The position numbers and the translations under genes were made by a program. DNA of 61,435 bases from Desulfobacteraceae bacterium (GTDB lineage Bacteria > Desulfobacterota > Desulfobacteria > Desulfobacterales > RPRI01), in NCBI GenBank assembly GCA_011391695.1, contig JAABQB010000013.1, forward strand, positions 1-61,435, written 5' to 3'. Position 1 is the stretch's first letter; each line of letters begins with the position of its first letter. Of this stretch, positions 1 through 61,435 are shown piece after piece. The notes under the pieces were generated by a model that worked only from the letters and a program-made list of their open reading frames with translations, ran no database searches and had not been told where the DNA came from.

Positions 1-3
1 AAA

Positions 4-41
4 GGCAGGCCGGATTTCCTCTAGAGGACTTCCGGCCTGCC
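4..41. repeat. GC-rich palindrome at the contig end
   Basis: GGCAGGCCGGA is mirrored by TCCGGCCTGCC around a CTCTAGAG centre, with three mismatched positions on each side of the core. It can form a long hairpin and lies at the very end of the sequence. It could be a terminator of an unseen upstream gene or a REP-like palindrome. Its position at both contig ends suggests that the assembly stopped in it. Confidence 0.8.
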
Positions 42-97
42 GGTCTATTTAAATATGCTTTTAATCCCGGGATTGAATGAAGAGATATCCAATCCTA

Positions 98-126
98 TTG
101 ACATTGACAATTAACAAATCTATACA
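98..126 (+). promoter_or_regulatory. Candidate sigma-70 promoter of pstB, with tandem TTGACA
   Basis: TTGACA at 98-103 is followed after 17 bases by TATACA at 121-126. A second TTGACA directly abuts the first (104-109), giving a 6-base direct repeat that could also be part of a regulator site such as a degenerate Pho box. Transcription from this promoter would begin near 133, leaving almost no leader before ATG 138. Either a downstream start is used or a different promoter acts. Confidence 0.4.
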
Positions 127-137
127 GGTTTATAATC

Positions 138-1040
138 ATGCAATTGATCGAACCATCAGCCGGAATGTTCGAACATAACATACAGATGACAGCTGAAAAA
201 CCACAAAAATCAGGGGAAACATTCGGAGGCAAAACACTGGTCAGCCGGGACAGTCGCCGGACTGTGGGCGATATTAGCGTTGAAGATCCCCGCATGTTCT
301 GCCGGAACGTGGATGTTTTTTACGGTGACAAGCAGGCCATTAAAAATGTTTCCCTGGAAATCGGATACAATGAGGTTCTGGCGATGATCGGGCCGTCCGG
401 ATGCGGCAAATCGACTTTTATCCGCTGTCTGAACCGCATGAACGATACCATTGCGGGGTGCCGGGTCAGCGGGGAAATATTGCTGGACGGCAAAAACATC
501 TATGCAAAGGATGTGGATGTGGTCCCCTTGCGGGCCCAGGTCGGCATGGTGTTCCAGAAACCCAACCCCTTTCCCAAGTCCATCTATGACAATGTTGCTT
601 ATGGCCCGCGCATCCACGGACTGGCCGAAAGTAAAGCCGAACTGGATGAAATCGTCGAAACCTCGCTGGTGAAAGCCGGTTTGTGGAACGAGGTCAAGGA
701 CATCATGAATCAATCCGGCACAAGCATTTCCGGCGGCCAGCAGCAGCGCCTGTGCATCGCCCGGGCCATTGCCGTCAGTCCAGAGATCATCCTGATGGAT
801 GAACCCTGCTCGGCGCTCGATCCCATTGCCACCTCCGTCATTGAAGACCTGATGGATGAACTGCGCAAACAGTACACGATTGTGATTGTGACCCATTCCA
901 TGCAGCAGGCGGCCCGGGTTTCCCAGCGCACCGCCTACTTTCATATGGGGGACCTGATCGAAGTGGGCCCTACCCCGATGATTTTTACCCGGCCGAGCCA
1001 CCAATTAACCCAGGATTATATTACCGGCCGTTTCGGCTGA
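138..1040 (+). CDS. pstB: Phosphate ABC transporter ATP-binding protein PstB
   Basis: PstB is the ATPase that drives high-affinity phosphate import through the PstC/PstA membrane channel. The 300-residue product has Walker [10 protein letters not shown] (85-93), a Q-loop in [10 protein letters not shown] (137-146), the ABC signature SISGGQQQR (196-204), Walker B ILMDEP (218-223) and the H-loop histidine 253. The P-N-P-F-P stretch after the Q-loop is typical of PstB. Usual length is about 250-260 residues; the extra 40 or so at the N-terminus are not conserved in the family as I know it, and ATG 165 or 186 are possible true starts. No pstSCA genes are visible because the contig ends upstream. 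phoU follows 12 bases later, so the pair is co-transcribed. An identical inverted copy lies at 60396-61298. Confidence 0.95.
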
Positions 1041-1052
1041 TAAGGAGTTAAT

Positions 1053-1709
1053 ATGGCAAAACATTTTCAGAGAGAACTTGAAAAAATCAAAAAAAGCATC
1101 CTGAGCCTGGGCGCTATTGTGGAAGACCGGGTAAGGCTCGCCATAAAAAGCATTGAAAGCAGGGATGCCGCCATTGCAGAGCAGATCATCAATATGGACT
1201 ATGAAATAGATGAAATGGAAGTGGAGATTGAAGAAGAATGCCTGAAGGTGCTGGCGCTGCATCAGCCGGTTGCCGTGGATCTTAGATTTCTGGTAAGTGT
1301 GATTAAGATCAATAATGATCTTGAAAGAATAGCGGATGAAACCGTAAATATCGCCTATCGCATCAAAGTCATTTCAAAAAATAAAGATTGCAAATTCATT
1401 TTTGATTATGCGCTGATGGCTGAAAAAGCCAGTGCTATGCTCAGAATGAGTCTTGATGCCATGGTTGGGCTCGATACGGATATGGCTTTTAAAGTCTGCC
1501 TCATGGATGATGATGTTGATGTTTTTGTTCGGAATACATATGAGCAGCTTAAACTGTCTATTCTTAAAACACCCGGGGACGCTGGCACTTTATTAAATAT
1601 GTTTTTGATTTCACGGCATATAGAACGCATCGCCGACCATGCGACCAATATTGCCGAAGAAGTCATCTATGTGACTGATGGCGAGATTGTCCGGCACGGG
1701 AATTTTTAA
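1053..1709 (+). CDS. phoU: Phosphate signalling protein PhoU
   Basis: PhoU is the cytoplasmic negative regulator that couples Pst transporter activity to PhoR/PhoB signalling. The 218-residue, all-helical product contains two PhoU repeats. The metal-binding-type motifs are visible as NNDLERIADE in the first half and SRHIERIADH in the second. Length matches the family (about 215-240). The start has a good ribosome-binding site (AAGGAG, 1041-1046). The gene follows pstB as in the classical pst-phoU operon. Its 3' end overlaps the convergent tatD by four bases. Confidence 0.95.
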   Translation: MAKHFQRELEKIKKSILSLGAIVEDRVRLAIKSIESRDAAIAEQIINMDYEIDEMEVEIEEECLKVLALHQPVAVDLRFLVSVIKINNDLERIADETVNIAYRIKVISKNKDCKFIFDYALMAEKASAMLRMSLDAMVGLDTDMAFKVCLMDDDVDVFVRNTYEQLKLSILKTPGDAGTLLNMFLISRHIERIADHATNIAEEVIYVTDGEIVRHGNF

Positions 1710-2491
1710 GAAGGATTGACATTGAATAACCGGCAGGTGTTTTCAAAGATTTTTTGAGAAAGCGCTTCAGGGTCTTCTTTTCTTACTTCTGCAATTTTTA
1801 ATAGCACTGATTTAACAAAAGCAGGTTCATTACGCCGGGTGCCGTTTTTTTCCGGAGCGGGTGTCAGATAAGGCGCGTCGGTTTCAATGAGGATGCGGTC
1901 ATCTGGAATCATTGTGATCAGGTTTCGTAACTTTTCGCCACGGCTCATGATTGTCACAATTCCGGTTATGCCTATGTAAAGCCCCAGATCAAGGTATTCT
2001 TTAAGCTCCTTTCGGCTACCACTAAAACAGTGCATAACTCCTTTGCATTCTTCATTATAATTGGATTTCAATATCTCAAGAAACCTGCCGTTGCTTTCTC
2101 TTTCGTGAAAGATCAGCGGGAGGCCAAGTTCATCTGCGGCTTCAAGCTGATTTATAAACCACTTTTCCTGGACATCTTTCGGTGAAAACATCCGGTTGAA
2201 ATCAAGCCCTATCTCACCCCAGGCTTTAACTTTTTGATTTTCTGAGAGATCCTTTAGAAAATTTATTGTTCTGTCGCTGCATTCTTTAGCATCATGCGGA
2301 TGGACGCCTATGGAGGCATAACAGCCTGAATTTTCTTCAGCAATTTTGGCGGCTTTTGCCGAGCTTTTACCGTCTATTCCGACTATCATAATTTTGCTTA
2401 CTCCGGCAATTTTAGCTCTATTTATTACGGAATCCAGATCCTTTTCATATGCCCTGTCATCCAGGTGAGAGTGGCTGTCAAATAATTTCAT
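1706..2491 (-). CDS. tatD: TatD family metal-dependent hydrolase
   Basis: A TIM-barrel metal-dependent deoxyribonuclease of the TatD/YcfH family, 261 residues, the usual length. Visible metal ligands are the HxH pair (H7, H9 in SHSHLD), E93 in GEIGLDF, H129 in FHERES, H154 in MHCFSG and D205 in ETDAPYLTP. In other bacteria TatD-type enzymes act in DNA repair and fragmentation or as 3'-5' exonucleases; the substrate here is unknown. It is convergent with phoU, with the stop codons overlapping, and has no partner in its own operon. Confidence 0.93.
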   Translation of the reverse strand: MKLFDSHSHLDDRAYEKDLDSVINRAKIAGVSKIMIVGIDGKSSAKAAKIAEENSGCYASIGVHPHDAKECSDRTINFLKDLSENQKVKAWGEIGLDFNRMFSPKDVQEKWFINQLEAADELGLPLIFHERESNGRFLEILKSNYNEECKGVMHCFSGSRKELKEYLDLGLYIGITGIVTIMSRGEKLRNLITMIPDDRILIETDAPYLTPAPEKNGTRRNEPAFVKSVLLKIAEVRKEDPEALSQKIFENTCRLFNVNPS

Positions 2492-2909
2492 TCAATCTCC
2501 GTGCCTTTGCTGCAGGTTAATATTGACGGCTTCGGAAAAAGTCATTCTGCTGTGTTGCACTTCATCTTTCGTCATTGCAGCGTATCAGTAAGTACCCTTC
2601 ATTCCTAAAGATTCGTGCGCCTTGCATAATGAGCTTTTTACTTTGCCGTCTGAAATTCGGCTTTTTACGTGTCCATCATCTTATTATTGTTAAATGCATG
2701 ATGCGTTTAGCATTTAAAATTGAATAATTCAAGATAACGGTTTCTGATAAAACTCAATTTAATTTTGAAGTTGATTTAATAGCTATAATGTGGTTTTTAG
2801 GAATCCTGTATAAATTGGTTCACCGGTTATTGGTGACTTCAAATGGCAGGCATAATTGAAAATGCTGCCGTATTTTATAATATATTAATTATTTGTACTG
2901 GAGGTTGTG
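2492..2909. other. Intergenic region with a palindromic element, no gene
   Basis: About 415 bases between divergent tatD and nfnA. The part nearest tatD holds a repeat element (2523-2678). The rest, especially 2690-2890, is AT-rich and shows no convincing reading frame. It should contain the promoter of nfnAB; a ribosome-binding site GGAGG (2900-2904) precedes the nfnA start. Confidence 0.6.
2523..2678. repeat. Dispersed repeat element with imperfect inverted ends
   Basis: It begins TTGACGGCTTCGGAAAAAGT at 2523 and ends GGCTTTTTACGTGTCCATC, so the two ends form an imperfect inverted repeat of about 20 bases. The TTGACGGCTTC...AAAAAG unit recurs at 10523-10543 and, in the opposite orientation, at 21083-21104. 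This resembles a non-autonomous MITE- or REP-like family scattered between genes. Confidence 0.55.
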
Positions 2910-3740
2910 ATGTTTAAAATTGTGAAACGTGAAGAGATGGCTGGGGGCACTGTGATTCTGAATGAAATCGAAGCGCCTTTGATTGCCCAAAAGGCAAAGC
3001 CGGGCCAGTTTGTGATCATAAAGGCCAACGAAACAGGAGAGAGGATTCCGTTGACAATGGCGGATACCGACCCGAAAAAGGGAACAATAACAGTGATATA
3101 CATGGTTGTTGGAAAATCGACGGCTCTTTTCAAAACACTGAAAGTAGGGGAAGGCTATAAGGATGTTATAGGCCCCCTGGGAAAACCTACCCACGTTGAA
3201 AAAGTCGGGACTGTCGTCTGCGTTGGAGGCGGAACAGGCGTTGCGGTTCTTCATCCGATTACCAGAGCGCTTAAAGAGGCCGGGAACCACGTGATAGGAA
3301 TTATCGGCGCGAGAAACAAGGGGCTTCTTATTCTTGAGGAGCAGATGAAGACTGCTTCAAGCGAGCTTCATGTATGCACCGATGACGGATCGTACGGACA
3401 TCACGGTTTTGTCACGGAGGTATTAAAAAAGATGCTTGAAACAAAGGACGTAAAGCTTGTTGTGGGAATCGGCCCTGTTCCCATGATGAAATTCGTATCC
3501 AAGATGACCAAGGAATTTAATGTCAAAACGCTCGTAAGCCTTAATCCTATAATGATTGACGGGACAGGAATGTGCGGGGGGTGCCGTGTATCGATCGGAG
3601 GCGAGACAAAATTTGCATGTGTGGACGGGCCGGAATTTGACGGCCACCAGGTTGATTATGATGGCCTAATGCAGCGTCTCCAGGCATATTGTGAGGAAGA
3701 GAAGGAATGTTACGGAACATTCTGCAAGATGAACCCGTAG
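2910..3740 (+). CDS. nfnA: NfnA-like ferredoxin-NADP+ reductase small subunit (sulfide dehydrogenase subunit beta type)
   Basis: The FAD- and [2Fe-2S]-carrying small subunit of NADH-dependent reduced ferredoxin:NADP+ oxidoreductase, which links the NADH, NADPH and ferredoxin pools by electron bifurcation. The N-terminal FAD domain carries RIPLT (45-49, the RxxS/T flavin motif). The NAD(P) domain has VCVGGGTG (103-110). The C-terminal cluster motif is MCGGC...FAC (C222, C225, C237); in structurally known NfnA the fourth ligand is an aspartate. ATG 2910 is preferred over GTG 2907 because GGAGG lies five bases upstream of it. The large subunit follows 85 bases later. The same fold is used by dihydroorotate dehydrogenase electron-transfer subunits, but the pairing with nfnB argues for NfnA. 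Confidence 0.88.
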   Translation: MFKIVKREEMAGGTVILNEIEAPLIAQKAKPGQFVIIKANETGERIPLTMADTDPKKGTITVIYMVVGKSTALFKTLKVGEGYKDVIGPLGKPTHVEKVGTVVCVGGGTGVAVLHPITRALKEAGNHVIGIIGARNKGLLILEEQMKTASSELHVCTDDGSYGHHGFVTEVLKKMLETKDVKLVVGIGPVPMMKFVSKMTKEFNVKTLVSLNPIMIDGTGMCGGCRVSIGGETKFACVDGPEFDGHQVDYDGLMQRLQAYCEEEKECYGTFCKMNP

Positions 3741-3825
3741 TCATTTTTTCGTTGTTTGTTATGGCCGGTTATCAATATTTTTATACAGTTTCGAATTCAA
3801 TCGGAATTTTTATACGGAGGATTAT

Positions 3826-5247
3826 ATGGCTGAAGAAGAGGTAAAAAAAGGAAAGAAAGAGGCGGTTCCAAGGCAGCCCATGCCGGAGCAGGCTCCGGAA
3901 GTAAGAAGAAGAAATTTCAAGGAGGTTCCGATCGGATATACTCCTGAGACTGCGATGCTGGAAGCGCAGAGATGTCTTCAATGCAAAAAGCCGGGCTGTG
4001 TTGATGGCTGCCCGGTCCAGGTTGATATCCCGGGTTTTATAAATCATATAAAAGAAGGGAATTTTACTTTGGCGGCAAGGCTGCTATGGCAGAAAAACTC
4101 TCTTCCTGCCGTCTGCGGAAGGGTATGCCCGCAGGAGATACAGTGTGAAGGAAATTGTATTGTCGGAAAGAAAGGTCAGCCTGTCGCAATAGGGCATCTT
4201 GAAAGATTTGCCGCCGATTATGAGAGGATTAACGGAAAGGGAGAGCTTCCTCCCAAAGCGCCGCCTACAGGCAAAAAAGTTGCTGTTGTCGGCTCGGGAC
4301 CTTCCGGACTTACCGTTGCGGGTGATCTTATTGCAAAAGGGCATGAGGTTACGGTGCTTGAGGCCTTTCATAAGCCGGGCGGGGTGCTTGTTTATGGAAT
4401 TCCGGAGTTCAGGCTTCCTAAGGAGATTGTATTTTCAGAAGTTGCCTTCATGGAAAAACAGGGCGTAAAGCTTGAATGCAACAGTGTTGTGGGAAGAACG
4501 GTTACGCTCGATGAGCTTTTTGCCGAGGGCTATGATGCTGTTTATGTCGGTGTGGGAGCCGGACTTCCGACATTCATGAATATTCCCGGCGAAAACCTTA
4601 TCGGGGTTCTTTCCGCAAACGAATATTTGACCCGAGCTAACCTGATGAAGGCCTATCTCTTCCCGGAATATGATACGCCTATTGTCAAGGGTAAGAATGT
4701 AGTTGTCCTCGGCGCCGGAAACGTCGCAATGGACTCTGCACGGACTGCAATGCGCCTCGGCGCGGATAATGTTAAAATAGTTTACAGACGATCGAGACAG
4801 GAGATGCCTGCAAGGGCTGCCGAGATTCATCATGCCGACGAAGAAGGGATAGAATTCTTCCTGCTTACGGCTCCAACCCGTTTCCTCGGAGACGAAAAGG
4901 GGAGAATTACCGGCATGGAATGCCTCAAGATGGAACTCGGAGAACCCGACCAGTCGGGAAGACGCCGGCCTATCGCGATTAAGGGCTCGGAATTTAAAAT
5001 GGATTGCGACCTTGTGATAGTTGCCGTCGGAGCGGGCGCGAACCCGCTGCTCACCCAGTCAACACCTGAACTCTCTTTAAACAAGCGCGGTTACATCATT
5101 GCTGATCCAGAGACCGGCAAAACCACAAAGAAGGGCGTGTGGGCAGGCGGCGATATTGTGACGGGTTCCGCGACCGTTATTCTTGCCATGGGAGCCGGGA
5201 GAAAAGCCGCCGACTCCATTCACAATTATCTTAAGTGGGGATGGTAG
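3826..5247 (+). CDS. nfnB: NfnB-like large subunit (glutamate synthase small-subunit homologue, GltD/SudA type)
   Basis: A 473-residue flavoprotein. An N-terminal bis-[4Fe-4S] domain has C50, C53, C58 and C62 plus C97, C101, C107 and C111. A first nucleotide-binding motif VVGSGPSG begins near residue 154, and a second, VVVLGAGNVAMDSART, lies near residue 290. The closing GGDIVTGSATVILAMGAGR is the flavin-binding end of the GltD family. With no glutamate synthase large subunit nearby and nfnA directly upstream, NfnB is more likely than GltD. RBS GGAGG lies seven bases before the ATG. It is followed by a strong intrinsic terminator, so nfnAB is a two-gene operon. Confidence 0.88.
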   Translation: MAEEEVKKGKKEAVPRQPMPEQAPEVRRRNFKEVPIGYTPETAMLEAQRCLQCKKPGCVDGCPVQVDIPGFINHIKEGNFTLAARLLWQKNSLPAVCGRVCPQEIQCEGNCIVGKKGQPVAIGHLERFAADYERINGKGELPPKAPPTGKKVAVVGSGPSGLTVAGDLIAKGHEVTVLEAFHKPGGVLVYGIPEFRLPKEIVFSEVAFMEKQGVKLECNSVVGRTVTLDELFAEGYDAVYVGVGAGLPTFMNIPGENLIGVLSANEYLTRANLMKAYLFPEYDTPIVKGKNVVVLGAGNVAMDSARTAMRLGADNVKIVYRRSRQEMPARAAEIHHADEEGIEFFLLTAPTRFLGDEKGRITGMECLKMELGEPDQSGRRRPIAIKGSEFKMDCDLVIVAVGAGANPLLTQSTPELSLNKRGYIIADPETGKTTKKGVWAGGDIVTGSATVILAMGAGRKAADSIHNYLKWGW

Positions 5248-5318
5248 TGAACGGGAAAAGGGTCAAAGGCACAGATGCACAAAGTCAGAAGAAAGTGAAG
5301 AGTAAATTGTGAGTCGTC

Positions 5319-5352
5319 AAAAAGCCGGGAAGGAATCCTTTCCGGCTTTTTT
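5319..5352 (+). terminator. Rho-independent terminator after nfnAB
   Basis: AAAAGCCGGGAAGGA is followed by TCCTTTCCGGCTTTTTT, giving a perfect GC-rich stem with a T-run, 71 bases after the nfnB stop. The symmetric A-run and T-run mean it could work in either direction. Confidence 0.9.
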
Positions 5353-5670
5353 ATGTTAAAGGCGCATCCGGCATATTCTTCAAATAAACATTTCCTTGAT
5401 ATAAGGAAATGTTTCATGCAATTCTTCCTAATAAAAAAAGCATGTCCCTGTTATTGTCCCCTCCTCCTCTTCAAAGCCCAACGGCTTGGAGCGGGGTATA
5501 AGAGGCCGCACGGGCCAGACACGAGAAAGGTCTCTGGCCAATTCTTGCAAGGCGTTATCGGGAGGCGCTGAGCGAGGCCAGATCATCAACCAATCCCTTG
5601 ATTTCTTGTATCGCTGACGATTTGGAGGCACAGGCATTTGTCTATCTTGAAGGTCAAGGGCGGCCCTGAA
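5353..5670. other. Intergenic region with two hairpins, no convincing gene
   Basis: A hairpin at 5386-5414 has arms AAACATTTCCTT and AAGGAAATGTTT. A second inverted repeat pairs GGCCAGA (5513-5519) with TCTGGCC (5533-5539). A 69-codon open frame on the minus strand (5428-5637) has no recognised domain and no clear ribosome-binding site; it may be a remnant. The start of the exported protein gene follows. Confidence 0.5.
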
Positions 5671-6618
5671 ATGAAAAAATTAGCGCTATGGTGTCTATTG
5701 ACCGGAATCGGCTTTTTTGTGTATCCCTTTTACGCGGGCGCGTGTTCCTGCACATGGAATGGCCCTTTTATTGCGGTATCAAAGGATGCTCCGCTGGTAA
5801 TTCATGGCCGGATTATTCGCCATCATCCCGGACAATCGCCGACCATGGATGTTCTCGTTTTGGAAACGTTAAAAGGGGGGATACTTGATTCCGGAATGGT
5901 TGTTCAGATGGGAGACGGGATGCACTGCCGACCGACACTCGAAGGCTTTACACCACAAAGTGAATGGATATTGGCACTAAATGGGCCAGGGGCGAAGCCC
6001 GGTGAGGGTTTTGCTCTTTCGCATTGCGGAGAGTATTGGCTCCGTGTATCAAATAGTGAAGTTATCGGCAGTATAGATGGCACACAGTCACTGGTAAAAC
6101 GCGTGGCTTTGGATGAATTCAAACTTAAGTTTCTATATCCTCGTTTTGGTGAAACATTCTCGGGGCGTATCAATCATGGGAAAAGATTCTATCGCCCATT
6201 TGGTTTCCGTTTCGAGTTCATCCTCGAGCCGATGTCTGACGGATGGGAAATCTTGATCAAAGAATATGGGCGCGACGAAAACATAGCGCGGCTAACCCCT
6301 CCTTTTCACTTTGCCCCCAATCCAAGGAATATCGAAGGATGGCATTTATCCGGGAATCCTTCCGGGTGCGTCTCGCGTCCCCATCTCGCCGAAGCTGGTA
6401 CTGCCAATCCAAGAAACTTTATTTTTTCCCCTGAAGTGGGGAAGCGCATTGACGGGCCAACTGCGGGCCGCGCGGTAACTGCTCAAGAAATCGAAGATAT
6501 CCGGCGTTTCGGTCGGGGCGTATTGACCATTAAAAAATACAAGCTTGAACCGGGCGGGGACGGTTGCTCGAAAATAGAATGGATGGAATTTTTCGTCCAG
6601 TTAGAAGGCGGATCTTGA
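5671..6618 (+). CDS. Exported protein with an N-terminal CSC, TIMP/NTR-like domain
   Basis: A 315-residue product if ATG 5671 is used. This start gives a clear signal peptide (MKKLALWCLLTGIGFFVYPF, cleavage expected just before CSC); an upstream TTG at 5638 would bury it. Mature protein begins C-S-C, continues with an F...A..V..G.I pattern and has further cysteines at HC and LSHCGEYW. That resembles the OB-fold netrin/TIMP-like domains of bacterial exported proteins, whose N-terminal cysteine pair forms disulfides. The C-terminal 150 residues are not recognised. The gene ends 46 bases before the RAYT element, so it may be a passenger or simply the insertion site. Function unknown. Confidence 0.6.
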   Translation: MKKLALWCLLTGIGFFVYPFYAGACSCTWNGPFIAVSKDAPLVIHGRIIRHHPGQSPTMDVLVLETLKGGILDSGMVVQMGDGMHCRPTLEGFTPQSEWILALNGPGAKPGEGFALSHCGEYWLRVSNSEVIGSIDGTQSLVKRVALDEFKLKFLYPRFGETFSGRINHGKRFYRPFGFRFEFILEPMSDGWEILIKEYGRDENIARLTPPFHFAPNPRNIEGWHLSGNPSGCVSRPHLAEAGTANPRNFIFSPEVGKRIDGPTAGRAVTAQEIEDIRRFGRGVLTIKKYKLEPGGDGCSKIEWMEFFVQLEGGS

Positions 6619-6664
6619 ATTGCTTTCCGGAATCACAGGGACGGAGTTTGCAATCAAACACTAT

Positions 6665-7758
6665 ATAGGGGACGTCCTAAACATTTAAACTTGATTAATA
6701 TATAGAGGTATGGTATTTAGAATTCATGCCAAGAAAATCAAGAATAGATGCTCCGGGAGCAATGCATCATATAATTGTCAGGGGAATCGACCGGCAGCAC
6801 ATATTTGAAAATGACGAAGATAGGAATAATTTCTTAAGCAGGCTCGGTGTTATCCTGACAGAAACAAAGACAGACTGCTATGCCTGGGCTTTGATGCCAA
6901 ACCATTTTCATTTACTGTTGAGAACAGGGAATGTTCCTATCTCAACTGTAATGAGACGACTTTTAACCGGATATGCTCTTTGGTATAACCGCAGAAAAGG
7001 CAGATACGGGCATCTGTTTCAGAACCGCTACAAGTCTATTTTATGCCAGGAAGACGGATATTTATTGGAGCTGGTACGCTACATCCATCTCAATCCTGTA
7101 AGAGCCGGAGTTGTGCTGGATTTAGATACACTGGACGGATATCCGTACTGTGGTCACAGCGTTTTAATGGGAAGGATAAAAATAGAATGGCAGAATAAGG
7201 ATAAGGTATTGGGGCTTTACGGTAAAAGAATCGGAGCTGCGAGACGAAAATACCGGCTGTTTGTAACCGAAGGGATTGACCAGGGGAAACGGACTGATCT
7301 CACAGGAGGGGGTCTTGTACGGAGCATGGGAGGATGGGCTGAGGTAAAAGCGCTTCGGGCAGCAAAGGTTTTTGAGAAAGCAGACGAAAGGATTTTGGGG
7401 AATGGTGATTTTGTAGAAAGCGTACTTAAATCCGCCGAAGAGAAGATGAAGAAGAAGTATGATCTTCAAGCTCGTGGTATTGAGTTAACCGATGTAGCGG
7501 TCAGAGTAGCCGAAGTTACGGGGATAGAGCAGGATAAAGTCTGGGCTGACGGGAAGAACCGGGATATTGTTCAGGCGCGAAGTCTTTTATGCTACTGGGC
7601 GGTAAGAGAGCTGGGTGTAACGATGACATTTCTTGCCCGCCTGCTGGATAAATCTGTAACGGCTATCGGAAAAGCCGTAATAAGGGGTGAGAAACTCGCA
7701 AAGGCATAACTATTTGCTGTTAGATAAGTAAGTTTAAATGTTTAGGGATGTTCCCTAT
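6665..7758 (+). mobile_element. RAYT transposase element, left copy, with about 28-base inverted ends
   Basis: The left end (6665-6692) begins ATAGGGGACGTCC and runs into TAAACATTTAAACTT. The right end (7730-7758) is its imperfect inverted copy, with GGGATGTTCCC in place of GGGACGTCCCC. One transposase gene fills the element (about 1.09 kb). The left end matches the ends of the right-hand element (53677-54771) better than it matches its own right end, which supports a hybrid or chimeric origin. Confidence 0.8.
6726..7709 (+). CDS. REP-associated tyrosine transposase (RAYT, Y1_Tnp/COG1943) with C-terminal helix-turn-helix
   Basis: A 327-residue single-strand-type transposase. The HUH histidines are in NHFH (59-62). 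The catalytic tyrosine is most likely Y119 in RYIHLNPVRAG, a RAYT hallmark. The C-terminal 100 residues (ARSLLCYWAVRELGVTMTFLARLL...) resemble the DnaA-type DNA-binding domain often fused to this family. The ATG follows the element's left inverted repeat. From codon 239 on it differs from the copy at 53703-54710 (for example A/S, R/I and N/S changes), and its stop comes earlier because of an indel near 7706. Confidence 0.92.
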   Translation: MPRKSRIDAPGAMHHIIVRGIDRQHIFENDEDRNNFLSRLGVILTETKTDCYAWALMPNHFHLLLRTGNVPISTVMRRLLTGYALWYNRRKGRYGHLFQNRYKSILCQEDGYLLELVRYIHLNPVRAGVVLDLDTLDGYPYCGHSVLMGRIKIEWQNKDKVLGLYGKRIGAARRKYRLFVTEGIDQGKRTDLTGGGLVRSMGGWAEVKALRAAKVFEKADERILGNGDFVESVLKSAEEKMKKKYDLQARGIELTDVAVRVAEVTGIEQDKVWADGKNRDIVQARSLLCYWAVRELGVTMTFLARLLDKSVTAIGKAVIRGEKLAKA

Positions 7759-7865
7759 TATCCCCTTTGCCGGCACCGAACCGGACCCGGCCTGGATCTG
7801 AAAAATCCAAGCCGGCTACCCTACCCGTGAACACGTACGGCTACTTTACACCTTTAGGCGCCGTA

Positions 7866-8135
7866 TCAAAAACCACTTCCATCTGGAACACCGTCACCAG
7901 CGTTTGGTGCTGGTCCAATTCCTTGGCACAATTCCGGAAATACAACACACAGCATATTGTCCGAGTCATCCCATTCACTTCCTTCAGATACGCCATCACC
8001 AGCGCTTGGTGCTGGCCCAGGCGAGGTAGCGACGGTGGTTACAGAGGAAGGGACAGATACGGCACTACTCTTAGCATAGGCTAACGGTGCGAATAAAAAC
8101 AAAACTGCGATGACGACTAACACTATCCTTTTCAT
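7866..8135 (-). CDS. Small secreted protein with two copies of a GPAPxAGDGV repeat
   Basis: An 89-residue product. ATG 8135 is chosen because AAGGAG lies a few bases upstream and because it starts a classical signal peptide (MKRIVLVVIAVLFLFAPLAYA). The mature part is acidic and Ser/Pro/Gly-rich, with two near copies of a 14-residue unit (GPAPSAGDGVSEGSEW and GPAPNAGDGVPDGSGF) flanking a segment with two cysteines (MLCVVFPELC). The frame remains open far upstream of the start, which is probably fortuitous. No family recognised; presumably exported to the periplasm or medium. Confidence 0.6.
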   Translation of the reverse strand: MKRIVLVVIAVLFLFAPLAYAKSSAVSVPSSVTTVATSPGPAPSAGDGVSEGSEWDDSDNMLCVVFPELCQGIGPAPNAGDGVPDGSGF

Positions 8136-8280
8136 AGTTGATCTCCTTGGTTTCATTTTCAAAATCATCGTATAAAAAATACCCTTACCTGATACCATAT
8201 CAATCCAAATCTCGGACCTCCTTTCAATAATCTCTGGATAGAAAGAAATGTGCTGCACGTCAATACAAATGTAGTCTGTA

Positions 8281-8478
8281 CTAGTCCGGCCGGAAGCAGC
8301 TTCGCCCATATCTGATGAATTCAAATTATCTTGCAGAGATATGCCTTGGCAGCAAATTATAGGAATGCGCAACAGGATTGTACATGCGTATTTCGATATT
8401 GATTTCGAACTTGTTGAAAGCACCGTTAAATACGATCTGCCTCCCTTAATCGAGAGGTTGAAAAAATCATTTCGGAAG
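8281..8478 (+). pseudogene. 3' remnant of a HepT-like (DUF86) HEPN toxin gene
   Basis: The frame through 8293-8469 reads EAASPISDEFKL, then DMPWQQIIGMRNRIVHAYFD, ending LPPLIERLKKSF. This is the C-terminal half of HepT-type HEPN ribonucleases, with the RxxxxH motif (RNRIVH) intact. The N-terminal half is missing, no start is apparent, and the frame runs without a stop into the end of the Smr gene. No MNT antitoxin gene is next to it. Likely a decayed toxin-antitoxin locus. Confidence 0.65.
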
Positions 8479-8751
8479 AGAAATAGATTTTTTCAGCTCT
8501 ACTATGGTTGCACCCCATCCTCCTGCTTCCATCGGAGCATCTTTGAATGATTCGACAAGGGGGCTTATCTTTAAAAATTCCACGACTCCTTTTTTAAGAA
8601 TTCCTCGGCCTTTTCCATGTATTACACGCACTGTGAAAATGCCTTTTTTTATGCATTCGGAGAAATATTCGGAAAGAAGATCGGAAACCTCTTCCGGCCT
8701 GAAGGTGTGCAGGTCTATAAAATCTTCAATGGGTATTTTAACAGGGTTCAT
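8467..8751 (-). CDS. Smr domain protein
   Basis: A 94-residue stand-alone Smr domain, the module at the C-terminus of MutS2 that binds or nicks DNA or RNA. The hallmarks are the DLHTFRPEEV segment (residues 13-22), VIHGKGRGILKKGV, and a C-terminal GGWGATIVEL. ATG 8751 (MNPVKIP) is chosen. A TTG at 8814 would add 21 residues encoded partly by a short repeat and is less likely. Function in the cell is uncertain; single-domain Smr proteins are common in this phylum. Confidence 0.82.
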   Translation of the reverse strand: MNPVKIPIEDFIDLHTFRPEEVSDLLSEYFSECIKKGIFTVRVIHGKGRGILKKGVVEFLKISPLVESFKDAPMEAGGWGATIVELKKSISLPK

Positions 8752-8790
8752 ATTAAATTTCGTTAATGGTTCCCCATTATATGAAATTAA

Positions 8791-8826
8791 GGGGTCAAGG
8801 ATTCCAGGGGTCAAGGGTTCAAGTGG
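8791..8826. repeat. Short direct repeat of GGGGTCAAGG units
   Basis: Two to three near copies of a GGGGTCAAGG(A/G)TTC unit lie between the Smr and DUF1848 genes and include the stop of the latter. It is a short simple repeat with no assigned role. Confidence 0.5.
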
Positions 8827-9709
8827 TCACAGGAAGAAGTGACTGCGAATCCGGGTCATGTTTCTTATGATTTATTTTTGCCTTTTCAAAACTGGTTGCC
8901 GCATAACAATACCGGCATCCGTAAATGCACGAGTCATACATTCCCATATCTTTGCTTGAAACGCAATTGCAACTTTTTCTCTGGGAAGGGTCTTTTTTTA
9001 AATCAAGGTTTTTCCCGAAAATCTTTGAAATGTAGATATCATCTATGCATTTTCCGGCAGGAACACCGAAGCCGGTCAGGTCTTTTTTTGAAGCGCAGCT
9101 TTTTATCTCAATTGCGTTATTTTCTGCAATTTTGACCAGAGAGCTTAAAAGGTCGGGCAAATTCGAATCATTCAATTCGTAAAGAACAAAACCGGTATCA
9201 TTCAGCCTTTTTAATCTTCCTTCTATCTTTCTGTAAATATCGACGAAACTTATTATGCACCGGAAAGTATGACCGCGCAACCTGTCTGCAATAAACTCAA
9301 ATCGCTGTTTGTGAAATTCTATATCTGTAACATTGCTTAATACTATCGGATCATATCGCCAGATTACCTTTTCAGGGCCAATAAGATCGGATAATTTCCG
9401 GAATGTGTCGAGTGATATTTCAGGAGAAGGTGCTTTTGGATCAAGAATCCGGGGATTATCCATGAGGGTATACAAAAAATAATAGCTGTAACCCCGTGCA
9501 TCAAGTTCTTTTAAATGCGGAATAAGAGGTTTGGGATTGCGGGTCCAGAACACAAAAAGGTCAACGTTTTCTGGCTTAAGAGAAATATTTGAAATCTGGT
9601 TCGGGTTGAATGGATTTGGAACTGTGCAGAACCCCGCCCGGATCCTGCTCATAAACCAATCGGTATAAAATGCCGGGATATCGGTCCTGCGGCTTGCGCT
9701 TATAATCAA
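8819..9709 (-). CDS. DUF1848 family protein with C-terminal cysteine cluster
   Basis: A 296-residue protein beginning MIISASRRTDIPAFYTDWF, the characteristic start of DUF1848. It contains FVFWTRNPKP and a C-terminal cysteine group (CNC...CIYGCRYCYA) that resembles an iron-sulfur or radical-SAM-type cluster site. The start is TTG 9709, with GAAGGT seven bases upstream; no ATG fits the family's N-terminus. Biochemical function is not known. It lies 56 bases downstream of a metallophosphoesterase gene and may share its transcript. Confidence 0.85.
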   Translation of the reverse strand: MIISASRRTDIPAFYTDWFMSRIRAGFCTVPNPFNPNQISNISLKPENVDLFVFWTRNPKPLIPHLKELDARGYSYYFLYTLMDNPRILDPKAPSPEISLDTFRKLSDLIGPEKVIWRYDPIVLSNVTDIEFHKQRFEFIADRLRGHTFRCIISFVDIYRKIEGRLKRLNDTGFVLYELNDSNLPDLLSSLVKIAENNAIEIKSCASKKDLTGFGVPAGKCIDDIYISKIFGKNLDLKKDPSQRKSCNCVSSKDMGMYDSCIYGCRYCYAATSFEKAKINHKKHDPDSQSLLPVTT

Positions 9710-9765
9710 TTTGATACCTTCTCAAAAAGTAAAAATGATTTGATGGGCTTATAAAATCCGTCAAT

Positions 9766-10404
9766 TCACACCATTTCAACTACGGGCGGTCTGTCAATAT
9801 TGAGCTCAAGCAGAGCTCCTTTCCCTTTCATTCCTATACTGCAGTTTACCACAAGTGTCTTTCCTAAAAAGGCGCTTCCCGGCATTTCATGGATATGACC
9901 GCAAATGAGCAGTTGCGGCTGGCGCCTTGTAACTATTTCCCGAAGGCTTTTGCATCCTGCATGAAACTTGCCGAGAACCTTATCAAGTGTTCCAAAAGGA
10001 GGTGGATGAGCAATAAGAATCGTATCTTTTCTCACCAGCGGTTCAAGTTTTTCGGTTGTCTGCTTTTCACGAAATTGAATACGGGATGAAAACGGCACCG
10101 GGATTGTTCCGCTGACGCCTGTGAAAGAGAATCCGTTAATAACAATTTCTGAAAAGTGCAAAAATGAAATATTTGAGGAAACAGGGGAAAAATTCGCAAT
10201 TTTTTTTGAATCTGTATTTCCGCGAACCACAAGAACCGGCAAATGAGTATTGCTGAAATAAGACATGGTATTTGAAGTGTTAAACAATGAATTTACGTCA
10301 CCTGCAAAAACAAGCACATCAGGTTTTAAATTTGAAACAGTGTCAAGTATCGAAGACACCCTGTTTTTACGGCCATGAATATCGGCTACAGCGTAAATCC
10401 GCAT
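9766..10404 (-). CDS. Calcineurin-like metallophosphoesterase
   Basis: A 212-residue single-domain phosphoesterase. All family motifs are visible in order: DIHG (D8, H10), AGDVN, RGNTD, the AHPPP histidine and GHIHE. Such enzymes hydrolyse phosphomonoesters or diesters with two metal ions; the substrate cannot be told. It is the first gene leftward from the divergent promoter at 10479-10520 and is thus a possible target of the TetR-type operator there. Confidence 0.9.
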   Translation of the reverse strand: MRIYAVADIHGRKNRVSSILDTVSNLKPDVLVFAGDVNSLFNTSNTMSYFSNTHLPVLVVRGNTDSKKIANFSPVSSNISFLHFSEIVINGFSFTGVSGTIPVPFSSRIQFREKQTTEKLEPLVRKDTILIAHPPPFGTLDKVLGKFHAGCKSLREIVTRRQPQLLICGHIHEMPGSAFLGKTLVVNCSIGMKGKGALLELNIDRPPVVEMV

Positions 10405-10478
10405 AGTATTCTCCAGGCATTATATTGTTTAATCACACCATATATCATGTGTTAGAAGATACGAAACTAAAGGAAAGG

Positions 10479-10520
10479 TTGTCAAGCTAAAGCGAACGCT
10501 TGATCGTTTTAGCTTGACAA
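10479..10520. promoter_or_regulatory. Candidate TetR operator inside a bidirectional promoter
   Basis: A 42-base imperfect palindrome: outer arms TTGTCAAGCTAAA and TTTAGCTTGACAA, inner core CGAACGCTTGATCG (10493-10506). The outer arms provide outward-facing TTGACA -35 boxes on both strands. A TATCTT -10 fits the leftward direction with an 18-base spacer. The core resembles the one at 16522-16560. It sits between the metallophosphoesterase and the acyl-CoA synthetase genes. Confidence 0.6.
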
Positions 10521-10522
10521 AG

Positions 10523-10543
10523 TTGACGGCTTCATAAAAAGTC
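10523..10543. repeat. Copy of the TTGACGGCTTC...AAAAAG dispersed repeat
   Basis: It matches the left end of the element at 2523-2678 with two changes. Only this end unit is present; no partner end is seen before the following gene. Confidence 0.5.
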
Positions 10544-10598
10544 CGGTTCTCAACACGAATCCGACTGAGGCGGAGATAAGTACTGAAAGGAAATATTG

Positions 10599-12680
10599 AT
10601 GGAATTTTTTTTCAAACCGAAGGGAATTGCACTGATTGGAGCAAGCTCCAATCAATATAAGGGTGGAAACTCCATACTGAAAAACCTGATAAAGGGATAC
10701 AAAGGAAAGATATATCCGGTCAACCCTGCTTACCCGGAAATAGAAGGCCTGAAATGTTATCGGTCGGTGACAGATGTGCCTGACCCCGTTGATCTTGCTA
10801 TTGTTTTTGTTCCGGCAAAACTTGTGCCGGGTGTAATACGGGAGTGTGTCCAAAGAAAGATTCCGGGAGTCATGATTGAATCCGGAGGTTTTGCTGAAGC
10901 AGGAGCAAGAGGACAATCAATCCAAAGCGAATTGAAGCAGATATGCGATGAGACAGGAATCCGGCTCTGGGGGCCAAACTGCATGGGGCTTGTCGATTTT
11001 ATTTCAAAGAGGGTTTTTTCTTTTGTCTCTCCTACGCTATGGGACTATGAATTTATTAAGGGGAATGTATCTCTTATTGTCCAGAGCGGGATGCTTTCAG
11101 CAGGTTTTATTATTGACACGATGTCTCATGGAGTCATGGGAATCAGCAAAGTCTGCTCGATAGGAAACAAGGTGGATGTTGATGAATGTGAGCTTCTGGA
11201 ATATCTGCTTGAAGATCCGGAAACCGCAGTTGTGGGATTATATCTGGAGTCTTTTGCAGACGGCCGCCGTTTTTTGGATATCTGTCGGCGGTCCAGGAAA
11301 CCGATCGTAGTTCTTAAAAGCGGAAAAAGCGCAAAAGGAGCAGCCGCAGCAATGAGCCATACGGCAAGCCTTGCCGGAAACAGCGCCGTAATCAGCGGCG
11401 CTCTTGCACAGGCCGGTGTTGTCGAGGCTGTTGATTTTAAACAGATGCTCGACCTGTGCAGATCTCTTGCGATGTATCCTGAAATACCACGCCAGATTAC
11501 GGGAGGTGTTGCGATTCTGACATACAGTGGCGGAGCAGGAATCGTCTCTTCAGATTTTATTGATAAAACCACTCTTTCTCTTGCCGAACTTTCACAGTCA
11601 ACAAAGGATGCGCTTGGAAAAATTTATCCTGAATGGATGCCGGTTGCAAATCCAATTGATCTCTGGCCTGCCGTTGAGAAGGGTGGTTCGGAAATGGCAT
11701 ATGGCGAAGCCATAAAGGCTGTTTGTGATGATCCGAATGTTGATACCATATTACTCCACTATTATGCGGGAGGATTTGCGCTCAACTTTGATATTTCCAA
11801 CCTCATTGAGATTACAAAAAAATCCAATAAACCGATGTTCTGCTGGCTCCTTGGAGAAGCTGAAAAGGCAAAGCAATTCCAGATGAAGACCCATGAGCTT
11901 GGAGTTCCTGTGTTCCGGGAACTATACAGGTCTGTTGAATGCATGGCTGCCGTGTTTGAGCGGGAAAAAGCCGAAAAAAGCAAAATCGTGAATGATAGAG
12001 CAGGCTCTGCAATTTCTGAAAAGTTCAAGGCGGAACTAAAGGGCAATACAGGCGCCCTCGATGAGCACATATCTAAAAAGATTCTTTCAGAATATTTGAT
12101 TCCTGTAGTTGATGAAAAAATCGCAGACTCTGTTGAAGATGCTCTTAATGCTGCCCGCTCATTCGGCTTTCCCGTTGTAATGAAAGGAATTCTCCCCGGA
12201 GAGATACACAAGACGGAATCGGGTCTTGTGCGGCTTGGTATCTCTTCCGAAGAACAGATAAAGAAGATCTTCGGCGAGTTGAATATGAAAATGGCCGGAA
12301 AAGGAAAAATTCTTGTTCAGAGGCAGTTAGAAGGCGGTCTTGAACTTATTGCCGGCATGGTCCGGGACCCGCAGTTCGGGCCCTGTGTAATGCTGGGCCT
12401 GGGCGGGATTTTTACCGAGATATTGAAAGATACCGTATTTGCAGTCGCGCCTGTAAGCCATGAAGAAGCGCTTTCGATGATAGGGCGGCTAAAATCGCAG
12501 AAACTCTTAAACGGGTTCCGTGGATATCCGCCGGTCGACAGGGAAATAATCTCGCAAATATTAGTTCGTCTCGGAGATCTCGGATGCGGCAATCCGAAGA
12601 TCAAAGAGATAGATGTCAATCCCCTGATCGCCGGGAAAAACAGTATTGTCGCCGTTGATGCGTCAGTTGTTCTGGAATAA
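10599..12680 (+). CDS. ADP-forming acyl-CoA synthetase (acetyl-CoA synthetase, fused alpha and beta subunits)
   Basis: A 693-residue NDP-forming acyl-CoA ligase converting a carboxylic acid, CoA and ATP to acyl-CoA, ADP and phosphate, or the reverse. An N-terminal CoA-binding Rossmann fold starts at GIALIGAS (9-16). A succinyl-CoA-ligase-like domain carries the phospho-accepting histidine in SHTASLAG (H254). An ATP-grasp domain fills about 470-690 (ending EIDVNPLIAG). ATG 10599 is preceded by GAAAGG at 10585-10590; a TTG one codon earlier is less likely. It lies alone downstream of the palindromic operator and upstream of the convergent kinase gene. In this setting it probably activates the fatty or hydroxy acid used by the neighbouring cluster; acetate is the default alternative. 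Confidence 0.9.
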   Translation: MEFFFKPKGIALIGASSNQYKGGNSILKNLIKGYKGKIYPVNPAYPEIEGLKCYRSVTDVPDPVDLAIVFVPAKLVPGVIRECVQRKIPGVMIESGGFAEAGARGQSIQSELKQICDETGIRLWGPNCMGLVDFISKRVFSFVSPTLWDYEFIKGNVSLIVQSGMLSAGFIIDTMSHGVMGISKVCSIGNKVDVDECELLEYLLEDPETAVVGLYLESFADGRRFLDICRRSRKPIVVLKSGKSAKGAAAAMSHTASLAGNSAVISGALAQAGVVEAVDFKQMLDLCRSLAMYPEIPRQITGGVAILTYSGGAGIVSSDFIDKTTLSLAELSQSTKDALGKIYPEWMPVANPIDLWPAVEKGGSEMAYGEAIKAVCDDPNVDTILLHYYAGGFALNFDISNLIEITKKSNKPMFCWLLGEAEKAKQFQMKTHELGVPVFRELYRSVECMAAVFEREKAEKSKIVNDRAGSAISEKFKAELKGNTGALDEHISKKILSEYLIPVVDEKIADSVEDALNAARSFGFPVVMKGILPGEIHKTESGLVRLGISSEEQIKKIFGELNMKMAGKGKILVQRQLEGGLELIAGMVRDPQFGPCVMLGLGGIFTEILKDTVFAVAPVSHEEALSMIGRLKSQKLLNGFRGYPPVDREIISQILVRLGDLGCGNPKIKEIDVNPLIAGKNSIVAVDASVVLE

Positions 12681-12710
12681 AAAGCGGCAGAGATGTCGAT
12701 GATTTGCCGG

Positions 12711-13772
12711 TTATTGACTGTCGACAATTCGGCGTGCGGCGTTCTCCAATACATGCACGCCGATTATCATGGGTTTAAACCGTTCATCTTTTGTCTGACC
12801 GTGATAATACCGGTAGTAAATCTGCTGGGCTATGGCGGCAAGGCGGAACAGGCCGAAGCAGTAATAAAAATCAAAATTATCTATTTTGCGGCCTGATAGT
12901 TCGGAATAAAGCTTTACAAGCTCTTCTCTTGTCGGAGCTCCTTCGGCGTTTGTCGGCATCATCCGGATGGCCAGCATATCCGGATGGTCGTTTTTCTGTA
13001 TCCAGTACGCAAGAGAACTCCCGAGATCCATTAAAGGGTCTCCAATTGTAGCCATCTCCCAGTCGAGCACTCCTACGATGTTCAGAGGGTTTGATTCATC
13101 GAGCACTATGTTATCGAGTTTAAAGTCGTTATGGATGATCCCGGGTTTTTTTGTGTCGGCCGGCATGTGTTCTGTAAGCCAGGCCATAACTTTTTCAGCG
13201 TCCGGGGCGTCAGGCGTTTTTGCCGCCCTGTAACGTTCACACCAGCCTGTTACCTGCCGTTTTACGTAACCATCAGGCTTTCCGAGATTCCCGAGACCTA
13301 TGCTGTTATAATCTATAGTGTGGAGTTTATACTGTATATTCAAAACATTCTGATAAAGTTCCTTTACCTGAGATGGCGGAAGAACAAGATTTGCCGGAAA
13401 ATCACGGCGCAGAATAATACCTCTTATTCGCTGCATTATATAAAAAGGGGAACCCATTATTGTTTCATCTTCAGAATATATAAAAGATTCGGGACAATAC
13501 CGGTATACCGGCCTGAGGGCCTTTAAAATTCTGTATTCCCTGCTCATGTCGTGCGCCGATTTGGCCTTTTTCCCGAAAGGAGGGCGTCTTAAGACAAATT
13601 CTCTGTCTCCAACAGAAAGAAGATAGGTTAGATTGGAGTGTCCTTTCGGAAACTGATTTATTTCCAGCGAACCTTTTAAACCTGGAATTGAGTCTTTTAA
13701 AAATTTTTCGACCCGTGCTTTATTGAGCTCTTCGCCCTTTCTGATGGTTGTTGCGTCGTCAATGTAATCCAT
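12711..13772 (-). CDS. APH-family kinase, ACAD10/11 kinase-domain type
   Basis: A 353-residue aminoglycoside-phosphotransferase-fold kinase. The nucleotide-binding loop is FPKGHSNLTYLL (about 41-52), then FVLRRPPFGK with the ATP-site lysine region. The catalytic loop is HNDFKLDN (214-221, D216 catalytic) and the metal-binding aspartate is in DWEMATIGDP (D237). Sequence style, notably RRPPFGK...SAH...REY and DWE..T.GDP, matches the kinase half of mammalian ACAD10/11 and LvaA of levulinate degraders, which phosphorylate 4-hydroxyacyl-CoA. ATG 13772 overlaps the tetR stop by 14 bases, suggesting translational coupling. It is the last gene of the PGM-ACAD-tetR-kinase operon. It is not an antibiotic-resistance gene. 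Confidence 0.85.
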   Translation of the reverse strand: MDYIDDATTIRKGEELNKARVEKFLKDSIPGLKGSLEINQFPKGHSNLTYLLSVGDREFVLRRPPFGKKAKSAHDMSREYRILKALRPVYRYCPESFIYSEDETIMGSPFYIMQRIRGIILRRDFPANLVLPPSQVKELYQNVLNIQYKLHTIDYNSIGLGNLGKPDGYVKRQVTGWCERYRAAKTPDAPDAEKVMAWLTEHMPADTKKPGIIHNDFKLDNIVLDESNPLNIVGVLDWEMATIGDPLMDLGSSLAYWIQKNDHPDMLAIRMMPTNAEGAPTREELVKLYSELSGRKIDNFDFYYCFGLFRLAAIAQQIYYRYYHGQTKDERFKPMIIGVHVLENAARRIVDSQ

Positions 13773-14487
13773 TGCCACCCCGTGTTTTATACATTTTTTT
13801 ATGTTCAGGTGAAAGACAGAAGGTTTCAACTATGCTTATCAGATATTTAGCATACTGCTCGACGGAAATATTTCTTTTGGCGTATTTCCAGCGCTTCAGA
13901 TACCAGTCCTGCAGCATCGCCTTGATTATGCTTGCGGTGAGTTTATGGTTTCTGTGGATAAAAACTTTCGATTTTTCTCCATCATTCAATATTTGCTCAA
14001 ATATCTTTTCCGTATAAAGTTCGCTTTCAATTGCTTTTGCCTGTTCGGGGCCGGAAATATTTTTGGTTTCCATATATGAAAAATAGAACCACGGCTGCAT
14101 AGCTTCGCTCAGATACAGGTGTACCCTTATCGCGGTGTGAAGTTTATCTGCAATTCCGGTTTCACGGTTGATATGCTCTTCCAGAATCTTTTTCGTAAAA
14201 GAGCGTCTCTGGCTCTGAAGCATTTTAAGCAGATCCTCCTTGCAGGCGAAATAGGAATAGAGAGCTCCCATGCTTAAGCCAGCTTCACCGCTTAAATCAC
14301 GCATGGTCATCGCCTGAAAACCTTTTTTATTGCTGATTTTAAGGGTCGCATCGAATATTTTATCGAGATTTTTTACAACAGTGCCTTCCTTTTTGATCCT
14401 TATATTTTTGCGGTTTTCAAGAAGGTCTTCATTGCAAAAATCTTTTGCGTAATTTGATATTGTTTTTTTAAATGCAGTATAATTCAT
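13759..14487 (-). CDS. TetR family transcriptional regulator
   Basis: A 242-residue repressor-type protein. The N-terminal DNA-binding region spans about residues 43-90, with the helix-turn-helix at TMRDLSGEAGLSMGALYSYF (61-80). The C-terminal helical domain would bind an effector, by context an acyl-CoA. An unusually long N-terminal extension of about 40 residues precedes the DNA-binding domain. The gene sits inside the acyl-CoA operon, 24 bases after the dehydrogenase gene and overlapping the kinase gene. It is the natural candidate to bind the two related palindromes at 10479-10520 and 16522-16560, the second being its own operon's promoter (autoregulation). Confidence 0.9.
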   Translation of the reverse strand: MNYTAFKKTISNYAKDFCNEDLLENRKNIRIKKEGTVVKNLDKIFDATLKISNKKGFQAMTMRDLSGEAGLSMGALYSYFACKEDLLKMLQSQRRSFTKKILEEHINRETGIADKLHTAIRVHLYLSEAMQPWFYFSYMETKNISGPEQAKAIESELYTEKIFEQILNDGEKSKVFIHRNHKLTASIIKAMLQDWYLKRWKYAKRNISVEQYAKYLISIVETFCLSPEHKKMYKTRGGNGLH

Positions 14488-14511
14488 GTGTAAGATATTT
14501 CCGGATTGACA

Positions 14512-15717
14512 CTATCTGATCCTTTTCCCCTCGTATCCCTTGAGTATCCGCTTTGCGACCGATATCTTGTGAACTTCATCCGCTCCGTCATAGATTCTTG
14601 CGGCTCTTTCATGGCGGTAGAAGAATGAAATAATGGTGTCATCCGTCATGCCCAGACCTCCGTGAACCTGAAGCGCCCTGTCTATAACTTTTTGCATGAC
14701 TCCGGCGACCATGAATTTGATGAGTGAAATTTCCTTTCTGGCCTCGCTTGCCCCGACCTTCTCGATCATCCATGCGGCATGAAGAACCATCAGGCGGGCA
14801 GAATGTATTTCTGCCGCAGATTCCGCAATCCACGACTGAATAATCTGTTTTGTGGCAAGAGTTTTCCCTTCAGATATTATCCTGTTCAAAGCCCGGGAAC
14901 ACATAAGGTCAAAAACCCTGTTGCAGATCCCGATCCAGCGCATGCAGTGATGTATTCGTCCGGGGCCGAGCCTTTCCTGGGCTATGACGAATCCGTGTCC
15001 TTCAGTGCCCAGAAGGTTTGCCTGCGGGACGCGGCAGGACTGATATAATATTTCACCATGACTGAAATAGCCTTCACCTGCATGCCCCATTACGGAAATA
15101 TTTCGGACAAGATTGAAACCGGGCGTACTCGTTGGAACGATAATCATGCTCGCGCGCAGATAAGGCGGAGCTTCAGGGTTGGTTACTGCCATAACGATTG
15201 CAAATTCGGCGCCGTCTGCGGAAGATGAATACCATTTCTGCCCGTTTATGACATAATCGTTTCCGTCTTTTATGGCGGTTGTCTCCAGCATGACAGGATT
15301 TGACCCCGGCATGTCAACCTCTGTCATTGAAAAACAGCTTCTGATTTTTCCTTCAACAAGCGGGCGCAGATATTTTTCTTTTTGTTCCGCTGTTCCGAAC
15401 ATGTTCAGGATCTCAATATTGCCCGCATCAGGAGCCTGGCACCCGAAGACGTAATGACCAAGAGGGGAGCGGCCGAGAGCTTCTGAAACAAGGGCGTGTT
15501 CAACAAGATCAAGCCCCATTCCGCCGTATTCTTTCGGATGGTTGGGGGCCCAGAGTTCCATCTTTTTTACCATCTCTCTTTTTCTTTCAATTTCGGAAAT
15601 CAGACTTTTTAAAGGTTTTGAAAGAAAATCCTGTTCCATCGGGATGAGTTCCTTATCAACAAATTCACCTATCATTCCGATAATTGTTTTCATTTTGTCG
15701 GATACTTCAAAGTCCAT
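14512..15717 (-). CDS. Acyl-CoA dehydrogenase, ACAD10/11-like
   Basis: A 401-residue flavoenzyme with the full acyl-CoA dehydrogenase fold: SCFSMTE (127-133) at the FAD site, KWYSSSADGA after it, and a C-terminal VHGGLGMTDD. Diagnostic of the ACAD10/11 group are FGCQAPDAGN (91-100) and GPGRIHHCMRWIG (251-263). The position of the usual catalytic glutamate (YEGT in MCAD) reads YDGADEVH, with aspartate 377, as in ACAD11. ATG 15717 is chosen because AAGGAG precedes it by seven bases; a frame opening at 15756 lacks one. With the kinase in the same operon it may process phosphorylated 4-hydroxyacyl-CoA rather than do simple beta-oxidation. Confidence 0.9.
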   Translation of the reverse strand: MDFEVSDKMKTIIGMIGEFVDKELIPMEQDFLSKPLKSLISEIERKREMVKKMELWAPNHPKEYGGMGLDLVEHALVSEALGRSPLGHYVFGCQAPDAGNIEILNMFGTAEQKEKYLRPLVEGKIRSCFSMTEVDMPGSNPVMLETTAIKDGNDYVINGQKWYSSSADGAEFAIVMAVTNPEAPPYLRASMIIVPTSTPGFNLVRNISVMGHAGEGYFSHGEILYQSCRVPQANLLGTEGHGFVIAQERLGPGRIHHCMRWIGICNRVFDLMCSRALNRIISEGKTLATKQIIQSWIAESAAEIHSARLMVLHAAWMIEKVGASEARKEISLIKFMVAGVMQKVIDRALQVHGGLGMTDDTIISFFYRHERAARIYDGADEVHKISVAKRILKGYEGKRIR

Positions 15718-15759
15718 AAAAAAACTCCTTTTATAATTATGGTAGCGTAATATCAATTG

Positions 15760-16470
15760 TTAGCGATAAGTTATCAACTCTTTGTCTTTTTCCATCTCCA
15801 AATGGGTTATATCATTGAAAACCGAAAGCATCATCCCTCTTGAATTATATTTAAACCTTGTAACCGATGCATTCATTATCTGCCAGGATATTTCGATTGT
15901 TTTGCCGTCGGTAAGACCGAGTGCTTGCTGAAGCGCGGCTGAAATCGGACCGCCGGAAGTAAATATTATTATTTTTCGTCCCTGTCCGTGTGTTTCTATT
16001 ATCTTGCGTATTCCGTTTTCCACCCGTTTTTTAAAATCAGACCATGCCGGAAACCCGTGTTTATCGTAATTCCCGGATACCCAGCGGTACATCACCTGCT
16101 CAAAAATACTCTGAAAAGTTTTTTTGTCGCTGTAAACTCTTTCAAGATCGGTGGAGAGAGCGGAGTTTTCCTCCAGCATTATCGGGATCAGGGCCGTCCA
16201 GACTGCCAGTGAATCGTACTCGTCAAAATCACCTGATATGGACAGTTCCGGAATATCAATGCCGCATTCCGAGAAGGCACCAATCAATTCCTCCGCAGTG
16301 TTTATTTGACGCAGCAAGGTTCCGCAGTAAACCGCATCAAAAGATTGTCCGGTCCGGACCATATGCATCGCAAGGAGTTTAGCCTGCCTTATGCCGGTCG
16401 GTGAAAGGCGGTCATAGTCTTTCTCCCCGAACGATGCCTGTCCGTGTCTTACCATTAACAACTCGCTCAT
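15760..16470 (-). CDS. Histidine phosphatase superfamily (phosphoglycerate mutase-like) protein
   Basis: A 236-residue branch-1 histidine phosphatase. The catalytic RHG is at residues 8-10 (MSELLMVRHGQASFGEKDYD), the second arginine region at LRQINTAEEL, and the second histidine probably in the FTSGGPISAAL region, where the usual H is replaced by S-G. This last point leaves activity uncertain. It is the first gene of a leftward operon with the dehydrogenase, TetR and kinase, starting about 50 bases from the palindromic promoter. Context hints at a phosphorylated acid or acyl-CoA as substrate, but that is inference. Confidence 0.82.
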   Translation of the reverse strand: MSELLMVRHGQASFGEKDYDRLSPTGIRQAKLLAMHMVRTGQSFDAVYCGTLLRQINTAEELIGAFSECGIDIPELSISGDFDEYDSLAVWTALIPIMLEENSALSTDLERVYSDKKTFQSIFEQVMYRWVSGNYDKHGFPAWSDFKKRVENGIRKIIETHGQGRKIIIFTSGGPISAALQQALGLTDGKTIEISWQIMNASVTRFKYNSRGMMLSVFNDITHLEMEKDKELITYR

Positions 16471-16521
16471 TATTTTTAAGCCTCCCGGTTAAGGCAAAAG
16501 CTACTATTTGTTTGCAGGATG

Positions 16522-16560
16522 TGTCAAGAAAAAACGAGCGAGCGTTCGTTTTTCTTGACA
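16522..16560. promoter_or_regulatory. Candidate TetR operator inside the bidirectional etf/dehydrogenase promoter
   Basis: A 39-base near-palindrome: arms TGTCAAGAAAAAACGA and TCGTTTTTCTTGACA around CGAGCGAGCGTTCG. The outer arms are outward-facing TTGACA boxes. For the rightward transcript a TATTTT at 16578-16583 lies 17 bases after TTGACA (16555-16560). Shared with the site at 10479-10520 are the core pattern CGAnC...nTCG and the TTGACA frame. It separates the divergent operons for histidine phosphatase/ACAD/TetR/kinase and EtfBA. Confidence 0.65.
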
Positions 16561-16642
16561 AGGAATGATTAATAATTTATTTTACCACCTGACTTTCAGC
16601 ATATTGCGGGCCACCATAAGTGAAAGGCAAAATCATTTTAAA

Positions 16643-17419
16643 ATGAAAATACTTGTCTGTGTTAAACAGGTTCCCGAACCTGAAAATGCATTTATAATAG
16701 ATGATTCGAAGGAATGGATACGACCGGGAACATTTTCTTACAGGATGAATCGATTTGATGAGTCTGCGCTTGAGGAAGCGCTTTCCATAAAAGACCGATA
16801 TAAAGCTGTTGGAATAGATGTAATTTCCGTAGGATCTGAAAACTCGAAGGATGTCATAAGAAGAGCTATAGGGATGGGGGCAGACGCGGGAATTTATATT
16901 TTCCACGATCCGGTCGGCTATGTCAGCCCTTTTTTAACCGCTTCCTTTATCGCTTCTTATATTAAAGAAAATAACTACGATCTGATTTTTGCTGGAGCCA
17001 TATCGGAAGACAGTTTGCAGGGACAGGTAGGTCCGCTTGCGGCGGAAATGGCCGGACTGCCATGTGTGTCTTTTGTCGTTAAACAGGAGATATCCTCTGA
17101 TCAAAAAAGTATGTATGTTGAAAGAGAACTGGATGGAGGACTGGTTGAATTCTTTGAGTTGGCTCTTCCGGCTCTTCTTACTATTCAGGGAGGCATCAAC
17201 AAGCCTCGTTATCCGTCACTTTCAAACGTTCTCCGGGCAAGCAGGGCCGAGATAAGGACAATCAACTCGGATCTGTACACAAAATCAGTGCCGGGGCAAA
17301 AGAATAAACAGCTGACAATTCCTGAAAAGAAAAGGGAAGGATATGTTCTTTCAGGATCTGTGCATGAAAAAGCCGCAGAACTCATAAGAATATTAAGTCA
17401 AAAATCATTTATCGCCTGA
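16643..17419 (+). CDS. etfB: Electron transfer flavoprotein subunit beta
   Basis: EtfB forms with EtfA the soluble acceptor for electrons from acyl-CoA dehydrogenases. The 258-residue protein begins MKILVCVKQVPEPENAF, the canonical start, so ATG 16643 is used rather than an upstream start at 16565 that adds 26 unrelated residues. It contains GADAGIYI and FAGAISEDSLQGQVGPLAAEMAGLP, typical of the nucleotide-binding region. It overlaps etfA by one base (TGATG). First gene rightward of the divergent palindromic promoter. Confidence 0.93.
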   Translation: MKILVCVKQVPEPENAFIIDDSKEWIRPGTFSYRMNRFDESALEEALSIKDRYKAVGIDVISVGSENSKDVIRRAIGMGADAGIYIFHDPVGYVSPFLTASFIASYIKENNYDLIFAGAISEDSLQGQVGPLAAEMAGLPCVSFVVKQEISSDQKSMYVERELDGGLVEFFELALPALLTIQGGINKPRYPSLSNVLRASRAEIRTINSDLYTKSVPGQKNKQLTIPEKKREGYVLSGSVHEKAAELIRILSQKSFIA

Positions 17420-18420
17420 TGGGTAAAATGAATAAACCAGGACAAAAATCAATATTTATTATCGCGGAACATAATGAAAACAAGGTAAAACCGGTTCTCT
17501 TTGAGCTTGCCTCCTGCGCCTATAAAATCAAAAAGTATTGTCCGGCTGAAATAAAGGTTATTTTACTGGGCAATGAGACAGAAAAGCTTTCTTCTGAAAT
17601 CACTCATGTGACAGGACTGGATGTCGTCGCAACAGAAATAAATGAACTTGCATTGTTCAATCCCGAAATATACAAGAAGGTCATAGAAGATCTTGCGGCG
17701 GAATTTTTACCTTCGTTTATTATTGCCGGACATACGCCGCGCGGACTCGATGTCGCTTCCGGCCTCGCGGTCCGGATGAAGGCCGCATGCATCACAGGTA
17801 TTGAAAGTCTGGGCGAAACAGAAGGAAAAATATGCTTCAGGCGGCAGATCTTTTACGGGAAAATCGATGCGCATGTAACCGCGGATTCCGAACCTTTGAT
17901 AATAACTGTTCAGCCGGGGGCCTTTGAGCCGTTTAAACCTGAAAATGCGGCTACGGGAAAAGTTGAAACAAGGCGCGTTAACTACGTTCCGTTCTTTACC
18001 CATGAAAAAGGGATCAGGCGCTCTATATTTCAGGATTCATCAATTTCCGAAGCCAAAGTGATTGTCTCTGCGGGTAACGGAATAGGGGAAAAAGAAAATC
18101 TTGATCTTGTAAACAGGTTTGCGGCTGTTTTTCCGGGTTCTGCTGTCGGTGGTTCCAGAATAATTGTTGACAGGGGATGGCTTGAATACAGGCAGCAGAT
18201 AGGTCTTACAGGAGCCCAGGTGGCACCTGAGCTTTATATAGCCTGCGGAATTTCAGGAGCCTCACAGCACTTGGCCGGAATGCGGGGTTCGGGTTTTGTT
18301 GTAGCCATAAATAAGGATCCGAAGGCTGCGATTTTCAATGAATCGGATGTTTGTGTAGTTGAAGATATTAATAAGTTTATTCCGGCTTTTCTTGAAGAAT
18401 ACAAAAAAAAAGAAATTTAA
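17419..18420 (+). CDS. etfA: Electron transfer flavoprotein subunit alpha
   Basis: A 333-residue FAD-binding subunit. The C-terminal FAD domain shows the family signature PELYIACGISGASQHLAGM, preceded by SAVGGSRIIVDRGW, and ends with the SDVCVVEDINKFIPA segment. Translation is coupled to etfB through the overlapping TGATG. Residues alone do not let me decide whether the pair is bifurcating. The following DUF362 and ferredoxin-like proteins, if co-expressed, could take the electrons further. Confidence 0.93.
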   Translation: MGKMNKPGQKSIFIIAEHNENKVKPVLFELASCAYKIKKYCPAEIKVILLGNETEKLSSEITHVTGLDVVATEINELALFNPEIYKKVIEDLAAEFLPSFIIAGHTPRGLDVASGLAVRMKAACITGIESLGETEGKICFRRQIFYGKIDAHVTADSEPLIITVQPGAFEPFKPENAATGKVETRRVNYVPFFTHEKGIRRSIFQDSSISEAKVIVSAGNGIGEKENLDLVNRFAAVFPGSAVGGSRIIVDRGWLEYRQQIGLTGAQVAPELYIACGISGASQHLAGMRGSGFVVAINKDPKAAIFNESDVCVVEDINKFIPAFLEEYKKKEI

Positions 18421-18442
18421 CGATATCATAAAAAGTCAGGAT

Positions 18443-18525
18443 CTCACACTAAGCCACAAAGATCACAAAGTTAACATATTAATATAAAATGGGTTTTTTC
18501 TTCGTGTTCTTCGTGCCTTTGTGAG
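18443..18525. repeat. Large imperfect palindrome of CACAAAG/CTTTGTG type
   Basis: The left arm (18443-18470, CTCACACTAAGCCACAAAG...) is mirrored by the right arm (18500-18525, ending CGTGCCTTTGTGAG) around an AT-rich loop. It looks like a dispersed REP-like element between etfA and the next gene and could fold as an attenuator-like hairpin. Whether the DUF362 gene is in the etf operon therefore stays open. Confidence 0.6.
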
Positions 18526-18591
18526 AAAATATAGTTTTTACGAGTCCGTTAGATTTGAATTGTTGAGTAAATATCAGAGGAGAGTGATTAT

Positions 18592-19917
18592 ATGGAAAAA
18601 TCGATAGTGGCTGTTGTAAAATATGAAAAACCATATGAATCCGTGAGGAAAGTCGTTGAGCTTTCGCATGGCCTTGATCATCTTCCTTCAAAGGCAAAGG
18701 TTTTCATAAAACCAAACATTGTTTTCTGGACACGCGTTGTAAATTTCCCCAAATGGGGTGTAATCACAACTTCCAGGGTCATTGAAGATATGGTTGTACT
18801 TTTAAAAGAAAGAGGGATTGACGATATAACCATCGGAGAAGGGACAGTTACCATGGAGCCGAAGGACAAGGCAACCCCTGCTCATGCTTTTGAAAGTCTT
18901 GGTTATAAAGAACTGAATAAAAGATACGGTGTTAAATATATCAATGTTTTTGAAAGACCCTTTGAAAAGGTTGATCTTGGAGATGGAATTACTCTTTCAT
19001 TTAATACAGACATAATACACAGCGATTTTGTGGTTGATGTTCCTGTCATGAAGTCTCATAATCAAACTGTTGTGAGCCTGGGCATAAAGAATCTGAAAGG
19101 CATGATCGATATCAAATCACGCAAGCTCTGTCACAGTGCTGACATAGAAAAAGACTTGAATTTCATGGTGGCAAGACTTGCAGATAAAATGCCTCCCATG
19201 TTGACTCTCCTTGATGGAATTTATACAAATGAACGGGGGCCAAGCTTCGACGGACGCATTCGCAGGAGCAATCTATTGGTGGCATCTTCCGATGTGTTGT
19301 CTGCAGATCTTGTTGGCGCTAAAATTCTCGGATACGACGGTTCGGAGGTTCCGCATCTTTTGAATGCGGCAAAGAACAGAAAGAGGCCCTGTGATCTTTC
19401 TGATATAGAAGTGATCGGAGAGAAAATCGAATCTGTTGCCAGCCGGCATGAATATGATTTTCAGTACAGTGAAACCGGCGACGGGTCTTTGCCTCTTCCT
19501 CTTGCAAAGATGGGAATCAGGGGAGTATCTTATCGCAAGTACGACCTGTCCATGTGCACTTATTGTTCACTCGTAAACGGTTTAATACTGTCTGCCATCA
19601 GGTATGCCTGGAAAGGGGAGCCGTGGGACAGTGTTGAGGTCCTGACAGGAAAAAGCATGAAACCTACTCCCGGCAAGAAAAAGACGATTCTCCTTGGAAA
19701 ATGCATGTACCAGGCCAATAAGAATAATCCTGATATCAAGGAGATGATACCAATCAATGGCTGTCCTCCAAAGCCGGAGTCTATCGTGAAGGCGCTCCAC
19801 AAGGCGGGCATCAGGGTTGATCCGGCGTTATTTGAAAACATAGATCAGCTTCCCGGTTTCTTTATGAGCCGGTATGACGGTAAACCGGAGTTCGATGAAA
19901 CTTTTTTCAAAGTATAG
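18592..19917 (+). CDS. DUF362 domain protein
   Basis: A 441-residue protein of the DUF362 family, often linked to iron-sulfur proteins. The core shows VFIKPNIVFW, VMKSHNQTVVSLGIKNLKGMI and LLDGIYTNERGPSF, all typical. A CxxC in MCTYCSLVNG (around residue 318) and two more cysteines near the C-terminus (GKCMYQ, INGCPPKP) could bind a cluster or metal. RBS GGAGAG precedes the ATG. It lies between EtfBA and a ferredoxin-domain protein, so a role in electron transfer from acyl-CoA oxidation is a reasonable guess. No enzymatic activity is established for the family. Confidence 0.82.
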   Translation: MEKSIVAVVKYEKPYESVRKVVELSHGLDHLPSKAKVFIKPNIVFWTRVVNFPKWGVITTSRVIEDMVVLLKERGIDDITIGEGTVTMEPKDKATPAHAFESLGYKELNKRYGVKYINVFERPFEKVDLGDGITLSFNTDIIHSDFVVDVPVMKSHNQTVVSLGIKNLKGMIDIKSRKLCHSADIEKDLNFMVARLADKMPPMLTLLDGIYTNERGPSFDGRIRRSNLLVASSDVLSADLVGAKILGYDGSEVPHLLNAAKNRKRPCDLSDIEVIGEKIESVASRHEYDFQYSETGDGSLPLPLAKMGIRGVSYRKYDLSMCTYCSLVNGLILSAIRYAWKGEPWDSVEVLTGKSMKPTPGKKKTILLGKCMYQANKNNPDIKEMIPINGCPPKPESIVKALHKAGIRVDPALFENIDQLPGFFMSRYDGKPEFDETFFKV

Positions 19918-19981
19918 TTTTTCAGTCTGATAACAGGAAATATCGCGGCAGCTGCTGCATCAAATACTACAGGAGGTTTTA

Positions 19982-21052
19982 ATGGAAAATGTGTATGAAA
20001 AATTAAGAAAGCGTCTGGATGATCTTGCTACCGGTTTTCCCGAAACAGAGAGCAAAGTGGAAATAAAATTATTAAAGAGGATTTTTACCGAAGATGAGGC
20101 CGAATTTTTTTTAAAAATCTCCCCATTACTTGAAAAACCGGAAGATGTGGCAAAAAAATTCGGCCTTGATCCTGCTGAAACTGCAGACAGAATGGAAAGT
20201 ATGGCGAAAAAAGGGCTTCTTTTCCGGCACAGAAAAGATGACGGGGCAAGATATTGCGCCGTTCCATATGTTGTCGGTATTTACGAGTTTCAGCTCAGAA
20301 CAGCCGACAAAGACCTTTCAGAAGATATGAATGAATATTTTGATGCCGGTTTTGGTAAAACCATTCAGGCTTTTAAAACTCCGGTGATGCGCACGATACC
20401 GATAAACCGTGAGATAGCCGTAAACTGGCCCATTGCTCCATATGAAGACGCCATGCAGATTCTTGAAAGCCAGAAGACTATAGCAATTGCACCGTGCATC
20501 TGCCGGACAACCTCAAAGCATATCGGCAAGGGCTGTGATAAGCCGTTAGAAGCCTGCTTTTTATTCGGATCTCACGGTCATTATTATGTCGAAAACAAAA
20601 TGGGCCGGTATATCAGCGTGGAAGAGGCAAAGGAAATATTAAGAAAAAATGAGGAAGCAGGACTTGTAATACAGCCGTTCAATTCGAAAAAAGCGGGCGG
20701 AATGTGCAGCTGCTGTGGTGATTGCTGCGGAATTCTCAGGTCTCTCAAGAAACAGCCGGTTCCCTCGGCGGCCGTGCAGAGCAATTATTATGCATTTGTT
20801 GAAGAAGGCGACTGCACAGGATGTGAAACATGTCTTGATCGCTGCCAGATGGAGGCTATTACTATTGTTGATGAAAAGGCAAAGATTAATCTTGACCGCT
20901 GCATTGGCTGCGGGCTTTGCGTCACAACTTGTCCGACAGATGCGGCAAAGCTGGTGAAGAAACCTGAGAGCGAACAGTATATTCCGCCTGAATCAGGCGC
21001 GGAAACATATATGCGGATAGCAATGGAGCGGGGGAAAAATCCTTTGCTTTAA
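19982..21052 (+). CDS. 4Fe-4S ferredoxin domain protein with a cysteine-rich middle region
   Basis: A 356-residue cytoplasmic protein. The N-terminal 95 residues look like a winged-helix-type domain (LEKPEDVAKKFGLDPAETADRMESMAKKGLLF). A middle region holds clustered cysteines (APCICRTTSKHIGKGCDKPLEAC and GGMCSCCGDCCGIL). The C-terminus has a two-cluster ferredoxin (CTGCETCLDRCQ and CIGCGLCVTTCP). RBS AGGAGG lies six bases before ATG. Proteins of this architecture occur in anaerobes next to acyl-CoA and Etf genes; it may relay electrons from Etf. The specific partner is unknown. Confidence 0.85.
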   Translation: MENVYEKLRKRLDDLATGFPETESKVEIKLLKRIFTEDEAEFFLKISPLLEKPEDVAKKFGLDPAETADRMESMAKKGLLFRHRKDDGARYCAVPYVVGIYEFQLRTADKDLSEDMNEYFDAGFGKTIQAFKTPVMRTIPINREIAVNWPIAPYEDAMQILESQKTIAIAPCICRTTSKHIGKGCDKPLEACFLFGSHGHYYVENKMGRYISVEEAKEILRKNEEAGLVIQPFNSKKAGGMCSCCGDCCGILRSLKKQPVPSAAVQSNYYAFVEEGDCTGCETCLDRCQMEAITIVDEKAKINLDRCIGCGLCVTTCPTDAAKLVKKPESEQYIPPESGAETYMRIAMERGKNPLL

Positions 21053-21082
21053 TAACGATCTGTTCCTTTCGTGGTTAATATC

Positions 21083-21104
21083 GGGCTTTTTACGAAGCCG
21101 TCAA
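21083..21104. repeat. Inverted copy of the TTGACGGCTTCGTAAAAAG repeat
   Basis: The unit reads GGCTTTTTACGAAGCCGTCAA on the plus strand, just before the thiolase ribosome-binding site. It is the reverse complement of the units at 2523 and 10523. Confidence 0.5.
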
Positions 21105-21117
21105 TAAAGGAGAAAAA

Positions 21118-22368
21118 ATGAAAGAAGTAGTTATTGTTTCCGGATGCCGGACAGCTATTGGGGCTTTCGGCGGGACTCTGCGGGACAGCAATGCCGCTGT
21201 TATCGGAAGCGTTACAATGAGAGAGGCTGTAAAAAGAGCCGGCATCGACCCGGTTTTGATAGATGATGTCCGGTACGGATGCTGCATGGAACCTGCTGAC
21301 GCCCTCAACGTTGCCCGTGTGAGCGCCCTTTTGGCCGGAATACCAGATACAACAACCGCGGTAACGATCAACCGCGTATGCATTTCCGGTATGGAAGCCG
21401 TTATTTCAGGCATGGCGATGATACAGGCCGGAATGGCAGATGTAATACTTGCCGGAGGAGTTGAACACATGTCGGGTGTCGCATACACCTTACCTGCCGC
21501 CAGATGGGGATGCCGCCTGCAGGATCAGGTCTTTGTTGACACCATGATTCATGCCCTCCATTGCGGATCTCACATTATTCCTCATCCGGAAGACGGCCCT
21601 GTGAATGCGAATGAGGCGCCTCTCAGCCTTTTCAAGGGGAAACCTTATATCATGGGACATACGGCTGAATTCATCGCCCAGCATATGAATATAAGCAGGC
21701 AGGAGATGGATGAGGTTGCTTTAAGAAGCCAGAATGAGGCCGAAAGAGCCACTAAAGACGGCTCTTTTAAAGAAGAAATAGTGCCGGTTGAAATACCGGG
21801 AAAGAAGAAGGAAACATTAATTTTTGACAAAGACGAACATTTCAGGCCAGGCCTGACAATGGAACAGCTCCAAAAACTCCCTCCCGCGTTTATCCCTAAA
21901 ACAGGGAAAGTCACTGCCGGAAATTCAAGCGGAATTAATGACGGTTCGACAGGATTAATAATCATGTCTGCCGAAAAAGCGAAAGAACTCGGTCTCAAAC
22001 CGATCGCAAGGATCACGGCAACGGGAAGAGGCGCTTGTCATCCCTCGGTAATGGGACTTTCCCCTGTGCCTGCCGTAAGAAATCTGATTGACAGAAGCGG
22101 GCTTAAGATCAGAGATTTTGAACTGATAGAAGTAAATGAAGCCTTTGCCTCGCAGTACATAGGATGTGAAAGGGAGCTTGGTTTAAACAGAGAGATTACA
22201 AATGTAAACGGTTCGGGCATCGGCCTCGGGCATCCTGTGGGCGCGACTGGCGCAAGAATTATTGTTACCCTCATTCATGCGATGAGAAAAAGAGGAAAGA
22301 CTCTAGGTCTTGCGAGTCTTTGCGGAGGAGGCGGAGTCTCGATGGCCTGCGCAATAGAACTGATATAA
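21118..22368 (+). CDS. Thiolase (acetyl-CoA acyltransferase)
   Basis: A 416-residue thiolase performing CoA-dependent cleavage of 3-ketoacyl-CoA, or its reverse. The nucleophilic cysteine is C88 in NRVCISGMEAV; the catalytic histidine is H372 in GLGHPVGATGARI; the second cysteine is C402 in LCGGGGVSM. AAAGGAG lies seven bases before ATG. It ends the acyl-CoA island and would provide the last step of beta-oxidation for the upstream dehydrogenase and Etf. No enoyl-CoA hydratase or 3-hydroxyacyl-CoA dehydrogenase gene is in the window, so the spiral is not complete here. Confidence 0.93.
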   Translation: MKEVVIVSGCRTAIGAFGGTLRDSNAAVIGSVTMREAVKRAGIDPVLIDDVRYGCCMEPADALNVARVSALLAGIPDTTTAVTINRVCISGMEAVISGMAMIQAGMADVILAGGVEHMSGVAYTLPAARWGCRLQDQVFVDTMIHALHCGSHIIPHPEDGPVNANEAPLSLFKGKPYIMGHTAEFIAQHMNISRQEMDEVALRSQNEAERATKDGSFKEEIVPVEIPGKKKETLIFDKDEHFRPGLTMEQLQKLPPAFIPKTGKVTAGNSSGINDGSTGLIIMSAEKAKELGLKPIARITATGRGACHPSVMGLSPVPAVRNLIDRSGLKIRDFELIEVNEAFASQYIGCERELGLNREITNVNGSGIGLGHPVGATGARIIVTLIHAMRKRGKTLGLASLCGGGGVSMACAIELI

Positions 22369-22397
22369 CAGGGATCTTCAATTAATGTGAGGCTTAA

Positions 22398-23525
22398 TTG
22401 GCGGAAGGAATTCTCTGGGCTGAAGTCGACCTTAAGGCTATTGCCCATAATATAATTGAACTGCGGCGAATTACAAACCGCAATTCACGCCTTATGGCTG
22501 TTGTTAAGGCCAATGGATATGGACACGGCTCTGTTGAGGTCGCGCGTTGCGCTCTTGATAACGGCGCGGAACTCCTCGGTGTTGCCCGGATAGATGAGGC
22601 AGTCAAATTAAGAAATGAGGGAATTAACGCGCCGATTTTGATTTTCGGATACACTCCCCTGCCTTTTTATGAAAAGATTATAAAACTTTATCTTACTCAA
22701 GCCGTTTATTCCCTCCGGACAGCGGAGTCGCTTTCCGCTTTTGCTGTTTCAAACAAGAGGAGAATCAAAGTTCACATCAAGATAGACACAGGAATGGGAA
22801 GGCTTGGAATACTGCCGGATTCTGGATCAGCCCTGCGCGAAGTAGAATCGATAGTCGGTCTGCCGGGTTTGGAACCGGAAGGAATATTTACCCACTTTTC
22901 AATGGCTGACAGTCTCGACAAAGCTTTTTCAATAAGACAGTTTGAGATATTTATGGAATTTATAAACAGTCTCAAGGGTGAAGGCATTGAATTTGGCGTA
23001 AAGCATGCGGCAAACAGCGCAGGAATAATTGATATGCCCGAAACGCATCTTGATATGGTCAGGGCCGGCATAGCAATGTACGGTCTCTATCCCTCTGAAG
23101 AAACCATGAACGATAAAGCGGCGCTTTTGCCTGCAATGTCTCTTAAATCCATAATTATTCATCTTAAGAATGTTCCTGCCGGTTTCAAAGTCAGTTACGG
23201 GGCTACTTATGAAACAAAAAAGCCGACAACCATTGCAACGGTGCCTGTCGGATATGCGGACGGATACAGCCGGCTTCTTTCTTCGCGCGGACACATGCTT
23301 GTCTGCGGACAAAAAGCGCCGATAGCCGGTCGCGTATGCATGGACCTTACAATGCTTGATGTCGGGAATATCGGCGGAGTAAAACAAGGTGACGAGGTTG
23401 TAATTTTAGGAAAACAGAAAGACTCTGAGATTAAAGCGGATGAAATCGCATCTCTGCTTGGAACCATAAATTATGAGGTTGTTTCATCACTGACGGAGCG
23501 GGTCAAGAGGGTTTACATTAAATGA
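22398..23525 (+). CDS. alr: Alanine racemase
   Basis: A PLP enzyme making D-alanine for peptidoglycan, 375 residues, the standard length. The PLP lysine is K37 in VVKANGYGHGS; the catalytic tyrosine lies in KVSYGATYET; DTGMGRLGI and VPVGYADGYSR are also typical. The start is TTG 22398: the protein aligns with the family from this codon, no ATG is suitably placed, and GAGG lies a few bases upstream. It follows the thiolase by 29 bases and may be read from the same transcript. Confidence 0.92.
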   Translation: MAEGILWAEVDLKAIAHNIIELRRITNRNSRLMAVVKANGYGHGSVEVARCALDNGAELLGVARIDEAVKLRNEGINAPILIFGYTPLPFYEKIIKLYLTQAVYSLRTAESLSAFAVSNKRRIKVHIKIDTGMGRLGILPDSGSALREVESIVGLPGLEPEGIFTHFSMADSLDKAFSIRQFEIFMEFINSLKGEGIEFGVKHAANSAGIIDMPETHLDMVRAGIAMYGLYPSEETMNDKAALLPAMSLKSIIIHLKNVPAGFKVSYGATYETKKPTTIATVPVGYADGYSRLLSSRGHMLVCGQKAPIAGRVCMDLTMLDVGNIGGVKQGDEVVILGKQKDSEIKADEIASLLGTINYEVVSSLTERVKRVYIK

Positions 23526-23544
23526 TCCCGACGAAAGGAATAAA

Positions 23545-23835
23545 ATGATAAAGCATGTCGTAATGTTGAAATTCAAAAAAGATGCGCAGGAGGCCGGTAT
23601 CGGCGAACTTGAAAATAAAATGGGAGTCCTTCCCGGAGAGATTCCTGAAATTAAGAGTTATGAATTCGGGCGTGACATTATCCGGTCGGAAAGATCATAT
23701 GATTTTGCGCTTGTGTCCGTTTTCGAAGACATAGAATCGGTGAAAAGATACCAGATACACCCCCGGCATCAGGAAGTGCTGAAAATCTTAAAAGACCTGT
23801 GCGAGAGTGTTGTTGTCGCAGATTTCGTATTCTGA
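23545..23835 (+). CDS. Dabb (stress-responsive A/B barrel) domain protein
   Basis: A 96-residue ferredoxin-like alpha-beta barrel protein. It begins MIKHVVMLKFK and contains YDFALVSVFEDIESVKRYQIHPRHQEV, the standard Dabb pattern. Members dimerise; most have no known substrate. It sits 19 bases after alr, with AAAGGA before ATG. Its stop codon is formed inside the end of the MITE-like element at 23834-24013. Confidence 0.85.
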   Translation: MIKHVVMLKFKKDAQEAGIGELENKMGVLPGEIPEIKSYEFGRDIIRSERSYDFALVSVFEDIESVKRYQIHPRHQEVLKILKDLCESVVVADFVF

Positions 23836-24013
23836 GGCCTTTGCATAACACCCCCTTTTGCCCGATTACTATAAAGATTTGGTCTCTGGTCTCTGGTTTG
23901 TCGTTTCTGGTTTTTCTCTTACAACCAGAAACCAGAAACTATAAACCAAAAACCTGAATCTTTATATCGCCTTCCTTGTACTTGGACAAAATTGTGCGTT
24001 CTTCAAAGGTCTC
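23834..24013. mobile_element. MITE-like element with GAGACCTTTG inverted ends, copy 1
   Basis: The ends are GAGGCCTTTGCATAACACCC (left) and TTCTTCAAAGGTCTC (right), a roughly 10-base inverted repeat. Outer parts are nearly identical to the element at 43518-43662 (CCTTTGCATAACACCCCCTT... and CGCCTTCCTTG...ACAAAATTG). No open frame. The centre differs from copy 2 because another palindrome (23870-23965) occupies it. Confidence 0.75.
23870..23965. repeat. Palindromic element nested in the MITE-like element
   Basis: TATAAAGATT at 23870 is mirrored by AATCTTTATA ending at 23965. Between them GGTTTGTCGTTTCTGG pairs with CCAGAAACTATAAACC, giving a stem of about 35 bases. It is absent from the related element at 43518-43662, which suggests later insertion. 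Confidence 0.65.
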
Positions 24014-24025
24014 AATCTAAACGGC

Positions 24026-24451
24026 TTATTCTTCCTTAATCAAATCGGCCTTTCTTGTTTTTTTTATCGTGCCTCTATGTCGCTTTGCTTCAAGGCGTTT
24101 AATTTCTGATTTACGGGAAGGTTTTGTTTTAATACGCTGTTTCTCTATTTCAGAGGCTTTGCGTATTATTTCCACAAGCCGGTTTAAGGCATCTTTACGG
24201 TTTTTGTACTGATCTCTGAATCTGCGGGCGGTTATGATTAAAACGCCTTCAGATGAAACCCTTTTGCCTCCCACAAGCGCGAGCCGTTTGCGGACATCAT
24301 CCGGAAGAGAAGGGGAGGTTTTTATGTTAAAACGAAGCTGAACCGCTGAAGCGACTTTATTGACATTCTGACCACCTGGTCCGGAAGCCTGAATAAATTC
24401 TTCCTTGATCTCCTCTTCGCGTATCGATATCGTGTCTGTGATATGAATCAT
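24026..24451 (-). CDS. arfB: Alternative ribosome-rescue factor ArfB (YaeJ), peptide chain release factor-like
   Basis: ArfB hydrolyses peptidyl-tRNA on ribosomes stalled at mRNA ends. The 141-residue protein has the GGQ motif at 26-28 (SGPGGQNVNKVAS) and lacks the codon-recognition domain of RF1/RF2. The C-terminal basic tail (about residues 105-141, rich in Lys and Arg) is the part that enters the empty mRNA channel. It overlaps the NlpC/P60 gene by four bases (ATGA), so the two are translationally coupled. Confidence 0.92.
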   Translation of the reverse strand: MIHITDTISIREEEIKEEFIQASGPGGQNVNKVASAVQLRFNIKTSPSLPDDVRKRLALVGGKRVSSEGVLIITARRFRDQYKNRKDALNRLVEIIRKASEIEKQRIKTKPSRKSEIKRLEAKRHRGTIKKTRKADLIKEE

Positions 24452-24939
24452 GGCATGATACGACGCGATGTCCAGTATGATTTATTCCAGCAAGGCTCAT
24501 CAATTCTTGAAATCATAACTCCCTTCCGGCGTGAAGTATGGGCGAATTCACCATCGCTGAGATATATTCCAACATGTCTTCGAATTTTTGATGGTCTGAA
24601 AAAAACTAGATCACCTGGTTTAAGTTCATTTTTATCAACAGGAACACCGGCGGCAGCCTGCTTTTCAGTATCACGCGGCAGCGAAATTCCAAAAAGCTTG
24701 TCATATACGATCATTACAAAGCCCGAACAATCGGTGCCGGAAGAACTTGTCCCGCCCATGCGGTGAGGAGTCTCTGTCCATAATTTCACTTCTTCACGCA
24801 GAATCTGTTCCATATTATTCTTATATGCTTCATAATAATCTGGTATTGCCTGATAGCTAGATGCGCAGTCTGTCATTATTACAAAGGTGATTAAAATCTT
24901 TAAAACAATTGTGGTGCTGAGATAAAAAAGCTTTTTCAT
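24448..24939 (-). CDS. NlpC/P60 family cell-wall peptidase, exported
   Basis: A 163-residue cysteine peptidase that would cleave peptide stems of peptidoglycan. The N-terminus has a hydrophobic export signal (residues 4-22), followed by TDCASS, which is a poor lipobox. Catalytic residues are C71 (TDCSGFV), H122 (RRHVGIYL) and H134 (FAHTS). The protein is essentially the catalytic domain alone. It precedes arfB in a two-gene operon. Related small proteins occur in many Desulfobacterota. Confidence 0.88.
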   Translation of the reverse strand: MKKLFYLSTTIVLKILITFVIMTDCASSYQAIPDYYEAYKNNMEQILREEVKLWTETPHRMGGTSSSGTDCSGFVMIVYDKLFGISLPRDTEKQAAAGVPVDKNELKPGDLVFFRPSKIRRHVGIYLSDGEFAHTSRRKGVMISRIDEPCWNKSYWTSRRIMP

Positions 24940-24992
24940 CCTCAGTATTTACCTTTTGTTTAATAACGTTTTTGAGATCTTTGCGTAATAAT

Positions 24993-26825
24993 TTAAAAAT
25001 GTATTGTTACTTCGTACAAGCCATTTTCCAGGTTGGCAGAAGTTCTTTGTCCGCCTTTTGCGAAAACTTTCATCATTTCGATGTTTGATGAGAGAACATC
25101 TGCTGTGAATCCTTTTACTCCTTCTTCTTTAGCAAGGCGTACAAGCATCTGATACATATATGTCGCTATTCCGAGGCGCTGATATTTTTCATCAACGATA
25201 AAGGCAACCTCTGCAAAGAGATTTTGCCTGTTTTTTATATATCTTGATTCTGCTATAATGTATTCATGACCATGTTCCTCAACTATGCCGACAATAGACA
25301 TCGTCTGGCTGAAATCGACATTAACATATTCCTGCATTCTTGAGTGCGGCATTGTTTTAACTGTTGAAAAATATCTGTAGTAGATTGCTTCGTCGGAAAA
25401 ACGATAGAAGAGCCTGCGCATATCTTCCTCATCGGATGGCTTAATAGCTCTAAACCCGACTCTAATCCCATCTTTAAAAATATGTTCCGTACTAATCCCG
25501 GCAGGGTAGAGAGTCCCGCATTCCGGCAGAAAAATCTGGTCGTGATATAGAATTCTTTCCTGCTTTGCCTGCCCGACGAGTTTCGGGCGGTCAGCGGGAT
25601 GAGCTATATCAATCAGAGCCTGAGCTCTTTCACGCACTGTCAGACCATTAAGATGAGCTGCTCCATATTCGGTAACAACAAGATCTACGGATTCTCTTAA
25701 GCTGAATCTGTTGTGCAGGCTCCCGACCGAAATCCTGATATTTGGTTCTCCTTTTAGGTTTCGGCTCGGAAGCGCAAAAATATTTCGTCCGCCTTGTGAT
25801 ATTTCAGCGCCTGTAAAAAAATCCATAGCTTCTCCGGGACCGGCTGCAACAGTTCCTTTACCAATGTTGAGTGCGATAAGGCCGGACAAATCAACTTTCC
25901 TTGCCTGAAAAATGGCAACAAACTCGGGATTGCTTCCGATTATAACAGGATCAAACACTTTGTCTATACTTTGAAATTCTACAAGAGGGTTGCGGTTTAA
26001 CCACGACATAAGCTCAGGAGTTCCGAGAGCATAGGAAATAAGAGACTTTCCCTGCCAGACTTCCTTTTTCCTGTTAGTGACGGATCCGCTTTTCATAAGG
26101 TCCATAAGAGCATCTGTGAAAAACGGAGAATGTATACCGAGATCGCGTTTTTTGGAAAGATGACGGCTTAACGCTTCAAACAGCGGTCCGATTGAGAAAG
26201 ATATGCAGCTTCCGTTTTCAATAACCGACGCAACATTTGCAGCGACCTTGTCAAAGACTGCGTCATCAAGCCAACGGGGGAAATATATGGGATCATCCAT
26301 TGAATTAATCATCATGTCGAAATCCGAAATATGTACAAAGGTATCCCCAAAGGTTTCGGGGATTTTTGTGTTTATTTCCCCGACTACAAAAGAGGCTTTT
26401 TCCATTGCCTCACGAGCGACATCTATGGCTATTCCCAGACTGCAGTTTCCGGATTTGTCCGGAGGCGAAACCTGAACAAAGGCAATATCTATGCGGACTC
26501 GTCCGGTTTTAATAAGACGTGGAATTTTAGAAAAACGGCACGGAATTAAATCAACCCTACCCGCAGTAATCGCTTCCCTTGCAGCCCATCCGGAATAGAA
26601 GGTTTTAAGGCGGAATTTCTGAGAATAAAGCTCTTTAATCGAAACTACGTCACCGAGGCTTACAAGCTGTATCAGCTCAAGATCTTCCAGATTGGGAGCG
26701 CTGGATGCCATCAGATGTTTTACAAGGGTTCTTGGCTCAGCTGCTCCTGTCCCTAAGAAAATGCTCATTCCCGGTTTAATTATTTCAAGAGCCTTGTTCG
26801 GCAAAACAATTTTCTTGTCCGGCAT
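24993..26825 (-). CDS. Acetyl-CoA hydrolase/CoA-transferase fused to a GNAT acetyltransferase domain
   Basis: About 610 residues. The first 435 or so form a class I CoA-transferase/acetyl-CoA hydrolase of the 4-hydroxybutyrate CoA-transferase type, with IFLGTGAAEP at the start, a LIALNIGKGTVAAGPGEAMDFF segment and VTEYGAAHLNGLTVRERA. The C-terminal 150 residues are a GNAT domain (VAFIVDEKYQRLGIATYMYQML is the acetyl-CoA loop). This fusion is known in anaerobic bacteria; the GNAT part may acetylate a lysine, but its target is unknown. ATG 26825 has GGTGG just upstream; the alternative ATG 26858 has no ribosome-binding site. It lies downstream of no visible partner and may serve CoA recycling with the acyl-CoA island. 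Confidence 0.87.
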   Translation of the reverse strand: MPDKKIVLPNKALEIIKPGMSIFLGTGAAEPRTLVKHLMASSAPNLEDLELIQLVSLGDVVSIKELYSQKFRLKTFYSGWAAREAITAGRVDLIPCRFSKIPRLIKTGRVRIDIAFVQVSPPDKSGNCSLGIAIDVAREAMEKASFVVGEINTKIPETFGDTFVHISDFDMMINSMDDPIYFPRWLDDAVFDKVAANVASVIENGSCISFSIGPLFEALSRHLSKKRDLGIHSPFFTDALMDLMKSGSVTNRKKEVWQGKSLISYALGTPELMSWLNRNPLVEFQSIDKVFDPVIIGSNPEFVAIFQARKVDLSGLIALNIGKGTVAAGPGEAMDFFTGAEISQGGRNIFALPSRNLKGEPNIRISVGSLHNRFSLRESVDLVVTEYGAAHLNGLTVRERAQALIDIAHPADRPKLVGQAKQERILYHDQIFLPECGTLYPAGISTEHIFKDGIRVGFRAIKPSDEEDMRRLFYRFSDEAIYYRYFSTVKTMPHSRMQEYVNVDFSQTMSIVGIVEEHGHEYIIAESRYIKNRQNLFAEVAFIVDEKYQRLGIATYMYQMLVRLAKEEGVKGFTADVLSSNIEMMKVFAKGGQRTSANLENGLYEVTIHF

Positions 26826-26858
26826 CTGACCACCGTTGAAACTCCCCGCCGCGGGCAT

Positions 26859-27354
26859 CTGGGTTAGTGCGCTGTTAATGATATTCTACGTTGTTCAAAG
26901 ACTTCTGCGTAAAATAATATTAACATGCTAAAATAACAGGATATAGGAGTCAACAAAAAAATGGCTCCAATAAAGCCTTTTGTAGGAGCTGATTGTCAGG
27001 ATACATTTTATGGAAAATCTTTTTAAAAGCAAGTTCTTCATCTATTGCCGGAATTAAAGAGCGTGACAAAAAAGTATTGTAAATGTTCTTCTGCGTATAT
27101 TTTAACAGAAGTGAAAATCTGAGCGTATTGGAATGCAAGAGAGAATGATTTTAATATTAAATAAATGCAAGAAAAAACATTAAAGAAAGCTGTTTACTAC
27201 ACAACCCATTGTAAACATAATTGCGGAAGCCACCATATGATGTATATATATATAATTATATATAAGTTATGCAAATATTGCTTGACATATACTAAAGAAG
27301 ATGTAATAAGCACAGAAAATTCTCAATTAAATATTATTCAGCAGGATTTTCGTT
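26859..27354. other. AT-rich intergenic region, no convincing gene
   Basis: About 500 bases between divergent genes. A TA-rich stretch (27241-27266) precedes a promoter-like TTGACA. A 62-codon open frame on the minus strand (26950-27138) shows no domain or ribosome-binding site and is probably chance. Short inverted repeats occur (for example TTCTG/CAGAA around 27084-27105), but nothing stronger was seen. Confidence 0.5.
27282..27309 (+). promoter_or_regulatory. Candidate promoter of the XRE-pilMNOPQ operon
   Basis: TTGACA (27282-27287) is followed after 16 bases by TAATAA (27304-27309), 46 bases before the regulator's start. The AT tract just upstream could act as an UP-like element. Confidence 0.5.
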
Positions 27355-27552
27355 ATGGCAAAGAATTCCTTAAAAAAGACCAGAGAGTCACTCATGATGA
27401 GCAAAGCCGAGCTTGCTAGAGAGGCCAATGTGTCTCCAATTACCATTTCACGTATTGAGGAGGGTATGCCATGTCGCATGGAGACAAAACGAAAGATTAT
27501 TCTTGCACTAGGTTTTAATCTTTCTGACAAAGACAAAATATTTAGTGATTGA
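27355..27552 (+). CDS. Small XRE-family helix-turn-helix regulator
   Basis: A 65-residue protein consisting only of a Cro/C1-type DNA-binding domain: SKAELAREANVSPITISRIEEG (about 16-37) is the helix-turn-helix. It is nine bases upstream of pilM and clearly leads the pilus operon. A role in controlling the operon or its own promoter is inferred from position. RBS is weak (AGGA nine bases upstream). Confidence 0.85.
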   Translation: MAKNSLKKTRESLMMSKAELAREANVSPITISRIEEGMPCRMETKRKIILALGFNLSDKDKIFSD

Positions 27553-27561
27553 GCGTGATTT

Positions 27562-28614
27562 ATGCCATTCGGAAGTAAAAATCATATTATCGGCCTGGAT
27601 ATTGGATCGAGAAGCCTGAAGGCGGGAGAGATAGTTGAAACGAAAAAGGGCCATCTTCTTAAGAAATTTGGGATGATCGATATTCCTCCAGGGATAATTG
27701 AAGACGGCGCAATAAACGATCATGAAGCTGCTGCAGAATATATCCGGCAGCTTTTCAAGAAAAACAAAATCAAAGAACAAAAGGTTGCCGTTTCGATAGG
27801 GGGCTTTTCTGTAATTGTAAAGAAAATAAATGTTCAGACGATGGATGAAAAAAAGCTTCAGGAGACCATTCAATTCGAAGCTGAGCAATATATTCCTTTT
27901 GATATCAGTGATGTAAATCTAGACTTTCAGATTCTGGGAGAAAACGAGAACAATCCCAATCAAATGAGCGTTTTCCTTGTAGCAGCAAAAAAAGAAATGA
28001 TAACCGAATATATTAATCTTGTCCAGATGGCCGGACTCAATCCGTGCATTATTGATGTTGAAGCGTTTGCATTACAAAATATTTTTGAGTTCAACTATGA
28101 TACAAAAGGGGAAAACATAGCCTTGATAGACATAGGCGCCAGCAAGACGTCATTGAATATATTAAAAGGTCGCTCATCTCTATTCATGCGGGATGTCTCT
28201 TTGGGTTGCGGGCAGATAAATCAAAAAATTGTTTCTCTGTCCGGATGCACTTTGGAAGAAGCAGAACAAATTAAATTCGGAAGTCAGAACAACAAAATTT
28301 CTACCGAAGATTTAATAGAAATAGAATCTTCTGTTGTTTCAGATTGGTGTGCCGAAATAAGGCGGGCCCTTGACTTTTTTTACTCCACATACCCTGAAGA
28401 CAGCATAACAAAAATTGTGTTAAGCGGCGGAGGCGCCAATATAAAGGAATTTCGTCAACTACTGGCTTCAGAGACTTCTGCTGAAGTGGAAATCATTAAT
28501 CCGTTTAATAAGCTGGATGTGGGTGAAAACTTTGATTCTTCATACCTGGAAAAAATTGCACCGCAAGCCGCTATATGCATGGGCTTGGCATTAAGAAGGG
28601 TTGATGATAAATGA
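27562..28614 (+). CDS. pilM: Type IV pilus assembly protein PilM
   Basis: A 350-residue actin-like ATPase-fold protein of the inner-membrane alignment platform. The N-terminal GLDIGSRSLKAGEI is the phosphate-1 loop; ALIDIGASKTSLNIL and VLSGGGANIKEF are the later nucleotide-binding loops. PilM sits in the cytoplasm and binds the N-terminal tail of PilN. The stop overlaps pilN by four bases, and the pilMNOPQ order is conserved. Confidence 0.95.
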   Translation: MPFGSKNHIIGLDIGSRSLKAGEIVETKKGHLLKKFGMIDIPPGIIEDGAINDHEAAAEYIRQLFKKNKIKEQKVAVSIGGFSVIVKKINVQTMDEKKLQETIQFEAEQYIPFDISDVNLDFQILGENENNPNQMSVFLVAAKKEMITEYINLVQMAGLNPCIIDVEAFALQNIFEFNYDTKGENIALIDIGASKTSLNILKGRSSLFMRDVSLGCGQINQKIVSLSGCTLEEAEQIKFGSQNNKISTEDLIEIESSVVSDWCAEIRRALDFFYSTYPEDSITKIVLSGGGANIKEFRQLLASETSAEVEIINPFNKLDVGENFDSSYLEKIAPQAAICMGLALRRVDDK

Positions 28615-29186
28615 TACGAATTAATCTTCTGCCTTATAGGACGGCAAGAAAAAAAGAGAACGTTCGACGCCAGTTATCAGTATTGTTTTCTTCTTTGTTT
28701 CTGGTCATTATATTGATGTTCTATGCCAATATAAGATTGAACGGCGAGATTAAGGAAGTTAATGATAATATTCAAAGAACAAAGACTGAAATAGCTAAAT
28801 ACGAAAAAATTAATAAGGAAATTGCAGAAATAAAGAGCAAGCTTGAAGTTCTTAAAACTAAAATGAAGGTTATTAGTGACTTAGAGGCAGACCGCTATGA
28901 ACCGGTTCGGCTTATGGATGCAATGACAATACTAATTGTTCCTAACAGGATGTGGTTTGTCAGTTTTGATACAACAGGAAAGACGGTCAATCTTTCCGGT
29001 GTTGCAGTCGATAGTCAGACTGTAGCTGATTTCATGACCCGCCTTGAAGGTTCCAAGCTTTTTGAAACAGTTAATTTAAAAACTATAAAAAAACAGATGG
29101 TAAGGCAGGCAAGTCTCAAATATTTTGAAATATCATGCAATAAAAAATATGCCAAACAAGAAGTTAAGAGTGAGGCAAAAAAATAA
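28611..29186 (+). CDS. pilN: Type IV pilus assembly protein PilN
   Basis: A 191-residue bitopic inner-membrane protein. It begins MIRINLLPYR, the conserved tail that binds PilM. One membrane segment (about 23-42, LSVLFSSLFLVIILMFYANI) is followed by a coiled coil (about 50-90) and a periplasmic ferredoxin-like domain. It overlaps pilO by one base. Confidence 0.94.
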   Translation: MIRINLLPYRTARKKENVRRQLSVLFSSLFLVIILMFYANIRLNGEIKEVNDNIQRTKTEIAKYEKINKEIAEIKSKLEVLKTKMKVISDLEADRYEPVRLMDAMTILIVPNRMWFVSFDTTGKTVNLSGVAVDSQTVADFMTRLEGSKLFETVNLKTIKKQMVRQASLKYFEISCNKKYAKQEVKSEAKK

Positions 29187-29854
29187 TGGAAAAACCCGAC
29201 ATTTCAAAATCGATTGCTCCCATATTTGAAAAGCTTGAAAAGCTTTCGAAGGCAAAACGGTTTCTTCTTTTCAGCGGTATAATTGTTGTTATAGTTGCTG
29301 TTTTCGTTTACTTTGTTCTTTACCCCAAATTACAACAGTATCGTAAGCTTAGGACTGAATATTCGGAGTTGGATAAAAAACTCATTGCTGCAAAAAATGC
29401 CGCGAAAGAACTTCCCAAGTTAAAAGAAGAATTTAATAAAGCTGAAATACAGCTCAAGGAAGTTATGAAAGCCCTTCCTGAATCGAAAGAGATACCATCT
29501 CTTCTCGAAAGTATATCTTTATCCGGCCAGGAGGCGGGGCTTGAATTTATTCTTTTCCAACCCGGCAATGAAAGGAACCAAAGTTTTTATGCTGAAATTC
29601 CTGTATCAATACAAATTTCCGGTAAGTACCACAACGTAGCCGTTTTTTTTGACAAAGTGGCGCGGCTTCCAAGAATAGTCAATATTAAAGATATCTTAAT
29701 GAAAGTTGATCCATCAAAAAAGAATAACGATCTTATTACCACATGTACTGCTGTAACTTACAAGTTTTTGGATATAAAGGAGCAGCCCCAAATAGCAGAA
29801 AAAAAGGGAGCCCCAAAAAAGAATACTGAAACAAAGCCTGGTAAGCATGCCTAG
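29186..29854 (+). CDS. pilO: Type IV pilus assembly protein PilO
   Basis: A 222-residue partner of PilN with the same layout: short cytoplasmic tail, membrane segment (about 29-49, LLFSGIIVVIVAVFVYFVLY), coiled coil (52-95) and periplasmic domain (GLEFILFQPG...AEIPVSIQISGKYHNVAVFFDKVARLPRIVN). The latter is the clearest PilO signature. It overlaps pilP by eight bases. Confidence 0.94.
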   Translation: MEKPDISKSIAPIFEKLEKLSKAKRFLLFSGIIVVIVAVFVYFVLYPKLQQYRKLRTEYSELDKKLIAAKNAAKELPKLKEEFNKAEIQLKEVMKALPESKEIPSLLESISLSGQEAGLEFILFQPGNERNQSFYAEIPVSIQISGKYHNVAVFFDKVARLPRIVNIKDILMKVDPSKKNNDLITTCTAVTYKFLDIKEQPQIAEKKGAPKKNTETKPGKHA

Positions 29855-30614
29855 ACATCTAATTAAATTTATTATCGCAGTTTGTTCTGCATGTCTGTTT
29901 TCATTAATAAACGGATGTGGCGATAAAGCTCAAACACCAACAAAACCTGCAGCTGTGAGTAAAAAGATAGTTGCAAAGAAGAGTGAAACAGCTCCGGCTG
30001 ATGTCCCTGTCACTGTGAATGTTCCGGCAAAACAGGGCACAGAAGTTAAAGAAGTGAAAGCTGATGTTTCAACAGCTAAAACCAGCGTTGTGGCAGAAAA
30101 GCCTTCAGTTTCCATACAGCCGCCGGCAACCATTGATAAAGGAAAACAGGGAGAGACTGTAAAAACAACCTCTCCGCCGGCCGCCCTGCAACCATCAGCG
30201 CCTGAGCCTGCCGCCGAAATTGCTAAAATGCAATCTGAAGCAATACCTGCTTATGATCCTCACGGAAGGATAGATCCATTTATTCCTCTTTTTAAGGATG
30301 AAGGACCTTTGGCAGGAGCTGAAAAGGAAAGAAAAGGACGTATTCCCAGAACTCCTCTGGAAATGATCGATTTGGGTCAGCTAAAACTAGTGGCAGTTAT
30401 GCTTACTCCGAAAGGGAATAAGGCTCTTGTTGAAGAAGCGTCAGGCAAGGGATACATTGTTACAAAAGGTACTTATCTGGGAGTTAATTCCGGAAAAGTT
30501 GTCAAAATACTCAAGGATAGAATAATTATTGAAGAAGAAGTTGAAAGTATTGTCGGGAAGAGTACTATCCAAGAAAGAGAACTTAAACTTCAGAAACCTC
30601 TTGGAGAAGAATGA
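29847..30614 (+). CDS. pilP: Type IV pilus lipoprotein PilP
   Basis: A 255-residue lipoprotein linking PilNO to the secretin. The signal peptide ends in the lipobox LINGC (C24). A long Pro/Ala/Lys/Val-rich linker of about 100 residues follows, then the PilP domain (DPFIPLF...PLEMIDLGQLKLVAVMLTPKGNKALVEEASGKGYIV). The linker is longer than in the enterobacterial or Pseudomonas proteins as I recall them and may span the periplasm. The pilQ start follows one base after the stop. Confidence 0.93.
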   Translation: MPRHLIKFIIAVCSACLFSLINGCGDKAQTPTKPAAVSKKIVAKKSETAPADVPVTVNVPAKQGTEVKEVKADVSTAKTSVVAEKPSVSIQPPATIDKGKQGETVKTTSPPAALQPSAPEPAAEIAKMQSEAIPAYDPHGRIDPFIPLFKDEGPLAGAEKERKGRIPRTPLEMIDLGQLKLVAVMLTPKGNKALVEEASGKGYIVTKGTYLGVNSGKVVKILKDRIIIEEEVESIVGKSTIQERELKLQKPLGEE

Positions 30615-30615
30615 T

Positions 30616-33024
30616 ATGAACAATAACCAAATGAAAATGCTCGGAAGTTGTTTGGTAGCCGTTTTTCTTGTTTTACCGTATGCAGGATTATCTGACAGTT
30701 ATGCTCAGCAAAAAGATCAGAAGCCGGCAGACATAACCGGTATAAACACAACGCGTGAAGTAAAAAAGACTGGTTTAACAACTGCTGAAATTACGCCTCA
30801 AACGGCAACAAAATTTGAATCTGTAGATTTTGTGAAAAAAGAGAATGGCATAGCTGTCACTATAAAGGCAGACGGTAAGATTAGCAATTTTGAATCATTT
30901 ACTATTAAAAGAAGTGATAAACTTCCGGCGCGCATAGTTTTTGACCTTTTAAATATTACGGGCTCAGAAAAAAATAAGGAACAAGCGATATCTCCTGAAA
31001 CTGAATGGGTGAGCAAAGTCCGCTATAACTCGTATGCGAATAAAGTTCGGGTTGTTTTAGATACAAAAAATGATTATCTTAAAACCTTTTCAGCTGTACC
31101 GGTTCCGAACGGTCTTTTGGTCAACATCGGTTCTATGGAGCCGGCTGGTGCAAAAACAAATGCTCAACCTGGGATTGTGACTCAACCAATATCTCTCCCC
31201 GATTCTTCAAAAGGGAATCCGGTTGCTGAACGTGTAAAACCTGTATGGGTTAACAAGATTGACTTCTCGAGTGAAGAAAACGGGAAATCCACATTATCCA
31301 TTGGAACTACAAAACCTGTCGAATACAACATTAAAAAGGTTTCGGATAAATTACTGCACCTGCAGCTAAATAATACCAATATTTCCGCATCAAGAAAACG
31401 GCCTCTGATTACCACAAGGTTCAACAGCGCAGTTGACAGAATTATACCTCTTCAGAAGCCGGAAATGAAAAACAGATCCATTATTGCAATTGAGCTGAGA
31501 GAATCGGTTCCCTACGTTGTTGAACAATCGGATAGTTTTTTAAAGGTCCATTTTGAGGCTTCTTCTGTTCCTCCTATGCCTGAAAAAGAAGCAGATCTTC
31601 CGGACTGGAAGGAAGTCCTTGCCAATGCACCGGTTGAAGCAGTTGAAACAGAAAAAAGGGAACCTGCAAACAAACAAACCGTGGAAGTTAAACCGCTTCT
31701 TCTTGAGCCGGAGCAAAAATATACGGGTGAGAAGATAGCGCTTGATTTTTATGATACTGATATTAAAAATGTATTTCGTATTTTGAGAGAAGTAAGCGGG
31801 AAAAATTTTGCTATAGACAAAAGTGTTACAGGGAAAGTTACATTGTCGTTGGAAAAACCAGTTCCATGGGACCAGGTTCTTGATCTTGTTCTTAAAATGA
31901 ATCAGCTGGGGATGGTCCATGAAGGTGACATTATACGGATAGCTCCTCTTGAAGCCATTAAAAAAGAAGAAGAATTAAAGCAAGCAAAATTTATAGCTGA
32001 GCAAAAATCAAAAGAGCAGCAAAAATCACTTGAAGAGCTGAAGGTAGAATATATTCCGGTCAATTATTCAAATGCGAAGTCAGAGATTTTGCCTCATCTG
32101 GAGAAGATAAAAACCAAGGACAGGGGGAATCTCAGTGTAGATGAGAGGACAAACCTTATCATAATGACAGATGTGGCTGAGGTTATCAGGCAGGCAAAAG
32201 AAATTGTGAAAAAGCTTGACCGGGTGACTCCACAGGTAATCATAGAAGCAAGAATAGTTGAAGCAAGCACAAATTTTTCCAGAGAAATTGGAACCAGCTG
32301 GGGATCAGGAGTCGGCATTCAGCCTTCAAGCCTTTTGCCTACCCCGGTAGGAACGGTTACTTCAATTGATAATCGTGTAGGCGTTGGGCCAGAAAGGGGT
32401 TTTAACACTTTTCAAGGAACTTACGGTGTAAATACGGCGATTAATTTTCCGACTTCATTAAATGCGGCAAGCATTGGATTTAATTTCGTGAAAATTGCCG
32501 GAACTCCGCTTTTGCTGAATGCAAAACTTCAGGCAATGGAAGCCCAGGGTGAAGGCAAAATAGTCTCTGCGCCGAAGATAGTTACCATTGATAACAAGGA
32601 GGCTACAATAAAGCAGGGTTTGCGCTATCCCTATAATAAGCTTGATACTTCAGGCAATACGACTACGGTATTTGAAGACGTGGATCTCGAGCTGAAAGTA
32701 AAACCGCATGTTACTCCTGATGACAGAATTTCAATGGTGATCAAGATCAAAAAAAGGGATCTGGGTAACATAATAAGCGGTCAGCAATCTTTTACAACAA
32801 AGGAAGCTGAAACTGAACTTCTAATTAACGACGGAGAAACTGTGGTAATAGGCGGCATCATTAAGACGATCAAGAGCTCAGGCGGCTCAGGCGTTCCCGG
32901 ATTGTCGATGATCCCGATACTCGGATGGCTCTTCAAGACAGACACTAATACCGATAACAAGGAAGAACTTCTTATATTCATAACTCCGAAGATAGTTATG
33001 CTTGATCAGCGCAGCGCTTTATAA
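30616..33024 (+). CDS. pilQ: Type IV pilus secretin PilQ
   Basis: An 802-residue outer-membrane secretin. ATG 30616 starts a signal peptide (MNNNQMKMLGSCLVAVFLVL...) and has TTGGAGAAG upstream; the open frame extends further up inside pilP but is not used. Two N-terminal AMIN-type domains lie at about 60-170 and 205-320. A secretin N domain begins ISLDFYDTDIKNVFRILREV-like (IALDFYDTDIKNVF), and a GIG-rich secretin core ends in VVIGGIIKT and LLIFITPKIV. A perfect terminator lies 30 bases after the stop. Confidence 0.95.
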   Translation: MNNNQMKMLGSCLVAVFLVLPYAGLSDSYAQQKDQKPADITGINTTREVKKTGLTTAEITPQTATKFESVDFVKKENGIAVTIKADGKISNFESFTIKRSDKLPARIVFDLLNITGSEKNKEQAISPETEWVSKVRYNSYANKVRVVLDTKNDYLKTFSAVPVPNGLLVNIGSMEPAGAKTNAQPGIVTQPISLPDSSKGNPVAERVKPVWVNKIDFSSEENGKSTLSIGTTKPVEYNIKKVSDKLLHLQLNNTNISASRKRPLITTRFNSAVDRIIPLQKPEMKNRSIIAIELRESVPYVVEQSDSFLKVHFEASSVPPMPEKEADLPDWKEVLANAPVEAVETEKREPANKQTVEVKPLLLEPEQKYTGEKIALDFYDTDIKNVFRILREVSGKNFAIDKSVTGKVTLSLEKPVPWDQVLDLVLKMNQLGMVHEGDIIRIAPLEAIKKEEELKQAKFIAEQKSKEQQKSLEELKVEYIPVNYSNAKSEILPHLEKIKTKDRGNLSVDERTNLIIMTDVAEVIRQAKEIVKKLDRVTPQVIIEARIVEASTNFSREIGTSWGSGVGIQPSSLLPTPVGTVTSIDNRVGVGPERGFNTFQGTYGVNTAINFPTSLNAASIGFNFVKIAGTPLLLNAKLQAMEAQGEGKIVSAPKIVTIDNKEATIKQGLRYPYNKLDTSGNTTTVFEDVDLELKVKPHVTPDDRISMVIKIKKRDLGNIISGQQSFTTKEAETELLINDGETVVIGGIIKTIKSSGGSGVPGLSMIPILGWLFKTDTNTDNKEELLIFITPKIVMLDQRSAL

Positions 33025-33055
33025 ACCGTTCTGTGGCTTTTCGTGTTCTGCCATT

Positions 33056-33091
33056 CCTTCACTCCCATTGAAACGGGAGTGAAGGTTTTTT
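33056..33091. terminator. Bidirectional Rho-independent terminator after pilQ
   Basis: CCTTCACTCCC and GGGAGTGAAGG form an 11-base perfect stem with an eight-base loop and a T-run. It ends the pil operon and abuts the stop codon of the convergent TPR gene. Confidence 0.92.
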
Positions 33092-33857
33092 ATTTCTGCT
33101 GTTCTTTTTGTATCCGTGCAATTTCATTTCGTGCTTCAACAGCCAACTGGCTTCCTGGTGCAGTATTAATAACTTTTCTGTAAAATATTAATGCCTTATT
33201 ATATTCTTTTAAAATTGCATAAGCCCCGGCAAGGTCAAATATATATTCGGGAAAGCCGGGAGAATATTTCAAAGCTCTTTCAAGGAAGTTGACCGCTTCT
33301 TGGGGGTTTCCAATTGCAAGATAAGTCAGCCCTAATCCGCGTAACGCAACGTAATAATTGGGTTCAATCTTTAATGCTTCCCTGTAAAACTGCTCGGCTA
33401 AAGCGAATTCCTTTTTGTTGTAATAAGCCCATCCGAGATTGGTCAAGGGATAGTGCGGGGTTGCATACAGAAGATCTCCTGTGACTTCTTTAAAATAAAT
33501 AATTGCCGAATCCCAGTTATTCATTGCCAGGTATGCCGTTCCGAGATTGTTTTTGGCAGGAGCATAATCGGGTTTAAGATCAATTGCTTTTTTGAAATGC
33601 TCGATCGCCAGAGAGAGCTTATCTTTTGCCATGTAAACAAGACCGAGATCATTATGAAGATGAGGATCATTGGTATAGATTTTTTCGGCTTTTAGAAGTT
33701 CATTAAGAGCTGCGGTGTAATCATTTTGACTAATGTAGGCTTCTCCAACACCCCTAATGGCTTCTTCCTGTTTTTTTAATAATTCAGTATTGGCGCATGA
33801 AGTAATGTTGAATATAATAGAAACAAATCCGATATAATAAAGCCATTTGTTATTCAT
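33090..33857 (-). CDS. TPR lipoprotein, PilF/PilW-like
   Basis: A 255-residue lipoprotein: signal peptide with lipobox ITSC (C21), then six or so tetratricopeptide repeats (for example YAPAKNNLGTAYLAMNNWDSAI, YYVALRGLGLTYLAIGNPQEAV). PilF/PilW lipoproteins pilot the PilQ secretin to the outer membrane, and the position right behind pilQ, although on the other strand, supports that role. It is the third gene after serS and thrC, 27 bases from thrC. Confidence 0.8.
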   Translation of the reverse strand: MNNKWLYYIGFVSIIFNITSCANTELLKKQEEAIRGVGEAYISQNDYTAALNELLKAEKIYTNDPHLHNDLGLVYMAKDKLSLAIEHFKKAIDLKPDYAPAKNNLGTAYLAMNNWDSAIIYFKEVTGDLLYATPHYPLTNLGWAYYNKKEFALAEQFYREALKIEPNYYVALRGLGLTYLAIGNPQEAVNFLERALKYSPGFPEYIFDLAGAYAILKEYNKALIFYRKVINTAPGSQLAVEARNEIARIQKEQQK

Positions 33858-33884
33858 CTTTTTTCCTCTAACTGTAAAAGCTGT

Positions 33885-36676
<2,792 letters not shown>

Positions 36677-36814
36677 TCAATGTTAAGATGTTTCGACAAG
36701 CCCAGCATGGTTTATTAATGAAAAGAAAAAACAAGGATACGGCAAAATAATTATATTTCATGATACTGGTTTGCTTTTAACCACGTACAGGCTTTTTAGT
36801 CAATGATTTTTATA

Positions 36815-36832
36815 AGTTGACTTTTGTCAACT
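36815..36832. promoter_or_regulatory. Perfect palindrome AGTTGAC-TTTT-GTCAACT before the formyl-THF cyclo-ligase gene
   Basis: Two 7-base arms separated by four T lie 47 bases before the gene. The left arm includes TTGACT, usable as a -35 box, with a possible TTAATA 16 bases on (36839-36844). It could be an operator overlapping the promoter. Confidence 0.4.
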
Positions 36833-36878
36833 ATTATGTTAATAAGATTGCAAATTCTATTTTCTCGGGAGACCGTAC

Positions 36879-37466
36879 ATGGAGGAGATTCGGGGAAAAA
36901 AAGGTGAAATGCGAAGCAATATATCAAAAACATTTAGCAAGATTTCTTCTAATAATATATCAGAAAAAACGAAGAACATAGAAAAAAGACTGTTTGAATT
37001 TGCTAATTTTATAGAAGCAAAAACCTCTTTGCTCTATATTAATTCAGGATATGAGGTAGTTACAAAGGATATTCTTGAAAGATGTTTTGATTATAATAAA
37101 ACCGTTATTCTCCCTTCATTTAATGTGGAAATGCAAAAAATATTTTTATTTAAGGTTGATAACCTCAAAACGGGTTTAAAGCGAGGAGAAAAAGGTATCC
37201 TGGAGCCTGATACCAGCAAGTGCAAAATCGTTCCAATCGAGTTTATTGATATAGCGATAATACCCGGTTTTGCTTTTGACGAAAAGGGAGGAAGAATAGG
37301 GTCCGGAAACGGTTTATATGACAGGCTGATTCCCATACTCCCTCTTACCACAAGAAAAGTTGGACTTGCGTATGAAAGCCAGATTGTCCAGCATGTGCCG
37401 ATGGAATCTCACGATAAACATGTGGATATAATCATTACGGAAAATAGAATAATTTATAAGATTTGA
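36879..37466 (+). CDS. 5-formyltetrahydrofolate cyclo-ligase
   Basis: MTHFS converts 5-formyl-THF to 5,10-methenyl-THF with ATP. At 195 residues the length is normal. The N-terminal basic region (KKGEMRSNISKTFSKI) and the C-terminal IIPGFAFDEKGGRIGSGNGLYDR are the family's two best-conserved parts, the second being the ATP and folate loop. The start ATG 36879 keeps the usual lead-in. It stands alone between divergent serS and the convergent potassium channel gene. Confidence 0.92.
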   Translation: MEEIRGKKGEMRSNISKTFSKISSNNISEKTKNIEKRLFEFANFIEAKTSLLYINSGYEVVTKDILERCFDYNKTVILPSFNVEMQKIFLFKVDNLKTGLKRGEKGILEPDTSKCKIVPIEFIDIAIIPGFAFDEKGGRIGSGNGLYDRLIPILPLTTRKVGLAYESQIVQHVPMESHDKHVDIIITENRIIYKI

Positions 37467-37519
37467 GCAGGTAACGGGCTTTCGCGGCCATATAATTATG
37501 AGCGGTATGGTTAATTTTT

Positions 37520-38521
37520 TCAGGCCCCCAGAATTTTTTCAAGTTGTTGCAGATTTAAATCTTCTCCAACAGCAATAACCGTGTCTCCTGCCTCAATTTT
37601 TGTCTCAAAGGAAGGATTGAAAAGCATACTTCCGTCGGGTTTTTTTATTGCTATAATAATCAGATTGAATTTTTGCCTGATACCGGAATCTTTCAACATA
37701 ATATTTATCAGGCTTGAAGATGCACTCACCGGAATCTCTTCCATTTTTATGTCTTTGTTCTGTTCCGCGAAAGCAAGATCCAAAAAGCTGGTGATAGTTG
37801 GCTTCAGAATTCGCTGGGCCATACTTATGGCGCCAATATCATATGGAGACACAACGTTATCGGCACCTGCGGCTAAAAACTTGGATTTTGTATCACTCCG
37901 GCTTGCTCTGGCTGTGATATGAAGGTGCGGATTGAGCTGTCTTGCAGTCAGAACAAGAAAAACATTTTCGGCATCTGTGGCAAGGACAGCAACAAGTCCT
38001 TTTGCTGATTTTATTCCGGCCTTTATAAGGTTCTCTTCATTTACTGCATCACCGTGCAAATATAAAACACCATCATCTTCCATAACAGGGATGAGATCTT
38101 TGTTGCTTTCCAAAACAACGAGGTCAAATTCTTTTTTGCCGTATAAATTTTTACAAAGCACTCTTCCGATTCGTCCGTACCCGCAAACTATATGATGGTT
38201 TTTCAGTCTTCCGATTTTTTTATCCAATCTTCTCCTCCCCAGAATTGCCCTTATTCTTCCTTCTACCATGAATTGAACCATGGCGCCCGCAACATATAAA
38301 CAAAAACCAACCCCGAAAAAAATCAGCAGCATTGTAAAGATGCGCCCCGCTCTGCTTACAGAATGAACTTCACCATATCCAACGGTAGCGAGAGTTATTA
38401 TGGTCATGTACATCGAATCAAGAAGATCCCATCCTTCAATCATCATATACCCTGTTGTTCCCGCAATACCTATAAAAAGTGTCAGGAGGAGTGACAATAT
38501 AAGATGTTTTGTGCTGTCCAT
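37520..38521 (-). CDS. Potassium channel protein with RCK (TrkA-N and TrkA-C) domains
   Basis: A 333-residue two-helix K+ channel subunit of the MthK type. Membrane segments lie at about 5-25 and 60-82, with the selectivity filter TVGYG (46-50) between them. The cytoplasmic Rossmann domain starts at HHIVCGYGRIGRVL (109-122), and a TrkA-C domain fills the last 80 residues, ending AGDTVIAVGEDLNLQQLEKIL. Nucleotide or Ca2+ binding to the RCK part would gate the tetramer. Confidence 0.92.
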   Translation of the reverse strand: MDSTKHLILSLLLTLFIGIAGTTGYMMIEGWDLLDSMYMTIITLATVGYGEVHSVSRAGRIFTMLLIFFGVGFCLYVAGAMVQFMVEGRIRAILGRRRLDKKIGRLKNHHIVCGYGRIGRVLCKNLYGKKEFDLVVLESNKDLIPVMEDDGVLYLHGDAVNEENLIKAGIKSAKGLVAVLATDAENVFLVLTARQLNPHLHITARASRSDTKSKFLAAGADNVVSPYDIGAISMAQRILKPTITSFLDLAFAEQNKDIKMEEIPVSASSSLINIMLKDSGIRQKFNLIIIAIKKPDGSMLFNPSFETKIEAGDTVIAVGEDLNLQQLEKILGA

Positions 38522-38667
38522 GGTTGTTCCGGATAATATTTGAGATTAGGCCGTTTTTTCGCAAACAGTTCAAAGGTTGTCTTTTTATATCTTATAAGAT
38601 AAACAGATAAAAGTTTCAAGGCTTGAATTATTGACTAGTAATAATTGATTTGGTAGGAAACCCAAAC

Positions 38668-39327
38668 ATGAATGAAATAGCATTAAAATATGATCGCATG
38701 CGCGAAGATATGGTAAAAAAACAGATCGAGAACCGCGGGATAAGCGATCCGAGAGTTATTGCCGCCATGCTGAAGGTCTCCCGTCACCTTTTTGTAAGCG
38801 ATGCCTTAAGCGATCAGTCCTATGGCGATTTTCCTCTTCCCATAGGTGAGCAGCAGACAATATCCCAGCCATATATTGTAGCGGAAATGACCCAGGCACT
38901 TAATCTGAATGAAGAAGACCGGGTTCTTGAAATAGGAACAGGATCCGGCTATCAGGCTGCGGTTATTGCTGAAATCGCATTTCGAGTTTATACAATAGAG
39001 AGAATATATTCGCTTTATTCCAAAGCCCGTTCTCTTTTTGACAGGCTTCGTTACCACAATATAGTAATGAAATATTCTGACGGTTCACTGGGGTGGGAGT
39101 CTGAAAGTCCTTTTGATGCAATAATAGTTACCGCCGGTTCTCCTGACATTCCCAAAAATCTTTTAAGCCAGCTTGCGATAGGAGGGCGAATGGTTATTCC
39201 TGTCGGAAACCAGCATTCCCAGGAGTTGGTGAAGCTTTACAGAGATGATAGGGGCATTCATAAAACAAATCTTGGCGGTTGCCGATTTGTCAAACTTTTA
39301 GGAGAACATGGGTGGAGTGATGAATAA
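38668..39327 (+). CDS. pcm: Protein-L-isoaspartate O-methyltransferase
   Basis: Repairs isoaspartyl residues in aged proteins with SAM. The 219-residue protein contains MVKKQIENRGI and HLFVSDAL at the N-terminus, the SAM motif VLEIGTGSGYQAAVIAEI, and RMVIPVGNQHSQEL near the end, all typical. ATG 38668 has TAGGAA nine bases upstream; a TTG at 38650 is less likely. The yqaA-like gene starts directly after its stop. Confidence 0.94.
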   Translation: MNEIALKYDRMREDMVKKQIENRGISDPRVIAAMLKVSRHLFVSDALSDQSYGDFPLPIGEQQTISQPYIVAEMTQALNLNEEDRVLEIGTGSGYQAAVIAEIAFRVYTIERIYSLYSKARSLFDRLRYHNIVMKYSDGSLGWESESPFDAIIVTAGSPDIPKNLLSQLAIGGRMVIPVGNQHSQELVKLYRDDRGIHKTNLGGCRFVKLLGEHGWSDE

Positions 39328-39909
39328 ATGTTAAGGCGGATGTACGACTGGGTAATCAGATGGGCTGAAACACCTTATGGGGACTGGGCATTATTTGTTA
39401 TTGCTTTTGCTGAGTCATCCTTTTTTCCCATACCTCCTGATGTTCTCCTGATAGCTCTTGGTATTGCAATACCAAAAAAATCTTTGAGATATGCTCTATT
39501 ATGCTCTGTCGGTTCTGTCTTGGGCGGCTGTTTTGGCTATTTTATCGGTTGGCAGTTCATGGCAGGATTCGGGGATAAGATAATAAATTTGTATGGTTTT
39601 GGAGATAAATATAGTTATATTCAGGATCTTTTCATGAAATACGATGCGTGGGCAATCGGAATAGCAGGCTTTACACCGATTCCATATAAGATCTTCACAA
39701 TTTCAGCAGGTGCATTCAAAATAAATTTTCCGATATTTCTTATTGCTTCAGCGATTTCACGTTCTGCCCGTTTTTTTTTGGTAGGCGGCCTTATTTATTA
39801 TTTCGGCCCCAGTATTCAGATTTTTATCAATAAGTACTTCGATATACTTGCAGTGGCATTTACCATTCTGCTTATTGCTGGTTTTGTGGCGGTCAAATAT
39901 TTTTTCTAA
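39328..39909 (+). CDS. YqaA family (SNARE-associated/DedA-like) membrane protein
   Basis: A 193-residue inner-membrane protein with about five hydrophobic segments. FAESSFFPIPPDVLLIALGIA and IGIAGFTPIPYKIFTISAGAFKINF are the paired re-entrant motifs of the DedA/VTT superfamily, whose members act as lipid transporters. It begins at the base after the pcm stop, so the two are translationally coupled. Its end is two bases from the convergent nrdJ stop. Confidence 0.9.
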   Translation: MLRRMYDWVIRWAETPYGDWALFVIAFAESSFFPIPPDVLLIALGIAIPKKSLRYALLCSVGSVLGGCFGYFIGWQFMAGFGDKIINLYGFGDKYSYIQDLFMKYDAWAIGIAGFTPIPYKIFTISAGAFKINFPIFLIASAISRSARFFLVGGLIYYFGPSIQIFINKYFDILAVAFTILLIAGFVAVKYFF

Positions 39910-39911
39910 TT

Positions 39912-42089
39912 TTAACTGCATTTTGAATAACCGCAGGAACGGCAAACAAGACATCCTTCCTGATGCGTAAGTATTCCGCTGCAATCCGGGCAAACACCCA
40001 TTATTGAACCGCTTTCGGCAAAATTGGAATCAGTTCGGTATTTAAGTACCCTTGCAATTGCATCGGGACAGGAAAGCACCATTTCTCCATTTTGCCATGA
40101 GGGAGAAGGGCATCTGATTCCTGCAAGCTGTTTGATTATGGCTTCAGCCTTCACGCCGGAACGTAAGGCAAGAGATATAAGGCGGCCTGCCGCTTCAATC
40201 TGGGATGAGGCGCATCCTCCTGTCTTTCCCATCTGGGCAAATACTTCGCACATTCCCTCCTCATCCGAATTTATTGTGACATATAATTTTCCGCAACCTG
40301 TTTTTATGCGTTCGGTAATGCCGACAGTGCATTCCGGCCTGGGTCTTGGGGCTATTTTGACTGGTTCTCTTTTTGCGGAGCCAATATTCAGAACCTGTTG
40401 TTGACGGCTTCCGTCCCGGTAGATCGTTACTCCTTTGCATCCGTAATTATGGGCGAGCATATATACCTTTGCAATATCGCTTTTTATGGCTCCGGAACAA
40501 AAGTTTACAGTTTTTGAAACGGCATTATCGGTATGTTTCTGGAATGCAGCCTGAATCTTTATATGCTGCTCGGGTGATATATCGTGTGATGTTACAAAAA
40601 GAGCTTTTACGCAATCAGGGACTGATTCCATATCCTGAAAAGATTTTCCCTCCATTATTTCATCCATCAATTTTTTTTTGTAAATCCCTTCTCTCTTAGC
40701 CATGTCGACAAACAGGGGATTGATTTCAGAAAGGGATTTTCCATCAAGAACCTTCCTTACCTGAGCTATTGCAAATAAAGGTTCAATACCGCTTGATGTG
40801 CCTGCTATAATGCTTATTGTTCCGGTTGGAGCTATTGTGGTAGTAGTCGCATTCCGCATATGAGGTGTCTGCGGAGTGTCGTAAACACTTTCTTTGTAAT
40901 ATGCAAAATTGCCTCTTTTTCCCCCAAGTGCTGCGGAGGCAATTTTAGATTCCTGTGAAATAAAAGACATTACTTTTTCAGCTTCTGATACAGCTTCTTC
41001 CGAATTATAAGATATTCCCAATTTAATGAGCATCTCGGCAAACCCCATTACGCCGATGCCTAATTTTCTTGTGCCTTTACTCATTTTTTCGATGCGGGAT
41101 AAAGGGTATTTGTTTATTTCTATAACGTTATCAAGGAAATGAACTGCATCATGGACAGTTTTTTTAAGGCGGTTATAATTAACAGCTTTTCCGGAAATCA
41201 TTCTTGAAAGATTAATGGATCCGAGCGTGCAGGATTCGTAGGGAAGAAGAGGCTGCTCACCGCAGGGATTTGTTGCTTCTATCTCTCCAAGATGATGAGT
41301 CGGATTATCCTGGTTAATTCTGTCTATAAAAATAACGCCTGGTTCACCTGTAAGCCATGCTGAATGTACTATCATGTCGAATATTTTTCTTGCAGAAATG
41401 CGCTTTACAATATTCGTTGTGCGTGGGTTTATCAGATCGTATTCAGAATCACGCTCCAATGCATCCATATAATTGTTTGTCAATGCAACAGATATGTTGA
41501 AATTGTTAAGACGATTCTGATCATCTTTCAGCTCAATAAAAGATTCAATATCAGGGTGATCTACCCGCAAGATTCCCATGTTTGCCCCTCTGCGGGTTCC
41601 GCCCTGCTTTACGGTTTCAGTTGCGACATCAAAGACGGTCATAAAGGAAATAGGTCCGCTTGATACTCCAGCGGTTGAAAGCACTATATCTTTTTCAGGA
41701 CGTATCCGGGAAAAGGAAAAACCCGTTCCGCCTCCGCTTTTATGTATAATTGCCGTATTTTTTAGAGTTTCAAATATGCTCTCCATTGAATCTTCAATTG
41801 GCAGCACAAAACAGGCGGCAAGCTGGCCAAGGCGCCGCCCTGCATTCATGAGTGTAGGAGAATTGGGCAAAAACCACAGGTTCGTCATGATCTTGAGAAA
41901 TTTATTTTCTGTTTTTTCGATGTCATATGGAGAATTAAACAAAGATTCAGCGGAGGCTACATGTTTTGCCACTCTTTCAAACATATTAGCCGGCGTTTCA
42001 ATTACATTTCCTTCCTTATCTTTTTTTAGATATCGTTTTTCAAGAACTATTATGGCATTATTTAAAAGTGGAATTTTCATATTATTCAT
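39912..42089 (-). CDS. nrdJ: Adenosylcobalamin-dependent (class II) ribonucleoside-diphosphate reductase
   Basis: Makes deoxyribonucleotides with a cobalamin-generated thiyl radical, independent of oxygen. The 725-residue protein has all three active cysteines: C93 (AACFVLP) and C287 (CTLGSINL) as the redox pair, and C276 in NPCGEQ as the radical site. PTGTISIIAGTSSGIEP is the substrate phosphate loop. The C-terminus ends in a cysteine-rich zinc-ribbon-like tail (CPDCSGIL...CLVCRSCGYSKC), as in other class II enzymes. The start overlaps the LysR gene by four bases. No ATP-cone is visible. No cobalamin riboswitch precedes it. Confidence 0.95.
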   Translation of the reverse strand: MNNMKIPLLNNAIIVLEKRYLKKDKEGNVIETPANMFERVAKHVASAESLFNSPYDIEKTENKFLKIMTNLWFLPNSPTLMNAGRRLGQLAACFVLPIEDSMESIFETLKNTAIIHKSGGGTGFSFSRIRPEKDIVLSTAGVSSGPISFMTVFDVATETVKQGGTRRGANMGILRVDHPDIESFIELKDDQNRLNNFNISVALTNNYMDALERDSEYDLINPRTTNIVKRISARKIFDMIVHSAWLTGEPGVIFIDRINQDNPTHHLGEIEATNPCGEQPLLPYESCTLGSINLSRMISGKAVNYNRLKKTVHDAVHFLDNVIEINKYPLSRIEKMSKGTRKLGIGVMGFAEMLIKLGISYNSEEAVSEAEKVMSFISQESKIASAALGGKRGNFAYYKESVYDTPQTPHMRNATTTTIAPTGTISIIAGTSSGIEPLFAIAQVRKVLDGKSLSEINPLFVDMAKREGIYKKKLMDEIMEGKSFQDMESVPDCVKALFVTSHDISPEQHIKIQAAFQKHTDNAVSKTVNFCSGAIKSDIAKVYMLAHNYGCKGVTIYRDGSRQQQVLNIGSAKREPVKIAPRPRPECTVGITERIKTGCGKLYVTINSDEEGMCEVFAQMGKTGGCASSQIEAAGRLISLALRSGVKAEAIIKQLAGIRCPSPSWQNGEMVLSCPDAIARVLKYRTDSNFAESGSIMGVCPDCSGILTHQEGCLVCRSCGYSKCS

Positions 42090-42985
42090 TTTGCTCTCGA
42101 TTCATTTTTCATATGCGTGATAAAAGCGCTGCACACTGGGGAGATGCTTCTTTGTCTGCTTGTTGTAAGATAAAAACTGCGTTTGAGATTTAATCCTTCT
42201 ATGGAGATGGCTTTTAAAGAGCCTTCTTTCAAGTCTCCTTCAACGGCTATTGTTGAAAGAATTGATACTCCTGCCTTGCTCTTTATTCCATGCCTGACGG
42301 CTTCGGTGCTTCCCATCTGCGCCACAATTTTCAGATCGGAAAGATCATATCCAATTTTGTTTAAATTCTGTTCGATAGATTTTAAAGTGCCTGATCCGCG
42401 TTCCCTGATAATGAAAGGCTCTTCGAGGAGCATTTTGATACTTATGCTCTTTTTCTTTCTCCATTTATGGTCTGAAGGAATGATGAGGCGCATTTCATCA
42501 TCAATGAGAATTTCCTGACAAATTCTCTTGTCTTTTTTTTCAGCGCCAACAACCCCGAGTTCAAGTATTCCGGAAAGGGTGTCGTTTATTATTTTTTCGG
42601 TATCTCCGATTATAAGAGAAATCATTATTTCCGGATAAATTCTTTTAAAAGAACCGACTATTCTGGGAAGAATATATTCGCCCGGAATTGTGCTTCCGCC
42701 TATTATAAGATTCCCTTTTATTATTCCGTGAAATTCGGATAAAGCAATTTCCATCTCATCGCGCAGGGCAATAAGTTTTTTTGCATAGGCATAAACCAAT
42801 TGCCCGGCTTTTGTCGGAACTGCTTCTTTTGACATGCGGTCTATCAGGCGGCATCCGAAGTAAGACTCCAAATCTCTTATGTGGCTGCTGACGGTTGGCT
42901 GGGAAAGATATGCAGTTCCCCCGGCTTTTGAAAAACTTTTCAGTTCTATAACTTTGCAGAAGATATTAAGCTGCCAAAGATCCAT
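42086..42985 (-). CDS. LysR family transcriptional regulator
   Basis: A 299-residue LysR regulator. The N-terminal winged helix-turn-helix (KSFSKAGGTAYLSQPTVSSHIRDLESYFGCRLIDR, about 16-50) is followed by the substrate-binding domain starting LIIGGSTIPGEYILPRIVG. It is one base downstream of coaD and overlaps nrdJ, so it is co-transcribed with both, an unusual place for a LysR gene. The CysB/CbbR-like binding domain gives no clear ligand. Confidence 0.92.
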   Translation of the reverse strand: MDLWQLNIFCKVIELKSFSKAGGTAYLSQPTVSSHIRDLESYFGCRLIDRMSKEAVPTKAGQLVYAYAKKLIALRDEMEIALSEFHGIIKGNLIIGGSTIPGEYILPRIVGSFKRIYPEIMISLIIGDTEKIINDTLSGILELGVVGAEKKDKRICQEILIDDEMRLIIPSDHKWRKKKSISIKMLLEEPFIIRERGSGTLKSIEQNLNKIGYDLSDLKIVAQMGSTEAVRHGIKSKAGVSILSTIAVEGDLKEGSLKAISIEGLNLKRSFYLTTSRQRSISPVCSAFITHMKNESRAK

Positions 42986-42986
42986 A

Positions 42987-43481
42987 TTATTTAGAATTAA
43001 TAAAACCGAATTTTTCTTTTAATTTGTGATTAACTACAGGCGGAACCATCCCATTTATGTTTCCACCAAACCGCGCCGCTTCTTTTATTATGGAGGAGCT
43101 GGTAAAAATCCATCTCAATCCGGTCATAAGAAAAACAGTCTGAATTTCCCTGTTAAGACGCCTGTTCATAAGGGCAAGCTGAAATTCATATTCAAAATCG
43201 GAAACCGCACGCATTCCACGTAGTATGGCGTGGCTTTTCTTTTTTGCGGCATAATCAACAAGAAGTCCGCTAAAAGTGTCAATTTCAATGGTATCAAATT
43301 TTTTTAAACTTATTTTCAGCATATGAATGCGTTCTTCTACTGTAAACAGCGGATCCTTGCCGGGGTTGAGCAAAATCGCGACGATTATCTTGTCGAAAAG
43401 CTTAAGCCCTCTTTCAAGAATATCGATATGGCCGTTGGTTACAGGATCAAACGAACCTGGATAAATGGCAACTCTTTTCAT
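42987..43481 (-). CDS. coaD: Phosphopantetheine adenylyltransferase
   Basis: Catalyses the penultimate step of CoA synthesis. The 164-residue protein has YPGSFDPVTNGHIDI (7-21) with the TNGH nucleotidyl-transfer motif, RGMRAVSDFEYEFQLALMNR, and SSSIIKEAARFGG, all standard. It is normally next to rsmD, which lies 222 bases upstream here with a MITE-like element in between. Confidence 0.95.
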   Translation of the reverse strand: MKRVAIYPGSFDPVTNGHIDILERGLKLFDKIIVAILLNPGKDPLFTVEERIHMLKISLKKFDTIEIDTFSGLLVDYAAKKKSHAILRGMRAVSDFEYEFQLALMNRRLNREIQTVFLMTGLRWIFTSSSIIKEAARFGGNINGMVPPVVNHKLKEKFGFINSK

Positions 43482-43517
43482 GATTATAATATTCCGTCAT
43501 ATCTTTTCTGTTGGTTT

Positions 43518-43662
43518 GAGACCTTTGCATAACACCCCCTTTTGCCCCCGATTTCTGTGTCAGGCTCAAATTTCAATCCTCGAAATACTTCAATGTATTC
43601 CTGCGGTTAAAATTCTCGCCTTCCTTGAACTTGGGCAAAATTGAATGTTCTTCAAAGGTCTC
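43518..43662. mobile_element. MITE-like element with GAGACCTTTG inverted ends, copy 2
   Basis: A 145-base non-coding element with perfect 10-base ends GAGACCTTTG (43518-43527) and CAAAGGTCTC (43653-43662). It shares both outer parts with the element at 23834-24013. It lies between rsmD and coaD, genes that are usually adjacent. Confidence 0.78.
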
Positions 43663-43703
43663 GATTTATAAGGTAAATTAAAACCATGCGTTATCGAAAA
43701 AAT

Positions 43704-44264
43704 CTATACCACATAATTTAAAAAGGAAACAAGAGTTATTCCATATCTTCGCTGATCTGAAATTTTAAACTCTGGGATACATTCAGGAAGAATTTCTGTA
43801 ACGGCATGTTCGATTATTATCAAAGCATTATTTTGAAGGAAATGGCTTGCAGCAAGATTTATTAAAGCAGGTTTTATCAAGTTCTTATTGTACGGAGGAT
43901 CCATAAAAACAAGATTGCCCGGAGGATCACAGTTCTTAAGAGCAATATTGTTGTTTGCTATATCTGCTCTTACAATCTTAATTCTGTCTTGCAGCCTGCA
44001 AGCCGCAATATTTTTTTTTATTACTGCAAGCGCTTCTTTATCAGAATCCATGAAGATTGCAAAAGATGCTCCACGGCTTAAGGCTTCAATTCCCAAAGCG
44101 CCGGTTCCTGCGAAAAGATCCAGTACGACAGAGTTGGGAATACTGGGGGCGAGAATATTGAATATACTTTCTCTTATACGATCAGCCGTAGGCCTTATCT
44201 TGATTCCTTTGGGTGAAAAAAGCTTTTTGCCTTTTAATTCACCACTTATTATTCTCAAACCCAT
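43704..44264 (-). CDS. rsmD: 16S rRNA (guanine(966)-N2)-methyltransferase RsmD
   Basis: A SAM-dependent methyltransferase of 186 residues. MGLRIISGELKGKKL, TADRIRESIFNIL, VLDLFAGTGALGIEALSRGA (SAM site) and FMDPPYNK (the catalytic DPPY) are all present and in order. It lies four bases after ntrX, as a member of the DUF4390-ntrY-ntrX-rsmD operon. Confidence 0.95.
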   Translation of the reverse strand: MGLRIISGELKGKKLFSPKGIKIRPTADRIRESIFNILAPSIPNSVVLDLFAGTGALGIEALSRGASFAIFMDSDKEALAVIKKNIAACRLQDRIKIVRADIANNNIALKNCDPPGNLVFMDPPYNKNLIKPALINLAASHFLQNNALIIIEHAVTEILPECIPEFKISDQRRYGITLVSFLNYVV

Positions 44265-44268
44265 TTTG

Positions 44269-45621
44269 CTAAAAATATTTTAATTTTTTATGCAGATAAC
44301 TTCGTCCAACATCTATTGCCTTTGCCGTTTTTGAAATATTGCTTTCATTTTCCGAAAGCTTTCTTTTTATAAATTCTTTTTCAAAAGCCCTTTGTGCATC
44401 CTTCAAACGATCGAAAAGAAAAAATTCATTTACTCCGGCCTTATGTTTTTCTTCAACGCCCGTCCTGTAATTTTCAGGAATATCATCGATGTCAATCGTG
44501 GTTTTTTCAATAAGAATGTCGAGTTGCTGCATAAGATTTTTTAATTCCCTGACATTGCCGGGCCATGAATGTCTTTCAAGCAACTGGAGGGCTTCCTGTG
44601 AAAGTATTTTCTTTTCACTTTTGTTTTGTTTCGCGCACTCAGACAGAAACATGTCAATCAGGATGGGAATATCTTCTTTGCGGCTTCTTAAAGGGGGTAC
44701 TTCAACAGGAACTACATTGAGTCTGTAATACAGGTCTTCCCTGAAAGTTCCTTTTACGATCTCTTTTTCAAGCGGTTTATTGGTTGCTGCAATCACTCTC
44801 ACATCAACATTTAAGATTCTTCTTCCGCCGGTTCTCTGGAAATTCTTTTCCTGTAAAAAACGTAATATTTTAGCCTGGGTTTTCAGACTCATATCGCCTA
44901 TGTTATCTAGAAAAACTGTTCCGTTGTTGGCAATTTCAAACTCTCCCCTCTTTTTGTTTAATGCCCCGGGGAATGCCCCCTTTTCGTGTCCGAAAAGTTC
45001 ACTTTCCATCAACTCTTCAGAGATAGCAGCGCAATCGACAGTAATAAAAGGTTCTTCTACGCGGGTGCTGAGCTGAAATATTGTTCGGGCAACCAGCTCT
45101 TTACCTGTTCCATTTTCGCCAGTGATCAAAATCGTTGCATCTGTGGGAGCAACTGCACCTATCTTTTTTTTCAGTTCTATTGTCGCTGCGCTGATCCCGT
45201 TTATTGCGTGTTTTTCAATAGTCTTCTTTCTAAGATATCTGTTTTCTTCTTCAAGTCTTCTGAAGTTTAAAGCATTGTTTATCGCAACTATAACCTTATC
45301 TATTGAAAGCGGCTTTTCAATGAGATCATACGCCCCGAGTTTTGTTGCTTTAACAGCTGTTTCGATGTTGCCGTGGCCTGTAATTATTATAACCTGTAAA
45401 TAAGGGTTCCCCTTTTTGATCTGTTTTAAAGTTTCAATTCCGTCAATGCCGGGCATCCATATATCAAGAAGAACAAGATCGGGATATTCCCTGTCTATTA
45501 TTTTCAACCCTTCATATCCTGTTGAGGCAGTCATAACTTCAAAGCCTTCATCGGCAAGAAGTCCGCTTAAGGCTTTGAGAATTGAGGGTTCATCATCAAC
45601 AATCAAGATGGATGGAAACAT
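44269..45621 (-). CDS. ntrX: NtrX-like sigma-54-type response regulator with GAFPGA loop
   Basis: A 450-residue response regulator. The receiver has acidic D9/D10, phospho-acceptor D53 (LLDIWMPG), T81 and K103. The AAA+ domain has Walker A GENGTGKE and Walker B GTVFLDNIGDM. The sigma-54 contact loop reads GAFPGA (215-220; 44962-44979) instead of GAFTGA. The C-terminal Fis-type helix-turn-helix is NISKTAKAIDVGRSYLHKKL. It is paired with the NtrY-like kinase 16 bases upstream. The altered loop raises doubt about classical sigma-54 activation. Confidence 0.93.
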   Translation of the reverse strand: MFPSILIVDDEPSILKALSGLLADEGFEVMTASTGYEGLKIIDREYPDLVLLDIWMPGIDGIETLKQIKKGNPYLQVIIITGHGNIETAVKATKLGAYDLIEKPLSIDKVIVAINNALNFRRLEEENRYLRKKTIEKHAINGISAATIELKKKIGAVAPTDATILITGENGTGKELVARTIFQLSTRVEEPFITVDCAAISEELMESELFGHEKGAFPGALNKKRGEFEIANNGTVFLDNIGDMSLKTQAKILRFLQEKNFQRTGGRRILNVDVRVIAATNKPLEKEIVKGTFREDLYYRLNVVPVEVPPLRSRKEDIPILIDMFLSECAKQNKSEKKILSQEALQLLERHSWPGNVRELKNLMQQLDILIEKTTIDIDDIPENYRTGVEEKHKAGVNEFFLFDRLKDAQRAFEKEFIKRKLSENESNISKTAKAIDVGRSYLHKKLKYF

Positions 45622-45637
45622 TTGCTTTTAATCCTTT

Positions 45638-47875
45638 TTATTTTACCGGCAGCTCAATAATAAATTTTGCTCCTCTTGGATAATTATCCTCGACGCGAAT
45701 TACGCCTTTATGATCAGCAATAATCGTATTTACTATTGTAAGCCCAATGCCCGACCCGGTTTTTTTTGTCGAAAAGTTTGGCTCAAAAAGACGTGATTTA
45801 TCTTCTTCCGATATTCCTGCACCGTCATCCGCAACTTCTATTCTGACAACTTTTAATGCAAAATCATGTTCAACTTTTATAGCTATTGTGCCATGTTCTT
45901 TAATTGCTGCAACTGCATTATCAACAAGGTTAATCATTGCCTGTTTTATTTGTTGGCGGTCAATGTTAAGCAAAAGAGAATCATCTGTAATTATTGTATC
46001 AAAAACAATATGTTCATGGCCTTCCTTGTAAAGCGCTACGGTTTCCCTGATAATGGATGGCAAATCGCAGGGAGCCGGGTTTGCGGTTGGAAATCTGGCA
46101 AATGTTGCGAATTCATTTACGAGGTTTCTTATCAAATCGACATGGTCGATAATCATTTGCGTGCATTCTTCAAATACAGGTTCATTAAGCCGGTTAGAAT
46201 ATTTACGTTTCAGGCGCTGAGCAGACAATTTTATTGGTGTTAATGGATTTTTAACTTCATGTGCTATTCGCCTGGCAACTTCGCGCCATGCAGCCATTCT
46301 CTGGGCCTTCTCGAGTTCTGTCAAGTCGTCAAAAACCATGACAATCCCCATATGATGTCCAGCCTCATCTTTTAACGCGCTGACACTTATAAGAAAGCTC
46401 CGGCGTTTTTCTCCTATGGAAAGGCTTAAGGGTAATTCAACCGCATTATCAGGTGACACAGAAATGCTTGTCATTATTTCTTCGGCAATACTAAGATGCT
46501 GGCCCTTCAATAGCGATTTATAGCTTTTACCTATAATATCGTCAGGTTCAAGGTTAAACATTTTTTCTGCTGATTTGTTGATTGTTGTTATAAATCCTTT
46601 CGAATCGAGGGATATAACTCCTGCCGATATATTTTTTAAAACTATTTCCATATAGCGGCGTCTATCTTCGATCTCTATGTTTTGCTCCCTGAGTTTCATG
46701 GCTGAAAGTTCAAGCTGTTCCCTGCCGGTTCGAAGGTCTTTCGTCATTTTGTTAAATGAATCAACAAGGCTTCCTATTTCGTCATCTGAAGCTATATTAA
46801 TGCTGAACGCCAGATCTCCTTCCGCAACCCGCCTGGTTCCTTCAGCAAGCTCCATTATTGGTATAGTAATCGATTTGGCAAGGTAAAAACCGAACCAAAT
46901 AGCGCAAAAGAGTACAAGCAATGCAACTATTGAGAGTAATATGTAGTATGAAATCTGAATGGGTTTCTTAAAAAGTTTGATTTGCTGATATTCTTCAAAC
47001 CCTAGAGAAATGGATCTCATCTTTTTGGAAAGATGATGAGAAATAAGACTTGTTAATGCGACATAACCCTTTGCTTCATTTGGTTTGACTCCGAAAGGAA
47101 TTGTGCAGACAGTTCTGATAATCTCTCCTTTCGATATTTTTTCTGAAATAGTTCTTATATTTTTAGGAGACATATCCTTTTTAATATTATCGTGAGATAG
47201 GACGGCAAAGGGGAAATCTTCAAGTTCAGGAGAAAGGGCAAGGGAGATGCGTTCGAATTTCCTATTGTACAGTTCAACCGCCTGGATATTGAATGATCTT
47301 TGAACAACTCCCAAGTAGTTAGAAACAGAACTTATTTTAAGGGGATCAAGAAGTTTTCTGGAGTTGATCTGATATGAAATTCTTTCCAGATAAAATTTGT
47401 TATTTTCTTCGATTTGAGAATAAAAGCTTCGACCGACATCCAGTGAATTTTCAAGCGCATTTTCAACCGGAACATTGAACCAGAATTCAATGCTGGTTGT
47501 TATAAAGCTGATTGAAAAGAAGAATAAAATTATTGTTGGTAAAAGAGTGAGGGTTCCAAAGGCTATTACAAGTTTTGTTCGGAGCTTTGCCCCCATAGCC
47601 TTCTTTTTTCTGTCATAAATAAGCTTAAATAGATTTCTGAAGACCAGAAAAATCATAAGAATTAAAAGCAATAAATTTATGTTGATCAGGATAAACATCA
47701 AAACGGTGTTTGATACCGGTATATCAGTTCCGAATTTGATAACCCTGCTTTCAATAAAGGTTAAAAGAGCAACAATAATTATTATTGCAATAATTATAAC
47801 ACCTTCTCGTTTGCGTCTGAAGCTTTCCTGTGTAGGGCTGATTGAAGGGGCTTTGATAGGTGAGTTATTTTTCAT
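45638..47875 (-). CDS. ntrY: NtrY-like membrane sensor histidine kinase
   Basis: A 745-residue kinase. Three N-terminal membrane segments (about 25-45, 58-82, 105-130) precede a periplasmic region and a fourth segment (about 310-332). Then follow HAMP (LAKSITIPIMELAEGTRRVAEGDL), PAS (MEIVLKNISAGVISLDSKGFITTINKSAEKMF), the HisKA box (RRIAHEVKNPLTPIKLSAQRL) and the ATPase domain (DDGAGISEEDKSRLFEPNFSTKKTGSGIGL). This is the NtrY layout. It probably phosphorylates the adjacent NtrX, sensing redox or nitrogen status in better known cases; the stimulus here is unknown. Confidence 0.94.
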   Translation of the reverse strand: MKNNSPIKAPSISPTQESFRRKREGVIIIAIIIIVALLTFIESRVIKFGTDIPVSNTVLMFILININLLLLILMIFLVFRNLFKLIYDRKKKAMGAKLRTKLVIAFGTLTLLPTIILFFFSISFITTSIEFWFNVPVENALENSLDVGRSFYSQIEENNKFYLERISYQINSRKLLDPLKISSVSNYLGVVQRSFNIQAVELYNRKFERISLALSPELEDFPFAVLSHDNIKKDMSPKNIRTISEKISKGEIIRTVCTIPFGVKPNEAKGYVALTSLISHHLSKKMRSISLGFEEYQQIKLFKKPIQISYYILLSIVALLVLFCAIWFGFYLAKSITIPIMELAEGTRRVAEGDLAFSINIASDDEIGSLVDSFNKMTKDLRTGREQLELSAMKLREQNIEIEDRRRYMEIVLKNISAGVISLDSKGFITTINKSAEKMFNLEPDDIIGKSYKSLLKGQHLSIAEEIMTSISVSPDNAVELPLSLSIGEKRRSFLISVSALKDEAGHHMGIVMVFDDLTELEKAQRMAAWREVARRIAHEVKNPLTPIKLSAQRLKRKYSNRLNEPVFEECTQMIIDHVDLIRNLVNEFATFARFPTANPAPCDLPSIIRETVALYKEGHEHIVFDTIITDDSLLLNIDRQQIKQAMINLVDNAVAAIKEHGTIAIKVEHDFALKVVRIEVADDGAGISEEDKSRLFEPNFSTKKTGSGIGLTIVNTIIADHKGVIRVEDNYPRGAKFIIELPVK

Positions 47876-47914
47876 AGTAATTTTGAGGTCAAATCAAATC
47901 ATGAACAGAATGAT

Positions 47915-48484
47915 TTAATAGACAAAATCTATTACATACCAATCGGTTTCAAGGTTCCAAAAGTAACCAATCGGAAAGATATAGTGCAGATAAAAAGGTA
48001 GGGTTAACTTGCTGACTTCTGCCTTGGTCTGGATCTGATATTTTCCATTTTTTTCCAGCTTGTTTATCTGAATAATTTTCAGGCCGTCAATCTGGGTCAT
48101 AAGTTCCTGGGCCTCTTTGAAAGATTCAGTTGTTACAGGCTCAGCATTCTTCCAGGGTCTTGATACGGTGTAAGTCTTTTTGAGAGAATCATATTTTACT
48201 GAAGTAGTTAAATAGATGTCTGCGATTTTGCTGTTAAACCACAAATCTTTAATATTATACAATTCGATATAAAATGAAAAAGTGGTCGAAACTCCTGTCA
48301 TTATCGCCTTGTTCATTTCATCCCTGAATGCACCTTCAAGATTCATTTTAAAGAGAAGATCATCATTATGCCTGATTATTGCAAAGTTGGTAAGTTTCGC
48401 ATCTTTGGCAAGGGCTGTTCCCGTCATTAGAAAATAAATGCAGAGGAACACTATCCATTTCTTATTGTTTCTTAAAATTGACAT
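47915..48484 (-). CDS. DUF4390 domain protein
   Basis: A 189-residue protein with an N-terminal signal or anchor (residues 8-26, WIVFLCIYFLMTGTALA) and the DUF4390 core (FKMNLEGAFRDEMNKAIMTGVSTTFSFYIELY and FPIGYFWNLETDWYVIDFVY). DUF4390 genes regularly precede ntrY, as here (39 bases). Probably an exported accessory to the sensor kinase; function not established. Confidence 0.88.
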   Translation of the reverse strand: MSILRNNKKWIVFLCIYFLMTGTALAKDAKLTNFAIIRHNDDLLFKMNLEGAFRDEMNKAIMTGVSTTFSFYIELYNIKDLWFNSKIADIYLTTSVKYDSLKKTYTVSRPWKNAEPVTTESFKEAQELMTQIDGLKIIQINKLEKNGKYQIQTKAEVSKLTLPFYLHYIFPIGYFWNLETDWYVIDFVY

Positions 48485-48572
48485 ATCAATAATATTTTCA
48501 GTGTTTATTTTAGTTAAATAAAAATATGCTATTTCTTTGAGAATATCTTATGCGCCGATCAAAAAAATATCA

Positions 48573-49436
48573 TTAAAATGAACAGGTTTCCCATGATTCT
48601 TTATTAGAGAAAAATTTTTCTATAAAAGCATGATTGAAGGCATGCCCGGTTTTATTCAGTACAATATGCCCGAGTATGGGCAAGCCAAGGAGAGAAAAGT
48701 CTCCTATGCAATCCAGGAGTTTATGTCTTACAAACTCGTCCGGAAAACGAAGGCCATCTTGATTCAATATTGAGCCGTTGTCAATAACAATCACATTATC
48801 AAGAGAACCGCCTTTCGCGAAACCATACTGCCGCAGATATTCGATTTCATGCAAAAAACCGAAAGTTCTTGCGCTGCATATTTCCTTTTCGAATACCCGT
48901 TCAGTAATTTTGGTAGAATAAGTCTGTTTATTAATAAGAGGATGATCATATTCAATGGTACAGGTTATCTTTAGATCCGGTGCCGGGTATATCCCAACGG
49001 ATTTTCCGTTTTGATTCAATTCAATGGGTTCTTTTATAACAAAATAGTATCTGTGAGCGTCCAGTTCTTCTATTCCTGCTTCCTTTAGCATGAGGGTAAA
49101 AGGCTCGGCGCTTCCATCCATTATAGGCATTTCATATGAATCAAGCTCAACGGAGGCGTTATCAATTGAAAGCCCCGCGAAAGCGGCCATCAGGTGTTCG
49201 ATTGTTGAAACTATGAATCCATTATGTCCTATTACTGTTGCAAGACTAGTGTCAACAACCATGCTGAAACAGGCTGGTATGCTCGGGCTGTCAGGAAGGT
49301 CGGTCCTTATAAATTTTATTCCGTAATTAATCGGCGCGGGTTTTAAAGTCAGATTAACATTCTTGCCGGAGTGAACACCGATTCCTGAACAACTAACGGT
49401 TTTTGCAAGAGTTCTTTGTTTTGTATACAAACCCAT
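48573..49436 (-). CDS. lpxC: UDP-3-O-acyl-N-acetylglucosamine deacetylase
   Basis: A zinc amidase committing to lipid A synthesis. The 287-residue protein begins with TKQRTLAKTVSCSGIGVHSG. It carries the zinc histidine in STIEHLMAAFAG, the catalytic-zone MPIMDGSAEPF, the zinc pair HKLLDCIGDFSLLG and the final histidine near GHAFNHAFI. It shows an outer membrane with LPS. It lies 88 bases upstream of the DUF4390 gene on the same strand. Confidence 0.96.
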   Translation of the reverse strand: MGLYTKQRTLAKTVSCSGIGVHSGKNVNLTLKPAPINYGIKFIRTDLPDSPSIPACFSMVVDTSLATVIGHNGFIVSTIEHLMAAFAGLSIDNASVELDSYEMPIMDGSAEPFTLMLKEAGIEELDAHRYYFVIKEPIELNQNGKSVGIYPAPDLKITCTIEYDHPLINKQTYSTKITERVFEKEICSARTFGFLHEIEYLRQYGFAKGGSLDNVIVIDNGSILNQDGLRFPDEFVRHKLLDCIGDFSLLGLPILGHIVLNKTGHAFNHAFIEKFFSNKESWETCSF

Positions 49437-49709
49437 TATAACACTGTATTCCGAATTCTTTTTATATAGCCATGTAAACCGGAGGCAAAAAACAATTGCA
49501 TCATCTTAATTGAAGCTCCCCGCGGCAAGCTGCAAGGAATGCGCTCGTTGTTTCGGTTCAAATCCGGGCAAAATATATATCATGTAATTCATAATCGCAA
49601 CAATATCTTGAACAAAGCTGTATTATCAACAAATTCTTGATCTTAACAATATTCTCCTGTATATGAATCGGGGATACATCATATTTATCAATATATGTAT
49701 GGAGGAATT
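49437..49709. other. Intergenic region between divergent lpxC and comM
   Basis: Holds a GC-rich patch (49514-49575, with CCCCGCGGCAAGCTGC and a GGTTCAAATCC string) that may be a remnant of a repeat element. The rest is AT-rich and should carry both promoters. GGAGG (49701-49705) serves comM. No gene seen. Confidence 0.5.
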
Positions 49710-51245
49710 ATGCTGGCAAAGGTTTTGAGTAGCGCGGTTATTGGCATAGATGCTTACCTTGTCGAGGTAGAGGTTGATATTGCTTCAGGGCTTCCTTCTT
49801 TTACAACAGTTGGGCTTCCTGAGACGGCAGTAAAAGAAAGCAGGGAACGCGTTAAATCTGCGATAACAAATTCAGGATATACTTTCCCCGATGACCGAAT
49901 AACCGTTAATCTCGCTCCGGCGAACATAAAAAAAGAGGGGACCGGCTTTGATCTGCCTATCGCACTGGGAATACTTTCCGCAACAGATATTATTAAACAG
50001 AAAATGCTTGAAAGGTATCTTGTTCTTGGTGAACTTTCACTGGATGGCCGTATAAAGCCTGTAAACGGATCACTTCCTATGGCCATAGCAGCCAGAGAAG
50101 CCGGTTATGAAGGTATAATAGTCCCTGTCGAAAATGGGAGGGAAGCATCGGTTATAAACGGAATTTCGGTGCTTCCGGCTGAAACTTTATCTCAAGCGGT
50201 TGATTTTTTTCGGGGTTTTACACATATTGAAACTGTTAAAACCGACATAAACTCGTTGTTTGAAAAAAACTGCCAGTCTGAAGTCGATTTTTCTGAAGTG
50301 AAGGGACAGGAGCATGCAAAAAGGGCGCTTGAAATTGCAGCGGCCGGAGGTCATAATCTTATCATGATAGGTCCTCCCGGATCAGGCAAAACCATGCTTG
50401 CGAAACGCATTCCATCGATATTGCCTCCAATAACATTTGAAGAAGCGCTTGAGACAACAAAAATTTACAGTGTTATTGGAATGCTTCCCAAAGGGGATGC
50501 TCTTATTACTAAGAGGCCTTTCAGGTCGCCGCACCATACGATTTCAGATGCTGGTTTGATAGGCGGCGGACATATTCCGAGGCCGGGTGAAGTGAGCCTT
50601 GCGCATAATGGAGTCCTTTTTTTAGATGAGCTTTCCGAATTCAAGAAGCATGTGCTTGAGGTTCTCCGGCAGCCGCTAGAAGATTTAAAGGTAACTATTT
50701 CAAGAGCTTCTTCGGCTATCACATATCCTTCAAGTTTTATGCTCGTGGCAGCGATGAATCCCTGCCCGTGCGGCTACTTATCGGACCCCAAGCATGAGTG
50801 CAGATGCACATATCAGCAGATTCACAGGTACAGGGCAAAAATCTCGGGGCCGCTTTTGGACCGCATGGATATCCATGTTGAAGTGCCGGCGGTTCCTTAC
50901 AGGGACTTGGCGGGGGAAGTTAACGCTGAATCTTCCGAGGATATCCTGAAACGCGTAACCGATGCCAGAGCGATCCAGTCAGAGCGGTTCAGGCAGATGA
51001 AAATATACTGCAATGCACAGATGAACAGCCGGCATATTAAAAAGCACTGCAAGATTGATGAAGCGTCGAGCAACCTTCTGGAGTCTGCCATAGATAAGCT
51101 GGGTCTTTCGGCAAGGGCATTTAACCGTATTTTAAAGATTGCCAGAACTATAGCAGACCTGGAGGGTAAGGAAGAAATCTTATCACAGCATATCGCCGAG
51201 GCGATACAATATCGTAACCTGGACAGGAGAAAGGCGTTTCATTAA
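49710..51245 (+). CDS. comM: ComM/YifB-family Mg-chelatase-like AAA+ ATPase
   Basis: A 511-residue hexameric helicase-type ATPase that promotes branch migration of incoming DNA in natural transformation in species studied. An N-terminal ChlI-like domain ([31 protein letters not shown]) is followed by Walker [13 protein letters not shown], Walker [12 protein letters not shown], and a cysteine group [20 protein letters not shown] 49710 has GGAGG four bases upstream; an ATG at 49695 overlaps it. The type IV pilus operon in the same window makes competence conceivable, but no other com gene is seen. Confidence 0.95.
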
Positions 51246-52634
51246 ATTGTTGTTTTCAATGTGCCGAATGGTTTCTGTGAGAAGTTCCAGCGCCTCACAA
51301 TCTTGGGCGTTGTACCTGAGTAGCTTTTCTTTAATTGATCTCTCATGCATATTCTCCCAAAAGTGCCGCCATGCGATGGATAGAAGCCCTTAGCAATCAG
51401 GGTCTGTCCAATTAAAGCCGAGAAAGCCTGCTGTTTCCTTTAGTCCGTTAGAGAGCCCGGGAAAATAAATCTGTGCATAAATAATTGTAAGGATATTTAC
51501 AGATTCTGTAATAGATTTCTTCAGATTAGTCTCTTCAATAGGTTCCCCATACCGTTCACACATCTTTTTCAGAAAAGTCCTTTCGAAGCTACCATAATGT
51601 ACAAGAATCGGATTATCAATCGTTCTGAGAATGTAAATAAACTCCCGCCATATTGTTTCTTCATCTTCGGTACTATTTGCCCATAGACTGTGTTGAACAA
51701 TAGACTCACCCTTTCTGATTCTCAATCCGATGAGATAGTAAAAATCACGATCTGGCAATCCCTCAACGTCAAGGGATACCGGTGTGCCTTCTATTTTTAT
51801 CTCTGGATTGCCGACAATATGGATTTTCTTTTCTCTAATTGCGAGCGCCTTGAGGGAGTAGTGATACTTCTCGCTTTTGTCTCGTTGCCGTTTGGAGCGA
51901 CGACGGGGCCGAAAAGTGTAGGACAATTGTGTCACAGTAAAAATACCTTTACTGTTTAATTTCTTACGTTCTTTCTCAGCCATGCCTGTCAGCAGACTGA
52001 GATCGTCTTTTTCTATTGCTTTCTGTCGACACCGGTCTTGGTACTTGCACTCTGGGCAGTTAAGATTAAGTATGAGGTCGGGCGGTGATTTGTCCTTCAG
52101 CATCTTCACAATCTTTCCCGTGAGCTTCCGAACTTCACCCGTCAAGACAGACGTCTATACCTTAAATGCGGCATTTCCGTTACCATGGATGATTTTTCCA
52201 TGGGTAATCTCTCGTCCGATCATTTCCGACAGCACAAACGCATCAAATGTCAGAAGAAGCTTGTCACTCTTAGTAAGCTTATTGACAAAATTGAAACGGA
52301 TTGGTACGAATTGAACCGGTTTATCTTGGCCATGAGAAGGTAATTGTTCCACGGCATGCAGATGGGATTCCAAATTTCTCTTTTTTGCTACTATCCCTAT
52401 TGCCAACCTCCATGAAGCTGTCTTTATGTCCACTGGTGCAGATGGCAATGCAACATATTCGCTTCCTTGGAATTTATCTATCAATTTCTCAAGCCCCGCA
52501 GTGCGGTAAGCATGATTCTGCATCCGGATGAAATCCAAGTAAACATTCTCTTCGCCTTTTTCGCCAAGACAAAACTGCCAGCATTTGTAAGGGCACTTAA
52601 TGTAGGCTTCAAAGATTGGTGTGGAAATGATCAT
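51246..52634 (-). pseudogene. RecB-like nuclease (TM0106 family with RNase_H_2 domain), split by two in-frame stops
   Basis: One reading frame encodes the whole protein but is broken by TAG at 52155-52157 and TAA at 51390-51392. The first part (52634-52155) begins MIISTPIFEAYIKCPYKCW, a Cas4/RecB-type nuclease domain. The second (to 51390) has the CPECKYQDRCR cysteine motif and the RNase H-like segment VSLDVEGLPDRDFYYLIGLRI. After the second stop the frame continues with GLLSIAWRHFWE and YNAQDCEALELL, the expected C-terminus. No frameshift is needed. The frame then runs into the end of the convergent comM gene. Two separate short proteins are possible, but inactivation is more likely. Confidence 0.8.
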
Positions 52635-52662
52635 TGAGTTTAAGTTGGAGAAATAATACAGA

Positions 52663-53058
52663 TTATCGGCAGGTCAACGCCTTGATTGCGGTGACAAACT
52701 CCTGTGCTGCTAATACCGCGTGGCGGGCATCTTCCTCAGATACTTCGGCAAAATCCCTGTAATCCAATTCCATGCGTTTATCGAACAGGTCATAAAGCAT
52801 CTTGGCAAAACGTGCATCAAGCTTCCCGGGAAAGATAAATTCTTTATTGAAAATCCCTATCACACCGGAATGTTTGGATGTTTTGTGAGGTGTGTTGGAG
52901 TGAATAAACAGTGCCAGAACCGCATAGAACATCGCATAGTACGACCGGTTAACAATTGAACGTGGAGAAAAGTCGGCTTCCAGCATCCTGACCGCCTCAG
53001 AAAGTGTTTCCTCGGTTTGCCTCATGCGGTAACCAAAAATGGTTTCACGATCTGTCAT
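52663..53058 (-). CDS. HEPN domain protein of a HEPN/MNT toxin-antitoxin pair
   Basis: A 131-residue helical protein of the HEPN family (PF05168 type): PRSIVNRSYYAMFYAVLALF is the signature helix. RxxxxH of the HepT subclass is not obvious. It overlaps the upstream nucleotidyltransferase gene by four bases (ATGA). Such pairs are toxin-antitoxin or regulatory modules in which the MNT partner modifies or neutralises the HEPN protein. Confidence 0.85.
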   Translation of the reverse strand: MTDRETIFGYRMRQTEETLSEAVRMLEADFSPRSIVNRSYYAMFYAVLALFIHSNTPHKTSKHSGVIGIFNKEFIFPGKLDARFAKMLYDLFDKRMELDYRDFAEVSEEDARHAVLAAQEFVTAIKALTCR

Positions 53059-53378
53059 ACTGGAACCCCTTCTTCCATTATTACACGAACAATAGGGGAT
53101 GAACGTAAGGGAGAATTTTCAATCTCGTGTCTACTGAACAAAAGCGTAGTGACAACAATTCCGCTTTCCAGCGTCATCTCCCAAGCAGCGTTTTTAATCC
53201 TGTTCCTCAGCTCTCTGTCAATTGTCTCAAATTCCATAAAAATATCCATATCGGAATATTCATCGGCATCGCCACGTGCGCGGGAGCCAAAAAGCCGGAA
53301 ATCAATCAGCGGTGTTAGTTTTGATACGCGTTTTTTCAACTCCCTGGCTGTTTGAATATCATGTTCAATAATGGGCAT
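53055..53378 (-). CDS. MNT-type minimal nucleotidyltransferase (antitoxin)
   Basis: A 107-residue nucleotidyltransferase. Its pattern is FRLFGSRARGDADEYSDMDI: GSRARG at 31-36 and metal aspartates D43 and D45. The third acid is probably near E59. These enzymes AMPylate the HEPN toxin in characterised systems. It precedes the HEPN gene in a two-gene operon near the transposon. Confidence 0.86.
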   Translation of the reverse strand: MPIIEHDIQTARELKKRVSKLTPLIDFRLFGSRARGDADEYSDMDIFMEFETIDRELRNRIKNAAWEMTLESGIVVTTLLFSRHEIENSPLRSSPIVRVIMEEGVPV

Positions 53379-53676
53379 TACTCAGCCTCCTTTCTGGCAT
53401 TAAGCCTATTACGAGAGTAACAGCTACATTAACCATTTTTTCGGATTATATGAGAGACAAACGTTCCTGTCAAATATATCGACTCAACGCTTTTATTGGC
53501 AATGCCTCCGCAAATTAAAAGACAAATTTTATTATTTTCCGTTTGAAAGCTGGTAAAAATTGAGCAAAACAAAAAAACAACATTACAGGAAGCTATTGAT
53601 AGAAATCCCATCTATAAGCTTTTCAAAAGATAGCCTTGGGGTAATCATCAAGAGAATAATAAAGCAAAGAAAAATA
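53379..53676. other. Intergenic region, no gene recognised
   Basis: About 300 AT-rich bases between the MNT gene and the transposon. A 60-codon minus-strand frame (53429-53611) has no ribosome-binding site or known domain. Must contain the promoter of the MNT/HEPN pair. Confidence 0.5.
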
Positions 53677-54771
53677 ATAGGGGACGTCCTAAACATTTAA
53701 ACTTACTTATCTGACAGCAAATAATTATTGGCCTTTGCGAGTTTCTCGCCCCTTATTACGGCTTTTCCGATAGCCGTTACAGATTTATCCAGCAGGCGGG
53801 CAAGAAATGTCATCGTTACACCCAGCTCTCTTACCGCCCAGTAGCATAAAAGACTTCGCGCCTGAACAATATCCCGGCTCTTCCCGTCAGCCCATACTTT
53901 ATCCTGCTCTATCCCCGTAACTTCGGCTACTATGACCGCTACATCGGTTAACTCAATACCACGGGATTGAAGATCATATTTCTTCTTCATCTTTTCTTCG
54001 GCGGATTTAAGTACGCTTTCTACAAAATCACCATTCCCCAAAATCCTTTCGTCTGCTTTCTCAAAAACCTTTGCTGCCCGAAGCGCTTTTACCTCAGCCC
54101 ATCCTCCCATGCTCCGTACAAGACCCCCTCCTGTGAGATCAGTCCGTTTCCCCTGGTCAATCCCTTCGGTTACAAACAGCCGGTATTTTCGTCTCGCAGC
54201 TCCGATTCTTTTACCGTAAAGCCCCAATACCTTATCCTTATTCTGCCATTCTATTTTTATCCTTCCCATTAAAACGCTGTGACCACAGTACGGATATCCG
54301 TCCAGTGTATCTAAATCCAGCACAACTCCGGCTCTTACAGGATTGAGATGGATGTAGCGTACCAGCTCCAATAAATATCCGTCTTCCTGGCATAAAATAG
54401 ACTTGTAGCGGTTCTGAAACAGATGCCCGTATCTGCCTTTTCTGCGGTTATACCAAAGAGCATATCCGGTTAAAAGTCGTCTCATTACAGTTGAGATAGG
54501 AACATTCCCTGTTCTCAACAGTAAATGAAAATGGTTTGGCATCAAAGCCCAGGCATAGCAGTCTGTCTTTGTTTCTGTCAGGATAACACCGAGCCTGCTT
54601 AAGAAATTATTCCTATCTTCGTCATTTTCAAATATGTGCTGCCGGTCGATTCCCCTGACAATTATATGATGCATTGCTCCCGGAGCATCTATTCTTGATT
54701 TTCTTGGCATGAATTCTAAATACCATACCTCTATATATTAATCAAGTTTAAATGTTTAGGACGTCCCCTAT
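53677..54771 (-). mobile_element. RAYT transposase element, right copy, with perfect 28-base inverted ends
   Basis: The two ends (53677-53704 and 54744-54771) are exact inverted copies beginning ATAGGGGACGTCC. It is 1,095 bases and carries one transposase. The perfect match of the two ends suggests this copy is the intact one, and that the flank at 54772-61435 truly belongs to it. Confidence 0.85.
53703..54710 (-). CDS. REP-associated tyrosine transposase (RAYT), right copy
   Basis: A 335-residue transposase. The NHFH motif and Y119 are as in the left copy (6726-7709); the first 238 codons are identical. In the last quarter it differs (S for A, I for R, S for N, several silent changes), and a small indel extends the C-terminus by eight residues into the inverted repeat. 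The C-terminal helix-turn-helix (TMTFLARLLDKSVTAIGKAV) is intact. Confidence 0.92.
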   Translation of the reverse strand: MPRKSRIDAPGAMHHIIVRGIDRQHIFENDEDRNNFLSRLGVILTETKTDCYAWALMPNHFHLLLRTGNVPISTVMRRLLTGYALWYNRRKGRYGHLFQNRYKSILCQEDGYLLELVRYIHLNPVRAGVVLDLDTLDGYPYCGHSVLMGRIKIEWQNKDKVLGLYGKRIGAARRKYRLFVTEGIDQGKRTDLTGGGLVRSMGGWAEVKALRAAKVFEKADERILGNGDFVESVLKSAEEKMKKKYDLQSRGIELTDVAVIVAEVTGIEQDKVWADGKSRDIVQARSLLCYWAVRELGVTMTFLARLLDKSVTAIGKAVIRGEKLAKANNYLLSDK

Positions 54772-54817
54772 ATAGTGTTTGATTGCAAACTCCGTCCCTG
54801 TGATTCCGGAAAGCAAT

Positions 54818-55765
54818 TCAAGATCCGCCTTCTAACTGGACGAAAAATTCCATCCATTCTATTTTCGAGCAACCGTCCCCGCCCGGTTCAAGCTTGTATT
54901 TTTTAATGGTCAATACGCCCCGACCGAAACGCCGGATATCTTCGATTTCTTGAGCAGTTACCGCGCGGCCCGCAGTTGGCCCGTCAATGCGCTTCCCCAC
55001 TTCAGGGGAAAAAATAAAGTTTCTTGGATTGGCAGTACCAGCTTCGGCGAGATGGGGACGCGAGACGCACCCGGAAGGATTCCCGGATAAATGCCATCCT
55101 TCGATATTCCTTGGATTGGGGGCAAAGTGAAAAGGAGGGGTTAGCCGCGCTATGTTTTCGTCGCGCCCATATTCTTTGATCAAGATTTCCCATCCGTCAG
55201 ACATCGGCTCGAGGATGAACTCGAAACGGAAACCAAATGGGCGATAGAATCTTTTCCCATGATTGATACGCCCCGAGAATGTTTCACCAAAACGAGGATA
55301 TAGAAACTTAAGTTTGAATTCATCCAAAGCCACGCGTTTTACCAGTGACTGTGTGCCATCTATACTGCCGATAACTTCACTATTTGATACACGGAGCCAA
55401 TACTCTCCGCAATGCGAAAGAGCAAAACCCTCACCGGGCTTCGCCCCTGGCCCATTTAGTGCCAATATCCATTCACTTTGTGGTGTAAAGCCTTCGAGTG
55501 TCGGTCGGCAGTGCATCCCGTCTCCCATCTGAACAACCATTCCGGAATCAAGTATCCCCCCTTTTAACGTTTCCAAAACGAGAACATCCATGGTCGGCGA
55601 TTGTCCGGGATGATGGCGAATAATCCGGCCATGAATTACCAGCGGAGCATCCTTTGATACCGCAATAAAAGGGCCATTCCATGTGCAGGAACACGCGCCC
55701 GCGTAAAAGGGATACACAAAAAAGCCGATTCCGGTCAATAGACACCATAGCGCTAATTTTTTCAT
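54818..55765 (-). CDS. Exported TIMP/NTR-like CSC protein, right-arm copy
   Basis: Identical to the product of 5671-6618: signal peptide starting MKKLALWCLL, then a mature N-terminal C-S-C and an OB-fold-like domain. Its end is 47 bases from the inverted repeat of the right transposon, as on the left. Start at ATG 55765. Confidence 0.6.
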   Translation of the reverse strand: MKKLALWCLLTGIGFFVYPFYAGACSCTWNGPFIAVSKDAPLVIHGRIIRHHPGQSPTMDVLVLETLKGGILDSGMVVQMGDGMHCRPTLEGFTPQSEWILALNGPGAKPGEGFALSHCGEYWLRVSNSEVIGSIDGTQSLVKRVALDEFKLKFLYPRFGETFSGRINHGKRFYRPFGFRFEFILEPMSDGWEILIKEYGRDENIARLTPPFHFAPNPRNIEGWHLSGNPSGCVSRPHLAEAGTANPRNFIFSPEVGKRIDGPTAGRAVTAQEIEDIRRFGRGVLTIKKYKLEPGGDGCSKIEWMEFFVQLEGGS

Positions 55766-56188
55766 TTCAGGGCCGCCCTTGACCTTCAAGATAGACAAAT
55801 GCCTGTGCCTCCAAATCGTCAGCGATACAAGAAATCAAGGGATTGGTTGATGATCTGGCCTCGCTCAGCGCCTCCCGATAACGCCTTGCAAGAATTGGCC
55901 AGAGACCTTTCTCGTGTCTGGCCCGTGCGGCCTCTTATACCCCGCTCCAAGCCGTTGGGCTTTGAAGAGGAGGAGGGGACAATAACAGGGACATGCTTTT
56001 TTTATTAGGAAGAATTGCATGAAACATTTCCTTATATCAAGGAAATGTTTATTTGAAGAATATGCCGGATGCGCCTTTAACATAAAAAAGCCGGAAAGGA
56101 TTCCTTCCCGGCTTTTTGACGACTCACAATTTACTCTTCACTTTCTTCTGACTTTGTGCATCTGTGCCTTTGACCCTTTTCCCGTTCA
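55766..56188. other. Intergenic region, mirror of 5248-5670
   Basis: Contains the mirrored hairpins (56022-56050 and 55897-55923) and the nfnAB terminator. No gene recognised. Confidence 0.5.
56084..56117 (-). terminator. Rho-independent terminator after nfnAB, right-arm copy
   Basis: Mirror of 5319-5352: perfect stem AAAAGCCGGAAAGGA/TCCTTCCCGGCTTTT with flanking A- and T-runs. Confidence 0.9.
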
Positions 56189-57610
56189 CTACCATCCCCA
56201 CTTAAGATAATTGTGAATGGAGTCGGCGGCTTTTCTCCCGGCTCCCATGGCAAGAATAACGGTCGCGGAACCCGTCACAATATCGCCGCCTGCCCACACG
56301 CCCTTCTTTGTGGTTTTGCCGGTCTCTGGATCAGCAATGATGTAACCGCGCTTGTTTAAAGAGAGTTCAGGTGTTGACTGGGTGAGCAGCGGGTTCGCGC
56401 CCGCTCCGACGGCAACTATCACAAGGTCGCAATCCATTTTAAATTCCGAGCCCTTAATCGCGATAGGCCGGCGTCTTCCCGACTGGTCGGGTTCTCCGAG
56501 TTCCATCTTGAGGCATTCCATGCCGGTAATTCTCCCCTTTTCGTCTCCGAGGAAACGGGTTGGAGCCGTAAGCAGGAAGAATTCTATCCCTTCTTCGTCG
56601 GCATGATGAATCTCGGCAGCCCTTGCAGGCATCTCCTGTCTCGATCGTCTGTAAACTATTTTAACATTATCCGCGCCGAGGCGCATTGCAGTCCGTGCAG
56701 AGTCCATTGCGACGTTTCCGGCGCCGAGGACAACTACATTCTTACCCTTGACAATAGGCGTATCATATTCCGGGAAGAGATAGGCCTTCATCAGGTTAGC
56801 TCGGGTCAAATATTCGTTTGCGGAAAGAACCCCGATAAGGTTTTCGCCGGGAATATTCATGAATGTCGGAAGTCCGGCTCCCACACCGACATAAACAGCA
56901 TCATAGCCCTCGGCAAAAAGCTCATCGAGCGTAACCGTTCTTCCCACAACACTGTTGCATTCAAGCTTTACGCCCTGTTTTTCCATGAAGGCAACTTCTG
57001 AAAATACAATCTCCTTAGGAAGCCTGAACTCCGGAATTCCATAAACAAGCACCCCGCCCGGCTTATGAAAGGCCTCAAGCACCGTAACCTCATGCCCTTT
57101 TGCAATAAGATCACCCGCAACGGTAAGTCCGGAAGGTCCCGAGCCGACAACAGCAACTTTTTTGCCTGTAGGCGGCGCTTTGGGAGGAAGCTCTCCCTTT
57201 CCGTTAATCCTCTCATAATCGGCGGCAAATCTTTCAAGATGCCCTATTGCGACAGGCTGACCTTTCTTTCCGACAATACAATTTCCTTCACACTGTATCT
57301 CCTGCGGGCATACCCTTCCGCAGACGGCAGGAAGAGAGTTTTTCTGCCATAGCAGCCTTGCCGCCAAAGTAAAATTCCCTTCTTTTATATGATTTATAAA
57401 ACCCGGGATATCAACCTGGACCGGGCAGCCATCAACACAGCCCGGCTTTTTGCATTGAAGACATCTCTGCGCTTCCAGCATCGCAGTCTCAGGAGTATAT
57501 CCGATCGGAACCTCCTTGAAATTTCTTCTTCTTACTTCCGGAGCCTGCTCCGGCATGGGCTGCCTTGGAACCGCCTCTTTCTTTCCTTTTTTTACCTCTT
57601 CTTCAGCCAT
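56189..57610 (-). CDS. nfnB: NfnB-like large subunit, right-arm copy
   Basis: The 473-residue product is identical to that of 3826-5247, with the N-terminal bis-[4Fe-4S] domain, two nucleotide-binding sites and the GltD-type C-terminal flavin motif. It lies downstream of nfnA (85-base gap) and ends at the terminator. Confidence 0.88.
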   Translation of the reverse strand: MAEEEVKKGKKEAVPRQPMPEQAPEVRRRNFKEVPIGYTPETAMLEAQRCLQCKKPGCVDGCPVQVDIPGFINHIKEGNFTLAARLLWQKNSLPAVCGRVCPQEIQCEGNCIVGKKGQPVAIGHLERFAADYERINGKGELPPKAPPTGKKVAVVGSGPSGLTVAGDLIAKGHEVTVLEAFHKPGGVLVYGIPEFRLPKEIVFSEVAFMEKQGVKLECNSVVGRTVTLDELFAEGYDAVYVGVGAGLPTFMNIPGENLIGVLSANEYLTRANLMKAYLFPEYDTPIVKGKNVVVLGAGNVAMDSARTAMRLGADNVKIVYRRSRQEMPARAAEIHHADEEGIEFFLLTAPTRFLGDEKGRITGMECLKMELGEPDQSGRRRPIAIKGSEFKMDCDLVIVAVGAGANPLLTQSTPELSLNKRGYIIADPETGKTTKKGVWAGGDIVTGSATVILAMGAGRKAADSIHNYLKWGW

Positions 57611-57695
57611 ATAATCCTCCGTATAAAAATTCCGATTGAATTCGAAACTGTATAAAAATATTGATAACCGGCCATAACAAACAACGAAAAAATGA

Positions 57696-58526
57696 CTACG
57701 GGTTCATCTTGCAGAATGTTCCGTAACATTCCTTCTCTTCCTCACAATATGCCTGGAGACGCTGCATTAGGCCATCATAATCAACCTGGTGGCCGTCAAA
57801 TTCCGGCCCGTCCACACATGCAAATTTTGTCTCGCCTCCGATCGATACACGGCACCCCCCGCACATTCCTGTCCCGTCAATCATTATAGGATTAAGGCTT
57901 ACGAGCGTTTTGACATTAAATTCCTTGGTCATCTTGGATACGAATTTCATCATGGGAACAGGGCCGATTCCCACAACAAGCTTTACGTCCTTTGTTTCAA
58001 GCATCTTTTTTAATACCTCCGTGACAAAACCGTGATGTCCGTACGATCCGTCATCGGTGCATACATGAAGCTCGCTTGAAGCAGTCTTCATCTGCTCCTC
58101 AAGAATAAGAAGCCCCTTGTTTCTCGCGCCGATAATTCCTATCACGTGGTTCCCGGCCTCTTTAAGCGCTCTGGTAATCGGATGAAGAACCGCAACGCCT
58201 GTTCCGCCTCCAACGCAGACGACAGTCCCGACTTTTTCAACGTGGGTAGGTTTTCCCAGGGGGCCTATAACATCCTTATAGCCTTCCCCTACTTTCAGTG
58301 TTTTGAAAAGAGCCGTCGATTTTCCAACAACCATGTATATCACTGTTATTGTTCCCTTTTTCGGGTCGGTATCCGCCATTGTCAACGGAATCCTCTCTCC
58401 TGTTTCGTTGGCCTTTATGATCACAAACTGGCCCGGCTTTGCCTTTTGGGCAATCAAAGGCGCTTCGATTTCATTCAGAATCACAGTGCCCCCAGCCATC
58501 TCTTCACGTTTCACAATTTTAAACAT
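57696..58526 (-). CDS. nfnA: NfnA-like small subunit, right-arm copy
   Basis: The 276-residue product is identical to that of 2910-3740: FAD domain with RIPLT, NAD(P) loop GGGTG, C-terminal [2Fe-2S] cysteines. ATG 58526 is preceded by GGAGG. Confidence 0.88.
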   Translation of the reverse strand: MFKIVKREEMAGGTVILNEIEAPLIAQKAKPGQFVIIKANETGERIPLTMADTDPKKGTITVIYMVVGKSTALFKTLKVGEGYKDVIGPLGKPTHVEKVGTVVCVGGGTGVAVLHPITRALKEAGNHVIGIIGARNKGLLILEEQMKTASSELHVCTDDGSYGHHGFVTEVLKKMLETKDVKLVVGIGPVPMMKFVSKMTKEFNVKTLVSLNPIMIDGTGMCGGCRVSIGGETKFACVDGPEFDGHQVDYDGLMQRLQAYCEEEKECYGTFCKMNP

Positions 58527-58944
58527 CACAACCTCCAGTACAAATAATTAATATATTATAAAATACGGCAGCATTTTCAATTATGCCTGCCATTTGAAGT
58601 CACCAATAACCGGTGAACCAATTTATACAGGATTCCTAAAAACCACATTATAGCTATTAAATCAACTTCAAAATTAAATTGAGTTTTATCAGAAACCGTT
58701 ATCTTGAATTATTCAATTTTAAATGCTAAACGCATCATGCATTTAACAATAATAAGATGATGGACACGTAAAAAGCCGAATTTCAGACGGCAAAGTAAAA
58801 AGCTCATTATGCAAGGCGCACGAATCTTTAGGAATGAAGGGTACTTACTGATACGCTGCAATGACGAAAGATGAAGTGCAACACAGCAGAATGACTTTTT
58901 CCGAAGCCGTCAATATTAACCTGCAGCAAAGGCACGGAGATTGA
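58527..58944. other. Intergenic region, mirror of 2492-2909
   Basis: AT-rich region with the mirrored palindromic element next to tatD. No gene seen. Confidence 0.55.
58758..58913. repeat. Dispersed repeat element, right-arm copy
   Basis: Mirror of 2523-2678, with the TTGACGGCTTC end on the tatD side. Confidence 0.55.
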
Positions 58945-59730
58945 ATGAAATTATTTGACAGCCACTCTCACCTGGATGACAGGGCATATGAAAAGGATCT
59001 GGATTCCGTAATAAATAGAGCTAAAATTGCCGGAGTAAGCAAAATTATGATAGTCGGAATAGACGGTAAAAGCTCGGCAAAAGCCGCCAAAATTGCTGAA
59101 GAAAATTCAGGCTGTTATGCCTCCATAGGCGTCCATCCGCATGATGCTAAAGAATGCAGCGACAGAACAATAAATTTTCTAAAGGATCTCTCAGAAAATC
59201 AAAAAGTTAAAGCCTGGGGTGAGATAGGGCTTGATTTCAACCGGATGTTTTCACCGAAAGATGTCCAGGAAAAGTGGTTTATAAATCAGCTTGAAGCCGC
59301 AGATGAACTTGGCCTCCCGCTGATCTTTCACGAAAGAGAAAGCAACGGCAGGTTTCTTGAGATATTGAAATCCAATTATAATGAAGAATGCAAAGGAGTT
59401 ATGCACTGTTTTAGTGGTAGCCGAAAGGAGCTTAAAGAATACCTTGATCTGGGGCTTTACATAGGCATAACCGGAATTGTGACAATCATGAGCCGTGGCG
59501 AAAAGTTACGAAACCTGATCACAATGATTCCAGATGACCGCATCCTCATTGAAACCGACGCGCCTTATCTGACACCCGCTCCGGAAAAAAACGGCACCCG
59601 GCGTAATGAACCTGCTTTTGTTAAATCAGTGCTATTAAAAATTGCAGAAGTAAGAAAAGAAGACCCTGAAGCGCTTTCTCAAAAAATCTTTGAAAACACC
59701 TGCCGGTTATTCAATGTCAATCCTTCTTAA
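58945..59730 (+). CDS. tatD: TatD family metal-dependent hydrolase, right-arm copy
   Basis: The 261-residue product is identical to that of 1706-2491, with the same metal ligands (H7, H9, E93, H129, H154, D205). It overlaps the convergent phoU by four bases. Confidence 0.93.
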   Translation: MKLFDSHSHLDDRAYEKDLDSVINRAKIAGVSKIMIVGIDGKSSAKAAKIAEENSGCYASIGVHPHDAKECSDRTINFLKDLSENQKVKAWGEIGLDFNRMFSPKDVQEKWFINQLEAADELGLPLIFHERESNGRFLEILKSNYNEECKGVMHCFSGSRKELKEYLDLGLYIGITGIVTIMSRGEKLRNLITMIPDDRILIETDAPYLTPAPEKNGTRRNEPAFVKSVLLKIAEVRKEDPEALSQKIFENTCRLFNVNPS

Positions 59731-60383
59731 AAATTCCCGTGCCGGACAATCTCGCCATCAGTCACATAGATGACTTCTTCGGCAATATTGGTCGCATGGT
59801 CGGCGATGCGTTCTATATGCCGTGAAATCAAAAACATATTTAATAAAGTGCCAGCGTCCCCGGGTGTTTTAAGAATAGACAGTTTAAGCTGCTCATATGT
59901 ATTCCGAACAAAAACATCAACATCATCATCCATGAGGCAGACTTTAAAAGCCATATCCGTATCGAGCCCAACCATGGCATCAAGACTCATTCTGAGCATA
60001 GCACTGGCTTTTTCAGCCATCAGCGCATAATCAAAAATGAATTTGCAATCTTTATTTTTTGAAATGACTTTGATGCGATAGGCGATATTTACGGTTTCAT
60101 CCGCTATTCTTTCAAGATCATTATTGATCTTAATCACACTTACCAGAAATCTAAGATCCACGGCAACCGGCTGATGCAGCGCCAGCACCTTCAGGCATTC
60201 TTCTTCAATCTCCACTTCCATTTCATCTATTTCATAGTCCATATTGATGATCTGCTCTGCAATGGCGGCATCCCTGCTTTCAATGCTTTTTATGGCGAGC
60301 CTTACCCGGTCTTCCACAATAGCGCCCAGGCTCAGGATGCTTTTTTTGATTTTTTCAAGTTCTCTCTGAAAATGTTTTGCCAT
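59727..60383 (-). CDS. phoU: Phosphate signalling protein PhoU, right-arm copy
   Basis: The 218-residue product is identical to that of 1053-1709, with both PhoU repeats. RBS AAGGAG before ATG 60383; follows pstB by 12 bases. Confidence 0.95.
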   Translation of the reverse strand: MAKHFQRELEKIKKSILSLGAIVEDRVRLAIKSIESRDAAIAEQIINMDYEIDEMEVEIEEECLKVLALHQPVAVDLRFLVSVIKINNDLERIADETVNIAYRIKVISKNKDCKFIFDYALMAEKASAMLRMSLDAMVGLDTDMAFKVCLMDDDVDVFVRNTYEQLKLSILKTPGDAGTLLNMFLISRHIERIADHATNIAEEVIYVTDGEIVRHGNF

Positions 60384-60395
60384 ATTAACTCCTTA

Positions 60396-61298
60396 TCAGC
60401 CGAAACGGCCGGTAATATAATCCTGGGTTAATTGGTGGCTCGGCCGGGTAAAAATCATCGGGGTAGGGCCCACTTCGATCAGGTCCCCCATATGAAAGTA
60501 GGCGGTGCGCTGGGAAACCCGGGCCGCCTGCTGCATGGAATGGGTCACAATCACAATCGTGTACTGTTTGCGCAGTTCATCCATCAGGTCTTCAATGACG
60601 GAGGTGGCAATGGGATCGAGCGCCGAGCAGGGTTCATCCATCAGGATGATCTCTGGACTGACGGCAATGGCCCGGGCGATGCACAGGCGCTGCTGCTGGC
60701 CGCCGGAAATGCTTGTGCCGGATTGATTCATGATGTCCTTGACCTCGTTCCACAAACCGGCTTTCACCAGCGAGGTTTCGACGATTTCATCCAGTTCGGC
60801 TTTACTTTCGGCCAGTCCGTGGATGCGCGGGCCATAAGCAACATTGTCATAGATGGACTTGGGAAAGGGGTTGGGTTTCTGGAACACCATGCCGACCTGG
60901 GCCCGCAAGGGGACCACATCCACATCCTTTGCATAGATGTTTTTGCCGTCCAGCAATATTTCCCCGCTGACCCGGCACCCCGCAATGGTATCGTTCATGC
61001 GGTTCAGACAGCGGATAAAAGTCGATTTGCCGCATCCGGACGGCCCGATCATCGCCAGAACCTCATTGTATCCGATTTCCAGGGAAACATTTTTAATGGC
61101 CTGCTTGTCACCGTAAAAAACATCCACGTTCCGGCAGAACATGCGGGGATCTTCAACGCTAATATCGCCCACAGTCCGGCGACTGTCCCGGCTGACCAGT
61201 GTTTTGCCTCCGAATGTTTCCCCTGATTTTTGTGGTTTTTCAGCTGTCATCTGTATGTTATGTTCGAACATTCCGGCTGATGGTTCGATCAATTGCAT
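60396..61298 (-). CDS. pstB: Phosphate ABC transporter ATP-binding protein PstB, right-arm copy
   Basis: The 300-residue product is identical to that of 138-1040, with Walker A, Q-loop, signature, Walker B and H-loop intact. The same doubt about the start applies (61298, 61271 or 61250). The contig ends 137 bases upstream. Confidence 0.95.
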
Positions 61299-61309
61299 GA
61301 TTATAAACC

Positions 61310-61338
61310 TGTATAGATTTGTTAATTGTCAATGTCAA
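61310..61338 (-). promoter_or_regulatory. Candidate pstB promoter, right-arm copy
   Basis: Mirror of 98-126: TTGACA, 17-base spacer, TATACA, with the tandem TTGACA. Confidence 0.4.
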
Positions 61339-61394
61339 TAGGATTGGATATCTCTTCATTCAATCCCGGGATTAAAAGCATATTTAAATAGACC

Positions 61395-61432
61395 GGCAGG
61401 CCGGAAGTCCTCTAGAGGAAATCCGGCCTGCC
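61395..61432. repeat. GC-rich palindrome at the right contig end
   Basis: Mirror of 4-41. The sequence stops three bases beyond it, as on the left. Confidence 0.8.
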
Positions 61433-61435
61433 TTT

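Follow-up and report, generated by a model that had tools for sequence, protein, structure and literature searches.

A likely assembly misjoin between inverted copies of a TIR-flanked Y1 transposase element writes one flank twice in a Desulfobacteraceae contig

The stretch of DNA analysed here (the window, 61,435 nucleotides) is the entire contig C21 of genome G000 and contains no N. It begins and ends with the same sequence in inverted orientation, and we consider an assembly misjoin with a misplaced left arm to be the best reading of this arrangement, likely (at roughly three chances in four) but not proven. According to this reading, which relies on sequence comparison, two inverted RAYT copies flanked by terminal inverted repeats (TIRs) bound a core of about 46 kb. 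The copies are about 3% diverged over their last 316 bases and, leftward of position 7442, would be identical over at least one assembler word. At the left copy, the assembler would have switched from the path of the left element to that of the right element and continued into the flank (1-6664, called flank X in the following), which would thereby have been written twice and should properly adjoin the right element. The sequence that truly borders the core on its left would have been lost; it probably consists of the right end of another contig, C45, together with one to a few kb of DNA not found in the contigs searched. Three observations characterise the join: near-identical repeats are present at it, the duplicated flank is otherwise single copy, and the resulting gene order conflicts with that of relatives.

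The G000 assembly comprises 2,816,055 bases in 116 contigs, with 97.99% completeness and 0.24% contamination. Base-by-base comparison showed that bases 1 to 7441 of the window are the exact reverse complement of its final 7,441 bases, and the first mismatch was found at 7442. A repeat finder placed the arms at 1-7705 and 53731-61435 with a rounded identity of 100%. Beyond 7758, the left and right copies are unrelated. The left copy of flank X (1-6664, plus strand) is the exact reverse complement of 54772-61435 and is, on the basis of this identity and of families, probably a misplaced duplicate. The copy at 54772-61435 (minus strand) is probably the correctly placed one, as suggested by the identity and by the gene order in relatives. 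Flank X carries pstB, phoU, a tatD-like gene, genes for two oxidoreductase/GltA-type subunits and a gene for a 326-aa protein without Pfam hit. No third copy of it was seen in the G000 contigs searched, in which the sampled short contigs were masked. At 2518-2678 it includes a dispersed repeat of about 150 bp with 28 other G000 matches of at least 90 bases and very many in the same genus; Rfam gave no match in the window at the gathering threshold, this repeat included. Both arms terminate at the identical base, at a strong hairpin (4-41, repeated at 61395-61432) detected by self-match and folding. Such identical ends fit a flank written twice as well as a real repeat with outer branches that could not be resolved, and evidence from outside the contig is therefore needed. 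A linear replicon ending in hairpins, with terminal repeats of 7.4 kb, was also considered and was rejected on judgement, the PstB, PhoU, TatD-type and GltA-type genes looking chromosomal.

The left element (6665-7758, plus strand), recognised by Pfam and by its TIRs, contains an ORF at 6726-7709 encoding 327 aa, and the right element (53677-54771, minus strand), which has perfect 28-bp TIRs, an ORF at 53703-54710 encoding 335 aa. The element ORF matches the Pfam family Y1_Tnp (PF01797) with an E-value of 5.8e-12 and 46.2 bits against a cut-off of 23, which identifies it as a Y1 transposase. At the C-terminus, Bac_DnaA_C (PF08299) was matched with E-values of 0.00068 (left element) and 0.00026; the scores of 20 and 21.4 bits fall short of the curated cut-off of 31.5. 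Apart from the two window copies, a 1.2-kb element query found in G000 only fragments of 66-85% identity or matches of TIR length; in contig C25, about 2.3 kb (50915-53235) contain three fragments similar to the 3'-terminal part of the element (77-78% identity). The part of the left element specific to this copy (7442-7758, plus strand) differs from the right copy by 12 substitutions and two indels. In left coordinates, the substitutions are at 7442, 7457, 7470, 7472, 7504, 7541, 7558, 7688, 7710, 7721, 7749 and 7752, and the indels are at 7706 (2 bp) and 7745 (1 bp). An earlier note on this DNA had described the copies as identical before 7442 and about 3% different from there on. The identity holds over all 7,441 bases, and the eight substituted positions and the indel near 7706 that it named are correct, while its list omitted the last four substitutions and the 1-bp indel. 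The divergence of about 3% corresponds to eight substitutions in the 268 coding bases from 7442 (3.0%), three of which change the protein (A249S, R260I and N278S); an indel accounts for the different protein lengths of 327 and 335 aa. Of the 1,093 element positions counted (6665-7757), only the final 316 contain any of the 14 events, a clustering expected with a probability of about 3e-8 if the rate were uniform.

The same note had taken the break at 7442 as the site of the misjoin. This position marks only where the copies become distinguishable. Since an assembler can switch only where the copies are identical, the switch would have to be sought before 7442, within 6665-7441 (plus strand), the part of the element that was observed to be identical in both copies and is expected to contain the misjoin. 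These 777 identical element bases of the left arm may stem only in part from the left element. Gene conversion ending at 7442, which the earlier note had offered as the alternative, may have occurred but is not required: a run of 129 identical bases is present even inside the diverged part, and a divergence of 3% together with a stretch identical by chance is therefore sufficient. A palindrome produced by whole-genome amplification, an artefact named in one abstract (PMC13265396), would likewise make the left arm an artefact but would not explain the fork inside the transposase. Available parts of a study of genomes and metagenome-assembled genomes (Genome Res 2020, PMC7111523) state that misassemblies are expected at perfect repeats in reverse-complement orientation that exceed the span of read pairs, where the intervening segment can be flipped, and name identical transposon copies as a cause of non-unique joins. 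The window resembles that case in having its probable misjoin at near-identical transposase copies in reverse-complement orientation; it differs in that one flank is doubled within one contig, which makes the contig palindromic, and not a segment flipped, a form that those parts of the study do not describe. A literature search at the level of titles and abstracts found no direct description of palindromic or inverted-end contigs in metagenome-assembled genomes.

The TIRs had been brought forward as a further argument, in that the outer TIR of the left copy matches the ends of the right element and not its own inner end. The observation itself was reproduced: the outer TIR of the left copy, ATAGGGGACGTCCTAAACATTTAAACTT, matches the reverse complement of the inner one, ATAGGGAACATCCCTAAACATTTAAACTT, at 26 of 29 positions, whereas the two 28-bp TIRs of the right copy, which carry a GGGGACG tag, match at 28 of 28. 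The match of the outer TIR with the right element is a consequence of the 7,441-base identity and therefore no independent evidence. In addition, among 32 other TIR-bearing elements, a set chosen for matching TIRs, the two ends differed at no position in eight elements, at one in nine, at two in six and at three or more in nine, so that three differences between the ends of the left copy are nothing unusual. On account of the nine elements with three or more, the TIR mismatch was rejected as proof of a chimera. The inner TIR of the left element (7730-7758, minus strand) retains the tandem repeat described below and has lost the GGGGACG tag. The GGGACG part of this tag was found in both searched flanks of 30 of the same 32 elements and is absent from the inner end of the left copy; in a wider set of 46 elements, which includes both window copies and some with short flanks, it was present within 200 bases of 75 of 92 ends. 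The argument from the inverted repeats is thus weak rather than void, the loss of the tag at the inner end being the rarer feature.

The outside evidence came from gene order in nine relatives of the same genus (G001-G009). A marker gene of flank X (3826-5247) occurs once, with 86-97% identity, in six of them (G001, G002 and G004-G007); in G009 it is partial, the region being divided over two contigs, and no such match was seen in G003 and G008. Outside the genus, G017 and G021 each have two divergent paralogues of this gene. Two full copies of flank X were not seen in any same-genus relative. Position in the core was followed with genes at its left end (core-left: an Smr-domain gene and DUF1848, 8467-9709, minus strand) and at its right end (core-right: YifB-like, RecB-like and a HEPN and nucleotidyltransferase pair, 49695-53378). 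The last two genes adjoin each other at 52663-53378 and resemble an MNT/HEPN toxin-antitoxin pair. Two more short dispersed repeats, with many occurrences in same-genus genomes, lie at 8790-8826 and 49510-49562. Where they were found in relatives, core-left, core-right and the main block of flank X are on separate contigs (flank X and core-left, for example, in G007 and G001), with the exception of the pstB-phoU pair of G005. On the core-left contig of G005, this pair (62-63% aa identity) is located some 21 kb outward of the core-left genes and is oriented differently from the pair in the window, which speaks against the misjoin. Flank X adjoining core-right was not seen in any relative, which also counts against it.

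In G007, the genes outward of core-left encode an AMP-binding enzyme of the acyl-CoA synthetase type, an ArsP_1-type permease and a MOSC/FdhD protein. Of these, the MOSC/FdhD gene has its G000 match at the right end of contig C45, where the alignment reaches to within 2 bases of the contig end. C45 ends at 27680 within an ArsP_1-type permease gene, the last 34 codons of which match the C-terminus of the 369-aa permease of G007. For the rest of the permease gene and for the AMP-binding gene, DNA search gave no match in G000 except two weak stretches of 69%. The region at 20000-27680 of C45 (L210) and core-left likely border one and the same assembly gap from its two sides. The C45-end gene is found on the contig of core-left, in the same relative orientation, in G007 (at about 3 kb), G008 (about 15 kb) and G001 (about 14 kb). 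Over the nine relatives, the two were thus together in three and apart in one (G005); G002, G006 and G009 were uninformative because their contigs end close to core-left, and in G003 and G004 the C45-end gene had no match beyond short repeats. Further C45 genes follow in order beyond MOSC/FdhD in G007, although this relative has no counterpart of a 14.7-kb portion of C45. The left neighbour of the core is therefore more likely C45 than bases 1-6664, to judge from these comparisons.

That core-left keeps its C45-side neighbour in three relatives is one reason for which we favour the left arm as the artefact, and it also bears on the reading of the arms as a real large inverted duplication of flank X and the 5' part of the element, segmental or by long conversion, with 7442 as its true end. 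A sharp end within a homologous element is indeed what a conversion tract would leave. However, the copies show no difference in 7,441 bases, both arms end exactly where the contig does, and none of the same-genus relatives has two full copies, and a duplication of this kind appears improbable.

As a control, the other two G007 adjacencies were mapped. The neighbour of core-right falls inside C94 (near 60941 of 70344) and the neighbour of the inner side of flank X inside C83 (near 68311 of 74917), and both contigs continue past these points with other ORFs. Gene order is thus unstable, two of the three tested G007 adjacencies being broken inside G000 contigs, and the assignment to C45 could therefore fail too. 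The same two matches would suit an arrangement in which both junctions of flank X are wrong, X carrying a third transposase copy that leads to other DNA and all copies having been collapsed, since neither partner is flank X or the core. Against it, C83 and C94 run on with other ORFs, four core TIR words were not found in the stretches read, and the right element is complete, its two ends matching each other; we regard this arrangement as the least probable of those weighed here. The misjoin at the left copy accommodates the mapping more simply: core-right and flank X have both lost their G007-type neighbours and the neighbour of core-left is a loose contig end, so that the simplest solution would join core-right to flank X and core-left to C45, by parsimony and not by proof. 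The join to C45 in G000 itself is what we infer.

The end of C45 shares no 16-base word with the window, and core TIR words are likewise absent from it, which counts against the join to C45. When 63 sequences from contig ends were compared (40 starts and 20 ends, with the end of C45 and both ends of C21), there was one real exact overlap of at least 15 bases, of 53 bases between the start of C1 and the end of C10, and the rest were masked N. Because overlaps are nearly absent overall, a missing overlap at C21 says nothing. Upstream of flank X in G007, the search gave no neighbour contig for the outer end of X, and the segments beyond flank X, core-left and core-right shared few genes among the relatives. 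The assembly was further searched for another flank attached to the 5' half of a RAYT copy, as the earlier note had proposed, and none was found in the G000 contigs searched, where all eight of the sampled starts of contigs below 3 kb were masked. This absence counts against the misjoin, although a short contig with such a half could have escaped the search. Such a second flank on the same element half is predicted if the core is an invertible segment, that is, if the inverted transposase copies undergo homologous recombination, so that the 46 kb are flipped in part of the population, both junctions of flank X are real in different cells and the assembler merged both forms. Inverted copies with 777 identical element bases do flank the core, and repeated flips would tend to homogenise them, but the data do not require inversion, and we hold it to be unlikely, if somewhat less so than a real duplication. 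We retain the misjoin as likely; the proposal that 1-6664 belongs with the right element is favoured by the gene order of the relatives, with the position of the join moved to the left of 7442.

The window element is an ordinary TIR-flanked RAYT ('TIRYT'), a type also called subclass 2.1. In the available text of Di Nocera 2013 (PMC3733652), TIRYTs or TIRtrons are described as RAYT-like Y1 transposases with long TIRs, some of which share the motif GGGGWSAS, and solo TIR copies occur in some genomes. The window element likewise combines a Y1 transposase with long TIRs and dispersed solo TIR copies: a 23-base TIR pattern had 17 matches in G000 with at most three mismatches, three of them in the window, and its reversed control had none. 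It differs in its tag GGGGACGT, which fits GGGGWSAS at six of eight positions. According to the accessible portion of a classification of TnpA-REP proteins (BMC Genomics 2018, PMC6006769), most described TIRYTs belong to subclass 2.1 (RAYT group 1), which has a Y1 core and, in a subgroup, a Bac_DnaA_C-like C-terminal domain, and for which nearby REPs were not found. The window element shares the Y1 core and has a weak C-terminal match to a DnaA-like helix-turn-helix. The same portion points out that the consensus of the TIRs does not resemble a DnaA box, and questions whether the C-terminal domain recognises it, or else supposes a new target.

The TIRs of the family (6665-6692 and 53677-54771 in the window, and loci L105-L199) combine an invariant GGGGACG tag with a following tandem pair of words of about 7-8 bp, which are specific to the element, are spaced by 8 (sometimes 9) bp and co-vary within elements. 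At a shift of 8, picked out from a scan over several shifts, TIR self-match was 0.458 against 0.294 in shuffles (z 9.4) for 44 elements with one end each, some closely related and both window copies included. For the 31 non-redundant left ends of the 47 found, the match within elements was 0.426 against 0.319 between elements, which was reached in none of 2,000 permutations; the corresponding counts were 98 of 2,000 at shift 9 and at least 409 of 2,000 at the other shifts from 5 to 12. This tandem pair is not mentioned in the available text of PMC3733652 or PMC6006769, from the TIRs of the former of which it sets the window element apart, and it bears on the doubt voiced in the latter about the target of the C-terminal domain. 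Tentatively, and with some doubt, the DnaA-like domain may read the paired TIR words and so tie the transposase to its own ends; the pattern was measured, the reader is a suggestion. C-terminal-domain similarity tracked TIR similarity weakly after correction for the N-terminal part (partial r 0.246, none of 999 permutations, 43 elements), and the correlation was gone among the 383 pairs with N-terminal identity below 60% (r 0.026).

In summary, the window provides a compact worked case in which a suspected misjoin was tested without reads, by means of gene order and loose contig ends. Its left end is probably misplaced and would then inform on the quality of the data and not on biology. Left uncorrected, the contig implies a 7.4-kb inverted duplication and an order from pst/phoU to the core that probably both do not exist in this organism, counts the six genes of the flank twice and conceals the real left neighbour of the core.
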